Origin: a virus
Direction: 5' to 3' (one strand)
Virus record (IMG/VR): IMGVR_UViG_3300044627_002262
Location: 1 to 62,281 of that record
Length of the DNA stretch: 62,281 bases
Part shown: piece by piece, positions 1 through 62,281 of the stretch
Numbering within the stretch: position 1 is the first letter of the stretch
Layout of the letters: every line of letters begins with the position of its first letter
The notes under the pieces: model-generated
What the model saw: only the letters and a program-made list of their open reading frames with translations
The model's database searches: none
What the model was told of the DNA's origin: nothing
Translations under genes and position numbers: made by a program

Positions 1-111
1 AGCTGCACGAAATAGACTATGCGATATAGGCTTGCCGCTGTAGCTCTCAGCCCACAAATTTAGATTCTCGATCAGGTCTTTAATTATTACAGACTCTAGT
101 GTATCACTCAT
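1..111 (-). CDS. 5' end of coiled-coil protein (partial, cut by window edge)
   Basis: These 37 codons begin with ATG at 111 (MSDTLESVIIKDL...) and run off the left edge. They are identical to the first 37 codons of the complete gene at 61578..62204, so this is the same gene seen through the terminal redundancy and not a second copy. Its ATG overlaps the stop of the gene at 108..563 in an ATGA, exactly as at the right end. Confidence 0.85.
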   Translation of the reverse strand, partial: MSDTLESVIIKDLIENLNLWAESYSGKPISHSLFRAA

Positions 112-188
112 TTCGCTCCCTCCTTGATCTGGTCGAGTTCGGCACTGAGGATACCTTTTGCATACGAATGTTCGCCGTATATTTCTGG
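1..188. repeat. Terminal redundancy, left copy
   Basis: This stretch recurs at 62094..62281. Positions 1-127 are identical to 62094-62220; in the remaining 61 bases there are three substitutions (positions 128, 129 and 132). Both copies hold the start of one coiled-coil gene and the end of the gene before it, in the same arrangement, so the genome closes on itself. The small differences look like population variation in an assembled virus, or true terminal redundancy of a permuted molecule. An exact 127-base overlap followed by a variant extension is also what a k=127 assembly would leave. Confidence 0.9.
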
Positions 189-563
189 GGGGATTAATTT
201 AATCGCCCTCTCCGCGATGTCTCGCAGCTTGGCGTTTTGCTTCCGCACCTCGTCGCGCTCTTGCTTGTACCTACCGCACATTGCTGACCATTCGTTACGC
301 TCGCGTTCCAGTCTTGCCAGTTCCTCGGTTGTGCGCAGTTCAAGCCCAGACAATCTGTCCGCAAGTTGTGCTGCATCTGCCCTCGCCTCGTCGCGCTCGC
401 GTTCCAGTCTGCGGGAAAATTCCAAATCAACGCACGGCACTTGGTAGCCGTAATCATTTACTGCATAGATGATTGGTTGGTCATCCGTCTCTGGTGTGTT
501 TGATGGCGATGAGAAAAATCCCGCTACTGAATTTTCAGTGCCTTTGATTATTTTAATTTTCAT
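108..563 (-). CDS. Coiled-coil hypothetical protein with RERDE repeats
   Basis: A 151-residue protein of unknown function. Residues about 50-125 form a long charged coiled coil with repeated LERERDEAR / LERERNEW / KQERDEVRK units. The same RERDEAR signature fills the next gene downstream (61578..62204 across the circle junction), so the two are probably paralogues from a tandem duplication. The C-terminus (GEHSYAKGILSAELDQIKEGAK) is duplicated at the right edge with Ile changed to Leu. Its ATG overlaps the stop of 560..871 and its TGA overlaps the next ATG, placing it inside a tightly coupled early operon. No catalytic motif is visible. Confidence 0.75.
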   Translation of the reverse strand: MKIKIIKGTENSVAGFFSSPSNTPETDDQPIIYAVNDYGYQVPCVDLEFSRRLERERDEARADAAQLADRLSGLELRTTEELARLERERNEWSAMCGRYKQERDEVRKQNAKLRDIAERAIKLIPPEIYGEHSYAKGILSAELDQIKEGAK

Positions 564-871
564 ATCAATTCTTGTTGTAATTCTTCATTTTGTTTTTTAG
601 TTTGTTTTTGATTTAGCCTCCACTGTTTTGTTTGCCATTTGAGAACATCCTCTCGGATTAATTCATCTGTCATGGGATTATATATATATTTGAATCCGTT
701 GAAATTGATAGCTCCGTAGTATCTTGCGATTGACAATTGAGTCATCGACACATTGGTGACTCCGTAGGGTGAATCACGATGCAGTGGGCAATCATCGAGA
801 TCGGCAAGGATGCTTTGTTTTTTCGGTGTATCTTGCGCCTCGGAGGCAGTGTTTGGTTGTTTATCGTCCAT
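560..871 (-). CDS. Hypothetical early protein
   Basis: 103 residues. The N-terminus is polar and acidic, the middle has an aromatic-rich stretch (ARYYGAINFNGFKYIYNP), and the tail is a Gln/Lys-rich helix from about residue 78 (KWQTKQWRLNQKQTKKQNEE). No family is recognised. Its start overlaps the end of the zinc-ribbon gene at 861..1064, and its stop overlaps the start of the gene at 563, so it is translated as part of the same early operon downstream of the helicase loader. Confidence 0.7.
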   Translation of the reverse strand: MDDKQPNTASEAQDTPKKQSILADLDDCPLHRDSPYGVTNVSMTQLSIARYYGAINFNGFKYIYNPMTDELIREDVLKWQTKQWRLNQKQTKKQNEELQQELI

Positions 872-1064
872 GATGTGCAGTTTTTTTGTTTATCTTGCGT
901 GAGAACCAGTTTGGGAAGTGACCAAAGTCGCGAGGTTCAGTCACATTGTTATTTTCGCCGCATACATCGCACTTGCCGTAATGCCATGTCGCTATGCGCG
1001 GAGAACGCTTGCCATGCTTTGCACCGCATTCCCAGCAAGTCCATGAAGGGTAGTCTTTGTCCAT
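861..1064 (-). CDS. Small zinc-ribbon protein
   Basis: 67 residues when started at ATG 1064 (MDKDYPSWTC...). An open frame continues upstream, but that start would overlap the preceding gene by about 90 bases. Two CxxC knuckles, CWEC near residues 10-13 and CDVC near residues 32-35, predict one structural zinc. The rest is basic (FSRKINKKTAHHGR). Such small zinc ribbons are common in phage early operons, where they often bind nucleic acid or a host protein; no specific role can be read here. Confidence 0.7.
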   Translation of the reverse strand: MDKDYPSWTCWECGAKHGKRSPRIATWHYGKCDVCGENNNVTEPRDFGHFPNWFSRKINKKTAHHGR

Positions 1065-1065
1065 A

Positions 1066-1290
1066 TTAGTCGCTCCAGCAGTCAAATGACCCGTCATAGG
1101 TGTATGGTGATTTGCTTGTCTCGCCGAATGTGAAGGACTGCCCACCGAATCCATGCAGTCCTGCCAGTTCAGCTACAATCTTTTTGTTAAGAGGTTGTGC
1201 TGAAGTGATCGTAAAATCCCCCCAGTCATGGGTTCCTCTGTCGTTTGATTTGATCTCACCAGTGATGGTGATCGTGTTATTTATTTTCAT
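1066..1290 (-). CDS. Hypothetical early protein
   Basis: 74 residues with predicted beta-strand character (NTITITGEIKSN...FTITSAQPL) and a Gly/Phe-rich centre (LHGFGGQSFTFGET). The family is not recognised. The leader is the A/T-rich type seen at many early genes (reverse of tttatttatctttta) with no Shine-Dalgarno site. It follows the DnaC-like gene by one base. Confidence 0.65.
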   Translation of the reverse strand: MKINNTITITGEIKSNDRGTHDWGDFTITSAQPLNKKIVAELAGLHGFGGQSFTFGETSKSPYTYDGSFDCWSD

Positions 1291-1291
1291 T

Positions 1292-1987
1292 TTATTTATC
1301 TTTTACTATTGTACTGAAGTCCTTAATTCTTCTCATAATTGCACTGCCTCGGTCTTCTGAAAGCATTGCAACGATTTGGTTCCCGCTTGAGTTTGAAGTG
1401 ACGATTGTCGGGAGCAGGTTTTGTGTCCTGTTCTCCAATAGGTCAAATAACTCTAACTCTGCTCGTTCTGTCATTTTTTGTTTTCCGAGGTCATCGAGTA
1501 GAAGCAGTTTGATTCGGCGGCATTTGTCCATTGCCTCCTCGGCTAATGCTCTCTGTTTTGACTCGGAGTGCCACTGCTCGCCAGCAAATCGGGAGAATTC
1601 AGTGCAGGTTAATCCGTAGACTGAAGTGCCTGCAAAGTGTTCTCTGCGAAGAAGCCACCATGCTGCACGGGTCTTGCCAGTCCCCGGCGTTCCTTGCATG
1701 AACAATCCAGTTGGTGAGTATTGCCATGCTTGGACTGCATCGCTGAATGCCCCGTGGATGCGTTTTAAATCGCTTTCCCGATACAGAGGTGGGCAGATTG
1801 ATTCAAACGCGCAGGAAAGGCGATTCTGGCGATTTGCGGCGGCATCTGCATCTGCCTTCATCTCCTGTTTTGTGGCACAGTCATCGCAGATGACCGATAG
1901 GTTGAGCTTTCTGCCTGCAACAACCAGTTCAGGGATGGTCATTGCTTCAAAGCAAATGGCGCATGAATGTATTTCAAGTGTTGTCAT
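1292..1987 (-). CDS. DnaC-like AAA+ helicase loader with N-terminal zinc knuckles
   Basis: 231 residues from ATG 1987; the open frame extends to 2050 but that overlaps the preceding gene. Two Cys pairs (C9/C12 and C34/C37) form a probable zinc knuckle. They are followed by an AAA+ ATPase core with Walker A GTPGTGKT (99-106), Walker B LLLLDDLGK (161-169) and a sensor-like TIVTSNSS segment. DnaC/DnaI/lambda-P-type loaders deliver the host replicative helicase to the phage origin. The gene lies directly after a lambda-O-like initiator that contains the candidate origin, and no phage helicase is visible, so the likely partner is host DnaB. IstB-type transposition ATPases share the fold, but there is no transposase. 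Confidence 0.85.
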   Translation of the reverse strand: MTTLEIHSCAICFEAMTIPELVVAGRKLNLSVICDDCATKQEMKADADAAANRQNRLSCAFESICPPLYRESDLKRIHGAFSDAVQAWQYSPTGLFMQGTPGTGKTRAAWWLLRREHFAGTSVYGLTCTEFSRFAGEQWHSESKQRALAEEAMDKCRRIKLLLLDDLGKQKMTERAELELFDLLENRTQNLLPTIVTSNSSGNQIVAMLSEDRGSAIMRRIKDFSTIVKDK

Positions 1988-1991
1988 ATGT

Positions 1992-2717
1992 TTAGTCCCA
2001 TCCCCATTCGCTCTTAACTTCAGGTTTGGAAGGAAGCGTGACAGGAACAACCCGATTCAGCCAACCAATGATGAACTTGCGAGTCATGTCTCGTTTGTTG
2101 TTTTCGCACCATGCCTGCATCTTGCCGAGTTCGGAATCAAGGTTGATGTCAGGGTAGTGCCGCTTGAGGTCTGCAAGCCATTCGGAATCGACTTGTTTTT
2201 GCTCACGCTTCTTCCTTGGCTTTTCAACCTCGTCATTTTTTTCTGCGTCACTGTTACTTAATATAGCGTTAGCTATATTAATAGAAGATGAAGATGAAGA
2301 TGTAATGTTGCCCAATGGTTGCAAGGGTGGTTGCAAGGGTGGTTGCGCCACCCTTGACTTGCGTAACTCGGCAGATTTCTTTCCGCCTTCGCTCGATTTC
2401 TCCTTCCATTTGAATTGTTTGCTACGCTCTTCCTCCAAACGCTCATGAACAAGAATTGTGCCTCCGCTCAAGGGTGCTACCAAGGGTGGTTGCAAGGGTG
2501 GTTGGAACATGGTTAGTACCCTGCTTGCAAGGGTGGTTGAAGCACCCTTGCCTATGAGTCGTGCAACTGCTTCAGGATCAGCAGGTACAGAACCATGCTG
2601 CCAGCAGTATGCCAGCAAACGGATGTATGCGCCTTCCTCCTCCAGAGTCATCAGAGAGACTCGCTGGCTACCCAACCAATCGCTGGGGTAGAATTGAAAT
2701 GCTGGTGATTTATTCAT
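1992..2717 (-). CDS. Replication initiator-like protein (DUF1376/YdaU type, lambda O analogue)
   Basis: 241 residues. The first 70 (MNKSPAFQFYPSDWLG...EEGAYIRLLAYCWQHGSVP) match the DUF1376 N-terminal domain of phage and prophage replication proteins, a winged-helix-like module. The middle has QPPLQPPL repeats at about 73-81 and 121-131 and a serine run; the C-terminus (DSEWLADLKRHYPDINLDSELGKMQAWCENN) looks like a second helical DNA-binding unit. In lambdoid phages this gene precedes the helicase loader and carries the origin inside its coding sequence, and the same layout is seen here with an internal iteron-like array at 2322-2550. The role is inferred from domain and neighbours. It overlaps the upstream glycosyltransferase by 8 bases. 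Confidence 0.8.
   Translation of the reverse strand: MNKSPAFQFYPSDWLGSQRVSLMTLEEEGAYIRLLAYCWQHGSVPADPEAVARLIGKGASTTLASRVLTMFQPPLQPPLVAPLSGGTILVHERLEEERSKQFKWKEKSSEGGKKSAELRKSRVAQPPLQPPLQPLGNITSSSSSSINIANAILSNSDAEKNDEVEKPRKKREQKQVDSEWLADLKRHYPDINLDSELGKMQAWCENNKRDMTRKFIIGWLNRVVPVTLPSKPEVKSEWGWD
2258..2281. repeat. AT-rich perfect dyad beside the iteron array
   Basis: TTAATATAGC (2258-2267) and GCTATATTAA (2272-2281) form a perfect 10-base inverted repeat around GTTA, inside the O-like gene. It is followed by three GAAGATG-type direct repeats up to about 2302. In lambda-type origins an AT-rich segment that melts easily lies beside the iterons, and this element is in the equivalent position. 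A local role in translation is possible but less likely within a coding region. Confidence 0.6.
2322..2550. other. Candidate replication origin: iteron-like array
   Basis: The 12-mer CAAGGGTGGTTG occurs intact at 2322, 2334, 2481, 2493 and 2528, and as CAAGGGTG plus a degenerate end at 2469. Inverted CACCCTTG units lie at 2349-2356 and 2543-2550. Copies are spaced 12 bases apart (2322/2334 and 2469/2481/2493) and two pairs form dyads (2334-2342 with 2348-2356; 2528-2535 with 2543-2550). The 12-mer is read as QPPL in most copies but in another frame (STTLA) at 2528, so DNA rather than protein is conserved. Position in an initiator gene next to an AT-rich dyad resembles lambda ori. Confidence 0.7.
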
Positions 2718-3720
2718 GTATTCCCAAAAAGTTTTTTATCCCAGAGATCACTGATTTTTTCTCTGCAATAATAATGTCGTGCAATTTTCGTTGTGAAGAA
2801 ATTATTTCTTCATGGTTTAACGAATCGATGTATTCATTAAGATTCTGCTTGAAGCAATCTTCAGGGAGGATTGCTTTCGAGTTTAAAGTATATCCACTTT
2901 TATTTATGGTTTGAATTGTATTCGGAGCAAACAGGCATCCAACATCGCACATTAGTGCTTCGTAAAACCTATTCGCCATGAATGCAAAGTTATCGTGAGT
3001 ATGCTTGTCCTCGATGTACAAACTGTATTTATAATTGCGAAGTGATTCTCTTCCAATCTCCCAACTTAATGTATTTGTGCATTTAGAAGTGCATCCAAGA
3101 TCAAGCAACTTCTTCCAGTGCTTGCTGCTGGTCGAAACAGTTAATCCAGAGTGCAAATATTTTTGGAAATCATCAGACCTGTGCTTTCTGTATGTTCCAT
3201 AATATATTATACGCTCTTTTTCGTTTTCTATCATGTCTTTCTTAACTTCAATATCATTCCTGAAAATAAGGCAGTTTAAATTGCAGGTATGCCATTTATC
3301 GATAAAGTTGTTCAGTTTTTTATCAGCAATGTTCTTGCTCAAAATCCAATGTCTGTATCCTGACCTTGGGTTATTGCATATCATGTCGTAACTTCTATGC
3401 TTCTCTGTAATCGCATATCTCAACAACTGGTTGTCCTCAAGATCGTGATCGTTTACCAACCAAACCAACCTTGCATCAGGATTATTATCAATGAACTGCC
3501 TGTATAACTTGTGCGGCATATATGGAGATGCGTAGCAGCAAATTATAACATCATATTTATTCGCTATTAATTTATAGAATGCATATTCTCCATCACATAA
3601 ATCTGCATTCAATTCATTTTTAAGTATTATAGAATTTCTGCAATGCACGATTGATGTATCCGAATAGTTTTCGCACAAAGGTTTTGATTTAGAGGTAGCT
3701 TCAATAATTAGAATTTTCAT
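2710..3720 (-). CDS. Glycosyltransferase-like protein (GT-B type)
   Basis: 336 residues from ATG 3720 (MKILIIEAT...). The N-terminal half has Rossmann-like strands (YDVIICCYASPYMP, ARLVWLVNDHDLED). The C-terminal half carries a second sugar-nucleotide-type domain (ERIIYYGTYRKHRSDDFQKY, then KYSLYIEDKHTHDNFAFMANRFYEALMC), the usual layout of GT-B transferases such as phage DNA glucosyltransferases. The gene is visibly more AT-rich than its neighbours, suggesting later acquisition. It sits between nuclease/RecT and the O-like initiator, so a DNA-base substrate is possible, but there is no visible enzyme making a modified nucleotide. Acceptor and sugar are unknown. Confidence 0.6.
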   Translation of the reverse strand: MKILIIEATSKSKPLCENYSDTSIVHCRNSIILKNELNADLCDGEYAFYKLIANKYDVIICCYASPYMPHKLYRQFIDNNPDARLVWLVNDHDLEDNQLLRYAITEKHRSYDMICNNPRSGYRHWILSKNIADKKLNNFIDKWHTCNLNCLIFRNDIEVKKDMIENEKERIIYYGTYRKHRSDDFQKYLHSGLTVSTSSKHWKKLLDLGCTSKCTNTLSWEIGRESLRNYKYSLYIEDKHTHDNFAFMANRFYEALMCDVGCLFAPNTIQTINKSGYTLNSKAILPEDCFKQNLNEYIDSLNHEEIISSQRKLHDIIIAEKKSVISGIKNFLGIHE

Positions 3721-4045
3721 CAGCAACACTCTTCTTGGTTTGAAATATGCCTTCCAAATCATTCTCCTGCTCCATGATCAGGCGAGCATAGCAAGCCCGA
3801 AAATCATTGGAGAGTTTGTATGGTTCTTCCGAATTGGTAGCCATGTAGTAATTCCAACGCAGTACTTCGTAGAGCATGGCAATGCCAAGTTTTGCGTCTG
3901 GTTGACGCTGGCGAAACTGCCTCGCCAACACAACCAGTGAGTCGTACACCTGTGGATTCCCAGCATGGAATCTGGCAAACCTCGCAGGGATGGAATCGTC
4001 CTCTACCTCTGGAAGGTCGAAGTCGATTTCGAGTTGATCTATCAT
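3701..4045 (-). CDS. Hypothetical early protein
   Basis: 114 residues, predominantly helical, with an acidic N-terminus (MIDQLEIDFDLPEVEDDSIP) and a conserved-looking centre (ARFHAGNPQVYDSLVVLARQ...LGIAMLYEVLRWNYYM...KLSNDFRACYARLIM). Proteins of this pattern are found beside phage recombination genes, but I cannot assign a function. The leader is the A/T-rich AATAAATAAATATAT type without Shine-Dalgarno. The end overlaps the start of the glycosyltransferase by 20 bases. Confidence 0.75.
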   Translation of the reverse strand: MIDQLEIDFDLPEVEDDSIPARFARFHAGNPQVYDSLVVLARQFRQRQPDAKLGIAMLYEVLRWNYYMATNSEEPYKLSNDFRACYARLIMEQENDLEGIFQTKKSVADENSNY

Positions 4046-4069
4046 ATATATATTTATTTATTGCTCTGC

Positions 4070-5071
4070 CTATTTCTTCGACTCTGTGAGTCGAGCGTTG
4101 TTTTTAGTGTAGATTGCCTGCTCTGCCTGCGGGAAGTATCCGCGAGGTTCTGCCCACTCGCGTAGAGTCTCTCCTTTAATGTCATCGCCAATGAGTCTGG
4201 CGATTTCGAGGTAGGTAGCCTGTGTAGCTTGTGCTGCCTCGGCAACGACAGCAATCGGGAATGTCTCGCTATCCTTCACCTTGATCATGCGGAACCCGTT
4301 CACGGGAGTTCCTGCCTCAAGCTGACGCTTTGCCTCGTCCTTTGCCCAGTCCCATAGTTCCTTCTTGAAAACATTAGCCTTCTTCAAGAATGCTCCAAGT
4401 CTGGCAGGGTCTGCCGACAACTCGGCCTTGATGGTATCAATTGATACCTCCTGCGACACGATTGCCTGCGTCTCGGTGACTGGGCCTACGACCTCAACAC
4501 AAGTCGAGCGATTTTTACACCACCCGCAGTACTGGCAACTCTCTGGCTTTTTGTTCGGGTCGGTAGCTTTTGCCAAAATTCGTTCAACGATTGCCTTTGC
4601 TTCCAGAAGGGTGAAGTGATGGGTAACCACTGTCCTCTGGTCAGTGAATAGCAGGTGGAATGTCCACTCGTCTGCGAATTCGCGTTCCATGTTCCCGTAG
4701 GAGTATGCTGCCGCCTGCGCCTCGTAATCGTATATCTGCCCTGTCTTGAAATCGAACGAAGTGCAAATCCGAGATGCTCTGGCATCCTCGGTTCCTTCAT
4801 GCGTCATGCCCGGCGTTACGACCTTGAGCTTGGCTTCGTCGGTCTCGACATTCGCTCCATTGGCGAGTCGCAGGAGTTCCTCAACCCCCCAGAGTGCGGC
4901 ATCAATGTCCCGTTGTTCTGTCAGGTCATTGATTGCCGATTTATCTCCAGCGAGCATCCTGCGTTGCACCCCGTCAATTTTGATCCCCCTGCCTGCCGCA
5001 GGGTTTTTACCCCCTGCGGACTCGAAACAAGGACAAGCATCGAGCTTTGGTAGCGATGAGTGCCTGATCAC
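4070..5071 (-). CDS. PD-(D/E)XK nuclease with four-Cys cluster (Cas4/RecB-like)
   Basis: 333 residues. The nuclease signature is DFKTG (D107, K109) followed by YEAQAAAY (Q119). A Cys set of C13/C15 at the N-terminus and CQYCGWCKNRSTC (C179, C182, C185, C191) matches the iron-sulphur staple of Cas4, AddB and phage RecB-type exonucleases. Its ATG overlaps the RecT stop (5068), so it is the probable exonuclease partner of the annealase, resecting dsDNA ends to give RecT its single-stranded substrate. No CRISPR array is present, so a Cas4 adaptation role is unlikely. Confidence 0.8.
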   Translation of the reverse strand: MIRHSSLPKLDACPCFESAGGKNPAAGRGIKIDGVQRRMLAGDKSAINDLTEQRDIDAALWGVEELLRLANGANVETDEAKLKVVTPGMTHEGTEDARASRICTSFDFKTGQIYDYEAQAAAYSYGNMEREFADEWTFHLLFTDQRTVVTHHFTLLEAKAIVERILAKATDPNKKPESCQYCGWCKNRSTCVEVVGPVTETQAIVSQEVSIDTIKAELSADPARLGAFLKKANVFKKELWDWAKDEAKRQLEAGTPVNGFRMIKVKDSETFPIAVVAEAAQATQATYLEIARLIGDDIKGETLREWAEPRGYFPQAEQAIYTKNNARLTESKK

Positions 5072-5886
5072 TTGATTGCCTCCAGTGCTGCGCCAACGAA
5101 CTTCTCTGGCGTTGCCTTGATGCGAGTGAGAAGGTCTCCCTCTTCAAGGTCGCGCCATGTCTGTCCCTCGGCAATCTTCGACTTTTCGATCAAGAATGCA
5201 TTTACTGCCGCCTCGTTTGCCGATAGCAGACCCTGCCAGTCTGTGTCCTCGACAACCTCTGCTACCTCGGCTGGAGTCGGTACTACCTCGACCACTGCCT
5301 CGACTACCTCGGTTGTCTCGACCAGTGCTGGTGCTGGTTCCGATTTCTTACGCTTTGGCTTGTCCTCTGCTGGAGTCGCAACAACTGCAACAGGTGCTGA
5401 TGGAGCGAAGTCCTGAACTTCTTCGGGAGTATAAAATCCCTGCAATACTGCTGGGTATACGCCGCGCACTCCGTCAGAGATAACACGGGCGCGGAGCATC
5501 TGCCTTGGGTATTTTTTCCAGTTATCTTTACCACCAAGACCTGCCGCTTTAGCGCGATTCATGTCCCAGTCCACCTTGAGACTGCCGCCAGAAGGGTGGG
5601 AGAATGTACCGCTGACGCATTCGTCGGTGTACTCATGCCATTCCACCTTGCCATTGGCCGACTGGAAGCGAGCGAGGATTGCGTCTGCCTTCAAAGCTGG
5701 GCGACCCTGAATAATATGGTACTCGCTGGCTACAGTGCCGGGGTGACGACCCTCTGCCTGCGCGATAATCATTAGACTGACTGCCTCTTCGATCTTGCGG
5801 ATACCGAAAAGACCTGATTTGACGAAGTGGTTTGCCATGATTTCCAGTTCGGAAATCGGTTGCTGGGATTGTACTGCGAGTTGCAT
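5068..5886 (-). CDS. recT: RecT family single-strand annealing protein
   Basis: 272 residues. The first 175 show the RecT core: ELEIMANHFVKSGLF, EEAVSLMIIAQAEGRHP, a substrate-like YHIIQGRPALKADAIL segment, and WKKYPRQMLRARVISDGVRGVYP. The rest is a low-complexity Ala/Val/Glu/Pro linker (PAPALVETTEVVEAVVEV) and a helical tail. RecT anneals single strands during phage recombination and replication. It is coupled to the nuclease gene downstream; an SSB-like protein is at 59884..60450. The start is preceded by an A/T-rich AAAATAGAAAAAATAAATAA leader. Confidence 0.88.
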   Translation of the reverse strand: MQLAVQSQQPISELEIMANHFVKSGLFGIRKIEEAVSLMIIAQAEGRHPGTVASEYHIIQGRPALKADAILARFQSANGKVEWHEYTDECVSGTFSHPSGGSLKVDWDMNRAKAAGLGGKDNWKKYPRQMLRARVISDGVRGVYPAVLQGFYTPEEVQDFAPSAPVAVVATPAEDKPKRKKSEPAPALVETTEVVEAVVEVVPTPAEVAEVVEDTDWQGLLSANEAAVNAFLIEKSKIAEGQTWRDLEEGDLLTRIKATPEKFVGAALEAIK

Positions 5887-6033
5887 TTATTTATTTTTTC
5901 TATTTTGGTTGGTTTGTTTTGGTGGATAGACAGTGCTGCGAAACTTCGGAGCAATGTCTGGTAGTCTGCGAATGATTCGCAGGTATGCTTCTGGAGGGAG
6001 ACAGGTCTGGTGGTTGCGTTCGGTTGCGCTCAC
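5887..6033 (-). CDS. Small hypothetical protein, GTG start
   Basis: 48 residues (MSATERNHQTCLPPEAYLRIIRRLPDIAPK...) from GTG 6033, which overlaps the TGA of the upstream membrane peptide (GTGA). It ends directly against the recT ATG, and its last codons form the A/T-rich recT leader. Basic and proline-containing, with no recognised family. The coupling and lack of any other use for the stretch support it, but it is short. Confidence 0.45.
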   Translation of the reverse strand: MSATERNHQTCLPPEAYLRIIRRLPDIAPKFRSTVYPPKQTNQNRKNK

Positions 6034-6152
6034 TTGTTCCCTCCTATGGTAAGGAGGGTGGTGAGTATCAGTAGAAGTCCTACTGGGCCGAAAATTTTGA
6101 CTGCCTCCCAGCAGTGCTGGAGCGTTACAGTCAGGGGAATTTCAATGTTCAT
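6030..6152 (-). CDS. Small single-pass membrane protein
   Basis: 40 residues (MNIEIPLTVTLQHCWEAVKI, then FGPVGLLLILTTLLTIGG and NK). Residues about 21-38 form one hydrophobic membrane segment. The ATG lies about 8 bases downstream of the -10 of the promoter-like element at 6160..6188, so its mRNA would be almost leaderless. It overlaps the next GTG. Function unknown; early location argues against a holin. Confidence 0.55.
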   Translation of the reverse strand: MNIEIPLTVTLQHCWEAVKIFGPVGLLLILTTLLTIGGNK

Positions 6153-6159
6153 ATTGGTC

Positions 6160-6188
6160 AATATCGAGCAGGTTGGGTTTTGCGTCAA
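6160..6188 (-). promoter_or_regulatory. Conserved early promoter/operator element, copy D
   Basis: On the minus strand TTGACG (6188-6183) is followed by a 17-base spacer containing AACCCAACCTGCT and then GATATT (6165-6160). Upstream is an A/T-rich ATAAAAAATATTA stretch. The block TTGnn...AACCCAA(G/C)C plus AT-rich upstream sequence recurs at 7940, 10160 and 10785, always between genes. This copy is the most divergent in its -10. It would drive the membrane peptide, recT and nuclease. Confidence 0.55.
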
Positions 6189-6197
6189 TAATATTTT

Positions 6198-6446
6198 TTA
6201 TAGCCACTCGTTGGTCGCCAGACCCTGTGCCAATGCCCATCTGGTGAGGTCTGCCGTGTTTCTGAATCCGTATTTTTTGTGCAAGTGATCGCGATGTTTT
6301 TCGACAGTCTTGATGCTGATACCGAGACCAGCACCTACCTCTGCATTGGTGAATCCGCTGGCGATTAAGCCTGCAACTTCGCGTTCCCGTGGAGATGCTG
6401 GATTGTGATTTTCTGGAGCGAATAATTTTTGAATGAGATTTTTCAT
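6198..6446 (-). CDS. Stand-alone LuxR/GerE-type HTH regulator
   Basis: 82 residues from ATG 6446 (MKNLIQKLFAPENHN...). Residues about 20-75 are a complete LuxR-type four-helix DNA-binding domain: PREREVAGLIASGFTNAEVGAGLGISIKTVEKHRDHLHKKY, interrupted here only for naming, with the typical NAEVGAGLGIS-TVEKH recognition helix. There is no receiver or autoinducer domain, so it acts like GerE, as a constitutive DNA binder. ATGA overlap with 6443..6661 fixes the start. Its gene lies directly before promoter copy D; it is the best candidate to read the repeated operator elements. Confidence 0.85.
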   Translation of the reverse strand: MKNLIQKLFAPENHNPASPREREVAGLIASGFTNAEVGAGLGISIKTVEKHRDHLHKKYGFRNTADLTRWALAQGLATNEWL

Positions 6447-6661
6447 TTTGTGATGTTGATTGGAGTTACGATTCCGTTTTTTTGAGACGCGAGTTCCTGT
6501 GCATTTTTTAAATCCTGAACAACGATTTCCTCGCACGGGGCGAGGTGATAAACTCGCCTGAAACGATTCTCTGTTGTCCATGCTTCGTACTCGCAATCTT
6601 TCGTTACAACTGCCCACCCGCTATCGCAGGTTGCGTCTTTGTCGTTGAGTTCTTCATTCAT
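6443..6661 (-). CDS. Hypothetical early protein
   Basis: 72 residues, with two or three cysteines (ATCDSGW, KDCEYEAW, APCEEIVV) and mixed alpha/beta pattern. Family not recognised. Coupled by ATGA overlap to the LuxR-type gene downstream, which suggests a shared regulatory role, but this is only positional. Confidence 0.65.
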   Translation of the reverse strand: MNEELNDKDATCDSGWAVVTKDCEYEAWTTENRFRRVYHLAPCEEIVVQDLKNAQELASQKNGIVTPINITK

Positions 6662-6673
6662 GGTGATGGTAGA

Positions 6674-6695
6674 GGCGAGGGATTGCTCCCTCGCC
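6674..6695 (-). terminator. Perfect intercistronic hairpin without U-tract
   Basis: GGCGAGGGA (6674-6682) and TCCCTCGCC (6687-6695) form a perfect 9-base stem with a TTGC loop, directly after the DUF932-like gene. There is no T-run on the minus strand, so it may protect or attenuate the transcript instead of being an intrinsic terminator. Confidence 0.5.
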
Positions 6696-6705
6696 CCTGA
6701 TTTAA

Positions 6706-7491
6706 TCAGTTGAGCAGGTACTGCTCAGTGAGGTTCCAGAGTTGCTTGTTTACCTTTAGGTCTGCTGCTGGAGCGGACAGTTTGCGGATGCCAGAACCGG
6801 GGCGACCTTTGGTCAGGTTCTCCTGAACTCGGTTGAATGTAGCCCATAGGTTGGTTCCACCATCAGCGTAACGCCGCGCACGATTGAGATAGAACAAGCG
6901 GGTCTCCCATTCGCGACGATCAAGGTACTCCCCGTCTGCCTCTGGTTGATCATAGCGGAGTTTGAGCGCATCGATCAGGTACTGCTTCTGCGAAGCGTCT
7001 GTCAGTTCTTTCTGGCGAAACAATTCAACTCGCTCGACCAGTTGTGGCACATTGCTACGGAGTTCGTTTGCTGCCGTGATGAAGTGATTCACATCAGTGT
7101 TGCGGTGGTAGACTTTCAGGGTTTGAAAGATGTCACCTGTGACCAGTCCATTTAGGCAGGCGAAGACTCGCAGACCGAGGGACAGTTGAGCCGAGGAAGT
7201 TCCGTCATGCGAATTTATGAGGACGAATTCTGGAGCGACCTCGCCGCCGATATTGGTGATATCGCGATGCTGGAATTTGATGATGTGTTTTTGGAACCCG
7301 CGATTCTCATCCTTGCGGACTTTGCCGTACTGGATTTGGCGAGGTTCGTATCCAGACTCTCCGAGAGCATTGACGATCTCTTGAGTGCTGATGAATCCGT
7401 AGCGAGTGCTGCGGGTCGGTGCGGCATGGACTGCCGTGATTGGGTTCGTGTTTACGAGTTCAGTTTCGAGTGTTGGGATGATGATGTTCAT
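6706..7491 (-). CDS. DUF932-like phage protein
   Basis: 261 residues. The motifs TRYGFISTQEIVNALGESGYEP, KHIIKFQHRDI, VLINSHDGTSSAQLSLGLRVFACLNGLV and the helical C-terminus match the DUF932 family of phage and plasmid proteins. Function of that family is not established; it is usually encoded in early or conjugative-transfer regions. The gene is single, well preserved and the longest of this early cluster. The leader has AACAAACAATCAACATAGAA-type sequence without Shine-Dalgarno. Confidence 0.75.
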   Translation of the reverse strand: MNIIIPTLETELVNTNPITAVHAAPTRSTRYGFISTQEIVNALGESGYEPRQIQYGKVRKDENRGFQKHIIKFQHRDITNIGGEVAPEFVLINSHDGTSSAQLSLGLRVFACLNGLVTGDIFQTLKVYHRNTDVNHFITAANELRSNVPQLVERVELFRQKELTDASQKQYLIDALKLRYDQPEADGEYLDRREWETRLFYLNRARRYADGGTNLWATFNRVQENLTKGRPGSGIRKLSAPAADLKVNKQLWNLTEQYLLN

Positions 7492-7540
7492 TGTATTGGT
7501 TTTCTATGTTGATTGTTTGTTGTTCTGGGAGGAACAGTGG

Positions 7541-7879
7541 TTAGGAGTTGCGATGTTTGAAGAACGAGCAAAGCGCATCCTTCGCAAAAGCCTCATGGCG
7601 ATCTCTGATATCGTTGTGGTGAATCACCTCGATCTCGAAAGGGAGAGATGAACGGAGTTGAGCAGCACCCTTGGTAGCCACTTCTTCTGTCCAGTAGGAC
7701 ACGCCGCGATTCCAACTGCCAGAGAAGTTGAATCCCTTACCTTGCCGACTGATTGTCGAGATTCCACCTTTGACTGCAATTGTGTGACCTTGACCGAGGA
7801 GGCAGGAAACAGACTTGTTGTTTTTGATTTCGCGAAGATCGCGAATCAGGGTTTTGATGTATGAGCGGATATTTTTCAC
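7541..7879 (-). CDS. Hypothetical early protein, GTG start
   Basis: 112 residues from GTG 7879 (MKNIRSYIKTLIRDLREIKNNK). The centre is Gly/Ser-rich (GISTISRQGKGFNFSGSW) and the C-terminal half contains EIEVIHHNDIRDRHEAFAKDALCSFF. No family recognised. It is the first gene downstream of promoter copy C; the leader contains AACCAATAAATAGAAAAAATAAATACA. Confidence 0.65.
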   Translation of the reverse strand: MKNIRSYIKTLIRDLREIKNNKSVSCLLGQGHTIAVKGGISTISRQGKGFNFSGSWNRGVSYWTEEVATKGAAQLRSSLPFEIEVIHHNDIRDRHEAFAKDALCSFFKHRNS

Positions 7880-7939
7880 TGTATTTATTTTTTCTATTTA
7901 TTGGTTTGGTTCGTCGGCAGGTTGCCTTCGATGGAGATG

Positions 7940-7968
7940 ACATTACCGAAGCTGGTTGGGTTTGGCAA
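7940..7968 (-). promoter_or_regulatory. Conserved early promoter/operator element, copy C
   Basis: TTGCCA (7968-7963), 17-base spacer AACCCAACCAGCTTCGG, then TAATGT (7945-7940) on the minus strand. Directly upstream is AATAAGTA-AAAA-TACTTATT, a perfect 8-base dyad, and a TTATGACA block shared with copy B. The 7880-8044 gap holds this element and its A/T-rich flanks and no gene that I can see. It would drive 7541..7879 and the DUF932-like gene. Confidence 0.65.
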
Positions 7969-8044
7969 TAAGTATTTTTACTTATTTTTTGTCATAAGAA
8001 AAATATTTCTAAAAAACTATTGACACCCGCAGATGCTGATAAAA

Positions 8045-8194
8045 TCAGGCTCGGCAGGCATCCTTGCGAGGTCTGCCGCCTTTGAGTCCATTCAGAACTG
8101 CTGCCAGTCGTTTTTTTTCTGTGCTGACTGAACCACCTTTTTTGCCGATCTCGGACAGGAATTTCCGCACTGCTGATGGGAGTGTGTCGCTCAC
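8045..8194 (-). CDS. Small basic GKKGG protein
   Basis: 49 residues (MSDTLPSAVRKFLSEIGKKGGSVSTEKK...LNGLKGGRPRKDACRA) from GTG 8194, overlapping the preceding stop in GTGA. Short proteins with an FLSEIGKKGG...GGRPRK pattern occur widely in phages and mobile elements and resemble ribbon/helix DNA binders; function is unknown. The gap to the next gene holds promoter copy C. Confidence 0.6.
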   Translation of the reverse strand: MSDTLPSAVRKFLSEIGKKGGSVSTEKKRLAAVLNGLKGGRPRKDACRA

Positions 8195-8442
8195 GATTGC
8201 TGCTCCTCCTGCGCCTGTTGTTTTGCGAATGCCTCTGCCTCTGCTTCTGTAGCGTGTTCTGGGTATGCCTCACGCTTCGCGATCTCTTCCAGCAATGCCG
8301 ATCCTACCAGCAATCGAAACGCTAATGCGCGAGTGTTGCTGACGAGGTCTGCGAGAACCTCGGATGCCTTGAGGGTCTTAAAGTCAATTTGTTTCAGCAC
8401 TGCGTCGAGTGCTTCCTGTGTTTTTGTGTCTGTATCAATCAT
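8191..8442 (-). CDS. Hypothetical helical early protein
   Basis: 83 residues, all helical: TQEALDAVLKQIDFKTLKASEVLADLVSNTRALAF, then a Glu/Ala/Gln-rich tail (EHATEAEAEAFAKQQAQEEQQS). No catalytic motif or family recognised. The start overlaps the stop of 8435..8677 and the stop overlaps the following GTG. Confidence 0.65.
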   Translation of the reverse strand: MIDTDTKTQEALDAVLKQIDFKTLKASEVLADLVSNTRALAFRLLVGSALLEEIAKREAYPEHATEAEAEAFAKQQAQEEQQS

Positions 8443-8677
8443 ATTTATTTTCTTCTTTGCGCTTCAGCATTGCTTCAGCGTCTTGATATGCGAGGTCTGC
8501 TACTATGTCGGGATGTTCCTCCGAATACTTTTCGGATGCCCGATAACCGATCAATGCCATTGCTGCGAACCAATCACCGATTGCCATCCCCGTGTTCGGA
8601 CGAACGCTGGGGTTCTTGGAATCGCCCGGATATCCCTGAACAGGGAATGCGGGATGGTTGTTGGTATGCTTCGGCAT
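8435..8677 (-). CDS. Hypothetical early protein
   Basis: 80 residues (MPKHTNNHPAFPVQGYPGD...GMAIGDWFAAMALIGY, then a helical end with Glu/Lys). The pattern HPAFP...GMxxRDWFAAxAL resembles a widespread small phage protein family in which a GMTLRDYFAAKAL-like core is common; its role is unknown. Transcribed after two hairpins in the intercistronic gap. Confidence 0.7.
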   Translation of the reverse strand: MPKHTNNHPAFPVQGYPGDSKNPSVRPNTGMAIGDWFAAMALIGYRASEKYSEEHPDIVADLAYQDAEAMLKRKEENKYD

Positions 8678-8683
8678 AGGTGA

Positions 8684-8702
8684 TCGGGCGCAATATGCCC
8701 GA
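8684..8702 (-). terminator. Intercistronic hairpin
   Basis: TCGGGC and GCCCGA form a 6-base stem with a 7-base loop just before the 8435..8677 gene. It follows a second hairpin at 8718..8749. No U-tract on the minus strand; attenuation or RNA processing is as likely as termination. Confidence 0.35.
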
Positions 8703-8717
8703 CCACCCTGCCAGTGT

Positions 8718-8749
8718 CAATCGACCTCATAACGGAGTCAGGTCGATTG
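8718..8749 (-). terminator. Perfect 10-base hairpin at gene end
   Basis: CAATCGACCT (8718-8727) pairs perfectly with AGGTCGATTG (8740-8749) around a 12-base loop, spanning the stop codon of 8727..9323. The coding end (PIDLTPL) is part of the stem. There is no U-tract. Confidence 0.45.
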
Positions 8750-9323
8750 GAAATGTGGTTGGCGCGGATGAGAGGTCATCGATTCCGATTGGCTTGCCTG
8801 CAAGAATCCACTTCTCGTATGCCTCAAGCGAGTAATCGCTCAATGCCTTCGCCAGAAGGCGAGATGCCTCTTCATTGTTGCGAGGCGCGACAATCGATAG
8901 TGTCCAACCGCCACGCTCGTTGATTGCTCCCCAACGGACATGGTCAAATGGAGCGACATCATCGATTCCGACAACTTCAGATACTCGACCATCGTAAACG
9001 CCACGCTTGATCTTTTTGGCCTCCAGTGCGGCGATCACTTCTTCAGGACTGCCAAGTCCATTAGACTCGCCACAGATCGATTTTAAGAAGGAAGATACCC
9101 GCTTGATAGCGGACAGTGATTTTGTGCGAATGCGGATGTTTCCTCCGTACCAGTCTCCTGCTCCTTTGTGGGTTTGCCACTGAAGATCAAAGTCGGTATT
9201 ACTGCGTCCGAATTGATCGTGCCTCCAGTGCGACTCGATAATCTCAATGTTGATGTGTTCATACTCGGCACTGCTTTTGGTGCGTGAGATGCGATAGTAG
9301 GTTTTGGATACTTTGTTTTTCAT
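8727..9323 (-). CDS. Hypothetical early protein
   Basis: 198 residues with mixed alpha/beta pattern. Notable segments are EYEHINIEIIESHWRH, WYGGNIRIRTKSLSAIKRVSSFLKS, VVGIDDVAPFDHVRWGA and a helical C-terminal EEASRLLAKALSDYSLEAYEKWILAG. No known family recognised. The leader is AACCTCAACCATCAATAAATAAATACC before ATG, the recurring A/T-rich early leader. Confidence 0.7.
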   Translation of the reverse strand: MKNKVSKTYYRISRTKSSAEYEHINIEIIESHWRHDQFGRSNTDFDLQWQTHKGAGDWYGGNIRIRTKSLSAIKRVSSFLKSICGESNGLGSPEEVIAALEAKKIKRGVYDGRVSEVVGIDDVAPFDHVRWGAINERGGWTLSIVAPRNNEEASRLLAKALSDYSLEAYEKWILAGKPIGIDDLSSAPTTFPIDLTPL

Positions 9324-9360
9324 GGTATTTATTTATTGATGGTTGAGGTTGCGTCTGGGG

Positions 9361-9624
9361 TTACTTCTCCTGCTCGCGCAGGGAAAGAAGATGCTTGATG
9401 AGGTAATCCTCGACTTGAGCGAGTGCCTTGCACTGTTCGATTCGGTGATCCCGCGCCTTGCTGTAGGCTTCGTCGCCTTGGACATAGTAGTCCCGTGCGT
9501 TGAACTCGATCTTTCCGAGTGCCTCCTGTGCTGCGATAATTGCGTTGTATGCCGCCTCGTAGCCTTCCCAGAGGTCTTTGGCAGAGGTTCCGTTCAGGTG
9601 GACTGTTGGTGGTGTAATGGTCAT
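9361..9624 (-). CDS. Hypothetical helical early protein
   Basis: 87 residues, mostly helical (AKDLWEGYEAAYNAIIAAQEALGK ... KALAQVEDYLIKHLLSLREQEK). Family not recognised. Starts with an A/T-rich leader (AAAAAATAATACC) and lacks a Shine-Dalgarno site. Confidence 0.65.
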   Translation of the reverse strand: MTITPPTVHLNGTSAKDLWEGYEAAYNAIIAAQEALGKIEFNARDYYVQGDEAYSKARDHRIEQCKALAQVEDYLIKHLLSLREQEK

Positions 9625-9628
9625 GGTA

Positions 9629-9919
9629 TTATTTTTTAAGTACGATATCTAAAAATAGATTATTGTGCTGGTCGCAGAGTGCCTGCGCTTTTGCACGGGT
9701 CTTAAATCGTGCAAGTGCAGTGCCAGACACATTCTTCTGCGAGGCGGGTTTTACGATGTAGCATTCAATCCTACCTTGATTTGTGCAGGCATAAGCGACT
9801 ATCCAAAACTCATTGCGAGCAAGATCGATGGTCTCCAACAGAGATTCGCGGTAGTGAAGGTATTTTGCTTTCTTTGCTTTTGCGGCGAGTTTGGAGAGTG
9901 TTGTTTCGGTGATATTCAT
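9629..9919 (-). CDS. Hypothetical early protein
   Basis: 96 residues. N-terminus MNITETTLSKLAAKAKKAKYLHYRESLLE is helical and basic; then FWIVAYACTNQGRIECYIVK beta-strands, and a helical end. The MNITE opening is shared with the next upstream gene (MNITELIKQL), which suggests a common leader or duplication of the start region. No function recognised. Confidence 0.65.
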   Translation of the reverse strand: MNITETTLSKLAAKAKKAKYLHYRESLLETIDLARNEFWIVAYACTNQGRIECYIVKPASQKNVSGTALARFKTRAKAQALCDQHNNLFLDIVLKK

Positions 9920-9937
9920 GTCAGTGATTGGTTGAGG

Positions 9938-10153
9938 TTAGAGTGCCAGTGCTGCTGCCGCTTCCTCGTCAGAGAGGATGAGGTCAGTTCCACAATCCAG
10001 ATAGGCATGGCGACCTGTGGATTGCTGCCAGCAGTAAAGGAGAACTTTACCACTGCGTGAGCGGAATGGAGTTTCGGTTCTTCCGCAGGCGGGAATCCAG
10101 TTTCCCTGTGCGGCTTTTTCTTCAAGTTGCTTGATGAGTTCTGTGATGTTCAT
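9938..10153 (-). CDS. Hypothetical early protein, possibly leaderless
   Basis: 71 residues. MNITELIKQLEEKAAQGNW is followed by a small cysteine-containing region (IPACGRTETPF, LLYCWQQ, YLDCGTD) that could be a minimal zinc site. The ATG lies 6 bases past the -10 of promoter copy A, so transcription would start at or near the initiation codon. Family not recognised. Confidence 0.6.
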   Translation of the reverse strand: MNITELIKQLEEKAAQGNWIPACGRTETPFRSRSGKVLLYCWQQSTGRHAYLDCGTDLILSDEEAAAALAL

Positions 10154-10159
10154 GTGAGT

Positions 10160-10187
10160 AGATTAGCTAACCTGCTTGGGTTTGCAA
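10160..10187 (-). promoter_or_regulatory. Conserved early promoter/operator element, copy A
   Basis: TTGCAA (10187-10182), a 16-base spacer ACCCAAGCAGGTTAGC and TAATCT (10165-10160). The spacer includes the imperfect dyad AACC-CAAGCA-GGTT. Upstream on the minus strand is an A/T-rich ATATAACAAAAATT stretch. Same architecture as copies B, C and D. Confidence 0.6.
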
Positions 10188-10199
10188 GAGGAATTTTTG

Positions 10200-10373
10200 T
10201 TATATCTTAACAATTTTTGGGATGGAATCATCGCTCCAATTTTTGACGATTTGTAAAAACTTTTCTGCTGGTTTGCGAGTCTTCCACGCAATTCCATTTC
10301 TGAAAAAGAAACCATATCCATCTTTTGTTCTGCAAAGCGTCCTGCCGTGCTGGTCTTTGATTTTGTAAATCAT
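10200..10373 (-). CDS. Small hypothetical early protein
   Basis: 57 residues from ATG 10373 (MIYKIKDQHGRTLCRTKDGYGFFFRNGIAWKTRKPAEK...). Basic and aromatic, with no recognised family. The start is chosen because it lies 2 bases downstream of the stop of 10376..10729; a longer frame to 10418 would overlap that gene. Confidence 0.6.
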   Translation of the reverse strand: MIYKIKDQHGRTLCRTKDGYGFFFRNGIAWKTRKPAEKFLQIVKNWSDDSIPKIVKI

Positions 10374-10375
10374 TT

Positions 10376-10729
10376 TTAAATAATTTGAGCAAGTGACCAA
10401 TAGAATCTGGCATCGCATTCAAGTTGATCTGCCTTTCCAATGCGGAGAGCAACAAGGGAATTGTGATTCCACGCTTTTGTTCCAAGTCCTTTTTCTTGAC
10501 GAATGGTTGCGGCAGAAGCATCAAGTTTTTTCGACCTTTGAATCAATTGCTCTTTTGTTGCCGCATCACTTTTCCATGATTTCAAGATTTCTTTAGCCTT
10601 GGATAAATCCCAAATCACTTGTGGGAAAAGATTGGATTTGTATTCGCGGAGTTCAGCAAACCCAGCGTCATTGTGGATACGAAGAACTGTTTTGGTTTTT
10701 TTGTTGATGTAGGTTTCTGTTGTTTTCAT
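10376..10729 (-). CDS. Hypothetical early protein
   Basis: 117 residues from ATG 10729 (MKTTETYINKKTKTVLRIHNDAG...). The open frame reaches 10837, but that start codon lies inside the conserved promoter block B, so the shorter start is preferred. Contains SKAKEILKSWKSDAATKEQLIQRSK and a C-terminal aromatic stretch. No family recognised. It would be the first gene of the leftmost early transcript. Confidence 0.65.
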   Translation of the reverse strand: MKTTETYINKKTKTVLRIHNDAGFAELREYKSNLFPQVIWDLSKAKEILKSWKSDAATKEQLIQRSKKLDASAATIRQEKGLGTKAWNHNSLVALRIGKADQLECDARFYWSLAQII

Positions 10730-10784
10730 TTTTGGATTTTTAATTTGTTTTTCGTCGTCGGCGTTGTGCCTCCGATCTGCGAAC

Positions 10785-10812
10785 ACATTACCAAACCCGC
10801 TTGGGTTATCAA
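10785..10812 (-). promoter_or_regulatory. Conserved early promoter/operator element, copy B
   Basis: TTGATA (10812-10807), a 16-base spacer ACCCAAGCGGGTTTGG and TAATGT (10790-10785). The spacer holds the perfect dyad AACCC-AAGC-GGGTT. Upstream is ATAAAAATATTTC and a TATGACA block also present at copy C, and the downstream leader shares GCCGACGA with copy C. The 10730-10888 gap contains only this element, its flanks and, on the plus strand at about 10877, one more AACCCAAGCAG. Confidence 0.65.
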
Positions 10813-10888
10813 GAAATATTTTTATCCGTTGTGTCATAGTAAAAACATTTTTGCTTGACGCTTGATCAAAAACCCAAGCAGTCCGTAG

Positions 10889-10915
10889 ACCCGCATGAAT
10901 ACTCGCTCTGCGGGT
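10889..10915 (-). terminator. Hairpin 3' of the tRNA, possible late terminator
   Basis: ACCCGCA (10889-10895) and TGCGGGT (10909-10915) form a 7-base stem with a 13-base loop immediately after the tRNA CCA end (one base shared). On the minus strand a GGGTTTTTG tract follows about 15 bases later. It lies at the end of the late transcript and before the early promoters, so termination or tRNA 3' processing fits. Confidence 0.45.
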
Positions 10916-10988
10916 GGTTGCAGGACAAGGAGTCGAACCTTGAACTTCAGGTTATGGGCCTGACGAGATACCTTTTCTCTATCCTGCG
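10915..10988 (-). tRNA. tRNA-Met(CAT), initiator (fMet) type, CCA encoded
   Basis: A complete cloverleaf is read on the minus strand: acceptor CGCAGGA/TCCTGCA, D arm GAGA-AAAGGTA-TCTC, anticodon arm TCAGG-CCCATAA-CCTGA, variable AGTT, T arm CAAGG-TTCGACT-CCTTG, then ACCA. The first acceptor pair is a C1/A72 mismatch, the hallmark of bacterial initiator tRNA, and A73 plus CCA are encoded. Two of the three G-C pairs that mark initiators are kept in the anticodon stem (29-41 is A-U). Position 33 is C instead of the near-universal U. An elongator Met or Ile2 tRNA would be expected to pair 1-72. Confidence 0.88.
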
Positions 10989-10992
10989 GAAA

Positions 10993-11148
10993 TTATTTTT
11001 TGCGAGATGCTGCGGCTTTTTTCGCCTTCGCTTTGCGTTGGATACTGTACGCAATTGCGGCAGCTTGCGCTGGCTTTTTGCCTGAACGAATTTCAGCCGC
11101 GATGTTGCGGTCAAAACAATTTTGCGAAGCGCATTTTCGAGTCGGCAT
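10993..11148 (-). CDS. Small basic phage protein
   Basis: 51 residues (MPTRKCASQNCFDRNIAAEI, then RSGKKPAQAAAIAYSIQRKA and a Lys/Ala tail). The GKKPAQAAAIAYSxxRKAK pattern is common in short basic proteins encoded among phage virion genes; they may bind DNA in the capsid. ATG is 2 bases after the stop of the 3483-residue gene; the tRNA follows after 4 bases. Too short for length-filtered gene calling but well supported by position. Confidence 0.65.
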   Translation of the reverse strand: MPTRKCASQNCFDRNIAAEIRSGKKPAQAAAIAYSIQRKAKAKKAAASRKK

Positions 11149-11150
11149 AG

Positions 11151-14100
11151 TTATTTTTTAGTTTCACCAGTCAAATTGGACAAGGTCATTTTTGCTTTCT
11201 CCAATGATGCCTGAAGTTTTTGCTTTGACTTCTCATCGGTAGCAGTAGCCAATTCGCGTTTAAATTTCGCGACCTTCAACTCTGCTTCTTCCAGTTTTTT
11301 TTCTGCTGCGTTTTCGTCATCTTCTGCTTTTTTGCGAGCGGCAAGCAATGCGACATACTCTTCTGGAGTTTTTGCATTCTGCACACCTGTCAATGCCACT
11401 TCTTCTTCAGGAGTGAGAAGACGAACAATTTCTGTTCTCTTTTTGCCGTCCACTTCAACCAACCGATTAACTTTGAATAGCGATGCATATGCCATGATCT
11501 CGTCCACATTGTCGGCGGCATCGGCATAGTCTGCTGGTTCCGATCCCGAAACTTGCGCTCCGTACAATCCAAACAATTCTTTTTCGTTGTACCAAAGTGC
11601 GGCTTGCATATCTGCGATGGTGATATCGATTCCTTTTCTGCGAAGTTTTTTCTGCGCGATCTCCATCACATCTTGCTGGAAGTCACGCTCCAGATCGGTT
11701 CTCGGAGCGGCAACTGGGTCAGTGCGATTTTCAACCCAGTTCTTTGCTGCTCGTCGCAAGTCGCTTTTAGCTTTGTACTGCCCCTTGCGATACCTGTCCT
11801 CAAGTGCTGTTGCCAACTCCAACATTTTTTGAGGGTCTGCCAGCAACTTGTCGAGTCCATCTCTCGATATGCCGTCCAACTCTGGCTCGTTCATGTAATC
11901 GAAAAACTCTTTTTCGCCATCTTTGTTTATTCGCTTCAGAAGAGGCTCAAATTTCTCGCCAGCACTATTTGCGGAATCTGATCGATACTGCTCCAGAATA
12001 GATTTTCTGAAAGTATCATATTGATTCGCTTCCTTCAGTGGTGCGTGTTGGAAAACATTCCCAAGAATTCTATTCCATGTACGGGTGAACCACAGGTCTG
12101 CCGTGAGCGTTGTGTAGTCGCCATGCAGGTTATTGATGAACGATCCGATCTTAGGCCCAAACACGCTAAACCCAGTCACCATCTGGTCTGCCTGTCCATC
12201 AACTGTTAGAGGCTTGCCTTTGAACCAGAGATTTTTGTTTTTCTTAAAATATCCGTTCCATTCCGAAACAGTCATTTTTTTCCTGAACAATTTATCGAGT
12301 GCCTGAATCCCGTTGTTTTTAATCAACTCATCGAGCTTCAAAAGATTGTTTTCAATCGCACGGGTTTCTCCTCCAAATGTGCCGTACAATTCGTCTTTAA
12401 TCTCTGGCAGTGTCTTTCCGCTTTCGAGCAGGAACTGCACCCTTGCTGCCATCTTTCCGTTCTCAAAAACATTGTTGCCTTGCGATGCTATGCCAAGCAC
12501 CGAGTCAAAGATGAATTCTTTGTCTGCATCGTATGTAGGAGTTCCACGATTCAAGAATGGGAAGAACTCGGAATACTTTTGCTTCATCTTCTTCAGAGCA
12601 GTGTCGTACCACCCGATTGCGTTCGGTGCTTCCGGGTTCTTTGCTGCTCGCTCCATATGCCCTTGGATTTCGTCAACGATTGTCTCGGCAACGATCTGTC
12701 CTGCTCTGGTGCTGTAATCGCCGGGTTGAATGAACCCATCGTCTGCACTGCGTTTCTGCAATGCATACATCAGGTCATTCACCGAGGTCTTCAGCCTGCC
12801 GCCTTTCGTATAGTACGATTCAGGCACTGTGAACTTCTCTGTGCCATCCAGAATTGGAGTCACAGATCGGCTCAACCCACTTGTGGGGTACAACTGCTCT
12901 CGGATGTAATCCGCAACCTCCTGACCTAATCCGTAGCGTTCTGCGAATCGGTCTGGGTCGAAGGTGAACCCTTCTCCTGCGAGGGATTTTGCGTACGGGA
13001 TAAGAACTGAATCGATACCCCTTCGGAGTAGTATGGGGAATCCTCTGGCAAGTCTGGTATCTTGCTGTATTGCCTTTGGAATTCCTCCCTGCTGATCTTG
13101 TGTATTTTCTTCATTTATTGATTCTCCTTTTATCCAATCTGGTACTTTTAGACTTCCATCATCTGCTGTAAAGTCTGAAGTCGTGTCATAGTAAAATGAA
13201 TCGACAAGAGTTTTATTGATATTTTTGATGTTTGATGCTTTTTGAATTTCAATAAGTTTGTCTTCAAATTTATCAATATTATCAAAATTTGCTGCCTTGA
13301 TGCCCCTTCCATCAACAGTCACTGACAACCCGTCAATACCCACTTCTTTTGCTTTTTTAAAGGCATTGAGTATTTGCTCTTCGGTTAGTTTTTTGTCATG
13401 GACAAGGTAGACAGATGGTGCGCCTTCGGTTAGTCCAATACTTGGTTTCCATGCGATGCCAGCATCCTGCGTCATCAAGACTGACAACCACTTTGTGACC
13501 GACTGCGACTGCTCCCATGTCATGTTTGGAGCGGAGAAAACAAAACTTGGTTCAGCCTCAAATTTCCATGTACCAAGAATGTTGTCGAATTGGATGCCAG
13601 TGAGTCCTGCCGCTTCAGCAATAAACTCTTTGAATTTTTTGGTCTTGAAGAGCGTTGCGACTGCCCCCTGAAGGGATTTTAGCCCGACACTTACATCTTG
13701 TTCTTGTTTCTTTACAAGAGCGACATACGCTTCGTATGCGGCAAGGTCTTTTGCGTATTTAGCTTTATCTTCTTTTGAAGCATCCTGCGGTATATCGGCA
13801 GGCTTCTCGACAGGAACAGGCACTTCTCGATTGTCCACTGGGAACTTGAATGGCGCAGGAACCATGCCCCGATTCATCAAGTTTATTGACCTTGTCAATC
13901 GGTCAACCTCGGCAACCTGTGCAGCATCATTCAAAGTAAAATCCCGATCTGGATTTTCCATGAACTCGTTTAGCAAGTCGGCTATTTCTTCCGACCTTTG
14001 GATGTCATCTTGGGATTTATCTTCTTTATTTTTGATATCGATATTTTCCCAATAGAGATTGCCGATATCGAGTAGTGCATCTCGTTTTTTGTTCAACTCA

Positions 14101-17100
14101 TCATTGCGAGGAGTCAACACTTCAATCAGGTACTTTTTTCGATCCTGCGATAGTTCCAATGTGGGAGTGAGATCGGCAACTGTGGTGTACCCAAATCCGT
14201 ACTTGCCGGGCTTGCCGCCGATCACCACAGAGAAGTCGCCAGCATCTGCCTGCATCGTCCTCTCAACGGGAGTTGGCTTCTTCGGCAGTACAACCATGCT
14301 CAATGGTTTTTCAACCTGCTGCTGCTGTTCTGGAGCGGTTGCTTCGCTCAATGGCAAGCCTTCGCCTGCTGGCATGAATCGAATGTCTAACGAGGTAGTC
14401 TGGAACCTCTGCGAGAGAGGGATTACATTGCCTTCGCCATCGTATGTTACTGGGTCTGCTGATTTGATTTGCTCTGGGTTAAATACAGCATAGTTGATTG
14501 GTGCGCCCATCCCATCAGTTACACGAATAGCGTCTTGACCTCTTTCTTTTGCTTTTGCGATAGCGCGAACTTCATCATATGAACGAACAATTCCTTTTCT
14601 AACATTTTCAGCCTTTAAAAATACAGGCATGACTTTCCCAAAAACAGATGCTTCGTTTATATCTGTTGCTACAAAAATAGCACCACCAAGAGCAGAATTA
14701 GGTTCAAAAACATTAAATGGAGATTGTGATCTTGTTCCGTGGAATCCTTTAATATTATATCCAGCCCTCTTTGCCGCCTCATCCACCATCTTCTGCAACT
14801 GCGATTGGTTATCCTCTGGGTTTTTGGCAAAGTTGAGGTACTCTGCATCTGACACTGCTGGCATGAACTGCAACTGCCCTGCACTGACAACTTTTGCCAT
14901 CTCTGGGGTGATGTTTACTCGCCAGATTGGGGTTTGTTTAGATTCTGGTGCTTTATTATATGCATTGAAATCTTCGTAATCAGTTGGTTTGCCTTTTGGA
15001 GTTTCTATTTCAGACTTCTCAACCTTGCCCCCCATCTTGCCAACATATTTACCGATCTCTTTTGGAAGGATTTGATCGTAGAATCCTTTCATGCCTTCGC
15101 CACCGACTTTAAGGTCTGCATTTTCAAGGACGCGCCACCCGTTTTTATCTTTTTCTTGCGCTAAAAGTTTTTGAGCGGTTTCTTTTCCAATATAATCTGC
15201 TAATTTATCAGGGGTAATTCCAGTTTGAATGATTGGCATTTCTCTTCCCTTTTCGCCAGTTAACCTTCCCCCTTGTTTGTCTTCATTGTATTCGATGCGA
15301 TCAATCTGCTTACTCAAATCATATCGTTCAGCTTGCGTGTCTCCAACAGTCCAACCGATCCATTGCTTGCCTGACTCTACGGCATCGCGCAATGCGCGTT
15401 TAAAGAGTTGTAGTGACCAATCTTTTCGGAATGGCGCGTCTGGGATACCTTCTCTTAAAGTTGTATTTCTTGCTTGTCTTGCTTGATTCCTCAAAGAATT
15501 AAGTTCTGTTAATAAATCAGGGGTGAGAGGAGTTGGTGCTTCATTATTCAGATACTCCATACGAGCCTGTTGCTCGTTTGTTAAATCTTCAAAAGATTTA
15601 TCTTCCAAATACCCCTTCTCCCTTCCTGCCTGATGCCTGTCAGACTGCAATTCTTCGATGAACAATCCATCGTTGCCTTCAGCATCTGTGCGCTCATTCA
15701 AGCGCATATGCGCTACATAGTTGTGAACATTTGGGAAGTGGGATGAGGTGTATTCTCCAGCGCGGTTGAAGCGTGAGCGCACTTTATCCATCGCCTGACT
15801 GCGTTCTTGTGGTGTCCAAGATTCCCACTGTTTGCCAGCATCCATCTTAGCCTGATCCTCAATGTCTGATTCAGCGATTCCGCGATTTTTCTCTGGCATT
15901 GCCATCACAACTTCACGATAGTTTTCACCACCGGAGAGTTGGTATTTAGCGTATTTTGGAGCAGGTAATTTTGATGCGTTATCTATTGCATTTTGTAATG
16001 CGAATGGCAGTTCATCAAATTCAAGTGGATCATCAAACTCGTCGTAAAATGCTGCCTCACCATATTGATCTTCAATTTTTATTCTATAGGTATCAGCAAT
16101 ATCTTTAACCGAAGCATCTTCTCCAAGTGTCACTTCTTCAAATTTGACCTGACCTTCGTTGCGAAGATAGTCCATCAGTTCAACCACAGGAACCTTGCCG
16201 TTGTTCTCGCCTGCGAGTCGGTCAATGGCATCCAGTACGCCTGACCATTTGACCTCTTCCTGCTTCACATTCTGCGGGTTCGTAATGACTGCCTTCAACT
16301 GCTCTGGCGTTGCTGTTGCGCCTTGGAATTTGCGTTGGATTTCTGTTTGCAGTTTGCTCTTGAATCCACGCTCGCCAGATGGTGCTTCTGCAACTGCTGG
16401 CATGAACTGCGTGATCGGGCCTAACGATTTATCACCTTTATAAAGAATCTTAATCTTTGAATCATCAAAGATAACATAATTATATGTTTTTGGAACACTT
16501 GTTATTTGTTCAGCAGTAAGTCCAATCTGTTTTTGTTTGGTTTGAGTTATCCTATCAGTAAATTTAATACCATCGAATCCCATCGCTTTTAATTGCATGG
16601 AGGCTTCTTTAGGATTACCAATATATTCGCTTAATGCATCATAATAATCTCCAACTGTATCAATTCTAACTGGGAAAGCAGTGTCTATTTCAATATTTTT
16701 TTTCAAATCGTCTACTTTATCTCGAAGTCTTGAGTCTATATTGCTATTCCAATCAAGAATTTTATCTTCATCTATATCAAGATCAACTTTATATTGATAT
16801 TGAAGAGGAACAAATTTATCTATTTCTTTTCTATTCTCTGCAAAGTAAAGACCCCATCCATACACTTGTTCTTTATTCCCAGAATTAATAAAGTCTAAAT
16901 TAAATTTATCAAAGTCTGCTCTTGATGCATGGAATGCAGGCAGGTATTGCAACCCAGCAGGCGCAACAACTGCGTTTTCAAATCGAGTTCCACTCTGGAT
17001 GCGATCTTTGAGCGATTGGCGATATTGCATCACATCGTTTGCTGCCGCCACGATTTGCTCGTCAGTGATATCCGGCGAGATTTGCAATGCGCCTGCTTCG

Positions 17101-20100
17101 TTCACAACGCTACGGATGTACTCTGGAAGCGTCTGGGTTGCGTTATCGACCCTGCCTTCGTTGTAATTGTCCACTGCCGCCAGAATGAGGTCTTGCGGAG
17201 AATTCATCATATCCACCTCGGTGGTTTCTGGTGCTTCTACGATCTCCTCGGTTGCTGCCGCCTGATCTTGTGCCTGCGATTCCAGTTGCTGGTAGATTTT
17301 TTCCAGTTCGGTTTCGAGTGCTGGAATGATCGGACTACGACCCCCGTCTGCGTAGAGTTGATCGAGTTTGGATGAAAGTACCTTGGCGATGTCTTGCGGC
17401 GGCACAGTGCCGTCCTGTGCGTCCAGAATAGCCAATTCTGCCTCGGTCTCGGCATCGATGTCCGAAACGATCTCCTCTGGTTCAAGCGAGGCGACATTTT
17501 CAGGGTCAAACATCGACACGATCTGAATCCTCGGCATCTGGTCTTGTCCCTGCACCAACTGCAATGACTCGGTTGGGAGCAAATCGTCCATCTGGCGCAA
17601 CTCGCTTTCGAGTGCATCAATCTCGCCAGTTGCCATTGCGCGGCGAACACGGGTAGCAGTGACGCTACCATCGAATCGGTTCTGAACCTCCTCGGCAGTC
17701 ATCGGTGCTGCCATCGGGTTAACCGCTGGCATATAATTTGTGGTTAGGTAGCCATAATTTATCGGCAACTTTTGCGAGGGTGACTCCGAAAAATTATTGA
17801 TGCGATCAAGCCGACGAGACCGAATTACAATGTCAAGATTGTCTTTGCCTCTTGCCCTTGGAAGTGTGCTGCGGTCAGGGTTGGATTCTTTGGTCTCTGC
17901 GTTGTATGCATTGAAAAGATCGTTGATCTTATTCTTCATTTTGCCTGCGATGTATGCGTCAGGATGAAGTCCAGTCTCGCCTTTTTCGCCCCTTGAATGA
18001 TTATCAAGTAGCTTTATTAAAGAGTCCCAGAATGCACCTGTATCGCCATTCCAAGGTTGCAAGTTCTCTGGCTTTTTATCTGACCACGCTTGCATTTTAT
18101 CGTATAGGCGACTGATAGAAATTGTGGTGAGCGCAAAGTTGCCGTCCTTCGTGAGTTGAAACCCGATTGGCACTTCATCGCGAATTTTTGGAGAGAGTGC
18201 TTTGTACCTGCCATTCAGCAGTGATGCTTGGTACTCCATGACAACGCGAGTGCCATCATTCCGCGCCATGAGTTCGTTGAAAAACTTGGTCATGCGCTTC
18301 AGGTTTGGCGAAACCACTTCGTTTGGCAGTGCCATGAATGCCTCGATTTGAGCGGGAGACATAACCCCTCGATAGTTTCCATTTCCAGTGTCTGAAAGTC
18401 TAATGCCAGACCCGTCGTCTTTCGCGGAATCAATCGCATTTTGGATAATTTCTGTCCGCTTCCTTGCGCGAGCTTTCATCTCACGATTTGTCAAGATAAT
18501 CGGACTGCCGTCTGGTTTTCGAGCAATGCGCGTGTCGGTCTCAAATGTAGTTCCGTCTGGCATCGAGCCAAATGTAATTTCAGGCCCAAGTGTCACCACA
18601 TTGCCATTGGCATCGACCAACTGACCCCCCTGCGTCCTGTATACATCAACGAATGGATCAATTTTCGCACCAGCAGGAACAACGATTTCGGTGACACTAC
18701 CATCAGGCGCAGTCGCTTTGATGATCTGCTCCTTCTCGAAAAAGTCTGCGTGTCGATATTTATTTTGGAGCGCAACACTGCCCAGAACCTTGGTCAACGG
18801 AATGTCTGGTTCATCGGATTCGCGACTCTGCTGGACAGTCATTGTGCCGTCAAAATCTTTTAGACCTCTCTGGTACTGACGCACCATTGCAAGCGTCTCT
18901 GGTGACATCTGCGCTCCAAGAACAGAAGAGTATCCACCAGCATTGTCAAAAAGGATTCCGTTTTTTCGGAGCGTCTCTTTCAGTTGCTTCAGCCTACCAC
19001 TTTTGGTCTTGACCTCAAACCAGTCCATGACATTGCGACCAACATCATCGAGCGATGCGCGAGTTCCACCTGCATACTCGCCAGTGGCAGCAGCAGTCTC
19101 TGCAAGAATTTCGTCTTTGATGTACGCTCGCATCTTCTCGACCTCCCCGCCGAATTGAGCGTAGAAACTCGCCCCATTGTCGCTCGGAGACATCATCTTT
19201 GCGTACTGCGTAGCGTACCTGTCCAAGTCTTCGTCAGAGTAAATTCCCTGCTGGTAAACCTCGACACTACCATCATCGTTTTTGATTTTCTGGTCGAACA
19301 ATTGACCACGCAACGGAGCGAGCATCTTGTTTACTTCTGCGAACTGTTGCACTGCGTGTTGAACCTCATGCTGGAGCGTGTGGCGCAAATTTAGACCCTG
19401 CGAGGTCATGTGCTTGATTAGGTCTGCATTGATTACAGCAGTTGCTCCCTGCTGGTTGATTCGGCGCAAATGTGGAGGAACGAATCCCTCTGAATTCGGG
19501 TCAGCATTGTCTTCCTGCAATGCGAATCCACGCGCAGATTTTGCGCCTTCAACATCGTTCTGGAACTTCTGCAAGAGTTGCCGTGCCTCAGTGAGCTTTT
19601 GACTGTCAGTCTCGGTGAGAGATGGAATGCCAGTGAGCAGATTGATAGTAGTCTCTGCTTGTTTCAATGAGTCACCATAAAGGTCACGGAAAAATTGATC
19701 AGCGTTTGCTGGATCAAGAACGGCAATTTTAACTCCGCGAAGTCCAGCAACTCCACCTGTGGATTGTGCAAGATCGTATGCGTCAATGAATGCGAGTGCG
19801 GTCTGGCGAGTTGCCTCTGCCTGCGTTTCTGGAGTTGATTTGGAAAGTGCTTCCCGTTGCTTCAGGAACCCGTCAATCTGTTTTTGATCAAAGGCAGCAT
19901 CTTCTGGGTTGATTTGAGCGTCTCGCTTCTTTTCGAGACTTGCAATGCTGGTCTCGATTGCTGCTTTGCGACTCTCGATGTTTGATAGATCGGCAATGTT
20001 TTGCTGAATCTCTGGAGATGCTTGCGCCATGAACCGCTTGATATCGGCATCTTCATCGCGGCGATAGGCAGCAGGGTCTGGAGTGACAAGATTGGTGATC

Positions 20101-21602
20101 TTTTCTGCCATCGTCGTGCGAGGATCAATCAGTCCACCAATTCGCTCGTACGATCTCGTCCCTGCCAGACTGCCAATGCCAAATCCTGTTCCAGCACTGA
20201 ATCCGAGGTCTTCTGCCGTCTCGATGTCTGGCAGACCCATTACGACATTCATCGCGGCAGCATTAATGCCCGGTTGAATCAACGCATTCGATTGGCGAAT
20301 CGTCCAGTCGGCTAACTTTGCTCGCGCAACTCCACCTTTTCCTTGCGCCCCAAAAAGTTTTTTTGTCAGGTCACTGGAATCTATTGCTTGCCCTGCTCGC
20401 TCAACCATTCCCCTTCTTCCTGCCGTTCCGGCAATGTCAGCTTGCTTTGTGATGTCCTTGATCACCCTTGCAGTTGCAGAAACAGGTTTTGCAACGCTAA
20501 CAACGGGTAGGATTGCAGTGTTTACAGTACCTTTGATCCAAGTGTCTGGATCATTTATTGCGTACTCGCCAATTTTTTTTGCGCCAGTCTGAAGAAGTTC
20601 AGTTCCCTGAAGGACTTTGTTTGCGGCGTATTCAGTTCCTGCCGCAAGTTTGGAAGTGCCTTGCATTGCAAAGTCTCCTGCCTTGTTCATTACTGGAGCG
20701 GTTACTTTGGAAAGAGGCTTTAAAACTGCTCCGCTCAACCTGCCTCCACCGGGGATAGCCACAGGTGAAACAAACTCTCCCAGCGCAGAAATATTCTGGT
20801 TGATCTGGTCTTTAGTAAGACCCTGATCAAGCATGGTCTGGATATAGTCTTGCTTTACTTTTTCGACTTCTTCAGGAGACAATCCCATCTTCTTTGCCTC
20901 GTACTCAACATATCCCTGAATCAGCGGATTTTGAGAAAGAAGTGCGGCAACTCGGTCTGGATTTTGTTCTGTTTCTTGAGCTTCCAACTGACGCATGGTT
21001 TGTCTGTTTTGCCATGCTCGGAAGCGTTCTTCTTCACTTTTCCCAAACAATTTGTCAGTAGTAGCACTGCCAAACATTCCAAATCTAACAGCAGCATTTA
21101 CTGTTTCTTCAATATCTTTTGCTGCACCAATTCCAAGAGACCTAATTGCCTCTTCGCGTTCTTTAAATACTTTCTTTGCCTCTTCTGAATCTAAACGACC
21201 ATAGCCTCCAGAAAGTGCAAAAGCAGCAGGCTGAACAACTGCTTTGTTTGCTAACTCAACTGCGCCTGATGCAGTTTGCCCAATGATATCTGCTGCTGCT
21301 GGAATAAATGCTCCTACTGCACCAGATGCTTTGTCCGCAAGACTGCGTTCGTCTTCTGCTTTGAACAGTTTCCGTTGGAGTTTGTCAGATAACTTAACCC
21401 CTTCAGACTGCATCTTCTTGATTTCATCGATGCTTAAATCGTCTTCTAATTTAATGCCTTCTGGAACTTCTTTAAATGACTTGGGAGGTTCTAATACAGC
21501 ACCTTCTGGTATTTCTTTAAATGACTTGGGAGGTTCAGGTTCCAACCCGATAACTTTAACTCCTTCAGGTGGTTCTTTAAACGATTGTTGCGGTTCAGCC
21601 AT
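11151..21602 (-). CDS. Giant polyvalent virion/ejection protein (zincin, two ART-like domains, LPD)
   Basis: 3483 residues, one sixth of the genome. Order: three SFKExPEG repeats (1-50); Ala/Gly-rich hydrophobic helical region (60-500); a zincin-type metallopeptidase motif HEVQH (745-749); unknown region to about 1290; an ADP-ribosyltransferase-like domain beginning FHASRADF and containing YGWGLYFAEN (about 1555-1725); a phage-typical large-polyvalent-protein domain (GENYREVVMAMPE...LFIEELQSDRHQ...RAGWTVGD-like, about 1890-2235); a second ART-like domain beginning GFHGTRS (about 2280-2400); and a long C-terminal region. The motif [FY][ML]PA recurs at 1291, 1554, 1734, 2247 and 2410, at domain boundaries. 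Such proteins are packaged and injected to act in the new host. Its last-of-the-virion-block position matches T7 gp16-like genes. It is not an N4-type RNA polymerase: no polymerase motif is seen. Confidence 0.85.
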   Translation of the reverse strand: MAEPQQSFKEPPEGVKVIGLEPEPPKSFKEIPEGAVLEPPKSFKEVPEGIKLEDDLSIDEIKKMQSEGVKLSDKLQRKLFKAEDERSLADKASGAVGAFIPAAADIIGQTASGAVELANKAVVQPAAFALSGGYGRLDSEEAKKVFKEREEAIRSLGIGAAKDIEETVNAAVRFGMFGSATTDKLFGKSEEERFRAWQNRQTMRQLEAQETEQNPDRVAALLSQNPLIQGYVEYEAKKMGLSPEEVEKVKQDYIQTMLDQGLTKDQINQNISALGEFVSPVAIPGGGRLSGAVLKPLSKVTAPVMNKAGDFAMQGTSKLAAGTEYAANKVLQGTELLQTGAKKIGEYAINDPDTWIKGTVNTAILPVVSVAKPVSATARVIKDITKQADIAGTAGRRGMVERAGQAIDSSDLTKKLFGAQGKGGVARAKLADWTIRQSNALIQPGINAAAMNVVMGLPDIETAEDLGFSAGTGFGIGSLAGTRSYERIGGLIDPRTTMAEKITNLVTPDPAAYRRDEDADIKRFMAQASPEIQQNIADLSNIESRKAAIETSIASLEKKRDAQINPEDAAFDQKQIDGFLKQREALSKSTPETQAEATRQTALAFIDAYDLAQSTGGVAGLRGVKIAVLDPANADQFFRDLYGDSLKQAETTINLLTGIPSLTETDSQKLTEARQLLQKFQNDVEGAKSARGFALQEDNADPNSEGFVPPHLRRINQQGATAVINADLIKHMTSQGLNLRHTLQHEVQHAVQQFAEVNKMLAPLRGQLFDQKIKNDDGSVEVYQQGIYSDEDLDRYATQYAKMMSPSDNGASFYAQFGGEVEKMRAYIKDEILAETAAATGEYAGGTRASLDDVGRNVMDWFEVKTKSGRLKQLKETLRKNGILFDNAGGYSSVLGAQMSPETLAMVRQYQRGLKDFDGTMTVQQSRESDEPDIPLTKVLGSVALQNKYRHADFFEKEQIIKATAPDGSVTEIVVPAGAKIDPFVDVYRTQGGQLVDANGNVVTLGPEITFGSMPDGTTFETDTRIARKPDGSPIILTNREMKARARKRTEIIQNAIDSAKDDGSGIRLSDTGNGNYRGVMSPAQIEAFMALPNEVVSPNLKRMTKFFNELMARNDGTRVVMEYQASLLNGRYKALSPKIRDEVPIGFQLTKDGNFALTTISISRLYDKMQAWSDKKPENLQPWNGDTGAFWDSLIKLLDNHSRGEKGETGLHPDAYIAGKMKNKINDLFNAYNAETKESNPDRSTLPRARGKDNLDIVIRSRRLDRINNFSESPSQKLPINYGYLTTNYMPAVNPMAAPMTAEEVQNRFDGSVTATRVRRAMATGEIDALESELRQMDDLLPTESLQLVQGQDQMPRIQIVSMFDPENVASLEPEEIVSDIDAETEAELAILDAQDGTVPPQDIAKVLSSKLDQLYADGGRSPIIPALETELEKIYQQLESQAQDQAAATEEIVEAPETTEVDMMNSPQDLILAAVDNYNEGRVDNATQTLPEYIRSVVNEAGALQISPDITDEQIVAAANDVMQYRQSLKDRIQSGTRFENAVVAPAGLQYLPAFHASRADFDKFNLDFINSGNKEQVYGWGLYFAENRKEIDKFVPLQYQYKVDLDIDEDKILDWNSNIDSRLRDKVDDLKKNIEIDTAFPVRIDTVGDYYDALSEYIGNPKEASMQLKAMGFDGIKFTDRITQTKQKQIGLTAEQITSVPKTYNYVIFDDSKIKILYKGDKSLGPITQFMPAVAEAPSGERGFKSKLQTEIQRKFQGATATPEQLKAVITNPQNVKQEEVKWSGVLDAIDRLAGENNGKVPVVELMDYLRNEGQVKFEEVTLGEDASVKDIADTYRIKIEDQYGEAAFYDEFDDPLEFDELPFALQNAIDNASKLPAPKYAKYQLSGGENYREVVMAMPEKNRGIAESDIEDQAKMDAGKQWESWTPQERSQAMDKVRSRFNRAGEYTSSHFPNVHNYVAHMRLNERTDAEGNDGLFIEELQSDRHQAGREKGYLEDKSFEDLTNEQQARMEYLNNEAPTPLTPDLLTELNSLRNQARQARNTTLREGIPDAPFRKDWSLQLFKRALRDAVESGKQWIGWTVGDTQAERYDLSKQIDRIEYNEDKQGGRLTGEKGREMPIIQTGITPDKLADYIGKETAQKLLAQEKDKNGWRVLENADLKVGGEGMKGFYDQILPKEIGKYVGKMGGKVEKSEIETPKGKPTDYEDFNAYNKAPESKQTPIWRVNITPEMAKVVSAGQLQFMPAVSDAEYLNFAKNPEDNQSQLQKMVDEAAKRAGYNIKGFHGTRSQSPFNVFEPNSALGGAIFVATDINEASVFGKVMPVFLKAENVRKGIVRSYDEVRAIAKAKERGQDAIRVTDGMGAPINYAVFNPEQIKSADPVTYDGEGNVIPLSQRFQTTSLDIRFMPAGEGLPLSEATAPEQQQQVEKPLSMVVLPKKPTPVERTMQADAGDFSVVIGGKPGKYGFGYTTVADLTPTLELSQDRKKYLIEVLTPRNDELNKKRDALLDIGNLYWENIDIKNKEDKSQDDIQRSEEIADLLNEFMENPDRDFTLNDAAQVAEVDRLTRSINLMNRGMVPAPFKFPVDNREVPVPVEKPADIPQDASKEDKAKYAKDLAAYEAYVALVKKQEQDVSVGLKSLQGAVATLFKTKKFKEFIAEAAGLTGIQFDNILGTWKFEAEPSFVFSAPNMTWEQSQSVTKWLSVLMTQDAGIAWKPSIGLTEGAPSVYLVHDKKLTEEQILNAFKKAKEVGIDGLSVTVDGRGIKAANFDNIDKFEDKLIEIQKASNIKNINKTLVDSFYYDTTSDFTADDGSLKVPDWIKGESINEENTQDQQGGIPKAIQQDTRLARGFPILLRRGIDSVLIPYAKSLAGEGFTFDPDRFAERYGLGQEVADYIREQLYPTSGLSRSVTPILDGTEKFTVPESYYTKGGRLKTSVNDLMYALQKRSADDGFIQPGDYSTRAGQIVAETIVDEIQGHMERAAKNPEAPNAIGWYDTALKKMKQKYSEFFPFLNRGTPTYDADKEFIFDSVLGIASQGNNVFENGKMAARVQFLLESGKTLPEIKDELYGTFGGETRAIENNLLKLDELIKNNGIQALDKLFRKKMTVSEWNGYFKKNKNLWFKGKPLTVDGQADQMVTGFSVFGPKIGSFINNLHGDYTTLTADLWFTRTWNRILGNVFQHAPLKEANQYDTFRKSILEQYRSDSANSAGEKFEPLLKRINKDGEKEFFDYMNEPELDGISRDGLDKLLADPQKMLELATALEDRYRKGQYKAKSDLRRAAKNWVENRTDPVAAPRTDLERDFQQDVMEIAQKKLRRKGIDITIADMQAALWYNEKELFGLYGAQVSGSEPADYADAADNVDEIMAYASLFKVNRLVEVDGKKRTEIVRLLTPEEEVALTGVQNAKTPEEYVALLAARKKAEDDENAAEKKLEEAELKVAKFKRELATATDEKSKQKLQASLEKAKMTLSNLTGETKK

Positions 21603-21603
21603 T

Positions 21604-23379
21604 TTATTTGCTTAATTTAAATTCAGTTCCATCCCAAACATATTTATATCCATCTTTTACAAAAGAAGTAACACCTTTTTCATATTTAGGTTTTTCAGAT
21701 TGAATATTTTGAAATTTAGTTGGACTTTCAACATTCATTACTTCTTTTTTATCTGCTTCAAGACCAGAAATGAGTCTTGCTGTAGACTCTCTCATGGATT
21801 TTATGTTTTCTAAAAATGTAGCTTCATCCATGTCTGGATCAACTGATCCTTGAAGTGATGTAAGCATTTTTAATTCAGAATCCGATAATGCACCAAGAGA
21901 CCCTCCTTGATTTTTTAATGCAACCAATTCATCAAATCCAACAATTCCTTTTACTGTATCAAGTAAACTTCTTGTTGTCCTTGCGTCATTTGCAAAAAGA
22001 TTGTACTTCATAAGACCTGAAATACCTCCAGCACCAGCAAAAAGATATCCCGGTGCTATTTTTTCAATTTGTTCTAATGTCTTTTTAAGAACTTCTGCCT
22101 TTTTTATATTATTATCAAATGTTGCAATTTGTTGTTTGACAGGCATTTTAGGCTTATATACATATGTTTCCTTGCCATCAGCATCTCTTATTGATTCAGT
22201 AAAATATCCTTCTGGAGCAGTTTTTGCTGGAGGTGCTTCTTCAGAAACTTCAACTTCTACATAGTACAATTTGCTGCCTTTATCTCCTTTTACAGCATCA
22301 ATTTTTGCTTTAACTCCAAGTTTTTGTTGAAGAATTTTCTTTGCCATATTAGCTTCCGCTGGGCTTTTATATGGTCTTGCAGTCAATTGGTTTTCAATTT
22401 GGAATTTGTATTCAGCTTCACTTAATTGAACTGGTTGTGTAGGTTCAGGAGTTGCTGCAAGCGCAGGTTCTGCCTGTGGAAGCGCAGGCTCAACTGGAGG
22501 AGTTCCAGCAAGAGGTTTTTCTTCTGCTCCAGACACTGGCACAAGTTGACTTGTTTCACCAGAAAGCGTGATTTGTCCTACAGTCTCTGGAAGTGTGCCT
22601 TGTTGTCGAGGTGGTTGCAACCCTTCCAAACTATATCCTGCGATTTCTTGCACTGGCACAGGAGTAACTGCGCTAATGTCAGAAAATAAATTAGGTTCAG
22701 CAGGTGATGCTGCAACACTGCGATTTTTAAAAGCATCACGATAAGCAACAAAATTAGGATTTTCGCTTTGCCCAAAAATAGACTTTTGCGAAACGCCAGC
22801 AGGCGCAGCAGGAGCAGTTGTTGGAGTAGCAGGAGCGGCAGGCGCAGTTGTTGGAGTAGCGGGTGAAGTTGCTGGGACTTCTTCTATTTTTGTTTTAAAA
22901 TCTGGTAAATTTGAAAATTGACTAAAATCCATTTCAAAAGGTTCCAGTGGCGCATTTTCATCTACTTCAACAGCACTTTCATTTTTTGTTTTTGCTGCCG
23001 CAATTTGCTGCGTTAACAAATCACTTCTCTGCTGCTGATAAGCAGTTTCTGCTGCTGTTGGCGCGGCTTTAATTTTAGCAATCTCCATTGCTCGATCATG
23101 CTCTAATTTTGAATCTGCCGTTGCCTTTGCCTCTTGCGCCTTCGATGTCAATGCGCCAGTAACTCCACTCAATGCGGAGGTAACGCCTTTAACAATGCCT
23201 TCAGTCAGTGCCTGCCTGCCCTTCCAGAATCCCTCGGTAACAATCTCTGGATTTTGCTTTAGAAATTCCATAGGAGTGTTTGCGGCAAATCGCAAACCCT
23301 CCCCTCGACTTTGAATGGGATTGATACTTGCCAAGGCAGTCGATGCCTTGGGCGCATAAGAGAATGAAAAGGCAGTCAT
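21604..23379 (-). CDS. Internal virion (ejection) protein
   Basis: 591 residues. N-terminal third is helical (AMEIAKIKAAPTAAETAYQQQRSDLLTQQI), then a Pro/Ala/Thr linker with the duplicated unit ATPTTAPAAP (about 170-195), and a C-terminal domain with DTVKGIVGFDELVALKNQGG, SLGALSDSELKMLTSLQGSVDP and a final FVKDGYKYVWDGTEFKLSK beta unit. The GALSDSELKMLxSLQG signature is typical of podovirus internal proteins. It lies just upstream of the giant protein with one base between stop and start, so the two are probably ejected together. Confidence 0.7.
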   Translation of the reverse strand: MTAFSFSYAPKASTALASINPIQSRGEGLRFAANTPMEFLKQNPEIVTEGFWKGRQALTEGIVKGVTSALSGVTGALTSKAQEAKATADSKLEHDRAMEIAKIKAAPTAAETAYQQQRSDLLTQQIAAAKTKNESAVEVDENAPLEPFEMDFSQFSNLPDFKTKIEEVPATSPATPTTAPAAPATPTTAPAAPAGVSQKSIFGQSENPNFVAYRDAFKNRSVAASPAEPNLFSDISAVTPVPVQEIAGYSLEGLQPPRQQGTLPETVGQITLSGETSQLVPVSGAEEKPLAGTPPVEPALPQAEPALAATPEPTQPVQLSEAEYKFQIENQLTARPYKSPAEANMAKKILQQKLGVKAKIDAVKGDKGSKLYYVEVEVSEEAPPAKTAPEGYFTESIRDADGKETYVYKPKMPVKQQIATFDNNIKKAEVLKKTLEQIEKIAPGYLFAGAGGISGLMKYNLFANDARTTRSLLDTVKGIVGFDELVALKNQGGSLGALSDSELKMLTSLQGSVDPDMDEATFLENIKSMRESTARLISGLEADKKEVMNVESPTKFQNIQSEKPKYEKGVTSFVKDGYKYVWDGTEFKLSK

Positions 23380-23387
23380 GGTAATGA

Positions 23388-23924
23388 TTAAGTTCCTCCG
23401 AATTGTAAACCTTGCGTGTTAGGCATCGTATAGCGGTTCTGCACGGCATTTGTGCCGCCAGAGTCCTGATTTAGTTTTTGAGCGATAGCAGCACCTGATG
23501 GAGCAATAGGAGCAGGCATTCCTGCACTTCCCATTGATGCCGCCTGCTGTTGCTTGGCAGCAGCAGGGTTAAATCCACTGGCTTGTGGTCGAGAATAATT
23601 CATCTGCCCACTTTGGATTGGCGTATTCAGTGTGGATTGCAATTTGTTGCTAACATCTTGCTGATTTTGCGTAGCGAGACTACGAGCATTAGCAGATTGA
23701 GTTGAAATGGCTTGCTGCCTTGCTGCCTCTTCTGCCGCTTTCCTTGCTGCTTCCTCTGCCGCTCGCTGCGCGGCAAGAGCGTCCGCTTGCTGTTTTGCGA
23801 ATGCCTGCGCCTGTGCGTCCTGTTGGCGTTGCATTTCTCGCATTTGGGCAGAATTGTCTGGAGCGGGAGTGCTTCCACCACCACCACCACCACTGCGACC
23901 TTTAGATTTTCCTTGTCCTCCCAT
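23388..23924 (-). CDS. MGG...GLxFGG small virion protein 1
   Basis: 178 residues. Starts MGGQGKSKGRSGGGGGGS and continues as a Gln/Ala-rich coiled coil (EMQRQQDAQAQAFAKQQADAL...). It ends in RYTMPNTQGLQFGGT. The same MGG start and PNxxGLxFGG ending occur in the two genes upstream. A strong Shine-Dalgarno (GGAGG, 9 bases before ATG) is present, unlike most genes here. Expected to be an internal capsid or connector component; the exact role is unknown. Confidence 0.7.
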   Translation of the reverse strand: MGGQGKSKGRSGGGGGGSTPAPDNSAQMREMQRQQDAQAQAFAKQQADALAAQRAAEEAARKAAEEAARQQAISTQSANARSLATQNQQDVSNKLQSTLNTPIQSGQMNYSRPQASGFNPAAAKQQQAASMGSAGMPAPIAPSGAAIAQKLNQDSGGTNAVQNRYTMPNTQGLQFGGT

Positions 23925-23926
23925 AA

Positions 23927-24499
23927 TTATGATCCTCCAAATGTTAAACCAGTTGTATTTGGAACCAAATACTGATTTTTCTTTTGTTCACCTGTTTGTT
24001 TATTTACAGACGCAGCAGTTGTTGCTGCTGGATTAAGCCCGTAAATATTTGAAAGTGTATTACTTTGTGTTTGCGGCAATGTGCCAGATGCAGCACCAAG
24101 TTGAGTAAGCGCATTTTGCTTGGATTTAGCAAAATCATAGTCGCCAGTCATTGCTTCAGCACCAGTCGTAATGCTTTTATTATATGCTTTTGCGGCATTT
24201 TGATCAGCAAGTTCTTGCATTGTATTTTGACCAGTCAATTTTTGCTGCACATCTGACAAATTTTGCTGTGCTGCCTGCTGCGCCATTTGCGATTGCGACT
24301 GGATTGCTGCTTCCTGTGCTGCCTTTTCTGCTGCAACTCTCTGCCTGTCTGCTGCATCAATTTGAGCTTGCAACATAGATTGTTGCATAGCCATTTGTTG
24401 CTGGTTCATTTGCTGGTTCATTTGCATCATAGCAAGTTCTTGATTTTGCTGTGCTTGAACCTGTGCCTTGCTTGGCCCTTGTTGTCTTCCTCCACCCAT
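23927..24499 (-). CDS. MGG...GLxFGG small virion protein 2
   Basis: 190 residues. MGGGRQQGPSKAQVQAQQNQ opens a Gln/Met/Ala-rich helix (MMQMNQQMNQQQMAMQQSML), then SNIYGLNPAATTAASVNKQT and the terminal QYLVPNTTGLTFGGS. Paralogous in plan to 23388..23924 and 24533..25018. An AAGGAT Shine-Dalgarno lies 9 bases before the ATG. Confidence 0.7.
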   Translation of the reverse strand: MGGGRQQGPSKAQVQAQQNQELAMMQMNQQMNQQQMAMQQSMLQAQIDAADRQRVAAEKAAQEAAIQSQSQMAQQAAQQNLSDVQQKLTGQNTMQELADQNAAKAYNKSITTGAEAMTGDYDFAKSKQNALTQLGAASGTLPQTQSNTLSNIYGLNPAATTAASVNKQTGEQKKNQYLVPNTTGLTFGGS

Positions 24500-24532
24500 A
24501 ATTAATATCCTTTCATTTTGTTTTATTTTTAA

Positions 24533-25018
24533 TTATTTTCCACCAAAAGTCAAACCACTTAAATTAGGCGACGAAAAGTTAGTTTGAACAGGAGGGTTGC
24601 TCTGTGCCATCATCGAATTAATATTAGCCTGTTGAGCAGCATTTGCTGATGCCAATGCATCTGTTTTTTGATTTAAAAATGCTTGATTCCCTTGTTGTTG
24701 CTGTGCAAGAAAATTATTCATCATACCAGAATTATTTGGTGCTTGGAATTGAGGCACATTAACTTTTGGCAATGAAGTGTATTTGGGAGGTGCGCTTTTA
24801 GCCAATCCAGAATCCATTGCCCAGTCGCGGATTTTCCCTCGGATTGCCCTTTGAATAGGGTCTCCAGAAAGCTCAATGGCTCGACCAAATCCACGCTTCT
24901 CTTCACCCATTAAATAAATTGGAGATTTGAATCCTGCTTTACCAGCAACTTTATGAACCTGATAAATCGGGTCAATTGCCTTAAATGTTTTTGTAAATGT
25001 TTTTCCTACTCCACCCAT
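24533..25018 (-). CDS. MGG...GLxFGG small virion protein 3
   Basis: 161 residues from ATG 25018 (MGGVGKTFTKTFKAIDPIYQVHKVAG...), chosen because AGGAG sits 5 bases upstream and the start matches the MGG paralogues. The N-terminal 80 residues are distinct, with a RAIELSGDPIQRAIRGKIRDWA segment; the C-terminal half is Gln/Ala/Asn-rich and ends TNFSSPNLSGLTFGGK. It overlaps the YkgJ-like gene by 13 bases. Confidence 0.7.
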   Translation of the reverse strand: MGGVGKTFTKTFKAIDPIYQVHKVAGKAGFKSPIYLMGEEKRGFGRAIELSGDPIQRAIRGKIRDWAMDSGLAKSAPPKYTSLPKVNVPQFQAPNNSGMMNNFLAQQQQGNQAFLNQKTDALASANAAQQANINSMMAQSNPPVQTNFSSPNLSGLTFGGK

Positions 25019-25290
25019 AAATTCTCCTTTCTCCTCGCTTCTTTGCAAAGTTCTGAACCAACAACAAAATTAGCACATGATTTAGGTCGATTCGGATAGA
25101 CCATGCAACAAACAGTCTCGCCAACTTTTCCTTCCAAAGCGATGCATCTGTTGTTGTTTGTTTTCATTAGCGGGTAATCCTCTCGCTGCATTTCCACAGG
25201 GATGCCTGTTGCGTCTGAACGATCTCTTCGGAGAATCGGCCATGACCATTTAAAACAACAACACGCGCCACAGGTTTGACAGTCATACAT
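25006..25290 (-). CDS. YkgJ-type Cys-cluster protein
   Basis: 94 residues from ATG 25290 (MYDCQTCGACCCFKWSWPI). The C4-x2-C7-x2-C10-C11 signature followed later by CIAL, CCMVYPNRPKSC and LCKEAR matches the YkgJ family of predicted zinc/iron-chelating Cys-cluster proteins. The ATG overlaps the stop of the PAPS-reductase-like gene (25283), so the pair forms a unit. The family is sometimes linked to modification of other proteins, but no reaction is established. Confidence 0.75.
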   Translation of the reverse strand: MYDCQTCGACCCFKWSWPILRRDRSDATGIPVEMQREDYPLMKTNNNRCIALEGKVGETVCCMVYPNRPKSCANFVVGSELCKEARRKENLWVE

Positions 25291-26131
25291 TTTTCTTTTT
25301 AGTCCAATCCACGGGTCGGAATCCAAGATCGTTAATAACTATGTCCTCGTAAGGCGCAAGGTGCGAAACATTGGTTATTTTCGCCTTTAGTTTCGGGCAG
25401 TCTACATACTTGCCTTGGTGACGATCCACGCAATTGAAACAAACTGGGTAGAAGTCAGCATTAAGCGACTTATCAGAATTGTTTCCCCATCCTTTTTCGG
25501 TTTTGATGTAGCGTGTCTCGTCAGGTTCAATGCCAGAGTACTCAAGGTAGTCGTAAACATCTTTGTCAGTCCAGTCTCGGAGCAGGTATAGGCTAACTGG
25601 CGACCCGTCTGCATGACGAATGTGAGTAGTTACTGCTACCTCGCCTTTGATCAAGTCTGTGTCAGTGTTTTTTGTGCCAATGTAGACCGCATTCCACGGC
25701 CAATTAAATGTCCCTGTAGGACGCAATAGAAAGTCGTTAACGCCACACAGGAAGTCCTCGCCTTCTTTTGGTCGTTCTGTTCCCAACGACATGACCATAC
25801 ACTTTTCACCCCATTGAAAGTATTTGAGCATATCGAACCGCACCTTGCCAGTCTCGGTGTCAGGCCCATCAGTCAATGCTACTCGCATCGGTGGATACTC
25901 ATAGATTGCAAGTTTCCATTTTTTGATCAGTCGGTCTGAATAAGCGTAGCGTTCACGGAATTTAGGTTCGCGGAATTGAACGACAGGCAGTTCAATTCCT
26001 GCGCGGAATTTGAGTATATGAAGCAATGCCGTGGAGTCTTTGCCTCCAGACCAAAATACAACGCTCTTCGGCCAATTTGTAGCCCAGAGTCGCGCCATTT
26101 CAACTGTCTTATTCAGGAGTTCAATATTCAT
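25283..26131 (-). CDS. PAPS reductase-like adenine-nucleotide alpha hydrolase
   Basis: 282 residues. VVFWSGGKDSTALLHIL holds the SGGKDS PP-loop (28-33) of ATP pyrophosphatases, and LLRDWTDKDVYDYLEYSGI is the PAPS-reductase-family helix-strand that follows. The C-terminal CFNCVDRHQGKYVDC carries three cysteines that could bind Fe-S. Homologues include CysH, DndC-type sulphur-transfer proteins and many phage enzymes of unknown substrate. The placement inside the virion gene block, next to a YkgJ-type and a GNAT-like protein, argues for modification of a phage or host molecule over assimilatory sulphate reduction, but that is inference. Confidence 0.8.
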   Translation of the reverse strand: MNIELLNKTVEMARLWATNWPKSVVFWSGGKDSTALLHILKFRAGIELPVVQFREPKFRERYAYSDRLIKKWKLAIYEYPPMRVALTDGPDTETGKVRFDMLKYFQWGEKCMVMSLGTERPKEGEDFLCGVNDFLLRPTGTFNWPWNAVYIGTKNTDTDLIKGEVAVTTHIRHADGSPVSLYLLRDWTDKDVYDYLEYSGIEPDETRYIKTEKGWGNNSDKSLNADFYPVCFNCVDRHQGKYVDCPKLKAKITNVSHLAPYEDIVINDLGFRPVDWTKKKNV

Positions 26132-26134
26132 CTA

Positions 26135-27007
26135 TTAAATCATAATTGCTGCTGCTGCGGCGATTCCCAGTGCTGCTCCACCTCCCGCAATGAGTTGCCC
26201 AGTCTGTGCCTGCTGCCCAGCAGATGCGGCAGCATTGGCGGCATTTTCCGAATTCGCATTTCCAAGGAGATTGTTAATCAGTTGTCCTTGGTATTGACGC
26301 AGGTTTGCCTGCTCTGCTTGATTTGCCGATAGGGTCTCTCCCATCATTTTGTTTACAAAATCGGCATACGATTGACCCATTCCAAAAACATTTTGGAGAT
26401 TCTGCTGTTGGAACGCATTCATGGTTCCAGTATTCGCGTCTCTTGTGGCTTGCTGTGCCGCTACTGCCGCGCCGGGATCAATACCTCCCATTGGAGCAGG
26501 AGTCGCTTGTAAAAATGCCTGCCGCTTCGCAATGTTGTCGAACATCATATTCCTGCCTGCTTCAGCAGTCTTGTCGAAGATGGCAGACCTGCCAATCGTG
26601 CTGGATGGATCAATCCCAGTTGATGCAACGGAAGTGATTCCACGCTCGCGAGCGAATCTGCTTAAAAAATCTTCCAAATTATTTGGATCAGTTGCTTCTG
26701 CAACTTGTTGGCTCAATCCCATTCGCATTTCAGCCGCAAATGGATCGGTTAGTTGTTCACCTTCCCGCGATCTTTGGATGTTGCCAAGTCCAAATTCATA
26801 TGCTTGCTGCGAAACCTCTGTAGGGTTGTATTCCAGCATCCTTGGAGGCATTTTTGATGCCAGCGAAATATTGTCGCGCTTCAAATCCAGTGCGCTTTCT
26901 CCTAACTTCATCGACGCACCCAAAATATCGTAAGTTGGTTGCGGATTTGGAGGAGGAATCATCCTCGATGTATTTAATGTTGTTGGTGCTGGTGCGCTTC
27001 CTCCCAT
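26135..27007 (-). CDS. Internal virion protein (MGG type)
   Basis: 290 residues. Begins MGGSAPAPTTLNTSRMIPPP, continues with helical segments (ESALDLKRDNISLASKMPPR, EYNPTEVSQQAYEFGLGNIQ) and a Gln/Asn/Ala-rich C-terminal half ending in a Gly/Ala hydrophobic helix (GGGAALGIAAAAAIMI) that could insert into a membrane. Composition and location beside tail-tube genes resemble T7 gp14-like ejection proteins that form the outer-membrane part of the DNA channel. It shares the MGG start and strong Shine-Dalgarno (AAGGAG) with the three smaller MGG proteins but not their GLxFGG end. Confidence 0.65.
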   Translation of the reverse strand: MGGSAPAPTTLNTSRMIPPPNPQPTYDILGASMKLGESALDLKRDNISLASKMPPRMLEYNPTEVSQQAYEFGLGNIQRSREGEQLTDPFAAEMRMGLSQQVAEATDPNNLEDFLSRFARERGITSVASTGIDPSSTIGRSAIFDKTAEAGRNMMFDNIAKRQAFLQATPAPMGGIDPGAAVAAQQATRDANTGTMNAFQQQNLQNVFGMGQSYADFVNKMMGETLSANQAEQANLRQYQGQLINNLLGNANSENAANAAASAGQQAQTGQLIAGGGAALGIAAAAAIMI

Positions 27008-27017
27008 AGTAATCTCC

Positions 27018-27398
27018 TTAAAGGCTAAAAAGTTCTCGATGCATTCGTTTTAAACCAAGTTTTGACATGATTTCGTTTGTAAAATTAGTGCGTTCACTCT
27101 GGAGTGGAACTCCGATATACCCTGCTGCCCCAGACACTTGTGCATACACTTTGAGATCGTGCATACATTGAACTACATCTCTCGGAGTAGTGTGTTTTGG
27201 ATGGAAAGCAGGGTAAAGAACTGGAATGTAAACATGATCGGAATATCCGAATAGTTTTCCATCCTTATAATGCCCAATTACATTCACTTGTGGATGCTCA
27301 ACAACATGGTGATCGAATTCCTCGGCAAAATCAACAAGTTCAAGAAATTCCCCACTGTCTTTTGGAATCGTTTTATATTCTATATTACTAATTTTCAT
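27018..27398 (-). CDS. GNAT-like acetyltransferase-fold protein
   Basis: 126 residues. The pattern fits a small GNAT: a strand GHYKDGKLFGYSDHVYIPVLY, a central helix DVVQCMHDLKVYAQVSGA, then IGVPLQSERTNFTNEIMSKLGLKRMHRELFSL, the typical last beta-strand with LGLKRMHREL. The acetyl-CoA loop (Q/RxxGxG/A) is not clearly recognisable, so it may be catalytically different. Coupled by overlap to 27395..27652. GNAT-like genes in this position occur in other podoviruses beside internal virion proteins. Confidence 0.55.
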   Translation of the reverse strand: MKISNIEYKTIPKDSGEFLELVDFAEEFDHHVVEHPQVNVIGHYKDGKLFGYSDHVYIPVLYPAFHPKHTTPRDVVQCMHDLKVYAQVSGAAGYIGVPLQSERTNFTNEIMSKLGLKRMHRELFSL

Positions 27399-27652
27399 AC
27401 TGTTCCAACTACAATGTTTGTTTTATCAAACTGATTGGGTACATAGTTTTTATATCGACTTGCTTGCTCCTCAATGGCATTGATTCTGTCATTAATATTG
27501 CCGCATACGATACATGGCAAGCAATTATTTTCAGCTTCATTAATAAAATTAATAGATGAATACAACGGGATTGTATTTTCGTTTGAAAATGGAAAAACAA
27601 ACTTGCTTGGGAAGTCTGTAACTCGTTCAGATGCTGTAACAATTGATGGCAT
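27395..27652 (-). CDS. Small hypothetical protein in tail region
   Basis: 85 residues from ATG 27652 (MPSIVTASERVTDFPSKFVF...), 5 bases after the stop of the 715-residue tail protein; a longer frame to 27799 overlaps that gene and has no support. Contains C-x2-C (NNCLPCIVCGN) and a helical segment. It may be an adaptor for the GNAT-like product, whose start it overlaps (ATGA). No family recognised. Confidence 0.6.
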   Translation of the reverse strand: MPSIVTASERVTDFPSKFVFPFSNENTIPLYSSINFINEAENNCLPCIVCGNINDRINAIEEQASRYKNYVPNQFDKTNIVVGTV

Positions 27653-27656
27653 AGAA

Positions 27657-29804
27657 TTATTCAGGAGGTTGGCAAGGATTCTCCGCTCGATATTGCTGTG
27701 CAGCAGCATTTGCTGCCTGAAGTGCCAATGTACTCGCCTCTGCCTCTGCGTGTTCGTAGCTAATGTAAGATAGGAATGATGCCTCTGCTGTTGCTGCAAT
27801 AGCAGGGGAAGGAGAACCTAATGGACAAATTAATGTCACTGTTTTGTAAACACTGGCATACCACGATCTCTGTTGCCCGTTCGTCGTATCATATGCGTTC
27901 GGTAGAGTGTCAATTGTAATGTTGTTCCCATCCTGACCAACCACGCAGTATTTTTTTTCGTCTCGTTGAGGTACGCCAAGTGATTTTGTCGAGTATGGAT
28001 CGATGTAAATTCGCACGATCTCAACCCCCATTTGACCGCACCATTCTATCAGTATGCTGAATGCTTTATCGATGTCGATTGTGAGGTCACTTTCGCAGGT
28101 GGTGTAGTCGATGGTTCTTTGGGATGATTCGGTAATCAACCTGCGATACTGCGAATTCAAAAATCCCAGTTCCTCGATCTTATCTTGGTACGGAGTGCCT
28201 TTCCACTGCACATCATCGGTAACAGCAAGAAGGCGTTTTTTGAGAACCTGCTTGTGCTTACCCTTGCTCCCTCGGAATGCAACTGTGACATCTACAACGC
28301 CACCGATTTCGCAAGCCTCGATTTCAGAGTAGATGAACTGCTTCAAATCCATTGCATCACCCAGCATCGCAGTCTCCATCTGGCAGTAAATGCGATTGAT
28401 TTTAGGAGTCGTCGTGCCGTCCGAATTTGTGTCGAAGTACGAATCGTACTTTTGAGGTGCAAAAGATTCCCAGATGTGGTTGTAAGACCCATCACTGGTT
28501 GCTGCGTAGTCAACACTAAAATGAAAGCACCTTTGCTGTCCTCCCACAGTGCCTGTAGTCCACTCAACAGGTCGAGTTCCTGTCCATACACCACACCAAG
28601 CAGGAATGCGTTGCTGCGACCATTCTGACGCAGCAGCATAGTCAAGAACCATCGTCTGCGAGTTCAGCTTTTCGAGATACGGAACACTGACCAAAATGTA
28701 GTTTTCAAATGAAGTGCAGCAGATGCCTTTTGTATTGCCTGACAAATACTGCTTCGTCCTCGCCATCTCGACATCTTTGTAGATAATCTGCGACGACAGA
28801 TACGATGCTGCCGCCACATCCGCAGCAATCAACCCACCCTGCGAGTACCACCACATTTGACCTGCCTGAAAAGTGATTGACTTGCCTGCGATACATCCAA
28901 CAGTCGGGAAAAGCGTGTTCTGGAAATTGGCAGTCGATGTCCACTGGGAACGATCAAGAATTCCAGAGGCGAGAGAGAAGGTTGCTCTATCAGTAAACAC
29001 AATCAATCGGGTTGATGTATCCTGACCGACATAGCTAACCATTCCAGTAACTGTCCTCGAAAAGGCAAAGTCTCCGCGACCAGCACCACTCTTGCGTTCT
29101 TGCCATGAGGTCGGGTCTCCGAGATCGCTTGCCAACACAATATTTTTATCAGCAATCCAAAGTCTGTTTCCAGAAAACGCCATCCAGTATCCAGTCGGGA
29201 TCGATGCGGTTTGCGTACCAGTCTTGTTCGACCCATCCCAGTATGCTGGAGCAGAAACGCCATCTTGGATGAAGACTGCTCGATGCGATGGAGTCACAAT
29301 CTCATCTTTACCCGTCGAAAGATTCGCAGATTGCGTAGCGAGGCAGAAGACAAACTGATCGACATCTGGATCGAGTGAGATGTTTGACAATTTGTACTCC
29401 GACCAATCTTTGGGTTGAGTCAAAGGGAATGGAGCGAAATAAACCGATCCTGAAACAGCAAAGACCATGTAGGGTATTTCTTCGGCAATAACCCCCTCGC
29501 CTTCGACATTAAAAATTTTTGCAGGAGTCGTAATCGTGCGACCATTGATGACTTCAATTTTTGCAGACTCTTTTTGCTTATTCGCAGCAAAGAAAATTCC
29601 ACCCTGAAAGTTTCCAGCAGGCAATGAGAGGCGCATTGCTTGGCCGGGACGAGTCTGCACGATGCCGCCTCGCACTTGGACATTGACCCCCCATTTGAAT
29701 TGATTTTCAGGAAGTGACCACGGATTGCGGACAGAATTTACGCCAGCAAACCACCCAGAGGTTGCCTTGACCAATCTGCCAGATGATATCTGCTCGCTTT
29801 TCAT
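27657..29804 (-). CDS. Tail tube/nozzle protein (T7 gp12-like)
   Basis: 715 residues. Starts with SGWFAGVNSVRNPWSLPENQFKWGVN followed by VQVRGGIVQTRPG, a signature of podovirus tail nozzle proteins, and continues with beta-rich segments (AVFIQDGVSAPAYWDGSNKTG, WMAFSGNRLWIADKNIVLASDLGDP) as in a beta-propeller/nozzle. The very C-terminus is helical and Ala-rich (AEASTLALQAANAAAQQYRAE). Start overlaps the stop of the 1499-residue connector-type protein, matching the T7 order gp11-gp12. Confidence 0.75.
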   Translation of the reverse strand: MKSEQISSGRLVKATSGWFAGVNSVRNPWSLPENQFKWGVNVQVRGGIVQTRPGQAMRLSLPAGNFQGGIFFAANKQKESAKIEVINGRTITTPAKIFNVEGEGVIAEEIPYMVFAVSGSVYFAPFPLTQPKDWSEYKLSNISLDPDVDQFVFCLATQSANLSTGKDEIVTPSHRAVFIQDGVSAPAYWDGSNKTGTQTASIPTGYWMAFSGNRLWIADKNIVLASDLGDPTSWQERKSGAGRGDFAFSRTVTGMVSYVGQDTSTRLIVFTDRATFSLASGILDRSQWTSTANFQNTLFPTVGCIAGKSITFQAGQMWWYSQGGLIAADVAAASYLSSQIIYKDVEMARTKQYLSGNTKGICCTSFENYILVSVPYLEKLNSQTMVLDYAAASEWSQQRIPAWCGVWTGTRPVEWTTGTVGGQQRCFHFSVDYAATSDGSYNHIWESFAPQKYDSYFDTNSDGTTTPKINRIYCQMETAMLGDAMDLKQFIYSEIEACEIGGVVDVTVAFRGSKGKHKQVLKKRLLAVTDDVQWKGTPYQDKIEELGFLNSQYRRLITESSQRTIDYTTCESDLTIDIDKAFSILIEWCGQMGVEIVRIYIDPYSTKSLGVPQRDEKKYCVVGQDGNNITIDTLPNAYDTTNGQQRSWYASVYKTVTLICPLGSPSPAIAATAEASFLSYISYEHAEAEASTLALQAANAAAQQYRAENPCQPPE

Positions 29805-32800
29805 TAAAAGATTACAGGATCAGTTCCATCACCATAGGTGATGTTGTTAATCTGTGGTGGAACCTGCGCGTGACCATCAATGTACTCCTGCTGGTTCCGC
29901 AGGTAATTGAATGCGATGCCCCAGTATCTTGTCGATTGATCGGCAAAATCCTTGTCTTCCATGTCGCAGGCGTGGACTGCCGCAATTATTGCCCGTTCAT
30001 GCTCTACAGGAATGTAGTCGTACATCGAAGTGATAAACGGAGGTGACATCCGATATGCCAGACGCACCCAAGCACACTTTTTACCAAGGCGAATCCTGCG
30101 GTATTGTGGATTAACCTCGGATGGGTGATAGCGACCAATCAAGGTCATGTCATTGCTGCGTCCATAATCCCATGCGTAGAGCAAAACAAACCCGTCTGTA
30201 AGCGGTTTTTCGATCTGTGAGATCGATTTGACCAAAACAGAGTCATCCGTTGCATCAATGAAGAATGTAGACTCGGTAGAATTGCCAGATGTTTCAAAAG
30301 CAATCCTGCCTGTAGTTCCCGATCCATTTGCATTGGCAGCAGTGTTGTAAAGCTCGATGTAGTTCTCATCAATTCTGCGAACATAATACTTGGTTCCTGC
30401 CACCAAAGGAACTGGCAATACATCACCCTCGACTGCTCTCACATTAATTGCCTGACCAGTTTCAAAAAGTGAACGCTCGCAATAAATCCTTGTGGATTTG
30501 ACTGGAGTAATTGTTCGCTCGATATCGAGACTTAATTTTCCAGTGCCAGCACTTATAAGAGTAACCAATGTACCTGTTGTTACAGAAAACGCTTTTACAC
30601 TGTCACCAAACAATTTGATTGTGTAATTCTCGCCTGACTGCAATCCGACTGGCATTGTTCCAGATGTAGAAAATTTAACTATCTGATCATCCTTCAAATT
30701 AACAACGCTATCTGGTTTGATAAGATTGTTATATGGTAATGGAGATACGCTATATCTGCGACCATAATATGTTTGCCCAACGCCAAATGATACAACTTGG
30801 ATTAATCCAGATGTTTTATATACTTTTATTCCAACATCTAAATTTGTAGATGGAAGAACTGAATCAATAGCATAAGTAAATGTATCTGTAGTAACTGAAA
30901 TAATTATAGCGTCAGTTTTATTGTATCCAGCATATATTCCTGTTGCTCCAGTAATTGTTACTGAATTACCAGCTACATATCCATGATTTGATGCAGTTTT
31001 TGCAGTGGCTATTGTTCCATCAAAATTTCCAATTTCTATTACATTAATAGAATTTCCATCAACTAAAAGTCCAGCATTTGCATTTACTTCTGTATTATAA
31101 ACTCTTGAAACTCCAGATGTAATTATATTTAAATATCTTGCAACTGTTGGACTTATTGATGGATTTGTTGTCGGAAGAATAAAATCAGTTCCAAAATATA
31201 TAGCATCACCAGTTGAAAGGCTTGAAAAATCTCCCAACCAACGATCTGTAAAGCCAACCCCAAATGAACGAGAAAGGACAGTGTAAAATGTTCCACTCCC
31301 ACCACCAGTAATATTTATTTTTGAAAAGTCTGCATTTTTGATTGTAAATGTTCCACTACTTGTCTCCAGTGGCGACTCTATGCGATATGCAGTTCCAGCA
31401 ACAAGTGGTGCAGGTAAAGTTCCTGTTGAAGAAAATTCAATGAATACACCAGTTGATGGAGTAATAAATACATTTGGTGGAGAAGTATATCCAGTTCCAG
31501 ATGTTATTAAATTTAGTGCTGTTACTTCTCCAGAAAAAACCGATGCTCCAGTAATATTGCTTGGAGTTCCAATTACATTAAATGTAAATGTTGTTGCCGT
31601 TGGATTAGGTATTGAAGAAAAGCCCGGATTAACAACAATTGCAGGTGTATTTGTAATGTTGTATGAAAAAGATAAAGAATCAATTACAGATATTGGATAG
31701 TCTCCATTATAATCAATCGGAGTTACTCCGTAAATTGTAACAATTTGACCAGTATTATAATTATGTGCAGACGCAAATTTTGCAGTTACAACAGTTCCAG
31801 ACCTTGTCAAACTTAAAATTGGTGTAGATAGCATTGGAACGCTACTAATAGTTTTATCTCCACTATATGCCAATTGAGAAGAATCAGATATCGTTACAAC
31901 TTGATCTTTTATAAATCCATGCGGAGTTAATGTTGTTGCTGTTGCAATTGATCCAGTTCTTGATATTGAAACATTATTATATGTTGTTGTATTTACAACT
32001 GCTTGTGCAGTTGCTCCAGAACCTCCTCCTCCAGTAATTTCCACTTGTGGAGATTGCCTATAGTTAGAACCTTTAGAAATTCTGTTAAAATATGAAACAA
32101 AAGATGTTGTAATTCTTGCTTGTGCTGTAGCTTGAGTTCCTACTAATTTTTGAGATGTTATAGTTCCTGTAGCAGGACTTCCTGCCAATGATGAAACTGT
32201 AAAAGTAAATGTTTTTGCTCCCGCATTTATTGCAAGAATTGTTTTTGTTCCATTAAACACTTCTTGATCTGCTCCTGTTATTATTACATTATCTCCAACT
32301 GCATATCCTGTTGTTTCATTTGTTGTTGCTGTAGCTACTGTTCCAGTGTATGCAGTAGAAATCATTGTTCCTGTTGCTGTAGCCGCTGTTATTTGAGACA
32401 ATGTTTGATATGAAAATTGACTTGCACTTATATAATTTATAACAAAGGTTCCATTGTATGCAGAATCATTTGCTACTCCACTAATTGTAACAACTTGATT
32501 GTCTCCATATCCATGAGCAGCAATAGTACAAGTTGCTGTTGTTCCTCCAACTATTCCAGTTAAATTACCAGCAGCAATTGTTTTATTTGCCCCAACTTTT
32601 GTTATTGATACAATTTCAAATAATGGTTGGATTGGAGCGGCAATTGTAATTAATGGAGCGGATGTGTAGCCTGCCCCCGGATTTGTAATAATAACCTGTT
32701 CAACCTTCTTGTTTATTGTGTTAAGAATAGCATATCCAGTTGCAGTAATTGTTTGAATTTTAGAATTTACTGGAGGTTGTGCAGGAGGACTAAATGTAAC

Positions 32801-34303
32801 TTCAGGCGTTGTTATATATTCTGCGCCCTGACTTGTTACTGTGACTGAATTAACTGATCCAGTAACAACTGCTTGAAAATTTGCCCCAGCACCTTGAGGA
32901 ACAGGAATATTAAGTCCCGGCGCAGTTATTTGAGAAAACTCTCCAGATCGATATGTTGATGAAATTAATTTTACAATAAAATTAGTTCCAACTCCTGCAT
33001 CAATAAGTTTGATAGGATTAATTGGATTCGTTGGAGTTGAGGCAACAGCATCTGCTTGCGATTCATGCAGAGTAATTGTAAATTCATCAATGACATTGAC
33101 AAAATAGTTCTGGTTTGCAATCAGCGGATTTGGCAATGTGCCTCCAGCAGTATAAGCCTGCACCTGATCTCCTTGCTTGTAAAAGTGCTGGATAGCAAAA
33201 GTCAGTTTTGATTCAGGAAGAATCTCTTTTCGGATGTCGATCTGAATTGGAGTAGTTGCCCCAGTTGTATAAACTGGATTAACATTATTTTGAGCGTCCT
33301 GAAAAGACTCGAAAATCTGGAGATTTTTAGGGTCGATTAAATTTGCAAAATATGTAACCTTTTCAAGTAGTGGAGGAGGAAGTGTTTGACCTTGCGGAAA
33401 TGCAACAGGATTTGCCGTTGTGATTGGCAAGCTCGGTTCATTTGCAGGCAAGTCGGGGAACCTTAATGCAGTAACAACGGAACTTGGTTTACTGTCCTTA
33501 ATTGTTATCGTTCCAGTTTGCCCTAAAGCCTGAACAATGCTCTGTAGTTTGATCGGAAAATTCCCGTTCTTCGCGTTGTTTTGGTCAGAGAATAGCTGAA
33601 TTGTGACTGCATCGATTACGCCAATGTAGACCACCTGTCCGTTCGACAATGGCACAGGGATAGTGCCAGTGAAGGAGGCAATATTGAATCCCTGCCCAGA
33701 GGTCAATTGGTGAGCGGTTGCTGTTGTAAAGCGAGTAAGCGGATCGATAGCGACACTGCGACTCTCGATGGTCTGATCAGGCGGCAAAATAACTCCGAGC
33801 GGATAGTCATTCTTGGAATTAATTGGAATAAGTATCCCGTCAACGCCAGTTCCATTTTCAAGTTGGCTACGAAGCGGCACATTGCCGTCATTCGTACCAA
33901 GAACGCGAATGACCTTGCCGACATCGTTTTCAACCTCTGCAATTGCGATAAGTTGAGAAGGCTGAATGATTTCCATTGCCGTTGCGGTAAACCCTCGGTC
34001 ATCCCATGCCCACTGAACAGGCGAGAACATTCCTCCTTTGTTTACATGGTACTGGAAAAGCCGATTTCGGAAGTAGACAGGCGAACCATCAACATTAATT
34101 GCCAGAGGCGTGTCAACGCCCCGTGGAAGGACAACGCTACATCCATCCCATCCAGTGCAGATATCGACCTCGGCAGTGCTATGTGACCAGTGTCCAGACT
34201 CCATTAAAGTCTGCACTGCCTGCGAAATCTTGCGGAAGACTTTTTCGCTATTGGTCGTTCCTAAAATTTCCGCACATTCCTCGAAAATTTGCGAGACGAA
34301 CAT
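29804..34303 (-). CDS. Tail tube adaptor (gp11-like) split by a 1.2-kb-residue repeat insertion
   Basis: 1499 residues where a normal podovirus tail tube A protein has about 200. Residues 1-150 (SQIFEECAEILGT...AVQTLMESGHWSHSTAEVDIC...DGCSVVLPRGVDTPLAINVDG) and about 1365-1499 (GFVLLYAWDYGRSNDMTLIGRYHPSEVNPQYRRIRL...VRLAYRM...DYIPVEHERAIIAAVHA) look like two halves of one adaptor core. Between them are many beta repeats of two kinds: HGY/HGF...VVTISG...YNG units and GAGYTSPPxVxI units. The latter resemble repeated surface modules in bacterial adhesins and phage tails. The insertion should project from the tail. The stretch is AT-rich relative to its ends. Confidence 0.7.
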   Translation of the reverse strand: MFVSQIFEECAEILGTTNSEKVFRKISQAVQTLMESGHWSHSTAEVDICTGWDGCSVVLPRGVDTPLAINVDGSPVYFRNRLFQYHVNKGGMFSPVQWAWDDRGFTATAMEIIQPSQLIAIAEVENDVGKVIRVLGTNDGNVPLRSQLENGTGVDGILIPINSKNDYPLGVILPPDQTIESRSVAIDPLTRFTTATAHQLTSGQGFNIASFTGTIPVPLSNGQVVYIGVIDAVTIQLFSDQNNAKNGNFPIKLQSIVQALGQTGTITIKDSKPSSVVTALRFPDLPANEPSLPITTANPVAFPQGQTLPPPLLEKVTYFANLIDPKNLQIFESFQDAQNNVNPVYTTGATTPIQIDIRKEILPESKLTFAIQHFYKQGDQVQAYTAGGTLPNPLIANQNYFVNVIDEFTITLHESQADAVASTPTNPINPIKLIDAGVGTNFIVKLISSTYRSGEFSQITAPGLNIPVPQGAGANFQAVVTGSVNSVTVTSQGAEYITTPEVTFSPPAQPPVNSKIQTITATGYAILNTINKKVEQVIITNPGAGYTSAPLITIAAPIQPLFEIVSITKVGANKTIAAGNLTGIVGGTTATCTIAAHGYGDNQVVTISGVANDSAYNGTFVINYISASQFSYQTLSQITAATATGTMISTAYTGTVATATTNETTGYAVGDNVIITGADQEVFNGTKTILAINAGAKTFTFTVSSLAGSPATGTITSQKLVGTQATAQARITTSFVSYFNRISKGSNYRQSPQVEITGGGGSGATAQAVVNTTTYNNVSISRTGSIATATTLTPHGFIKDQVVTISDSSQLAYSGDKTISSVPMLSTPILSLTRSGTVVTAKFASAHNYNTGQIVTIYGVTPIDYNGDYPISVIDSLSFSYNITNTPAIVVNPGFSSIPNPTATTFTFNVIGTPSNITGASVFSGEVTALNLITSGTGYTSPPNVFITPSTGVFIEFSSTGTLPAPLVAGTAYRIESPLETSSGTFTIKNADFSKINITGGGSGTFYTVLSRSFGVGFTDRWLGDFSSLSTGDAIYFGTDFILPTTNPSISPTVARYLNIITSGVSRVYNTEVNANAGLLVDGNSINVIEIGNFDGTIATAKTASNHGYVAGNSVTITGATGIYAGYNKTDAIIISVTTDTFTYAIDSVLPSTNLDVGIKVYKTSGLIQVVSFGVGQTYYGRRYSVSPLPYNNLIKPDSVVNLKDDQIVKFSTSGTMPVGLQSGENYTIKLFGDSVKAFSVTTGTLVTLISAGTGKLSLDIERTITPVKSTRIYCERSLFETGQAINVRAVEGDVLPVPLVAGTKYYVRRIDENYIELYNTAANANGSGTTGRIAFETSGNSTESTFFIDATDDSVLVKSISQIEKPLTDGFVLLYAWDYGRSNDMTLIGRYHPSEVNPQYRRIRLGKKCAWVRLAYRMSPPFITSMYDYIPVEHERAIIAAVHACDMEDKDFADQSTRYWGIAFNYLRNQQEYIDGHAQVPPQINNITYGDGTDPVIF

Positions 34304-34305
34304 AA

Positions 34306-34590
34306 TTAAGCACGACTGCGAGCGGAGAGTTCTTTTGCGAACATATCGAGGTCTGCCATGTCTGCCGCTTCCTCGGCCTTTGGCATAGCTTCTTCCTCGC
34401 CTGCTGCCGCCTGCATATCCACAGAGGATGACATAGCAGATAGCGCAGAAGCAAGTTCTTGAACAAGGCTATTGAGATTATCAAAATCCGCTTTGTTGAT
34501 TGACATAGTAACTTCGCCTTCGGGCGCAGTCATCATGTCAGGTGTCATTTCGGGTGCAGGCATTTCTGCCATATCGGGTGTCATTGCCAT
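34306..34590 (-). CDS. Hypothetical acidic Met-rich protein
   Basis: 94 residues, strongly acidic and Met/Ala/Glu-rich (MAMTPDMAEMPAPEMTPDMM) with a central helix (KADFDNLNSLVQELASALSAM). No family. Located between the capsid-staple-like protein and the tail adaptor; probably a virion accessory. Confidence 0.6.
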   Translation of the reverse strand: MAMTPDMAEMPAPEMTPDMMTAPEGEVTMSINKADFDNLNSLVQELASALSAMSSSVDMQAAAGEEEAMPKAEEAADMADLDMFAKELSARSRA

Positions 34591-34594
34591 AATT

Positions 34595-34972
34595 TTAATC
34601 TTCCTCTTCTTCTGCTTCGTTTAGTCCGTTCTCAATTTCGTTTTCAGCATCCATTTTAGGTGCTGTTGATTTCGGAGTCTTAATACCACAAATGCAGAGT
34701 TCAACGCAATGGTTTTTTTTAGTTTTACCATCGCGAGTTACTACCTCGGTGCGCTCCATTGTTTTTTTGAAATAAATTGTAGCAGTGCCTTCCTTCGGCA
34801 ATTCTTTAAGACCTTCTGCGTTGTTGAAGTAAAGTGAAGGATAGCTGTACTCTGTATCGTCCTCTTCCTCTTCCATTTCTGGCTCGGAAATTGACATTGC
34901 CATCATTGGTTTAACCTCCTCGGACAGGTCAACAAAACCTTCTGGTAGTTCGTATTTTTCTTTCATATACAT
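34595..34972 (-). CDS. Possible capsid-staple/decoration-like protein
   Basis: 125 residues, with acidic ends (EMEEEEDDTEYS, NGLNEAEEEED). The centre YPSLYFNNAEGLKELPKEGT followed by ATIYFKKTMERTEVV and a final VELCICGI strand resembles small beta-barrel capsid-associated proteins with the pattern YPxLYxxxxxxxxLPxxGxxxI. The match is by pattern only. Alternative start at residue 3. Confidence 0.5.
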   Translation of the reverse strand: MYMKEKYELPEGFVDLSEEVKPMMAMSISEPEMEEEEDDTEYSYPSLYFNNAEGLKELPKEGTATIYFKKTMERTEVVTRDGKTKKNHCVELCICGIKTPKSTAPKMDAENEIENGLNEAEEEED

Positions 34973-34973
34973 A

Positions 34974-35972
34974 TCAAGGATTCAGTTGAGCTTTCAAAGA
35001 AGCAACCTCCGAAGAGAGTTCTTGGATAGCTTTGATCATTGGGCCAATAAGTTCATTGTATCCAACAGTCATTGCCTCATCGCCGCCATCAATTGTATGG
35101 TCTTGGAAACCTCCAAAATCAACTCCAGTTTTTTCAATAACTGCTTTAATTTCTTGAGCAATCAACCCGTGATGGAATCTTGTTCGCTTATGCGTCCCAT
35201 CATGCGTGATGTTTTTTAGTTTAGAATCCTCAAGCCATTTATCTCTAACAACAACATACGCTTCATATACTGCGAGTTCTTCTGCATATTTTTGTTTTTC
35301 TTCATCAGAAGCGTTTTCTTTCGGTTCTAATGGTTTAATAACAATATCAGGTGGCGATGTGCGATAATCTTCACGATAATCCCATTTGTAATCAACTGGT
35401 CGAAGTTCATTGATAAAGTCGAGACCTAAAACAGTATCACGAATATCTGCTTTATCTCTTCCATCAGACCAAGCATTTGTTTGAGAAGTGACACTTGTAA
35501 TAGAAGTATTGCCAATTCTAATTTGATTGCTCCCAGTTACTTGTGCATCGTACCCGAATCCACCAACATTTGTGAATGTTGTATTGTTTGCAAGCGCATT
35601 AAAACCAACTGCTGTATTACGGATTCCAGTAGTATTATCAATTAGAGCACCTGCCCCTACTGCTGTGTTGCTGGATCCTGTCGTGTTATCAACTAGAACA
35701 AAAGCTCCTACTGCTGTATTAGAATTTCCGCTTGTATTAAATTGCAGTGTACTTACACCGAGTGCTGTATTTGATGCTCCTTGTGTATTTCCACTAGATG
35801 CTTGACATCCAACTGCCGTGTTTCCTGATCCTGTTGTATTTGACTGAAGCGCACTAAATCCAACACATGTATTGGCTGCTACTTGCCCACCACCCAAACC
35901 AATTTTGATTGTATTAATTGTTGTGTCTTTATTTAGATCAATTATATCTGTTTTTGCTTTTGTAAGTGGCAT
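34974..35972 (-). CDS. Tail fibre with NTAVG beta-helix repeats and S74 chaperone domain
   Basis: 332 residues. Residues 35-150 contain repeated GxxNTAVG units (NTTGSGNTAVG, TSGNSNTAVG, TTGSSNTAVG, TTGIRNTAVG) typical of trimeric fibre shafts. From residue 169 (SDGRDKADIRDTVLGLDFINELRPVDYKW, then FHHGLIAQEIKAVIEKTG and a heptad tail ELSSEVASLKAQL) it is an intramolecular chaperone of the peptidase S74 type. Such domains trimerise the fibre and are then cut off by the conserved Ser. An adhesin for host recognition. Confidence 0.85.
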   Translation of the reverse strand: MPLTKAKTDIIDLNKDTTINTIKIGLGGGQVAANTCVGFSALQSNTTGSGNTAVGCQASSGNTQGASNTALGVSTLQFNTSGNSNTAVGAFVLVDNTTGSSNTAVGAGALIDNTTGIRNTAVGFNALANNTTFTNVGGFGYDAQVTGSNQIRIGNTSITSVTSQTNAWSDGRDKADIRDTVLGLDFINELRPVDYKWDYREDYRTSPPDIVIKPLEPKENASDEEKQKYAEELAVYEAYVVVRDKWLEDSKLKNITHDGTHKRTRFHHGLIAQEIKAVIEKTGVDFGGFQDHTIDGGDEAMTVGYNELIGPMIKAIQELSSEVASLKAQLNP

Positions 35973-36047
35973 AATTTTAGTTTTTCTATTTTAATTTTTG
36001 TTTTATTATTAAGCCACTGAGAGTGATACGAGTTAGCATAATTTTAT

Positions 36048-36410
36048 TTAATCAAAGAAAGTTGCGTTTACAAGTTGTATATTAGGATGCGTGTAGTCAA
36101 GCCAAGCATTAGCGATGCTGGTGGGATTGTCAAACCATGCGCGGAGGTTGATACTTTGCCAGTATGAATCCCATGCGTAGAGTTTGTTCACGCCAGTCGG
36201 GTAGAGGTAAACGCAGACCGCATGACCCCAGTCTTTCGTCTGGATTCGCAGCACACGGGTCTGTATCGACTTTTCTTTGAGTCCCTGCGCCATTGCTATT
36301 GCTTCGGGAAGACAAGCGTTCCTGTAGCGTCCTGCGAACGCAGGTGGCTCGACTGGAAGCGTAGCGCAACCAGCAAGAGCAACGATAACAATAGCGAGAA
36401 GTAATCTCAT
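36048..36410 (-). CDS. Lipoprotein with Cys-His-Asp (transglutaminase/papain-like) triad
   Basis: 120 residues. MRLLLAIVIVALAGC is a signal with lipobox LAGC (lipidated Cys15). The mature part has C33 in NACLPEAIAMAQGLK, H63 in WGHAVCVY and D81 in AWDSYW, which fits a bacterial transglutaminase-like or papain-like Cys-His-Asp triad. A phage-encoded surface lipoprotein in the adhesin block might act in superinfection exclusion or as a lysis-stage enzyme; neither is shown. It starts at a codon that nearly abuts the spike gene stop. Confidence 0.6.
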   Translation of the reverse strand: MRLLLAIVIVALAGCATLPVEPPAFAGRYRNACLPEAIAMAQGLKEKSIQTRVLRIQTKDWGHAVCVYLYPTGVNKLYAWDSYWQSINLRAWFDNPTSIANAWLDYTHPNIQLVNATFFD

Positions 36411-36411
36411 C

Positions 36412-38904
36412 TTACAACGATGTTAAATTTGTTTTTGTAATTGCAGGGTCAATTGCTTTATTCGCGCCAACAGAAAATAACTCAAGAGTTCCAGCAATTC
36501 CACCATAAGTTATAGAATATGTAGCTGAAGATGGAGCAGTAATTGTTGTATTATACAATTTATTATTTCCTTGATTATATGGTTTTGCATTAGATATTCT
36601 ACAATTTGACATTACGACATTGCCTTGAAGCCCCACTTCTGGCATTTGTGTAAATGTAGACGGCCCTTCAAATATACAAGATGAAACTATGCAATTATTC
36701 GTGGAATATCCTTTAAAATTAATTCCTTGACCATTAGTATTTGTTTTAATATAACAACCGCGAATAACTCCGTCAACTCCTTGGTTAGCAATTCCGGCAT
36801 TCCAAGTGCAATTTATCATTGTTCCAACAAATCCACCTTGACCAGTAACTAAATCATACATTGGAACATCTGATTTACAATTTATCCATGTTCCTCGTAA
36901 TGTATAGCCACCTTGAGGGACGGTTGTTCCGCTTCCTTCTTTTGAGAAAATAACATTTTCAAAAAGATTTGTTCCTCCATTGCCACTCACTGAAATTGCA
37001 AACCCACCAGAACCAATAATGGTCATATTTTTAAATGTATAATACCCCTGTTCTCCATAAACCAAATCAACTGTTGGAGCGGTAGTGCATCGAATAATTG
37101 TGTCTTCTGCGTTTCCAGTTCCAATAAATGATTGGAATCCAACATTTGGCGTAATCCCAGAACCAAATCCACCTACTGGCAAATTGTATGTTCCCGGCCC
37201 GATAAATACTGTGAACTTATTTGTTGCAGATTTATTATTGTAAAATGGTTGAGAAATTGATGCAAACTGAACTGCCCTTGCTAATTGAAGTCCATTTTTT
37301 ACTGGATCAGAAAAATCAGCATTCACATACAAATCATTTTGGTAAAATGAATACCAATAATTTCTTACCCCATTTTCGTCTCTATTATTATCATCAAGCC
37401 ATGAACCAACATTGCCACCAAGGCAATTGTTGAAATTCATGTTGTTATAAAAAATATTGTCTTTAATTTGTGCAATATTGCAATTCCCAACAAAAATTGC
37501 ACTTCCGTTGTTTATTGTATTTGTATTTCCATTAAAGCAATAAATTGTATTTTTTTCAATAAGAAGATTATCAACCCCCTCAATTCTGGCAGCACCACCA
37601 CCACCAACATTTAACAACGGAACTTGGATTGTATTTTCAGAAATAATTATATTTGAAGTTTTATTACTTGGTGCGCTAAATGTTAAACCAATACTTCTTG
37701 AGCAATTCCTAAAAAAATTGTTTTTTACATAAAGATTTTTATTTATCCAACTATCACCATAAATGCCTTGAGCTAAATTAAGTAATGTATTTCCAGAAAC
37801 TTCAAGATGGTCATAATTTGCACCAAGAACTATTCCAAATCCACCAACATTTGTAAATGCAGACCCTTCAACTGCTGGGCCAATGCAAATATTGTTTTTG
37901 ATAATGCCATTTGAATCTTTAGGCGTAACACTCGGTGATCCATATCCATCTCCCCCAATTCCAATAAATGTAGCATATCCCGTTGCGCTATCCGCTCCGG
38001 GTTGCAGGTCTGAAACTATGCAATTTTGAATAATACATCCTCTATCCCCAATTAAACTTGGAATTGGATTAGGGTGATTTTCTCCCGAAGTAATAAACAA
38101 TGGGAATGCTTCGTATCCATTTGTTGCATCTCCTCCAAAATTGATTGCTCTAATTCTATCAATCATGCAGTTTCTTCCCATTAAAAAAACCGCTCCATTT
38201 TTACGCATTAACGCTTTAATGTTTTGCCAATTACAATCAATTGTTAAATTTGATACTGTCACATTATCTCCAATAATAGAAATAACAGAATAGCCCGGCC
38301 CAGCTACAGCTTCAGATGGAAGAGCTGAATTTACAATTTTAGTATTGTTAATTCCAGAGCCAATGACACTACAAAAATTAGGCCAAGTTGTATATTTTGT
38401 GTAATATGTCCCCGACAATAAAACAATAGTGCTATTTTGTGGCAATGTAGGAATCAAAGTGTCAAATTTTGATTCAGTCGAAGCATCATACGGATTGTTT
38501 ATTGTGCCATCACCAGCAATGCCGTCCGTTCGGGTAGAAAGATAAACTGTTAATGGTGCTTTGTAAAATCTATCCACCAACCTATACGATTGAGACGCGC
38601 CACTTGAAGTAAATTGGGTGTTCTCATTAAATGTAATTTCTCCATTAACAAAAGCATCAAAACAACGAATAATATAACACAATAGTCCCTCGCCTTCATT
38701 TCGAGGAATAGTTGGGATTTCAGCAGTGTTATTAGGATCACATGGGATATCCCAAACTACTCGACCATTGGTAACGCTTTTATTGATTGTTCCGTAAAGA
38801 GCGTAGACAAGATTGTCAATTAACGAAGGAACGGATTCCCTCGAAATTTGAGGATATGGAACATCTGGACATTCACTTGAGTTGTTATTACATCCGCATG
38901 ACAT
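36412..38904 (-). CDS. Right-handed beta-helix tail spike
   Basis: 830 residues. The N-terminus is Cys/Asn-rich (MSCGCNNNSSECPDVPYP) and forms the attachment part. From about 150 it is a series of parallel beta-helix coils: TVYLSTRTDGIAGDGTINNPYDA, NSTIVLLSGTYYTKY, DNVTVSNLTIDCNW, GCIIQNCIVSDLQPG, HLEVSGNTLLNLAQGIYGDSW, NIIISENTIQ. Pectate-lyase-like repeats of this kind are found in enzymes that cleave surface polysaccharides. No catalytic residues can be named. AT-rich compared with the core genes, suggesting exchange of adhesins. Confidence 0.8.
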   Translation of the reverse strand: MSCGCNNNSSECPDVPYPQISRESVPSLIDNLVYALYGTINKSVTNGRVVWDIPCDPNNTAEIPTIPRNEGEGLLCYIIRCFDAFVNGEITFNENTQFTSSGASQSYRLVDRFYKAPLTVYLSTRTDGIAGDGTINNPYDASTESKFDTLIPTLPQNSTIVLLSGTYYTKYTTWPNFCSVIGSGINNTKIVNSALPSEAVAGPGYSVISIIGDNVTVSNLTIDCNWQNIKALMRKNGAVFLMGRNCMIDRIRAINFGGDATNGYEAFPLFITSGENHPNPIPSLIGDRGCIIQNCIVSDLQPGADSATGYATFIGIGGDGYGSPSVTPKDSNGIIKNNICIGPAVEGSAFTNVGGFGIVLGANYDHLEVSGNTLLNLAQGIYGDSWINKNLYVKNNFFRNCSRSIGLTFSAPSNKTSNIIISENTIQVPLLNVGGGGAARIEGVDNLLIEKNTIYCFNGNTNTINNGSAIFVGNCNIAQIKDNIFYNNMNFNNCLGGNVGSWLDDNNRDENGVRNYWYSFYQNDLYVNADFSDPVKNGLQLARAVQFASISQPFYNNKSATNKFTVFIGPGTYNLPVGGFGSGITPNVGFQSFIGTGNAEDTIIRCTTAPTVDLVYGEQGYYTFKNMTIIGSGGFAISVSGNGGTNLFENVIFSKEGSGTTVPQGGYTLRGTWINCKSDVPMYDLVTGQGGFVGTMINCTWNAGIANQGVDGVIRGCYIKTNTNGQGINFKGYSTNNCIVSSCIFEGPSTFTQMPEVGLQGNVVMSNCRISNAKPYNQGNNKLYNTTITAPSSATYSITYGGIAGTLELFSVGANKAIDPAITKTNLTSL

Positions 38905-38953
38905 AATGTTTATTTTCTTTTAATGTTTGTTTATATTTGTGTCAAATTAATTT

Positions 38954-39781
38954 TTATGCTGTAGATAAAGAAACTACAACAAGAGAACTACCATTTGGCA
39001 CAGTTGAAATTGTTAATGTTCTTGGAGACACATTGTTTATAGTGTAATTTGCTGGGGCTTGAAAAATCCCATCAATTGTTACAATATACAGTGCAGAATT
39101 AAGGCTACCAGATGTATTTCCAGTTAGCGTCCAAGTTGTTGTTGATCCATTTCCAGCAAATGTCCAAACATTACCAGCATTAGACGGAGGAAGAACTCCA
39201 GTAGCACCCGTTGCACCTTGAATTCCGATTCCTGTTGCACCAGTACTTCCTTGAACTCCGATTCCAGTCGCACCTGTTGAACCTTGAATCCCTATACCAG
39301 TTGCGCCAGTGCTACCTTGGATTCCAGTCCCAGTTGCCCCAGTTGCACCTTGAATCCCAATCCCAGTCGCCCCAGTGCTACCTTGGATTCCAGTCCCAGT
39401 TGCCCCAGTACTGCCTTGCGTTCCAACACCTGTTGCGCCTGTTGAACCAATTCCTGTACTGCCAGTTGCGCCGACTAAACCTTGAATTCCTGTACTGCCA
39501 GTTGCGCCGACTAAACCTTGAATTCCGCTACTCCCAGTCGCTCCGACCAATCCTGTGCTTCCAGTCGCTCCGACTGGGCCGATATTTCCAGTTGCGCCTG
39601 TACTCCCGATTCCAGTAGCCCCAGTGCTGCCCTGTAAACCTGTTGCTCCGATTGGCCCAGTCGCGCCAACTGCTGCTGTATTAGCAATTGAATCCCAAGC
39701 AAATCCATTCCAACGCCAACCTTTAGCCCCAGCAAAAAATTCCTGCCCAATAAAAGGATTATCTGGAAAAACAATAGGCAT
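38954..39781 (-). CDS. Collagen-like tail fibre, short
   Basis: 275 residues. After a 35-residue N-terminal tip ([25 protein letters not shown], a GWxWNGxAW attachment motif seen in phage fibres), residues 40-195 are Gly-X-Y repeats of the type GATGxxGSTGATG. A C-terminal beta domain ([16 protein letters not shown]...[17 protein letters not shown]) ends the fibre. Gly-X-Y runs form trimeric collagen-like rods. Confidence 0.85.
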
Positions 39782-39782
39782 A

Positions 39783-40325
39783 TTAAATATTTTCTACTAA
39801 AAGATAAGGGATTGTTTTTTGATTGTATCTTGCCATTTCAGAATAAACAAGATTTATAAATCCATTCCATTGTGGTGGATAGATTGTTTGACACCCAGCG
39901 GAACTGGTAGAGTTATAGCCTCCGCGATGAATGTTTATCGCAACTCCCATAGAGTCGCCTTCTTTGTCTCGCGTGACAGGCAACTCCTCTTTTGGGTTAG
40001 CAGGTCGTAGCGCAGGATAACCTCCATCGGGCTTGCTAATGCCATGATTGCCTTTTTTGAAGCGATGTACGCCAGTTTTAAGCACTGCAATGCCTTTTCG
40101 ATATACAGACGGGTCAGTATTCGCATTGAATGTAGCATGGACTGAAGGTGATAAAAGAATAATCGCATCATCATAAATTCCTCTATCGTTCTTTCCTTTG
40201 ATTCCCATCGAGTTGGCATAATATCCGCGAACTCCAACCAGAGCAACACGATCCTCAATCCCTGCGCGAATAGTCATCGCAAGAGTCTTTTCCTTTGCCT
40301 GCTGTGGTCGAGAATTCGGAACCAT
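39783..40325 (-). CDS. Probable endolysin, L,D-transpeptidase-like motif
   Basis: 180 residues. The core signature is H133[12 protein letters not shown]145, like the HG...SxGC of YkuD-type L,D-transpeptidases, with HRGG and SAGCQTIYP. It lies first after three small membrane/lipid genes and ends the lysis cassette. A role in cutting or rearranging peptidoglycan cross-links during lysis is inferred from the motif and the neighbours. It is not a lysozyme-type enzyme by sequence. Confidence 0.6.
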
Positions 40326-40495
40326 TACTTGTTGCTATCTTTGGCAAGGATTAGACCAACCCCAGCAGTAACGGCAGCAAAAAGCAAGCCGATATCCCCG
40401 AAGTTTCCAGTTGTCAAAAATTCTTTACCTGCGTCAGAAACTGCTGCAAGAATCGTAAATACTCCGAGGAGCGTTGTTTTCCAATTAGTTTTCAT
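40325..40495 (-). CDS. Holin-like small membrane protein
   Basis: 56 residues (MKTNWKTTLLGVFTILAAVS...GDIGLLFAAVTAGVGLILAK). Two hydrophobic segments, about 9-20 and 37-53, with charged ends. Stop and the next ATG form TAATG, so the protein is coupled to the endolysin-like gene. Proteins of this form (KTxLxGVxxILAAxxxA...LFAAVTAGVGLI) are common next to phage lysins. Confidence 0.6.
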   Translation of the reverse strand: MKTNWKTTLLGVFTILAAVSDAGKEFLTTGNFGDIGLLFAAVTAGVGLILAKDSNK

Positions 40496-40650
40496 TTTTT
40501 TGTTCCTTTCGGTTCTGGCAGTTCATAAGTGATCCTGCCGTAATCTGTATGTAAAGAGATACCAAGTGTCTCGCACCCTGTCAAGAATGCCATTGCTAAA
40601 AATGCAAACGAGATCAAAACTAATCCAAGTGCGATTTTTTCTGGTCTCAT
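40492..40650 (-). CDS. Small lipoprotein in lysis cassette (Rz1-like or spanin-like)
   Basis: 52 residues (MRPEKIALGLVLISFAFLAM then AFLTGCETLGIS...). The hydrophobic leader ends in LTGC, a lipobox with Cys23 as lipidated residue; the mature part is about 30 residues and Pro-rich at the end (ELPEPKG). Short outer-membrane lipoproteins in lysis cassettes usually act as spanins. Overlaps both neighbours in ATGA. Confidence 0.55.
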   Translation of the reverse strand: MRPEKIALGLVLISFAFLAMAFLTGCETLGISLHTDYGRITYELPEPKGTKK

Positions 40651-40823
40651 TGTTTGCGAATTTTATTGAACATATAAACGATGGTTAAGATTCCCGCAAC
40701 CAACGAAACAAATAATCCACCAAGGCGTAACCCTGTTTCAATGTGCGGCATCAGACTAACCATGAACCCAGTAAAACTGGTTGTTGTTCCTAAAATGCCT
40801 GTAAATGTTGCGTTGTCGTTCAT
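40647..40823 (-). CDS. Small membrane protein, holin candidate
   Basis: 58 residues (MNDNATFTGILGTTTSFTGF...LRLGGLFVSLVAGILTIVYMF, basic NKIRKQ tail). Two membrane segments, residues about 8-25 and 34-52, and a positively charged C-terminus, as in class II holins. Precedes the lipoprotein with ATGA overlap. Which of this and 40325..40495 forms the lethal hole cannot be told from sequence. Confidence 0.55.
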   Translation of the reverse strand: MNDNATFTGILGTTTSFTGFMVSLMPHIETGLRLGGLFVSLVAGILTIVYMFNKIRKQ

Positions 40824-41005
40824 TGTGCGTTAATTAAAGATAGTTTTGCTTCTGCCTTGGAATCAAACCAATACCATCCATCGATAGGATATGTATGTTG
40901 ATCGTGCGTTTCTTTGCGGAGTTCATAGTTTTTATTCAGCACAAAATTAGGCCCGTAAATCAACTCGCCATTTTCCTCTTTGTAAAATCCAGATGTGTCT
41001 TCCAT
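40820..41005 (-). CDS. Small hypothetical protein
   Basis: 61 residues from ATG 41005 (MEDTSGFYKEENGELIYGPN...). The pattern GFYKEENGELIYGPNFVLNKNYEL and SKAEAKLSLI resembles short proteins found before lysis genes in phages. Function unknown. A longer frame starting at 41029 would overlap the BspA-like gene and has no leader support. Confidence 0.55.
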   Translation of the reverse strand: MEDTSGFYKEENGELIYGPNFVLNKNYELRKETHDQHTYPIDGWYWFDSKAEAKLSLINAQ

Positions 41006-41010
41006 AAAAA

Positions 41011-42137
41011 TTATCCTACAACAGTCCAATTTTTTGCTGTTGCAATTGCAGGGTTGTCGGTCGCTATGCCGTAGTTGCCCGTGACAGTTATAGTTTGTGT
41101 TGGTAGCGCAGTTAAATCAGCAAGGTTAGTGTAAATCTCGTTAAGATTTGTTGCGCTTAAAGCGCAATTTGCGAATGAAACAGTGCTTTTTATTCCTGTT
41201 GCTTGGCAACGCTTCAGCCCGTTGCAATTTATTGCAAATGAAATTATACTTGTTGCACTTGAGCAATTAAGGTTAGGGATGCTTTGAAGCGATCTACAAG
41301 CATTAAACATACTAGTCATGTTTGTTACAGCAGAAGTATTAAATAAAGGAACACTCTGAAGTGCAGAGCAAGCTTGAAACATATTGCTCATGTTTGTTAC
41401 AGCAATAGTATTAAATGATGGAACACTCTGAAGTGCGGCGCAAGCTTGAAACATACTAGCCATGTTTGTTACAGCAGAAGTATTAAATAAAGGAACACTC
41501 TGAAGTGCGGCGCAAGCTTGAAACATACTAGCCATGTTTGTTACAGCAGCAGTGTTAAATGATGGAACACTCTGAAGTGCAGAGCAACCAGAAAACAAAT
41601 TAGTCATGTTTGTCGCATTGTGCGAAAGAATAGTGCATTGCTCAAGAAGTCTAAGATTTCCTATTGTTCCACCAATTAGCCATGTCGTGCAGCTAGGAGC
41701 GGATAAAGTAATTTCAAGAATTGGCGTAGTGTATGTTGTCGCGCCAAGTGACGAATGCTTAAAATCAAATGATATAGATGTAAGATTTCGCCCCGCTTGC
41801 GGCGTAATCACAATCATTGCCTGCCGCATTTTAGAACCAACAGGCCCAATCTCTGTTGATGCAGAGAGGCTACTAAACAAATAGTTATGCTCTGCCGTAA
41901 CTCCAGCAGCAACATTTTCAATATTACCATCACCCCAATCAACTGTGTAGTTTCCAGAAAAACGGAACGCAACAAAATTGCTGTCGTTATCTCCCACAAG
42001 AAAAAGCGCGGCTACTTTTTGTTCTGTTGAGATAATTGTCGGCATGGCAATCCAATCACTGGGGCGAGTCCACCATGTAGTGGCTCCGCTGGAAATGAGA
42101 ATGTTGCCAAGGTATATTTTTCCAGTAGTTGTGGGCA

Positions 42138-42138
<1 letters not shown>
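41011..42138 (-). CDS. BspA-like leucine-rich repeat surface protein
   Basis: 375 residues. N-terminal beta domain (FSGNYTVDWGDGNIENVAAG, a PKD-like turn), then BspA/DUF285-type repeats of 24 residues (MFQACAALQSVPLFNTSAVTNMAS), about residues 180-300. These repeats occur in surface proteins of bacteria and protists and usually bind ligands. In the adhesin block it is likely part of a tail fibre. The repeats are nearly identical at DNA level. Confidence 0.7.
41317..41676. repeat. 72-base tandem repeat in the BspA-like gene
   Basis: CATGTTTGTTACAGC-type units begin at 41317, 41389, 41461, 41533 and 41605, always 72 bases apart (24 codons). Units differ by a few bases only, so the array expanded recently and can change in copy number by slippage or recombination. 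The last unit is degenerate. Confidence 0.8.
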
Positions 42139-44720
<2,582 letters not shown>

Positions 44721-44740
44721 AGCAGCAATAAACTGATGAA

Positions 44741-44766
44741 GTGGCAGGGTCGTTTGACCCTGCCAC
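44741..44766 (-). terminator. Perfect 11-base hairpin after the major capsid gene
   Basis: GTGGCAGGGTC and GACCCTGCCAC pair perfectly around a GTTT loop, between the capsid stop (44783) and the fibre start (44720). No U-tract follows, so it may be a partial terminator or an RNA 3'-end stabiliser that lets capsid mRNA exceed fibre mRNA. Confidence 0.6.
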
Positions 44767-44782
44767 CGATATCAATTCACTA

Positions 44783-45991
44783 TTACAGTCCTGTCGCACC
44801 TGTTGGGCAGGCGAGAGGCATACCATCAAATGGGCAACGCTTATAAACAATCGCGCAAACATTCTGCGGACGAATAGGTTGGATTGCTCGTTGAATTTGA
44901 TAAATATGCTGACCGAAATCTCCGTACAAGTTGCAATCATTGTCTCGGAAATATGTCCATTCCAGTTCACCCATAGCGAGTTGCGGGGCGAAACGGAATG
45001 TACCTTCGCCAGTGTAGGATTCAGGAACGAGACGCTTGAACGCTTCGCCAGCAACGACGAACATCACTTCGTAAGGTGCGCTCACCCATGCTGGGTTGCG
45101 GCGTTGACCGAAACCATTGGTGACAGTGGCAGCAATGGTTGGGTTGACGAGAATCAGATTGCCAGAACCATCGAAACCAGTAGCGCGAAGAGGTTGTTGG
45201 TCGATGCCAAAAGCGAAACCACGATACCCTTGGAACTGGTAACCAGAGATGCTCTGTTCACCAAGTTTGAACTGACCAGTAGTAAGACCGATCAAGTCTT
45301 CTTTCACATCCGCATCGTTGCGGAATGCTTCGATCTGGTCGGCAGATGCCATAACCTGAAAGAAGTCGCCTTCCGAGGTTGCAAAAGGTTCAGCAAGCAT
45401 TTCCTCGCGCAAGAACGAACCGATCTTGTAAAGGGTCTTGAAGTTCATCTGCGCGTTTGGAACGGAACCTGCCGCCCAAGGTGCGCCGAGAACCTGCATA
45501 TCACCCGACAAGTTAGCCGAGAAAGACTTGGTATTATCAACAACGAATTTGATACCACTTTGCAGCAAGTATTGGTAACGAATATCGGCGTTGATAATTT
45601 GAAGGATGGTCTTCTCCAGAGCAATTTGAGCCTGAAGATAGCTACCTTTAAATGCCGTACGGGCTTGCTTCACGCAAACGCGAGGCCCAGCACCACGCAG
45701 GGTCTGAAGTTGGAAGGTGTACTCGGTCGTGCCAACTCGGTCAGGAGTCGCGCCAACACCGCACATTGTGGTGTCGTTGACAAACTGCGGAGCAGCAAGC
45801 GAAGCGTTAGGTACTGCCATTTCCTCGACGACAGAACGCACAACATCCGAAACATTCGGAATAGTGCCGCCATCAATTGAGTTAATGTAAGGAGATTTAC
45901 GAGCAAGAACTCGTCCGATTTGACCGATGATTCGGTTAGTGTCTTTTGAGGCGAAGTTTTGGATAGTCGCCAATGGGATACAATCTGCCAT
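44783..45991 (-). CDS. Major capsid protein
   Basis: 402 residues. Size, position after the scaffold, and pattern fit a HK97-fold or P22-like capsid: an N-terminal segment (GRVLARKSPYINSIDGGTIP), a long helix (TAFKGSYLQAQIALEKTILQI), a central E-loop/insertion region, and a C-terminal strand (AYKR-like AIVYKRCPFDGMPLAC). There is no protease gene, and scaffold rather than delta domain is present. An own promoter and long leader precede it. The identification rests on context and not on an explicit motif. Confidence 0.75.
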   Translation of the reverse strand: MADCIPLATIQNFASKDTNRIIGQIGRVLARKSPYINSIDGGTIPNVSDVVRSVVEEMAVPNASLAAPQFVNDTTMCGVGATPDRVGTTEYTFQLQTLRGAGPRVCVKQARTAFKGSYLQAQIALEKTILQIINADIRYQYLLQSGIKFVVDNTKSFSANLSGDMQVLGAPWAAGSVPNAQMNFKTLYKIGSFLREEMLAEPFATSEGDFFQVMASADQIEAFRNDADVKEDLIGLTTGQFKLGEQSISGYQFQGYRGFAFGIDQQPLRATGFDGSGNLILVNPTIAATVTNGFGQRRNPAWVSAPYEVMFVVAGEAFKRLVPESYTGEGTFRFAPQLAMGELEWTYFRDNDCNLYGDFGQHIYQIQRAIQPIRPQNVCAIVYKRCPFDGMPLACPTGATGL

Positions 45992-46204
45992 AATTTTGGT
46001 TTTCTAATTTAGTTTTGTTGTGATTTTTGCCCTGTAATCACACACTAAAAATTAGAATGCGACACAAAGCGGTTAAGTCTTTTTAAAGACGAAATTTTTT
46101 TGTTTCGCACCAAGCCGAGAGTGCTTTTTTTGCGGCTATTTAATTGGTTTTTAAGTCCAATAAAACTTCCCAAAATTACGGATTTGGTTTCCCGAATGTG
46201 ATAA

Positions 46205-46233
46205 TCCATACGATAGACAAATTTCAATGTCAA
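46205..46233 (-). promoter_or_regulatory. Strong promoter for the capsid gene with long leader
   Basis: TTGACA (46233-46228), 17-base spacer, then TATGGA (46210-46205) on the minus strand. About 210 bases of leader follow before the capsid ATG at 45991; this 45992-46204 gap holds no convincing gene. In the leader a GTCTTT/AAAGAC dyad (about 46078-46091) lies in an A/T-rich context. The open frame 46045..46233 starts in this promoter and is not believed. Confidence 0.6.
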
Positions 46234-46251
46234 CTGCTTTTTTAAAAAAAT

Positions 46252-46836
46252 TTATTTAAGCAGTGAATGCATTATTTCAGCCTTTGACTTTCCAATCTCA
46301 AATTGTGGATGAACCAGCATCTGGTCTACATCTGCGGACGAATTCACGCAGTTAAAAATATCGAATTCGCTTTTGATTTCCTGACCAATATTTATGTCTT
46401 CTGAAATAAAAGTTGCGATACAACTTCTGCACATCTCTTCATTTGCGTATACCAAAAAAGACTTTTTATCTCCGATTAAAACGAGTGACTTTTTTTCAAA
46501 GTTCTCTGCATCTGATTTTGTAAAACCACAATTGACTACATCGTACTCTGATAACCATCCACCTCCTGCTGCATGAAGCGCACACCACTTAACAAAACGG
46601 ATGATAATTTTTTGAAAATTATTCTGATCTGCGATTGATAATTCAGGTGCTACGCGAAGGATTTTAGCAACTAATTTTTGGAAAAGTGGACTGCCTTTTG
46701 CATGGCTATTATTAAGCATGATTGGTTCCCATCCATGCCGTTCCCAAGACGCTTTCCAAGCATTTGCTCGGCTAAATTCTTCCTCCTGCCTGCGAGTCGG
46801 AATTGATTCATAGTATGAATAGATTTTTGGTTTCAT
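46252..46836 (-). CDS. Glycosyltransferase with DxD-like motif (Gly_transf_sug type)
   Basis: 194 residues. KIYSYYESIPTRR and RFVKWCALHAAGGGWLSEYDVV match the family that includes capsular polysaccharide and Och1-like transferases, where AxxGGxYLDxD is the sugar-nucleotide site. Here the first Asp of DxD is replaced, giving SEYD (E97, D99). The gene is AT-rich and its ATG overlaps the end of the preceding transferase. Sits between scaffold and capsid genes, so glycosylation of capsid proteins or of a surface glycan is an option. Confidence 0.65.
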   Translation of the reverse strand: MKPKIYSYYESIPTRRQEEEFSRANAWKASWERHGWEPIMLNNSHAKGSPLFQKLVAKILRVAPELSIADQNNFQKIIIRFVKWCALHAAGGGWLSEYDVVNCGFTKSDAENFEKKSLVLIGDKKSFLVYANEEMCRSCIATFISEDINIGQEIKSEFDIFNCVNSSADVDQMLVHPQFEIGKSKAEIMHSLLK

Positions 46837-47867
46837 TAATATGTTTTGTAGCCTACATGAAACACTGGAGTGCCAAGGTCAATATGCGGTTGATGACCTG
46901 CTTTCTTTGCTCGATAACAAAATGATATGTCCTCACCAACATGGCCCTGCATTGGCAGAAAATAATCAAACGGATTTTCTGGATTATCTGTTTTTAATTC
47001 AGGGAATGTTTTTTGGATATCTTCAAAAACACTGCGATGAATTAATAGGCATCCCGTGCCGATCCAGTCCACTGGCGCGATGATGTCATGGTAGTCTCTG
47101 GCAGCAGAAACTAATCCTTGATCGCTACACATCAATCGCGCGCCTTCCTGACGACCAAAATAAGCACCCCCGATTAGTGTTTTGTTTGAATTCAAAAGTC
47201 GGTGAATGATGTGCCTCTGGAGCGGAAGATCAGCGACATTTTGAGCCGAATGAACTGTTGCTCTCATCCACGCTGGGCGACCAATGCATGGGATGATGTC
47301 GTCGTCCATCATCAGCAGGTATTTTGCGTCTGTCTGAAGGAATTTTTCAGCCAACTTGTTTCTGGAATGATAAACCATTGCGTCACCGATTGACATATCG
47401 AATCGGATTTTGTCGCGACCAAAGTCGAGTGCCATCGCGATCATAGCGAATGCAGTTACTGGGTTTGTTGTCTTGTAACAAGGGTAAGCCACCATGATGT
47501 CGCGGCCTGAAAATTCTGCGCGATAGGAAGGCATACCTTCGCTATTCCGCGATTCTGTGACCAAATCAGCGGGGTTTGGTGCTGGACATGGAGGAATATC
47601 GTTTGGACGCAATTCTTGCACAGGTTCAGCAACGGGTTCTGGCACATTCTCCAGTGCCTTGGCTTTTACTTTCGGCTTTTTCTTTTCTTTGACTTCTGCT
47701 TTCTGTGATTTTTTCACAACATCAGCGGGATCGTCGAGGTGCGAAAAATCTCTTTGCTGGAAGGGGGTTTTAGGTAGCGACTGAGAAAGTTGCCCCGGTC
47801 TTGCAAAAGGGTCGTTTTGCTCCAGTGCAATTTGTGTGATGCGTTCGTCTGGTGACAATTTATTCAT
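46836..47867 (-). CDS. GT2-like glycosyltransferase with charged N-terminal extension
   Basis: 343 residues. Residues 1-110 are charged, Lys/Glu/Pro-rich and probably disordered (KKSQKAEVKEKKKPKVKAKA). The catalytic part starts about 120 (GRDIMVAYPCYKTTNPVTAF) and contains YLLMMDDDIIP (DDD at 188-190), the GT-A metal site, and DWIGTGCLLIHRSVF plus GHVGEDISFCYRAKKAGH (the acceptor-binding ED motif). It overlaps the second transferase and follows the scaffold gene. The extension may link it to virion proteins. Confidence 0.75.
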   Translation of the reverse strand: MNKLSPDERITQIALEQNDPFARPGQLSQSLPKTPFQQRDFSHLDDPADVVKKSQKAEVKEKKKPKVKAKALENVPEPVAEPVQELRPNDIPPCPAPNPADLVTESRNSEGMPSYRAEFSGRDIMVAYPCYKTTNPVTAFAMIAMALDFGRDKIRFDMSIGDAMVYHSRNKLAEKFLQTDAKYLLMMDDDIIPCIGRPAWMRATVHSAQNVADLPLQRHIIHRLLNSNKTLIGGAYFGRQEGARLMCSDQGLVSAARDYHDIIAPVDWIGTGCLLIHRSVFEDIQKTFPELKTDNPENPFDYFLPMQGHVGEDISFCYRAKKAGHQPHIDLGTPVFHVGYKTY

Positions 47868-47888
47868 AAGATAATATTTTTTAGTTTA

Positions 47889-49133
47889 TTAATTTCCTGC
47901 TTCATCAAGACCGAGGTCGATTGCATCCGCAGATGACATTTTAAGCCTGTCAGATACACTGGATACTTTGTTACTCGATGCAGTTGCAAGATTCTGCCGA
48001 GGCATTCTGCCTGCTCCCTTCAGACGATTGTTTTCGTCAGAAAGTTGTTTAATTTGCGCCTCCATCCGTTGCCGTGCTGTCTGTTCTGTTCGCAATTGAT
48101 TGGTCAGCATATGCGACATTGCTGCTGCCGCCGCAACATCTGCCCGTGCCTGTGGAGTTTGCGGGTACATTGCCCCATAGAACAACTCTTCCAACTGTGC
48201 TGCCTGCGCGTTGTGCGATTCAATCGCTTTGCGTTGCTCTGGAGTTGCGCCAGCAGGAATTTCTTTTGGCAATGCCCAGTCGGCATTCTGCGCTTTAATT
48301 TGCTCCTGAATGTAGTTAATCGATTCCTGATCTTGTTGGGTGAATCTCTCAACAAGTGCCTCGTCTCGTTGCTGGTAATACTGTGATGCATTTGCGGCAG
48401 AATGCTGGATTTCTGCAATTCGTTTTTCGCTCAATTCCGCAATATCAACAATTCCACGCTTCAAACGCTCCGCATCTGTCAATGGCAGCTTGTTAAGTGT
48501 ACTCATCCACCACTTTTGATTAACTTTATCAGGCCCACCTTGTGCCTCGATGCTCTGCAATAGTTCATCGCTTGCACCATGTTGTTTCATAATGCCATAA
48601 ATGTTTGCTTTTGCTTGATTTATTGGCACATCGTACTTGTTTTGGAAGTCTGGATCACTCTGGATGTCAAACAATGCGCGGAATTTCCGCAAATCCTCAT
48701 AATCTGCTGGCGCAGGTGGTTTTTGCTCGTATTCTTGGAGTTTTTGGCGCAAAGATTCCGCTTCCTGCGCCTGTTTTTTGTAAACGCTGGCAGTTTCTTG
48801 CAATTTTCTCCAGTTTGACTGGTTTTTCTCGCTCAAATTGCGAGGTTGCTCGATTTGTTGAATTTCTGGGTCGATTTCGACCTGCGGAATCACTGGTTCC
48901 TGTGGAATTTCAGCCTGTGGAGCAGGTTCTTGAACTTGCTCTTGCGGTATTTCCTCTGGTTGCTCTGGAGTTTCCTCCTGAACCTCTTCCTGCACGGGTT
49001 CATCGCCATCCATTGCGGCATCAAGAGCGGCATCGATGGCATTTTCTGTATCTTCATCGATTGGATCAGCATCCAATGATGGGTTCCCGTGTCCAGTTAC
49101 TGGCAATTCTTCTTTTTCGAGTGTATCTTCCAT
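47889..49133 (-). CDS. Scaffolding protein
   Basis: 414 residues. A long acidic, Pro/Glu/Gln-rich N-terminus (residues 1-100: EEVQEETPEQPEEIPQEQVQ), a coiled coil (QSNWRKLQETASVYKKQAQEAESLRQKLQEYE), a helical middle and a basic C-terminus (TARQRMEAQIKQLSDENNRLKGAG...). This plan and the location between portal and capsid fit a scaffolding protein that is expelled after head assembly. Confidence 0.8.
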   Translation of the reverse strand: MEDTLEKEELPVTGHGNPSLDADPIDEDTENAIDAALDAAMDGDEPVQEEVQEETPEQPEEIPQEQVQEPAPQAEIPQEPVIPQVEIDPEIQQIEQPRNLSEKNQSNWRKLQETASVYKKQAQEAESLRQKLQEYEQKPPAPADYEDLRKFRALFDIQSDPDFQNKYDVPINQAKANIYGIMKQHGASDELLQSIEAQGGPDKVNQKWWMSTLNKLPLTDAERLKRGIVDIAELSEKRIAEIQHSAANASQYYQQRDEALVERFTQQDQESINYIQEQIKAQNADWALPKEIPAGATPEQRKAIESHNAQAAQLEELFYGAMYPQTPQARADVAAAAAMSHMLTNQLRTEQTARQRMEAQIKQLSDENNRLKGAGRMPRQNLATASSNKVSSVSDRLKMSSADAIDLGLDEAGN

Positions 49134-49195
49134 ATTTATATTAAGTTATAGTGATGTATAGCGAGTTTAGTGTATAAGTTGATAAACTATTTATA

Positions 49196-49456
49196 TTATT
49201 TCATTGATTTACTGCCTCGGCACTTCCATTTTTTCCGAGACAAATTGTTTGGAGAGTTAGGATCAGACTTCCAATCGCCTTTAATTTTGGCAGATCGGGC
49301 GCAGTACGCATCCCCCTTGGCAGTACCGGGTCGAATCCGTTTGCCGCCATCCTTCGCCTTGCCTGCCTGCCCGTAAGAAACCTTTCGAGTCCTGCCAGTC
49401 ATTGCATTTTTTACGATTTTAACGGACGCTTTTCCTGCTGCTGGTTTTGCTTTCAT
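49196..49456 (-). CDS. Small basic virion-block protein (DUF6321-like pattern)
   Basis: 86 residues, with 26 Lys/Arg. The core GGKRIRPGTAKGDAYCARSAKIKGD followed by SPNNLSRKKWKCRG is a conserved pattern in short phage proteins encoded next to portal and scaffold genes; the role is unknown. Overlaps the next gene by 38 bases. Confidence 0.65.
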   Translation of the reverse strand: MKAKPAAGKASVKIVKNAMTGRTRKVSYGQAGKAKDGGKRIRPGTAKGDAYCARSAKIKGDWKSDPNSPNNLSRKKWKCRGSKSMK

Positions 49457-49640
49457 TTTTTACAGGTTTTTTCTTTGCGGTTTTTTCCGATTGTTTAAAT
49501 GCCTTGGCAGTGGGTGCGCCTTTACTACCAACCTTACGCATTTTCTCTCCGCTACCAGCAGCAATACGCTTGCGCTTTGCATTAATGTTGGCGTAGAGAC
49601 CGACTACTTTTGCCGACGATGGTTTCTTTTTTATTTTCAT
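49419..49640 (-). CDS. Small Lys-rich protein
   Basis: 73 residues, more than a third Lys/Arg (MKIKKKPSSAKVVGLYANINAKRKRI, KKKPVKNESKTS). VGLYANINAKRKRIAAGSGEKMRKVG is a recognisable short phage pattern. Probably DNA- or capsid-binding. No further evidence. Confidence 0.6.
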   Translation of the reverse strand: MKIKKKPSSAKVVGLYANINAKRKRIAAGSGEKMRKVGSKGAPTAKAFKQSEKTAKKKPVKNESKTSSRKSVR

Positions 49641-49643
49641 ATT

Positions 49644-49883
49644 TTACATTGTTATGAAATTTCCTGCTGACGGGTCATCCTTGTCGTCAGGTGACACGGC
49701 AAGGTCATCAAGCTCACGCAGTGCGGACTCAAATCCCTCCTTGTACTTCGCTTGCAATGCAACTTCCTCGATGGTTTTTCCATCCACGCGAGGAATTCTG
49801 GAATGCAGGTATGTTCGGAGGCGAAGTTTTGTCTTCGCGTTGTATTCACGAAGGCGAGCGATGTCTTCAGGTTCCCAGTTCAC
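49644..49883 (-). CDS. Small hypothetical protein next to the portal block
   Basis: 79 residues (MNWEPEDIARLREYNAKTKLRLRTYLHSRIPRVDG...). Helical, with PRVDGKTIEEVALQAKYKEG in the middle and an acidic end (SPDDKDDPSAG). The family is not recognised. ATGA coupled to 49880..50161. Confidence 0.6.
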   Translation of the reverse strand: MNWEPEDIARLREYNAKTKLRLRTYLHSRIPRVDGKTIEEVALQAKYKEGFESALRELDDLAVSPDDKDDPSAGNFITM

Positions 49884-50161
49884 TTTTTCTCTTCGTCTTT
49901 TTTGCCAGAGATCATCTTCTTTGCGCCTTCGACCATTTTGCCGACTGCCTTCTTGCCTTTGCGGTAAACATTCTTCGCGGCATCAACGAGTTCCTCGGTC
50001 TTGACCATGCCTTGGTCACTCATTTTTTGCTTGTCGAGCTTTTCGTATGCTGCCTCCTCCTCTGCGGACAGGAGGGAATCGAGTTCCATCTCCTTCTCCT
50101 TCATGGTTGGAAGTTGAGTTACTTTTTCTTTGTCTTTTGGTTTTGATTTTAGCTTGTCCAT
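49880..50161 (-). CDS. Small Lys/Glu-rich protein
   Basis: 93 residues, highly charged (KPKDKEKVTQLPTMKEKEMELDSLLS...KKMISGKKDEEKK), mainly helical. Coupled to the previous and next small genes. Possible head-completion or scaffold accessory; nothing more specific. Confidence 0.55.
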   Translation of the reverse strand: MDKLKSKPKDKEKVTQLPTMKEKEMELDSLLSAEEEAAYEKLDKQKMSDQGMVKTEELVDAAKNVYRKGKKAVGKMVEGAKKMISGKKDEEKK

Positions 50162-50167
50162 AAATTT

Positions 50168-52591
50168 TTATCCTGCTGTTGGTGGTTTACCGGGGGCGGC
50201 AATCTCGTTGACTGTTTGGTTCTGTGATGGTGCGAGAGTCTGCATTGCATCCCCCATCATGTTTGCTTGCGCTACAGATGGTCGTTTGCCCGTTCCAATG
50301 CCTCTTTGCTGCACTGCGCCTGCTGCTGGAATCAAACCATCAGGAGGCGGCGTTGCAGTGCCTGCCGTGAGTTTCTGAATGGCGAGTTGCAATCCTTCGC
50401 GATACATCGCGGCCTTTTGTTTGTCCATGCCCTTGCCCTCGCCTGCCGCGATATGCGAAGCGTAGTGCTGCATTGCCCTTGTGAATGGCTCAACCAACTC
50501 GACTGGCAGACTGCCTTCAGGCGCATTGGCGATTACTGGCATGAGCTTCTCTGTAAGAGTCTGCAAGTGCAGATCGTCATCGTCCCTCGGAGAGACTGGC
50601 ACTTCCTGACCTGCGAGTATGGACTGAAGCTCGATGACCTGTTGGCGAGTCGCCTCGATAGCATTTGCCTGCACCATGTCGGGCGGCAGTAGCACAGAAT
50701 TCGCCAGTTCCTGACCAACCTTGCGCGACCAGTCGAGCTTCATCAACTCGGCCTGATTTACATTCGGATTGCCAGTGTATCTTTGAATCAAAAGATCAAG
50801 GATTGCGTTATCTTGCGCCAACATATCAGGCAGGAGTTCCTGCGCTGGCGAATATGCCATCAACATTATGTCGGCAGGAGGGAGGTTGCGTTCCAGCATT
50901 CGCAGGCAACAATCGATTGCGTCCTCATCGAGGTGACTTGGAATCTGAAATGGAACCATGAACGATGGCATTTCCATTCCTGCCTCCATAAACGCATCGA
51001 CAACTTCCCGTTTAGCCCAGACAGAGTCAGGATTTGTGAGTCTTGCAATATCGAGCAGTGTCTTTAATTCAGACGCAGTGCGGATGTGTTCAGCATGGCA
51101 GATGCCTCGTTGCATACGACCAACTGCCTGCATCCATTGAGACATCCAACGAGCAAGAATGCCTTCGCGGATTTGATTTTCGATTGCGGCAACACGATTG
51201 ATCTCCGATGCGGTCTTGTCACCTGTCTGAATTCCAATCGCGGAGGATGGTAGGAAAGTACCTACTTGAATCTCTGCGAGTCCGCTGATGAACTGGTCAA
51301 GTTTAATAAAATCCTCGACATCTGCTGGCATCTGTTGTTGCAACAGTTCGTATCCCTCGGAGACAAAAGCCACAGGATGATTGACAGTGAGCGGAGCAAC
51401 TCCAGTCTTTGCTGTCGGGCCTTTTCGCAGCAACAGCATTCCGCGAAGATAGGTATTGTCGATGATCAAATTTCGCGCCTTATCGACTGCGATGTGTGTG
51501 TTGTAAAGATCGCGACCTGCGCCACGGGAGGACATCAGAGAACCGCTTCCAACCTCGATTGCAAACAATGCGAGGCAGTCGCTCATGCGGTTGTATCTAT
51601 CAATTTGAGAGCAGATTTCGTCGCCCGATTTGTCATCAAAAAGATAGCGTGAAATTTTTCCGTTCGGTTCCTTCACCAACAATTCACCGAGTTCGACATA
51701 CTTTGCATCGTTCTCGTAACTCGCACCATAGCTTCCTTCGCGCATCCAGTCCTCGTACCGACGAGCATCGTCGTCACTGTCGAGCGTTCTGCCAGCAGGT
51801 TTCGCGTTGTTAATTGCTCGCACCAAATTTTTGATGTTCCATCCTGCCAGTGCGCTGATCTCTGCGTCTTCCAAGATCGGCAGCAACTCTGCAATTTGAT
51901 ATCGGCGTTTCCGCGCCCAGATTGGCGTGGCATCAGTGTTCTGCGGAGTCTCGATGGAGAAAAATGTATAATCTTGACGCAGGAATTCTGGTTTCCAGTC
52001 GCGGGAGTCGTCCCAACAGAGTGCGGTAAAGCCAAAGGTCGTGTTCTCATGCACAACTTGCGCGATGAGGTCGTTCAATCCATTCCATGACCTGATTGTT
52101 TTGGTAATCTCTTCGCGGAATACTTTCGTCTTCTGCTCGGAGTCAATTCCCTGAATAGGAAACTTGGAATAAGTCAATGTCGATGCAGCATCGATCACTG
52201 TGCGGAATGGTGGCTGAATGCGGGATACCAAGATCGACAGGAACCCAGTCGGACGATTGCTTCGCCAGTTCTGCCCCATCGATTCCAATTTTTTCGGCGA
52301 ATATGGAGGTTCGTTGTTGAGCTTTTTTTGGATCAGCGCATTTTTGCGGTTCCGCTCGACATTCTGTTGTTTCAGCCTTTTGTAGGCACTGAAGGCTTGC
52401 TGCGCGTCCCGAAATGTTCGGCGTACCTTGAGGGTCTTGGGATCGACAACATCGGCATTGTTTGTCCCTGACCCATCTTTAATCTCCAAATTAATTCGCT
52501 GATCTTTGTCGCTCCCATCTCGGAGGCGAGGTGCTTTGGGCGCATAGGTATTGGTGACGATTGCGGGAAGCGGCTTGCTGGAGTTTTTCAT
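50168..52591 (-). CDS. Portal protein
   Basis: 807 residues. Located between the terminase and capsid genes. The segment FLSILVSRIQPPFRTVIDAASTL, the ring-wing helices (AQVVHENTTFGFTALCW, TYLRGMLLLRKGPTAKTG), DFIKLDQFISGLAEIQVGTFL and the C-terminal Gln/Ala-rich barrel region are compatible with a large podovirus portal. Twelve copies should form the DNA channel. Assignment rests on context and length as well as these patterns. Confidence 0.75.
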   Translation of the reverse strand: MKNSSKPLPAIVTNTYAPKAPRLRDGSDKDQRINLEIKDGSGTNNADVVDPKTLKVRRTFRDAQQAFSAYKRLKQQNVERNRKNALIQKKLNNEPPYSPKKLESMGQNWRSNRPTGFLSILVSRIQPPFRTVIDAASTLTYSKFPIQGIDSEQKTKVFREEITKTIRSWNGLNDLIAQVVHENTTFGFTALCWDDSRDWKPEFLRQDYTFFSIETPQNTDATPIWARKRRYQIAELLPILEDAEISALAGWNIKNLVRAINNAKPAGRTLDSDDDARRYEDWMREGSYGASYENDAKYVELGELLVKEPNGKISRYLFDDKSGDEICSQIDRYNRMSDCLALFAIEVGSGSLMSSRGAGRDLYNTHIAVDKARNLIIDNTYLRGMLLLRKGPTAKTGVAPLTVNHPVAFVSEGYELLQQQMPADVEDFIKLDQFISGLAEIQVGTFLPSSAIGIQTGDKTASEINRVAAIENQIREGILARWMSQWMQAVGRMQRGICHAEHIRTASELKTLLDIARLTNPDSVWAKREVVDAFMEAGMEMPSFMVPFQIPSHLDEDAIDCCLRMLERNLPPADIMLMAYSPAQELLPDMLAQDNAILDLLIQRYTGNPNVNQAELMKLDWSRKVGQELANSVLLPPDMVQANAIEATRQQVIELQSILAGQEVPVSPRDDDDLHLQTLTEKLMPVIANAPEGSLPVELVEPFTRAMQHYASHIAAGEGKGMDKQKAAMYREGLQLAIQKLTAGTATPPPDGLIPAAGAVQQRGIGTGKRPSVAQANMMGDAMQTLAPSQNQTVNEIAAPGKPPTAG

Positions 52592-52592
52592 G

Positions 52593-53168
52593 TTATTTTA
52601 ACCAGCACTTTGCTGGCAGATCGTTGCTGATTACAAATTGGTCTTTGTCAAAGAAAACGGCACTGCGGTTATCGTGTCGCATAATAGTGCATCCACCAAG
52701 TCGAGGAGTTGATTCAGTGTCTCTTGCTTGCCTTACACTGGTCGAGATGCGGTCAGTTGCAGTAATGCAAGCACCGCATCCTGCTCGCCAATTAATATTT
52801 TTTGGACAATCTAAACAGGTTTTTGCTCTCGCCTCTGCCAACTCGTCACTCACAAGTGCAACTTGCTTGTTGGAGTGCAATACATTTTTTGCCCAAATGG
52901 TTATGTCCCCAAGTAGTTCCGATTCCCGATTTGGTGGATTAACAGAGGTGATGACGACCATATCAACCCCGTGACAGTAGGTGGGATAATTGCCGCACAA
53001 AAACGAATTAATGTCACCCTGAACATCGCCAATTGGGAGATAATTCTCTGCGCGATAATTTTCAACAGTAGTGTACAACTCGTTGAGGGTATTAGCCTCA
53101 AGAAGTACCTCGCCATCTTTGTAGTGCCACCCTCCCGGTGGTTTAAATCCATGAATTGGGGTCGCCAT
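52593..53168 (-). CDS. Hypothetical protein with Cys-pair zinc-binding segment
   Basis: 191 residues. A beta-rich N-terminus (ATPIHGFKPPGGWHYKDGEVLLEANTLNELYTTVENY) is followed by a CLDCPKNINWRAGCGAC motif (about residues 123-139), resembling the zinc ribbon in the small protein at 55093..55341. It lies between large terminase and portal, so it may act in packaging. Function not known. Confidence 0.6.
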   Translation of the reverse strand: MATPIHGFKPPGGWHYKDGEVLLEANTLNELYTTVENYRAENYLPIGDVQGDINSFLCGNYPTYCHGVDMVVITSVNPPNRESELLGDITIWAKNVLHSNKQVALVSDELAEARAKTCLDCPKNINWRAGCGACITATDRISTSVRQARDTESTPRLGGCTIMRHDNRSAVFFDKDQFVISNDLPAKCWLK

Positions 53169-53240
53169 TTTTAACGCATAATCTTTGTTTTTAACTCCAA
53201 AATTAAAATTATCAAGCGATTTTTAACTCAAATTTAAAAT

Positions 53241-55100
53241 TTATTCAGAAAAATCAACATAACCCATACTCTCGATGCTGGGCAGTGGTTTATCATTCGA
53301 TCTTTCCTTCTTTGGTTCTGTCATTGTCGCGATTAATCCTTCCCTCTGGCGCAATAAATAAACCAGCAGACTTAATGAGTCCAACTGGTCAGGAGAGTTC
53401 TGTCTCGTCCTTTTAACAAAGTCACCCTTGCTCTCGACCCTTACGAGTCCTTGACCGACCTGCTTGTACCTTCGCCCGATAGCTTGCCTGACCAAGTCTT
53501 CAGTGGCAAACGATGGAGATATCTTCAAGTACTCAAATTCCAAGTATTTAGCGAGACCAAATATCAATTCAGTGACAACGCCTGAATAAACCTCATTCGC
53601 TCTTTGCGTGTCCTCACCCAGAAGGTGCGTCTCACTTGCTGCCCATGAGTAGTTAACGCCAAGCACTTCTTTGCCAAACAAACTACACAACGCATCCGAA
53701 ATGCCTGCACCATTGCCAGTGCGGTCAACGCACAACCAATTCGGGGCGATCTTCATTTGTTTGCAGAATTTGATTATTTGATCGGTCTGCTCCAAAGTCG
53801 CCTTCTTGGGAAAGTTAATTTGCGAATCCAGTTGCAACACTACCCTCGGACTGCTCCACGGCACAAACTTTCCACTCCTCGGAGTCCATCCATCCGACAA
53901 TCCAAACCTGCCGTAGCTACACACCACCTGATCTCGACCTTCCAGTGCCAAATCAAATGCTGCCAGCGGCACAACATGACCAATGAAGCGTACGATACCA
54001 AACGAATTGTCCATCATGGCAGGGGTAATAATCCCCATTGCCACACCCTCTTGAGGAAACCATCCCCTTGCCATCGTGTAATACTCTGCTGTCTTCCCTC
54101 GCGACTCGTATGCCTGATAGCCCTGAAAGGTCTGGAACCCGTGGAAGACGATTTTTTTCTTGACCACATTCTCGCACCTCGCGGCATCAAGTCGCAGGAT
54201 ATGCCATCCATCCCTCGACTCCCACTCGAAATCCTCCTCGCAGTCAATCGATCCCCACCCTCGGACTGGTTCGCACCTCTTGCCAAATTCACTGGTTCTG
54301 TCCTTCGGGTTGCTCGCGCCAAAAATTTTAATTCGACCTTTTGCGCCTTCTGTATCGGCGGCAGACAGGATGTTCTGAAGACCCTCCCAAACGCCTGCTG
54401 GCACTTCCTCGGCTTCGTCAAGCACAACATGAGTCCTACTCATCCGACCCCACTTCTGATGCGCTTTCGCTCTTGGACTCGGATGGAATCCACGCAATGT
54501 GCCTGCACCAGAATCACCCTTCGGGACTGCAACAAGGTGGATTCCGTTCTTGTCGTCGTCATTCGCTTGAATCGACTTCACCAAGTCCTCACTACCCTCA
54601 AACTCTGGACGCACCAGAGCAGTCCTGTAAAAGGTCTTGATAGCAGCAAAAACATTTCGTTGAGCGTGAGCTTCGGTCAGGGATACCACCTTGACGCAGG
54701 TGTACTCTGGGTCTCGCATCCAATCCAAAAGGAACCATGCCGCCGCATTGAATGTTTTCCCCATTGCGCCTGCTCCCTGAATAAGCAGTTTGTCATACTC
54801 AAACAGGCATCGCCATGTCTCCTGCGCGGAACTTGGTCGCCAGTCATAAACTGCCTCTCCCCACAACATAGTTGCTGCTGCTTCAAATTGATCTCCATCG
54901 AGAAGTTTCTGCACGAACTGCATGACCAAGTCGCGAGAGTTCTTGTGCGTCAGCACAACCTTTCCACTGCCTCTCGCAACATTTCGTATGATGTATTCTG
55001 CCGCATACAGCAACCCGTCAGTATCACTCCGATCAGCTTGCTCCCGCACATTGCGAGCAATTGCCAGTACCTCCTGCACATATCCATTCTGCTCAACCAT
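53241..55100 (-). CDS. terL: Terminase large subunit
   Basis: 619 residues. ATPase: Walker A QGAGAMGKT (108-116), Walker B VVLDEAEE (225-232) with the catalytic Glu. Nuclease: an Asp in WLCVDRTGNG near residue 455, and the Glu/Asp-rich EVYSGVVTELIFG region nearby, as in RNase-H-like terminase nucleases. The motor packages DNA into the prohead and cuts headfuls. It overlaps the upstream zinc ribbon by 8 bases; the small subunit lies 3.3 kb upstream at 58421..58900, an unusual separation. Confidence 0.88.
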   Translation of the reverse strand: MVEQNGYVQEVLAIARNVREQADRSDTDGLLYAAEYIIRNVARGSGKVVLTHKNSRDLVMQFVQKLLDGDQFEAAATMLWGEAVYDWRPSSAQETWRCLFEYDKLLIQGAGAMGKTFNAAAWFLLDWMRDPEYTCVKVVSLTEAHAQRNVFAAIKTFYRTALVRPEFEGSEDLVKSIQANDDDKNGIHLVAVPKGDSGAGTLRGFHPSPRAKAHQKWGRMSRTHVVLDEAEEVPAGVWEGLQNILSAADTEGAKGRIKIFGASNPKDRTSEFGKRCEPVRGWGSIDCEEDFEWESRDGWHILRLDAARCENVVKKKIVFHGFQTFQGYQAYESRGKTAEYYTMARGWFPQEGVAMGIITPAMMDNSFGIVRFIGHVVPLAAFDLALEGRDQVVCSYGRFGLSDGWTPRSGKFVPWSSPRVVLQLDSQINFPKKATLEQTDQIIKFCKQMKIAPNWLCVDRTGNGAGISDALCSLFGKEVLGVNYSWAASETHLLGEDTQRANEVYSGVVTELIFGLAKYLEFEYLKISPSFATEDLVRQAIGRRYKQVGQGLVRVESKGDFVKRTRQNSPDQLDSLSLLVYLLRQREGLIATMTEPKKERSNDKPLPSIESMGYVDFSE

Positions 55101-55341
55101 TGCTCTCCTCCCACTTCCCCACAGGACACTGCTCGGTTGCCATAACAGTCTTTATCTCCATGTTGCATCCGCATTCTCGGCATTTGCCCATGCCTCGATA
55201 TCCAGCAGCATCGAACATCTCGCAGTCAGCACAGATGCGTAATCTCCGCGCCACCTCTGCCTCATCCACGCATGGCAAGCCTGCCGCTACAAACGCAGCA
55301 GCACTCGACATAAAGTTCTTCGCCTTCTCAAATATGCTCAT
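55093..55341 (-). CDS. Small zinc-ribbon protein near the terminase
   Basis: 82 residues from ATG 55341 ([17 protein letters not shown]...), coupled by ATGA to the GT4 gene. RICADCEMF...[10 protein letters not shown]...[10 protein letters not shown] has CxxC, CxxCxC and a later Cys, a zinc ribbon. Similar in pattern to the ribbon of 52593..53168 two genes on. Such proteins often flank phage terminases; the function is unknown. Confidence 0.65.
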
Positions 55342-56459
55342 AATGGTTTCAACATCTTCGTCATTGCATGAATCCCGTTCCCCTCGGCGTACCACCCTTC
55401 GCCAGTGTAGATGTCCAAGATGTCGTTGAAGTACTTCTCGTACATCGGTGCTACCTTCTCCAAACTGAAGTTCAGCCCAAATGCCCTACACGCTCTTGAA
55501 CTAATCGTACCCTTCTGGATTTCCCTCACCGCATCCACATAGTCGCCCATCGTCCTGCACCGATACCCAGTGACCCCATGCAGGTTATTCTCGGCGAATG
55601 ATCCCCAGTCGGAAGTGATCGTCGGCGTACCTGACAAAAGGTTCTCGACCTGCACCCCGCCAAATGGCTCGACATACTGCGAAGGCACAAACGATGCCAT
55701 CGCATTTGCCATCAACCTGCGCCTCGTCGGGACATCTGCATATCCGACATACTCGACATGGTCAGGCAATTGGTAACCTTCCTCCTTCTGCCCAGCAATG
55801 ATCAACCGCACTCCTGCCCTCTGCGTTGCCTGAATCGCGATGTCCACTCCCTTGCCACTATAGACCCTGCCCAAGTACAAGAAGTAATCCTCTTTCTGGT
55901 CTGGATTGAAGTCGAAATCTGCGACATCAAAGTAATTCGGGATGACCACCTCGTAGTTGTCCTGCCTGCAATTGCCGACTGCCTGCAAGCCACAATACGC
56001 ATGGTAAATTGCGTAGCTCTCAAAGACCTTGAACCTGCACCAGTGACCACCTGCGTAGCCGATGCCCGGCTCAACTGCAATCATGTCAGGGTGAGCATCC
56101 ACCACTGGTCTCACTCCTGATCCCCAGAACGGCAGGATGAAATCATGCTGCTGCTTTCGCTTGCCGACCTCTTCAATCGCATTGCGGAAGAATGTCTGGT
56201 ACGCATGGTCTCCCATGTCGAACTTGAAGAATGTCTTCCTCCAGTCGTGATCCCCATACGCTACCTTCCAGTCGTCGTTCGTCAGCACTGGCACTGACTC
56301 GGTGCAGATCAAGTCACTGTCCTCATGCCCATAATGAATGACCTCATGCCCTCGCTCCACCATCATCTTGCCGAACTTCACGACCTTTTGCGTGTAGGCA
56401 CAGGCATTGAATTCCTTGCTCGTTACTGTATGCGGTAATCCAAGTATGTGAAATCTCAT
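55338..56459 (-). CDS. GT4-type glycosyltransferase
   Basis: 373 residues. [21 protein letters not shown] is the classical second-domain strand-loop of GT4 transferases, and [20 protein letters not shown] holds the Ex7E motif (EPFGGVQVE) that binds the nucleotide sugar; [20 protein letters not shown] follows. It is retained next to the terminase, apart from the two transferases in the capsid block. Substrate unknown; a host cell-surface glycan or a virion glycan are the usual options. Confidence 0.85.
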
Positions 56460-56746
56460 ATATATTTACTGTTATCTACTCTACCTTGCTCAATGTCGTT
56501 ATACTCCTTCAAAGTGATCCCCATCCTGCTTGCTGCGACCCGCTGAACCTCTTTGCGCTTGATCCTGCCTGCTCTCATGCGCTTCCCAATATCGCTCCAC
56601 TTCTGCATCTCGTCAGGCACTGCGCCAGTTGCTTCACACAGACGGCATGGCAACTTGCAAAATTTGTTGTGGGACTTGCCGTTCACCATGTCGAAATGCG
56701 CGACCCCAATGAAGTAGCCTTTCCCGTGACAGTCAGGACAGTTCAT
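56456..56746 (-). CDS. Zinc-finger plus HTH-like small protein
   Basis: 96 residues from ATG 56746. [10 protein letters not shown] (CxxCxGxG) and [12 protein letters not shown] give a DnaJ-type zinc knuckle; then [32 protein letters not shown] looks like a Cro/C1-type helix-turn-helix. The combination resembles MqsA-type antitoxin/regulator architecture. Coupled to 56743..57030 by ATGA. Confidence 0.65.
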
Positions 56747-57030
56747 GCTGCTTTCTCTTTTTTTGGTTTGTTGTTCTTGTCCTGAACAAATGCTTCTCTT
56801 CGGATTGCCTGCCAAGGCCAATCGATGGCATCGCATAACTGCTCAAACTCCCTGCTCTTCAAGAAGTGAATCGCATCGTCCTGCCACTTCTTTGCAACAT
56901 TCTCCGTGTTGTTGCGCTTGAATCCTTCTGTCTTCCCAGACGCATCCAAAAACGCTCGGTAGATCATCTCGGTTATGACAGTGCGGGTGAATAGTAGTTC
57001 GTTCTCTTCCTTTTGGTCTCGTATAGTCAT
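56743..57030 (-). CDS. Hypothetical protein
   Basis: 95 residues, helical: ELLFTRTVITEMIYRAFLDASG, ENVAKKWQDDAIHFLKSREFEQLCDAIDWPWQAIRREAF and a Lys-rich tail. The WQDDAxxFLxSxEF...CxxIDWPxxxIR pattern is found in small phage proteins encoded upstream of terminase genes; role unknown. Confidence 0.65.
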   Translation of the reverse strand: MTIRDQKEENELLFTRTVITEMIYRAFLDASGKTEGFKRNNTENVAKKWQDDAIHFLKSREFEQLCDAIDWPWQAIRREAFVQDKNNKPKKEKAA

Positions 57031-57239
57031 TCGATTACTTTGATTGTGTCGTCTTCACACTTTAGCCAGTAGAACTCTTCTTGCCAATACATCTCGTTTG
57101 GATCAACTCTTCCTACTCCTTTATAGTCTGGGTAGTTATCTTTTACCCATTTGCGAAGTTGTTTCTTTGTGCGGAATGCCGCGATTGGAAGGCCGTTGCT
57201 GTTGTTTCTGTATCCTTGGAATAAGATGTATACTTTCAT
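57027..57239 (-). CDS. Small hypothetical protein
   Basis: 70 residues from ATG 57239 (MKVYILFQGYRNNSNGLPIAAF...RTKKQLRKWVKDNYPD), ending with EDDTIKVIE. ATGA overlap with 57236..57496 fixes the start. Alpha/beta, no known family. Confidence 0.65.
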   Translation of the reverse strand: MKVYILFQGYRNNSNGLPIAAFRTKKQLRKWVKDNYPDYKGVGRVDPNEMYWQEEFYWLKCEDDTIKVIE

Positions 57240-57496
57240 TCCAGTTCCTCCAAGTAGATCGGCGTACTCTCGCCAACCCATGCGCCTGCCAGATTGAATT
57301 CAAAGTACTCTTCAGCCTGCTCCTCGTCCATGTCACGCATCAGTACCTCGATACATTTGCGCCTGCTGTAGACTGCGATGGGCTTGCCAAACTGCCTTCC
57401 AATGCCGAGGAACGCATCTGCGAACCCATCTGCCAAAGTGATCTCCTCTTCGTCCAGTGCCTCTGCTACCCGTTCTGTGAGTTCGTTGTCGGTCAT
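57236..57496 (-). CDS. Small hypothetical protein
   Basis: 86 residues from ATG 57496 (MTDNELTERVAEALDEEEITLADGF...). Acidic and helical, with a central basic strand (FGKPIAVYSRRKCIEVLM) and an acidic tail. Start set by ATGA overlap with 57493..57723. Not recognised. Confidence 0.65.
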   Translation of the reverse strand: MTDNELTERVAEALDEEEITLADGFADAFLGIGRQFGKPIAVYSRRKCIEVLMRDMDEEQAEEYFEFNLAGAWVGESTPIYLEELE

Positions 57497-57723
57497 AGCT
57501 TGAGCCACTGCGTTGGAGCGACAGGACACATCACTGCGTCCGTTGCCTGAAATACCATGAACTGGAGACCGGGGTGCTTCTCTGCGAGTCTGGATGCCTC
57601 CTGCTTGGCCTTTACCAAGTCCCAATGAATGCGGGTAGGTAGATGCAATGGATCGATGCTACAGGTGCGTTCCTCGATGCAAGAGACCTCGTTAGCCTTG
57701 TGGAGTCGGGTTATGATGTACAT
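57493..57723 (-). CDS. Small hypothetical protein
   Basis: 76 residues (MYIITRLHKANEVSCIEERTC...VFQATDAVMCPVAPTQWLKL) with three cysteines. No family recognised. Coupled to the next gene. Confidence 0.6.
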   Translation of the reverse strand: MYIITRLHKANEVSCIEERTCSIDPLHLPTRIHWDLVKAKQEASRLAEKHPGLQFMVFQATDAVMCPVAPTQWLKL

Positions 57724-57725
57724 GG

Positions 57726-57884
57726 TTATTCGTCTTTCGGTGGTTTCGGTTCACTCTGTCCGTAAACATGGTTAGGGTTTCTCCGCTCCCATTGCTGGAG
57801 TCGGTCTATGCCGTCACGCTCATCTCTATCTTCCTTGTCGCGCCAGTATTCCTCTGGGTCGTCGTAGTAGTCTCGTTTTGCCAT
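57726..57884 (-). CDS. Small highly charged protein
   Basis: 52 residues (MAKRDYYDDPEEYWRDKEDR...QWERRNPNHVYGQSEPKPPK), almost entirely polar with alternating acidic and basic residues. It fills the gap between neighbours exactly, 2 bases from the next start. No function known. Confidence 0.5.
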   Translation of the reverse strand: MAKRDYYDDPEEYWRDKEDRDERDGIDRLQQWERRNPNHVYGQSEPKPPKDE

Positions 57885-57899
57885 ATAATGTGTTGGTTG

Positions 57900-58169
57900 C
57901 TATTGGTTAATAGTCAATTTGCTTTCACCTTCTGCTCTTTGCAGAAAGCATTTACCTATGGCGAGCGCGGGAGTATTTAAACCATATAAAGATTTGTTAA
58001 TTTCATGGTTTTCAATAACTTTTTTGCTTTTGATATTTTTAGAAAATACCTTTACGCATTTCCATGCTCCATAGTTATTCCCGTGATCGTCTATGATCAA
58101 AATTCCTGTGTGATTTGGTAAACCAATATATTGCGTGTTGTTTATTTTAAATGTAACGAATATTTTCAT
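57900..58169 (-). CDS. Hypothetical protein, AT-rich gene
   Basis: 89 residues. Beta-rich (MKIFVTFKINNTQYIGLPNH...ILIIDDHGNNYGAWKCVKVF), with a helical C-terminus. The gene is clearly more AT-rich than those around it and uses an A/T leader, suggesting a separate origin. Not recognised. Confidence 0.6.
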   Translation of the reverse strand: MKIFVTFKINNTQYIGLPNHTGILIIDDHGNNYGAWKCVKVFSKNIKSKKVIENHEINKSLYGLNTPALAIGKCFLQRAEGESKLTINQ

Positions 58170-58223
58170 TTTGTGTGTTTCTTGGATTCCATTATCTACT
58201 ACCTATCTTATCGGAAGTTATCA

Positions 58224-58424
58224 TCATTTTCGCTTTATAATCTTGCTATTCTCAACGACATACGCTTCAATCGCATTCATGTCATTTTGTGCCTGTTTCA
58301 GTCCCTCTTCGGTCATGGAATAAGTATACGCATAAGGAGGCATTGGTTTGCCTCTGCTCAACCTTGGCCCGACTGGGCATCCGTTGGCACATATGGTGAG
58401 TCGGATTTCAAACTCGATCTTCAT
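58224..58424 (-). CDS. Small hypothetical protein beside terS
   Basis: 66 residues (MKIEFEIRLTICANGCPVGPRLSRGKPMPPYAY...). ATGA overlap with the small terminase gene upstream. A CANGC segment and a helical tail. Not recognised. Confidence 0.6.
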   Translation of the reverse strand: MKIEFEIRLTICANGCPVGPRLSRGKPMPPYAYTYSMTEEGLKQAQNDMNAIEAYVVENSKIIKRK

Positions 58425-58900
58425 GGTTGCGGTAGTTTGCCTGATTCAAGTTCGATTGCCTCTGGCTTGCCTGATCGTGATGGCAGTGCGAATGACACAG
58501 TGAGCGCAGTATTGCCTGTCTGCTCTACCTCGACTTTGTCACCATACTTCTTGGGTGCAATCTTGCTTGCTGCCCATTTGAGCGCATCCATGCGTAGACG
58601 GCCTATTGCTGCGTCATGGGAGCCAAAGGCTTCGTCAATGATCATCTCGGCATAGCAGTCTGCTTGTTTGATTCGCGCCTGCGTGTATTGCTCCTTAAAA
58701 GTTTGATTAGTATCAAGCCAGCGATAGATTGCAGAGGATGCAGGCATATGATCGTCGAGAACGATCTTGCGTAGAGTCTCACCATTTGCCATGCGTTTAC
58801 AGATTTCATCGGCGATGTCTTGAGTGAAGATGGTAGGTCTACCAATTTTTTTTTGCTTTGGAAGTTCTTGATCAGGTTCTGTTAATGAGTTGTCTGACAT
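58421..58900 (-). CDS. terS: Terminase small subunit
   Basis: 159 residues. The N-terminal half has a helix-turn-helix (IFTQDIADEICKRMANGETLRKIV, PASSAIYRWLDTNQTFKEQYTQA) and the middle (DAAIGRLRMDALKWAASKIAPKKYGDK) is the oligomerisation core typical of Sf6-type small terminases. It recognises phage DNA for packaging. Being first in the late transcript and separated from terL by about ten small genes is unusual. Overlaps the following gene by ATGA. Confidence 0.8.
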   Translation of the reverse strand: MSDNSLTEPDQELPKQKKIGRPTIFTQDIADEICKRMANGETLRKIVLDDHMPASSAIYRWLDTNQTFKEQYTQARIKQADCYAEMIIDEAFGSHDAAIGRLRMDALKWAASKIAPKKYGDKVEVEQTGNTALTVSFALPSRSGKPEAIELESGKLPQP

Positions 58901-58908
58901 AATAGGTC

Positions 58909-58938
58909 TTGACTTTTTAGCAATTGTTTACTTATAAT
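58909..58938 (+). promoter_or_regulatory. Sigma70-like promoter opposing all genes
   Basis: TTGACT (58909-58914), 18-base spacer and TATAAT (58933-58938) on the plus strand in the gap between terS and the RusA-like gene. It would transcribe antisense through the RusA-like gene. The -10 is a perfect consensus and one base of the -35 differs. The same gap must also carry the start of late transcription on the minus strand, but I see no good minus-strand consensus. Confidence 0.45.
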
Positions 58939-58972
58939 GAAGAGTCTTCGTTAAGCGATTGGTCAATCGCTT
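58939..58972. promoter_or_regulatory. Two perfect dyads, operator candidates
   Basis: GAAGAGTCTTC (58939-58949) is a perfect dyad around one base, and AAGCGATTG/CAATCGCTT (58953-58961, 58964-58972) is a perfect 9-base inverted repeat around GT. They directly follow the -10 above, at the position where a repressor would block it, and lie at the early/late boundary. Confidence 0.5.
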
Positions 58973-59400
58973 GACTGCGAGGTGAGTGTTTGTGTAGCGT
59001 CCTGCCGTTGTTTCAGAGGTTTTTCTGGGTGGTAGATGATTTCGATGATCGTTTTTTCGTCTGCCCTGTGCTTGCATCGTTGTTGCGAGTAGTTGGCGTT
59101 GATGGATTCTGGGTCATCATCGTGAATGAGTCCAGAGTATCGAAGTTGATCGGTAAGAGGTTTCGTGCCTCCAACGAAATTATCGAAGTCTTGGAGTTTG
59201 ATGCTGACTCTTTCAATGCGGAGAGTAACGCGCTTTTTGCCTTTTGTTTGTGCTTGTGGAGATTTGACCAGTGGGAGGACAGGATCGTGTTGAGGGATGG
59301 TGTCAAGTACCCGTGGAGGTGGAGGCGTAGGGTAATAGTTCCCGTCTGGGTGCAGGTGGTAATTGAGTGCGAGGAGTTGCTCATGCGTCCAGTTGCTCAT
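58963..59400 (-). CDS. RusA-like Holliday junction resolvase
   Basis: 145 residues. RVSIKLQDFDNFVGGTKPLTDQLRYSGLIHDDDPESI has the DxDN...KPLxDxL...GxIxDDD layout of the RusA nuclease (acidic residues bind Mg). The N-terminus (NYHLHPDGNYYPTPPPPRVLD) is Pro-rich, and the C-terminus carries the usual EKTIIEIIYHPEK strand. Cuts four-way junctions produced by RecT recombination and resolves branched DNA before packaging. ATG 59400 overlaps the preceding stop. Confidence 0.72.
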   Translation of the reverse strand: MSNWTHEQLLALNYHLHPDGNYYPTPPPPRVLDTIPQHDPVLPLVKSPQAQTKGKKRVTLRIERVSIKLQDFDNFVGGTKPLTDQLRYSGLIHDDDPESINANYSQQRCKHRADEKTIIEIIYHPEKPLKQRQDATQTLTSQSSD

Positions 59401-59656
59401 GTTTTTGTCTGAATTGGTTGAGTCGTTCGATGATGTCTTGGGAGACTGCGAAGAGATCGGGTTTCTTTTCGAGAACGATTGAGAGTTGGGAGATTGAGTG
59501 TGAGATTGCGTTCTGCATATTGGGACTGACTACATGGTCATTGCTTGCTGCAAGTGCCTCGTATTCGCCAAGTAGTTGGTTGAGATTTACAGCAAGGATT
59601 GTTGCTGCGACTGTGAGCTTGATCTCGGTCTTGGTTGGTTCTTTTGATTTAGCCAT
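59381..59656 (-). CDS. Hypothetical helical protein
   Basis: 91 residues (MAKSKEPTKTEIKLTVAATILAVNLNQLLGEYEAL...SHSISQLSIVLEKKPDLFAV). Helical, no recognised family. It lies between the SSB-like protein and RusA; partly overlapped by RusA start. Confidence 0.6.
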   Translation of the reverse strand: MAKSKEPTKTEIKLTVAATILAVNLNQLLGEYEALAASNDHVVSPNMQNAISHSISQLSIVLEKKPDLFAVSQDIIERLNQFRQKHEQLDA

Positions 59657-59822
59657 TATGTTGTGATTGGGTTGGGGGGATGCGAGGTTTTATGTGGTTA
59701 CCTCGCGGGGTTAATGAATGACCAGCATAACATGGATGCCGCCACAATCCCCAGTTTGGATGACAGGTGAGCAGTTTGCGCGTTGCTGCTCTGGGTTCCC
59801 TGCTTAAAGCCCGCCAAGGCAT
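59649..59822 (-). CDS. Possible small basic protein
   Basis: 57 residues from ATG 59822 (MPWRALSREPRAATRKLLTC...), preceded by ACCATAAACCAAACCAAACTAA, resembling leaders of recT and other early genes, and overlapping the next ATG by 8 bases. The composition is Arg/Pro/His-rich with two cysteines. Weakly supported; the 59657-59883 gap may instead be a non-coding leader. A different frame (59698..59859) is open for 53 codons. Confidence 0.3.
   Translation of the reverse strand: MPWRALSREPRAATRKLLTCHPNWGLWRHPCYAGHSLTPRGNHIKPRIPPTQSQHNG
59682..59706 (-). terminator. Hairpin downstream of the SSB-like gene
   Basis: GCGAGGT and ACCTCGC form a 7-base stem with an 11-base loop, about 180 bases after the SSB-like stop. 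No U-tract. Attenuation between SSB and the following genes is possible. Confidence 0.35.
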
Positions 59823-59883
59823 TTAGTTTGGTTTGGTTTATGGTTAATGCGCCCCACATCTTTCGATGACCTGTCAAAGTGTA

Positions 59884-60450
59884 TCAGAATGGAATCTCGT
59901 CGCCATCCTCGTCATGCGTCTTGACTGGTGGCAATGGTCTGCTGGCAGGTTTGGACGCGACTGCTGGCTTTGTAGGCGCAGCAACAGGCGATCCTGCGCG
60001 GCGAGGCATGGATGCGGCGAGTTCTTTAGCGATCTCTGCTGCCTTGGCTTTAGCTTCAGCTTTTTCAGCCTCGATCTCTTCTGGCGACTTGCCGCCATTG
60101 GTGCGATCCATGTAAGGGTTATTGAGCCACTTTGCTTTGAATGATGTCTTGCCGTTGTACTCCTCCTGCTCGACTACCACTTCGACTTCTTTGCCTGCGA
60201 AGTTGATGTTGTTCCAGTCCCAGTCGATACCAAAACAATTTTCCAATGCCTCGATGGTGCGTTCTTGGGTGCGATCAGTGAGGTAGCCATACCAGTCGAT
60301 GGTCTTGTTCTTCTGTGCGCCTTCAGTGGTGATGGTGACTGGAACTCGGATGAAGCGTGTACCTGTCTTGCTCTCGCCTAACCATCCGTAGATTGGTTCG
60401 GATACTTTGCCAAGGAATGATCCTTCTGCGTCGATTTGATATTTACTCAT
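59884..60450 (-). CDS. Single-stranded DNA-binding-like protein
   Basis: 188 residues. An OB-fold-like N-terminal domain (SFLGKVSEPIYGWLGESKTGT...RFIRVPVTI, KNKTIDWYGYLTDRT, AGKEVEVVVEQEEYNGKTSF) is followed by an Ala/Glu/Lys helix, a Pro/Ala linker and the end HDEDGDEIPF. The acidic tail with terminal IPF equals the SSB C-terminal peptide that recruits recombination and repair proteins. Not the canonical SSB sequence; resembles phage DUF669-type SSB substitutes. AAATAAATAT-type leader. Confidence 0.7.
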   Translation of the reverse strand: MSKYQIDAEGSFLGKVSEPIYGWLGESKTGTRFIRVPVTITTEGAQKNKTIDWYGYLTDRTQERTIEALENCFGIDWDWNNINFAGKEVEVVVEQEEYNGKTSFKAKWLNNPYMDRTNGGKSPEEIEAEKAEAKAKAAEIAKELAASMPRRAGSPVAAPTKPAVASKPASRPLPPVKTHDEDGDEIPF

Positions 60451-60458
60451 ATATTTAT

Positions 60459-60659
60459 TTATTCTGCTTTGTTTGCTGCCGCGATATTGTTCAGTATGTG
60501 CGATTCAAATTCTTTCATTTTTGCACCGATAGCAGTTGTGAAATCGACTGCCGTCTGGTGGTCTTTGATCGGAATTACGATGCGTGTACTTACTGGTTTA
60601 GTGTTCCGCTTGCAGGTTGTCACCCACATTTTGATTTTGGTTACTTTTGGCTCTTTCAT
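60459..60659 (-). CDS. Small hypothetical protein
   Basis: 66 residues, basic and alpha/beta (MKEPKVTKIKMWVTTCKRNTKPVSTRIVIP, then AVDFTTAIGAKMKEFESHIL). Overlaps the previous gene (ATG within its 3' end). Family not recognised. Confidence 0.6.
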   Translation of the reverse strand: MKEPKVTKIKMWVTTCKRNTKPVSTRIVIPIKDHQTAVDFTTAIGAKMKEFESHILNNIAAANKAE

Positions 60660-61228
60660 TTATTAATAATGGTGCTTATCGATTCGTTAATCTCGTAAAT
60701 TTGCTCCTGCAATTTCAAACGCGATGGTTTGCAATTAATGATGTATGATTCATCTTTGAAATATAATCTATTATTTGGAAATATTGTCAAGCGTCCTTCA
60801 GTTGTGACTGCCCAAATCATCGTCTTATCCTGATCTGGAGCGGCAGAGTAGCTATCGTTAAGATGCGTTGTCTGGAATAAATATTCTGCATCAACAAATC
60901 CATTACAGGTCAATATCTCGCATTTCATTCCCCGTAAATGGGGACATTCCAGTATTGCATATTGGTCAGAATAACAATTCCACATTTGCGTTTCTTCAGC
61001 CAACAATTCACTGCCATCAGGCCAAAAAGAAATCGCCCAAGGAGGCACATTTCGGTAGAGCATCCCGCCATCGCGGAAGAGGACATTCAGTCCCCATGCT
61101 CGATTCGGAATGGATACGATCTGCACCCATTGTGCCTCGGCATACCCGATAGGTTCTTCATGGGTATAATTGGTATCGACCCATATATATTTCGCAGTCG
61201 GTAGACTGCCAGTTTTTGTGTATAACAT
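60656..61228 (-). CDS. Hypothetical protein
   Basis: 190 residues, beta-rich and aromatic (GLNVLFRDGGMLYRNVPPWAISF, LYFKDESYIINC), with a helical C-terminus (RLKLQEQIYEINESISTI). Cys residues at QMWNC, LECPHL, KCEILTC could form a metal site. Not recognised. Leader AATAAATAAATT. Confidence 0.65.
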   Translation of the reverse strand: MLYTKTGSLPTAKYIWVDTNYTHEEPIGYAEAQWVQIVSIPNRAWGLNVLFRDGGMLYRNVPPWAISFWPDGSELLAEETQMWNCYSDQYAILECPHLRGMKCEILTCNGFVDAEYLFQTTHLNDSYSAAPDQDKTMIWAVTTEGRLTIFPNNRLYFKDESYIINCKPSRLKLQEQIYEINESISTIINK

Positions 61229-61231
61229 AAT

Positions 61232-61312
61232 TTATTTATTGATGCGTTCCAGAATGACGCAGGTCGCGACTATAACCCAAGTAACAATAAGTGCCAGTAT
61301 TTCGTTGTTCAT
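61232..61312 (-). CDS. 26-residue single-pass membrane micropeptide
   Basis: MNNEILALIVTWVIVATCVI followed by LERINK. A continuous hydrophobic stretch of about 16 residues with charged ends. The ATG overlaps the preceding stop (ATGA) and the stop lies 3 bases before the next start, so it is positioned like a real cistron. Short, so not certain. Confidence 0.5.
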   Translation of the reverse strand: MNNEILALIVTWVIVATCVILERINK

Positions 61313-61581
61313 TTCTTTTTCAATAACGAGTGATATTGACGCATGGTTTCAGTAATTGTTCGTTGCTGATCGAGGGTCAATTGTACATCGAATTCGCCCA
61401 GTGCATAGCTCGCGATATTGACCAATTTTGCTGCCATGTCCTTCCACTCTTGAAGCAGATTGTTTCTTTCTGCTTCAATAATTTTGTATCCATCGGCAAA
61501 TCCACCTCTGTAAATTTCATTGTTATTGTCGATAACAACAAATTTAGAAGGTTTTGTTGAATGATCCCACTTTCCTGTCAT
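61309..61581 (-). CDS. Hypothetical early protein
   Basis: 90 residues (MTGKWDHSTKPSKFVVIDNNNEIYRGGFADGY...). KFVVIDNNNEIYRGGFADGYKIIEAERNNLLQEWKDM is followed by a helical region. ATGA overlaps with both neighbours. Not recognised. Confidence 0.65.
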   Translation of the reverse strand: MTGKWDHSTKPSKFVVIDNNNEIYRGGFADGYKIIEAERNNLLQEWKDMAAKLVNIASYALGEFDVQLTLDQQRTITETMRQYHSLLKKK

Positions 61582-62204
61582 TTTGTTCCCTCTTTTAGTT
61601 TATTAAAAGCAGACCATGCTTCATTGATTTCATCGTCAGTTTTCCATAAAAGCGATTGTTCTTCGTCTGGCGCACCAATTATTGCTGCCAACTTTTCAGC
61701 GCATTTGCGCCACTCGTCGCGCTCACGTTCCGATTTTGCAATTTCATTACACAAATCTGCAATGCGATTTGGAATACTTTCGGCAGTGTGCTTCGGTATA
61801 TATCCAACAGGTAAAACAGCTAAAGCAGAAGAAATGATCTGATTCGCCTCGTCTCGCTCGCGCCTTGCCGTCTCAAGGCATTGCTCTTGAACCTTGTAAA
61901 GCTCACGCCGAAACTCTAATGCCTCCCTCGCCTCGTCGCGCTGATATTGCATATCATCCAAATCAACTAGAGCTTGAGCAAGGTTCCGACGAAGATCAAT
62001 AGCAGCATTGATTTCCTCTGTTCCGTATTCCTCTATTTCTTTCAAGTGTTTCCGCGCCTCGTCGCGCCTGCGTTCCAATTCTCCGAGCATCGCAGCTGCA
62101 CGAAATAGACTATGCGATATAGGCTTGCCGCTGTAGCTCTCAGCCCACAAATTTAGATTCTCGATCAGGTCTTTAATTATTACAGACTCTAGTGTATCAC
62201 TCAT
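61578..62204 (-). CDS. Coiled-coil hypothetical protein with RRDEAR repeats
   Basis: 208 residues. LERRRDEARKHLKE, YQRDEAREALEF, RRERDEANQIIS and SERERDEWRKCAE are regularly repeated coiled-coil units. Shares them with 108..563. The first 37 residues are seen again at the left edge. It may be a structural spacer or a decoy for a host coiled-coil protein, but nothing confirms that. Coupled by ATGA at both ends. Confidence 0.75.
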   Translation of the reverse strand: MSDTLESVIIKDLIENLNLWAESYSGKPISHSLFRAAAMLGELERRRDEARKHLKEIEEYGTEEINAAIDLRRNLAQALVDLDDMQYQRDEAREALEFRRELYKVQEQCLETARRERDEANQIISSALAVLPVGYIPKHTAESIPNRIADLCNEIAKSERERDEWRKCAEKLAAIIGAPDEEQSLLWKTDDEINEAWSAFNKLKEGTK

Positions 62205-62281
62205 TTCGCTCCCTCCTTGAGTTGATCGAGTTCGGCACTGAGGATACCTTTTGCATACGAATGTTCGCCGTATATTTCTGG
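62094..62281. repeat. Terminal redundancy, right copy
   Basis: Corresponds to 1..188 with substitutions at 62221, 62222 and 62225. It contains the start of the coiled-coil gene (62204) and the 3' end of the previous gene. Genome length without the duplication is 62093 bases. Confidence 0.9.
62201..62281 (-). CDS. 3' end of the coiled-coil gene 108..563 (partial, variant)
   Basis: The last 26 codons of the gene completed at 108..563, cut off by the right edge (...EIYGEHSYAKGILSAELDQLKEGAK). It reads Leu where the left copy reads Ile. Not an additional gene. Confidence 0.85.
   Translation of the reverse strand, partial: PEIYGEHSYAKGILSAELDQLKEGAK

What the first reader, a model, noticed from the sequence alone, without database searches (positions are those of the whole stretch)
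2258..2550. Lambda-like replication origin inside the initiator gene, built of a new 12-base iteron
Eight CAAGGGTG-based units (five full CAAGGGTGGTTG) lie at 12-base spacing and as two dyads in the O-like gene, beside a perfect AT-rich dyad TTAATATAGC/GCTATATTAA. The same 12-mer is translated in different frames (QPPL versus STTLA), so selection acts on DNA. Lambda O and related initiators carry their origins in this way. The iteron sequence is not one I recognise. Copies differ in orientation and distance, which could define initiator dimer sites.
Basis: partly seen in the sequence, partly recalled or inferred. Interest (0 to 1): 0.8.

Follow-up and report, generated by a model that had tools for sequence, protein, structure and literature searches.

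The report
Replication origin inside a DUF1376 gene
The repeats are almost certainly a phage's DNA-replication start site, buried inside the gene for the protein that starts replication; the same layout, with different repeat words, recurs in about half of a widespread protein family of unknown function (DUF1376), including ydaU of E. coli K-12.

Summary
In detail: eight CAAGGGTG units (five full CAAGGGTGGTTG), two dyads and the TTAATATAGC/GCTATATTAA dyad, all inside the gene at 1992-2717(-). The origin reading is well supported; the "O-like" label needs correcting. The protein is DUF1376, with no detectable sequence homology to lambda O, followed by a DnaC-like loader. Across IMG/VR, all 16 contigs with the tandem iteron carry it in a DUF1376 gene, in all three reading frames. 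Codons 57-64 (KGASTTLA) are the same in 13 of 14 relatives, against 60% at other invariant residues. The layout is family-wide: 33 of 64 diverse DUF1376 genes carry significant in-gene repeats. The words differ (GGTTAACC, CACCAAA, TGTTCAAAC...), but many sit at the same two places, just before a (TCT/TCA)n tract (95% of serine codons there, 42% elsewhere) and an AT peak. E. coli holds natural chimeras: YdaU's N-terminus plus repeats joined to a different C-terminus and a lambda-P-type loader; YdaU's C-terminus joined to other N-termini with their own repeats. So DUF1376 looks like a DNA-binding domain interchangeable with that of lambda O, travelling with its own origin. Binding and replication are not shown. 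Similar in-gene origins are known (lambda, pSK41); I found no report for DUF1376.

The parts
1992..2717 (-). DUF1376 initiator gene, 241 aa; residues 1-120 predicted winged-helix DNA-binding domain, about 134-172 disordered linker, 178-221 helical C-terminal domain
   Evidence: Pfam PF07120 E 1.4e-6 (29.1 bits; cut-off 30.1), PHROG 9327 'primosomal protein' E 2.5e-14; AlphaFold N-domain pLDDT 86.8, full protein
1292..1987 (-). DnaC/IstB-like helicase loader gene (ATG at 1987; a TTG at 2050 would lengthen it)
   Evidence: PHROG 50 DnaC-like helicase loader E 2.6e-23; Pfam IstB E 2e-8; starts 4 nt after the initiator stop
2469..2550 (.). Iteron cluster A (gene nt 168-249): CAAGGGTG units at 2469, 2481, 2493, 2528 (+) and 2550-2539 (-); dyad 2528-2550
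   Evidence: codons 57-64 (KGASTTLA) identical in 13 of 14 relatives
2322..2356 (.). Iteron cluster B (gene nt 362-396): units at 2322, 2334 (+) and 2356-2345 (-); dyad 2334-2356
   Evidence: same place in relatives L006-L101 and in other iteron classes
2283..2303 (-). Serine-coding hexanucleotide tract ACATCTTCATCTTCATCTTCT (coding strand), proposed part of the unwinding/loading element
   Evidence: Family-wide 404/424 tract Ser codons are TCT/TCA against 410/987 elsewhere; GC-rich loci 187/201 against 142/463
2258..2281 (.). AT-rich perfect dyad TTAATATAGC-GTTA-GCTATATTAA
   Evidence: intact in L007, damaged in L006, absent in L008
2230..2319 (.). AT-rich stretch (68-72% AT per 50 bp, the AT peak of the gene interior) next to cluster B: candidate DNA-unwinding element
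   Evidence: family-wide AT peak at the tract and the next 30 nt (+14 and +11 points, p about 1e-8)

Best explanation
The region is a phage replication origin carried inside its own initiator gene. The DUF1376 N-terminal domain (predicted winged helix) binds the CAAGGGTGGTTG iterons in clusters A and B of its gene. Bound protein strains and opens the neighbouring (TCATCT)n/AT-rich element. The C-terminal domain then recruits the loader encoded by the next gene, which places the host helicase. Shown here: DNA-level selection on the iterons and on the tract; their fixed order; independence from the reading frame; exchange of N-terminus-plus-repeats against C-terminus-plus-loader. Inferred: binding, opening, loading, and any bridging between the two clusters.
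For: Iteron word in three coding frames, all 16 IMG/VR contigs with the tandem word having it in DUF1376 genes (one truncated copy assigned by near identity to L091). Codon freeze at KGASTTLA. Family-wide repeats against synonymous permutation: 33 of 64 versus 5 of 50 neighbouring genes at a similar threshold. TCT/TCA tract bias p 4e-93 and AT peak. Repeat words follow the N-terminal domain: shared by 83% of gene pairs at 70-80% identity, about 1% below 40%. E. coli chimeras: L246 = YdaU N-terminus and repeats + other C-terminus + P-like loader; L247/L248 = other N-terminus with AGCGTTAC repeats + YdaU C-terminus + YdaV. YdaU C-terminus 46% identical to Gifsy-2 O, whose N-terminus is PF04492. 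L088 and L018 C-termini match PHROG 678 'replication initiation O-like'. Neighbour gene is a DnaC-like loader. Winged-helix model; nearest solved folds mostly plasmid initiators, weakly.
Against: No binding or replication data. GC skew of the record shows no switch near 2 kb, but the record may be a fragment. Foldseek hits to solved initiators are not significant (best E 0.056). About half of the family does not pass the repeat test, perhaps for too few or too degenerate copies, perhaps because the origin lies elsewhere. The arrays of the closest relatives partly reflect common descent.
Confidence: 0.86

Rival explanations
1. The repeats are binding sites of the DUF1376 protein, but for regulation (autorepression, copy control, incompatibility) rather than the origin itself.
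For: Cluster A is separated from the AT-rich element by more than 100 bp, and iterons of plasmids can also regulate (PMC5703833).
Against: Sites lie mid-gene, not at a promoter; they abut an AT-rich element and a conserved tract in the lambda order; the repeats travel with the N-terminal domain while C-terminus and loader are exchanged.
Confidence: 0.08
2. Protein-level repeats: a proline-rich linker (QPPL) and a serine linker that expanded by slippage.
For: In-frame 12-base units can expand as four-codon repeats; serine-rich linkers are common.
Against: The same DNA word is read as QPPL, TTLA and NHPC, and in inverted orientation; synonymous codons are frozen; tract codons ignore host codon usage in GC-rich loci; in L008 and L088 similar T/C-rich DNA is read in other frames (LQSSVFSLQSSV, TLLLQS).
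Confidence: 0.02
3. A recombination or swapping site: repeats and simple tract mainly promote exchange of C-terminal domains.
For: Exchanges of C-termini do occur just after the repeats (YdaU nt 495/497 breakpoints; L088 against L095).
Against: The repeat word depends on the N-terminal domain rather than being common to exchange partners; swapping needs only shared flanks.
Confidence: 0.04

Closest known systems
Phage lambda O gene and ori-lambda (PF04492 Phage_rep_O; J02459)
   Same: Iterons in the middle of the initiator gene (lambda gene nt 349-433; here nt 362-396 for the near cluster), then an AT-rich element, then the loader gene; exchangeable N-terminus (origin) and C-terminus (loader) (PMC5043065, PMC7466680)
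   Different: No detectable homology of the DNA-binding domain (hhalign probability 1.5%); 12-bp units instead of 18-19-bp inverted-repeat iterons; a second iteron cluster inside the DNA-binding-domain coding region; a TCT/TCA tract; DnaC-like rather than P-like loader in the window
E. coli K-12 Rac prophage YdaU/YdaV (DUF1376 + DnaC-like loader)
   Same: Same domain family, gene order, repeats at gene nt 389-460 followed by a simple repeat; Rac is said to have an active origin, oriJ (PMC3945230)
   Different: Repeat word TGTTCAAAC; C-terminal domain of another type; I could not confirm that oriJ lies in ydaU
RepA_N plasmid initiators (pSK41 Rep)
   Same: Origin centrally in rep, N-terminal 120 residues bind it, linker encoded by the origin is dispensable (PMC5703833); 7 of the top 9 PDB fold matches of the N-domain are entries 4pt7/4pql/5kbj, titled initiator, N-terminal domain of DNA-binding protein and Rep-DNA complex
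   Different: Fold matches not significant (E 0.06 to 0.5); no such sequence match in the PDB search; different repeats; plasmid, no adjacent loader

Membership tests
DUF1376 (PF07120) | Pfam profile match | tested here: met
   Window 29.1 bits, E 1.4e-6, just under the 30.1 cut-off; same-class relatives L088 36.8 and L095 37.4 bits pass; N-domain model matches DUF1376 models, E to 4e-8
Lambda O family (PF04492) | Phage_rep_O N-terminal domain | tested here: not met
   No PF04492 match; hhalign against lambda O probability 1.5%
Lambda O family (PF04492) | Iterons inside the initiator gene followed by an AT-rich element | tested here: met
Lambda O family (PF04492) | C-terminal domain shared with O proteins | tested here: inconclusive
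   Met for YdaU against Gifsy-2 O and for L088 and L018; no phage match for the window's own C-terminus
Lambda O family (PF04492) | Adjacent helicase-loader gene | tested here: met
   DnaC/IstB-like gene at 1292-1987
Lambda-type origin (works like) | Initiator binds iterons and opens the AT-rich region | not testable with these tools
   needs purified protein
RepA_N initiators | RepA_N fold and sequence | tested here: inconclusive
   Best structural matches but E 0.056 or worse; no sequence match

The most novel reading that the evidence does not exclude
DUF1376 is the origin-recognition domain of a large, separate class of phage initiators. Each carries its own bipartite iteron origin in two fixed places of the gene plus a frame-independent (TCT/TCA)n element that serves as a common unwinding or strand-capture site. 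The class therefore gives a readable code linking DNA-binding domain to iteron word, and marks the likely origin in many phage genomes, including ydaU (possibly oriJ) in E. coli K-12.
Probability: 0.6. Interest if true: 0.72.

Novelty: new variant of a known kind. Interest (0 to 1): 0.6.

Why it matters
It gives a function and a mechanism to a widespread domain of unknown function, and lets origins be read from sequence in uncultured phages. Dozens of domain-iteron pairs become available to learn how winged-helix initiators choose DNA. The E. coli Rac prophage offers a bench system, and the natural chimeras offer ready-made controls.

Tried and rejected
GC skew of the record: no informative switch. 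Rfam: nothing but a sub-threshold Vault-like match outside the array. Foldseek of the full-length model: no significant match, so the N-domain alone was modelled. CACCAAA triple pattern: only 6 of 80 retrieved loci in DUF1376 genes, the pattern is too loose. The repeat test is not perfectly calibrated: 5 of 50 control genes at p<=0.01 and 17 of 50 at p<=0.05 for either test; one of the five is a true protein-repeat gene in this window. The AT dyad was rejected as a general element. Window C-terminus in phages: no match. Searches of the held papers found only a handful that mention DUF1376, and none of the listed titles and abstracts treats it as an initiator.

Full report
The observation. The gene at 1992-2717(-) carries eight CAAGGGTG units, five of them the full CAAGGGTGGTTG; the full 12-mer occurs nowhere else in the record. 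They form two clusters, at gene nt 168-249 (A) and 362-396 (B). Between B and the C-terminal half lie a hexanucleotide tract (2283-2303) and the AT dyad (2258-2281), in the AT-rich peak of the gene interior. Permuting synonymous codons within the gene gives 4.2 repeated 9-mer pairs on average against 87 observed.

The gene. The protein is a DUF1376 protein, PHROG 'primosomal protein', and the next gene is a DnaC/IstB-like loader. Upstream genes are RecT-like and exonuclease-like, so this is an early replication-recombination block. The N-terminal 124 residues are modelled with good confidence (pLDDT 86.8); several family members match winged-helix or helix-turn-helix Pfam models. In the PDB, seven of the nine best fold matches are entries 4pt7, 4pql and 5kbj ('initiator', 'N-terminal domain of DNA binding protein', 'Rep-DNA complex'), which from my own knowledge I take to be RepA_N-type initiators, but none is significant.

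Selection acts on DNA. A scan of all IMG/VR for AACCACCCTTNNAACCACCCTT found 16 contigs, and all 16 matches lie in DUF1376 genes (15 by HMM, the last a truncated copy nearly identical to L091). The word is read as QPPL (frame 1), TTLA (frame 2) and NHPC (frame 0), and in both orientations. Among 14 relatives the codons of KGASTTLA are the same in 13 (12 for the last codon), while at other invariant residues the commonest codon averages 60%. L087 has lost that site.

The layout is family-wide. I took 64 DUF1376 genes under 70% identity from viral contigs and bacterial genomes. With synonymous permutation and the serine tract masked, 33 carry significant repeats in one of two tests. Neighbouring genes reach a similar threshold in 5 of 50, so the excess is large though the null is not perfect. 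Words differ by lineage: AAGGTTA/GGTTAACC, CACCAAA, AACATCT, ATGGCTC, ATAACAA and others. In the AAGGTTA and ACCCTTG classes they sit at the same two places, near nt 140-240 and 350-410; in other classes mostly at the second place, before the tract. A tandem GGTTAACC pattern found 3 contigs, all in DUF1376 genes. Gene pairs share a repeated word in 83% of cases at 70-80% N-terminal identity and in about 1% below 40%.

The tract. After the repeats comes a serine run. 404 of 424 of its serine codons are TCT or TCA, against 410 of 987 elsewhere in the same genes; in loci of at least 55% GC, 187 of 201 against 142 of 463. In L008 and L088 comparable DNA is read in other frames. AT content peaks at the tract (+14 points) and the next 30 nt (+11), p about 1e-8. 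This is the expected place of an unwinding element.

Modularity. L088 and L095 are nearly identical up to and a little past the tract and unrelated after it. In E. coli, YdaU has repeats TGTTCAAAC at nt 389-460. Strain BMH-17-0027 (L246) keeps this N-terminus and most of the repeats but has another C-terminus, and its next gene is a P-like loader (PHROG 109, the family of lambda P) instead of YdaV. Strains LWY24 and H10 have a non-DUF1376 N-terminus with its own AGCGTTAC repeats, joined to the YdaU C-terminus and YdaV. Megablast matches break at YdaU nt 495 or 497, just after the repeats. The YdaU C-terminus is 46% identical over 120 residues to that of Gifsy-2 O, whose N-terminus is PF04492. 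This is the logic known for lambda O: N-terminus with origin, C-terminus with loader (established knowledge of lambda genetics).

What it is. The best explanation is an origin inside its initiator gene. It works like ori-lambda: iterons bound by the initiator, opening of the adjacent AT-rich region, loading of helicase through the neighbouring loader (lambda facts: PMC5043065, PMC7466680). It is not a member of the lambda O family by sequence. RepA_N plasmids such as pSK41 have the same solution (PMC5703833). Binding, opening and loading are inferred here.

Limits. No experiment bears on this phage. About half of the family does not pass the repeat test. GC skew is uninformative. Whether oriJ of Rac lies in ydaU could not be checked; the held text says only that Rac has an active origin (PMC3945230). 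The library holds only open-licence papers, so earlier work on DUF1376 or YdaU may exist; phage records already name some YdaU relatives 'DNA replication protein O' or 'primosomal protein I'.

Noticed in passing
window 2710-3762 (-): 350-aa ORF without Pfam, PHROG or NCBIfam match sits between the initiator and the RecT block. Its first residues (FKPRRVLL) resemble the reading upstream of the initiator in L007 (YSKPRRVLQT), which suggests an inserted gene.
   Followed up: partly
window 41011-42138 (-): 376-aa protein with four 72-bp, leucine-rich-like repeats (protein-level duplication); it came up as a control in the repeat test.
   Followed up: partly
window 11151-21602 (-): A 3,483-aa ORF (10.5 kb), apparently a very large multi-domain phage protein.
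   Followed up: no
L247:1074-1862 and L248:970-1758: E. coli initiators of another family (PHROG 2509/9474) also have two repeat clusters (AGCGTTAC class, gene nt about 148-180 and 367-403) followed by a GAGGAAGA simple repeat: the same layout with an unrelated N-terminus.
   Followed up: partly
L102 and L103 (Granulicella, Hymenobacter): Relatives with about 60% N-terminal identity carry TAAGGGTGGTTA-type units where the window has CAAGGGTGGTTG: both outer bases change together, keeping the ends symmetric.
   Followed up: no
L118, L123, L128, L105, L119: Further repeat classes: AAGGATATCCTT/GGATACC (acidobacterial and one Burkholderiaceae MAG), ATGGCTCAGCCATG (L105), ATCGATAACAAA (L119).
   Followed up: no

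Follow-up and report, generated by a model that had tools for sequence, protein, structure and literature searches.

A phage-encoded initiator-type tRNA-Met with C33, kept at a fixed genomic position in a phage family

The tRNA gene and its surroundings

The stretch of DNA analysed here, referred to as 'the window', is a 62281-base virus contig that has no repeats at its ends, and its main genes all lie on the minus strand. Because the gene order of relatives joins the gene at 1292-2050 to the genes of 58-61 kb, the window probably represents a circularly permuted genome opened at an arbitrary point. The only tRNA gene that ARAGORN calls in the window, at 10915-10988 of the minus strand, is a tRNA-Met(CAT). 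Its strand sequence is CGCAGGATAGAGAAAAGGTATCTCGTCAGGCCCATAACCTGAAGTTCAAGGTTCGACTCCTTGTCCTGCAACCA, which divides, 5' to 3', into CGCAGGA TA GAGA AAAGGTA TCTC G TCAGG CCCATAA CCTGA AGTT CAAGG TTCGACT CCTTG TCCTGCA A CCA. A covariance model agrees: the tRNA scores 56.6 bits with RF00005 of Rfam (E 1.5e-9), well over the gathering score of 29. Folded alone, it is predicted to form a cloverleaf of -21.8 kcal/mol (z -2.3).

The anatomy of the tRNA, which we regard as established, is that of an initiator. C1 (position 10988) faces A72 (10919) in an acceptor stem whose other six pairs are good; the anticodon, CAU (10956-10954), is accompanied by A37; and A73 (10918) is followed by an encoded CCA end (10917-10915). 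Every base that had been named at the outset as an initiator hallmark—C1 and A72, A73, CCA, and the GG-CC pairs of the anticodon stem—is present. Set against the feature list for bacterial initiators (PMC7949028), the phage tRNA shares with bacterial tRNA-fMet the CAU anticodon, the 1:72 mismatch, G30-C40, G31-C39, A37 and A73, as well as A11-U24, G2-C71 and C3-G70, pairs that together assist formylation (PMC7949028). It differs in having A29-U41 (A29 at 10961, U41 at 10949) rather than G29-C41, so that two of the three G-C pairs expected in the anticodon stem (30:40 and 31:39) are present and the third is not, in having C33 (10957) rather than U33, and, in the phage form that we call type A, in a short D-loop. 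The encoded 3' end is ACCC or ATTT, instead of ACCA, in some relatives. Phages unrelated to the window phage, namely Pseudomonas phage D3, Komagataeibacter phage phiKX1 and Streptomyces phages, have annotated tRNA-Met genes that are 77-81% identical over most of their length, a comparison of overall identity only.

Directly 5' of the tRNA is the gene for a 51-aa basic protein, MPTRKCASQNCFDRN... (10993-11148, minus strand). In most relatives, whichever of the two tRNA types they carry, a homologue of this protein is encoded immediately upstream of the tRNA (usually so in the loci whose flanks were compared), and homologues are also retained in relatives that have no tRNA. The 5' boundary of the slot is the gene for a giant protein of 3483 aa (11151-21602, minus strand) with an ART-PolyVal (ADP-ribosyltransferase) domain at residues 2284-2383. 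The giant protein is probably virion-associated; in size it is similar to the polyvalent virion proteins that enter the cell along with the DNA, and its gene is mosaic among relatives. Elsewhere in the virion gene region, at 25283-26131 (minus strand), is a PAPS-reductase-like domain that scores just under the Pfam cut-off.

On the other side, the tRNA is followed by a non-coding 3' trailer (10838-10914, minus strand) with two predicted hairpins. Its sequence is strongly conserved in the relatives with type A, or short-D-loop, tRNAs; it matches no Rfam family, and a simple scan found no terminator right after the tRNA. The first ORF beyond it, of 153 aa and with no Pfam match (10376-10837, minus strand), starts the early-gene side. 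The early module (4070-7491, minus strand), which forms the 3' boundary of the slot in relatives, comprises an exonuclease-like gene (4070-5071), a RecT-like annealing protein (5068-5886), a LuxR/ECF-type helix-turn-helix protein (6198-6617) and a DUF932 protein (6706-7491), all on the minus strand. The LuxR-type protein, with its similarity to ECF sigma factors, is a possible regulator of phage gene expression. The tRNA thus lies, as the preliminary description had placed it, at the boundary of late and early genes: between the giant virion-type gene with its 51-aa neighbour and a set of small ORFs that lead to the DUF932, RecT-like and exonuclease-like genes. This position is conserved, since wherever flanks were compared the order is the same: giant gene region, tRNA, and then the homologue of the gene at 8435-8677, DUF932 and RecT genes.

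The phage family and its likely hosts

Relatives of the window phage were collected by means of a conserved virion protein (27657-29804), which matched 209 stretches in viral contigs; 80 were kept and 44 of these records were scanned whole. More relatives were reached via DUF932 and by pattern. By these three routes, at least 17 phages, the window included, were found to have an initiator-type tRNA-Met, and among 14 records of at least 60 kb, 9 have it (window and U33 form counted). The anticodon loop is CCCAUAA, with C33, in 16 of the 17 phages (the window, L278/L511, L509, L510, L512 to L517, L522 and L524 to L528, L278 and L511 being one record, G440), and these 16 hold nine distinct tRNA sequences. 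They fall into two types, A and B, that are 74% identical to each other. Type B tRNAs (L522, L524, L526 and L528) have U1·U72, and two of them, L522 and L526, have A29-U41. Phages with DUF932 proteins only 37-40% identical still share orthologues of the tRNA.

The seventeenth tRNA, from phage G026 (L523, 5686-5762), occupies the orthologous slot and is a divergent tRNA-Met with U33 in the loop UUCAUAA, U32, U31·G39 and a mismatch in the D-stem; its U1·U72 is kept. It represents either an alternative solution or early decay. Three relatives (L518-L520), which the DUF932 tree places near phages with the tRNA, have no tRNA in the slot, and the tRNA is therefore dispensable in some lineages. The description of the tRNA as solitary holds within the window and does not extend to the family. 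Five relatives (G032, G041, G440, G443 and G444; loci L086, L087, L532, L537 and L540) also encode a tRNA-Leu(UAA), located either well away from the initiator slot or next to a tRNA-Met of elongator type. G440 also has a separate second tRNA-Met; because this one has a paired acceptor end and U33, elongator and initiator roles appear to be divided between the two.

The pattern of change within the tRNA indicates what has been kept. Stem pairs were counted over ten distinct sequences on an alignment that was adjusted by hand, with the cloverleaf in mind, because the columns of the aligner failed to line up the T-stems of types A and B. On this alignment, all ten orthologues have a mismatch at 1:72 (C·A in 4, C·U in 2, U·U in 4), where neither a Watson-Crick nor a wobble pair occurs. 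Pairing at each of the other 20 stem positions holds in nine or more of the ten, and at 11 of these both partners have changed together (e.g. 27:43 is U-A, G-C or C-G; 29:41 is A-U, U-A or G-C). G30-C40 and A11-U24 are invariant (10/10), G31-C39 is present in 9/10, and 29:41 is A-U or U-A in 9/10. Because the stems vary by compensation while 1:72 stays mismatched, we conclude from these alignments that the tRNA is maintained as an initiator. Selection for an initiator would be expected to leave a 1:72 position that varies without ever pairing; such a pattern is expected neither from decay nor from an elongator role.

We infer that the window phage infects an aquatic bacterium, likely one of the Verrucomicrobiota or a related PVC bacterium. 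Of the cellular initiators compared, the closest to the type B tRNAs are an Omnitrophota C33 initiator (94.6% identity) and a Verrucomicrobiota U33 initiator (93.2%), and when U33 genes were parsed at Verrucomicrobiota loci, 26 of 32 had U1·U72 (one gene is cut by an N). Counting against this assignment, U·U initiators occur also in Omnitrophota, in TA06 and in a Clostridia MAG, and for the window tRNA itself, a type A tRNA with the C·A mismatch, identity to the cellular initiators compared does not exceed 81%. An alphaproteobacterial host, the first guess from A29-U41, was dropped, as the U·U mismatch of type B matches initiators of Verrucomicrobiota or other PVC type. Among named isolate phages, the best match to the window RecT is Verrucomicrobia phage P8625 (33.5% identity). 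Isolate relatives were found neither by megablast nor by tblastn with the virion protein or the terminase, and a search for a related prophage in 387 Verrucomicrobiota genomes gave one weak match (26%) to the conserved virion protein, with no other window gene there. A glycosyltransferase (55338-56459, minus strand) is 67% identical over its full length to the enzyme of Synechococcus phage S-CAM7 and its relatives; since neither the virion protein nor the terminase leads to an isolate relative of this phage, a recent exchange of the gene is probable. The tail protein matches a wide range of phages, SPO1-like phages included. Both matches, as probably exchanged genes, were set aside as evidence of the host.

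Pair 29:41 and position 33

Two bases had been singled out as departures from the initiator norm, A29-U41 and C33, and they fare differently. To judge the former, initiators were sought with the pattern CTCGNNRGGCTCATAACCY, in which G29 and A29 are both allowed, in 59 genomes from the phylum to which a Victivallales MAG belongs, taken from the name of the MAG to be Verrucomicrobiota. All 57 sites found, in 51 of the 59 genomes, have A29-U41, and all read CTCGTCAGGCTCATAACCT. In viral contigs, too, A29-U41 is the majority form: in an unbiased sample with either pyrimidine at position 33, 51 of 79 parsed initiator-type genes have it (~65%) and 28 have G29-C41, although some of these genes may be host flanks or misparsed. 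The pair is hence not an oddity. At 29:41, none of the matched Verrucomicrobiota sites keeps to the hallmark of three G-C pairs, and its strict form does not define initiators of the likely host group. Unusual initiators from mycoplasmas are named in a reference of PMC7005279.

C33 is truly rare. Position 33 is U in nearly all tRNAs, and the base immediately 5' of the anticodon is C in just 3 of the 79 viral-contig initiators (~4%), in 8 of 288 Verrucomicrobiota genomes (all eight with U·U and A29-U41) and in 5 of 97 Omnitrophota genomes. If the host phylum is as we suppose, the phage base differs from ~97% of its initiators; apart from C33, nothing about the tRNA looks unusual for the group that probably contains the host. 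C33 is by no means confined to phages, an idea that we considered and rejected, since native C33 initiators exist in many bacteria and in DPANN archaea. They were found also in Patescibacteria, Elusimicrobia, Phycisphaerae, Weissella/Leuconostoc and Erysipelotrichaceae, and metazoan initiators (Met-i) with C33 have been described (PMC9023262). The phage tRNA resembles these metazoan, minority bacterial and DPANN examples in carrying C33 in an initiator context; it differs from them in belonging to a phage family, and in that C33 is retained while the stems diverge. C33 in these phages is rare and conserved, and what sets the case apart is its retention in a phage family, not C33 itself. Because the phages are related, its presence in 16 of them reflects conservation after few origins, not sixteen events.

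Possible roles of the tRNA

Our preferred reading, to which we give a probability of roughly 0.68, is that this is a working accessory initiator tRNA of a family of ~60-kb phages, probably of Verrucomicrobiota or close PVC hosts, that supplements or replaces the initiator pool of the host. The tRNA would be transcribed together with the surrounding genes and trimmed by host tRNA-processing enzymes, its CCA being already encoded in the window phage. It would then be charged with methionine and formylated, and be used in the P site beside, or instead of, the host initiator. A single initiator match was found in 46 of the 51 matched Verrucomicrobiota genomes, which makes it probable that few genes supply the host pool; a phage-borne copy would enlarge this small pool, or stand in for it if lost, so that initiation would not become limiting during infection. 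Use of the tRNA during infection is also suggested by its fixed genome position together with the same rare base throughout the family. Counting against this reading, some relatives do without the tRNA, and no gene for peptide deformylase, a conceivable partner, was found among the subset of window ORFs scanned. Phage tRNAs are usually discussed as supplements to codon usage. An initiator tRNA reads start codons, and so this explanation cannot apply here.

Other accounts of the gene as a whole appear much less probable. A passenger gene—one that used to be an attachment site, that signals processing between operons, or that is a decaying host gene—would be in keeping with the fact that tRNA genes are common attachment sites, with the conservation of the 3' trailer, and with the absence of the tRNA from some relatives. 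The tRNA is, however, complete, uninterrupted and in the same slot in distant relatives, it shows compensatory change in all its stems with the 1:72 mismatch preserved, and no integrase was found among the subset of window ORFs scanned; we consider this account highly improbable. Scarcely more probable is the proposal made in the preliminary description, that an altered initiator tunes the choice of starts towards phage mRNAs that lack Shine-Dalgarno (SD) sites or are leaderless. The lack of SD sites on which it draws is real. A core SD string at -20 to -5 occurs at 15 of 68 predicted gene starts (22%), which is no enrichment over the 22.6% at internal ATGs or the 19-21% at random positions. 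A/T strings such as AATAAATA, by contrast, occur in 29% of window leaders versus 7% of random positions; leaders of this kind stand directly before many starts (e.g. 5887-5911, 8724-8750 and 60451-60475) and are a candidate SD-independent translation signal of the family. The connection to the tRNA is what fails. Relatives without the tRNA share both features, with SD sites at 3 of 18 starts (17%) and A/T leaders at 28% against a background of 7%, albeit in a small sample (n = 18). Since they have the same leaders, the leaders are independent of the phage tRNA, and the lack of SD sites does not explain it; as a reason for the tRNA, SD-less initiation was accordingly rejected on this small sample. 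Moreover, 59 of the 68 predicted starts are ATG, an ordinary choice of start codon, and A29-U41 is the norm of the phylum.

The role of C33 within the preferred reading may lie in descent from a C33 host lineage or in protection of the anticodon loop. Simple inheritance from such a lineage, without a function particular to phages, has slightly less than an even chance in our estimation. Native C33 initiators exist in Verrucomicrobiota, Omnitrophota, other bacteria and DPANN archaea, and the closest cellular tRNA to type B is the Omnitrophota C33 initiator. Against inheritance, C33 is a minority state (3-5%) in both phyla and yet is found in 16 of the 17 phages, across two types only 74% identical, albeit in phages that are related and do not count as independent events. 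A more speculative idea, and a rather unlikely one, is that C33 protects the phage initiator from a host VapC-type nuclease specific for the anticodon loop of tRNA-fMet, making initiation possible after the host pool has been cut. We take model NF010285 (PRK13725) to be the tRNA(fMet)-specific VapC family; homologues occur in 11 of the 59 Verrucomicrobiota genomes, the best at 133 bits, and none reaches the curated cut-off of 143 bits. tRNA-fMet is a reported VapC target: the enteric enzyme cleaves it between A38 and C39 (PMC4105405), and it is a target also of VapC of Leptospira and of Bosea VapC (PMC8522696). Evasion of such nucleases has already been proposed for anticodon-loop changes in phage tRNAs (PMC10264068). 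If the host phylum is as supposed, the window tRNA would be like those tRNAs in that a loop base differs from the commonest host form; it is unlike them in that C33 is found in some cellular genomes as well. L523, which lacks C33, has U32 and U31·G39 instead and so differs precisely at the A38/39 junction, a single case to which we attach little weight. C33, however, lies 4-5 bases from the reported cut site and is carried by some hosts themselves, we found no literature data on cleavage of a C33 substrate, and phages of S. flexneri are reported generally to avoid tRNA-fMet among the tRNAs that they encode (PMC10264068). That the family keeps C33 because the loop resists a host tRNA-fMet nuclease, as a phage rescue of translation initiation, we hold to be unlikelier still. 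If true, it would mean rescue of initiation through tRNA-fMet, a target reportedly avoided by the phages of VapC-bearing S. flexneri.

Whichever account of C33 applies, the family offers a clean natural case for asking why a phage needs an initiator of its own, be it for dosage, for replacement after host attack, or for something else. The case rests on a fixed position, and on an initiator mismatch and a rare loop base that are kept while the rest of the tRNA drifts.
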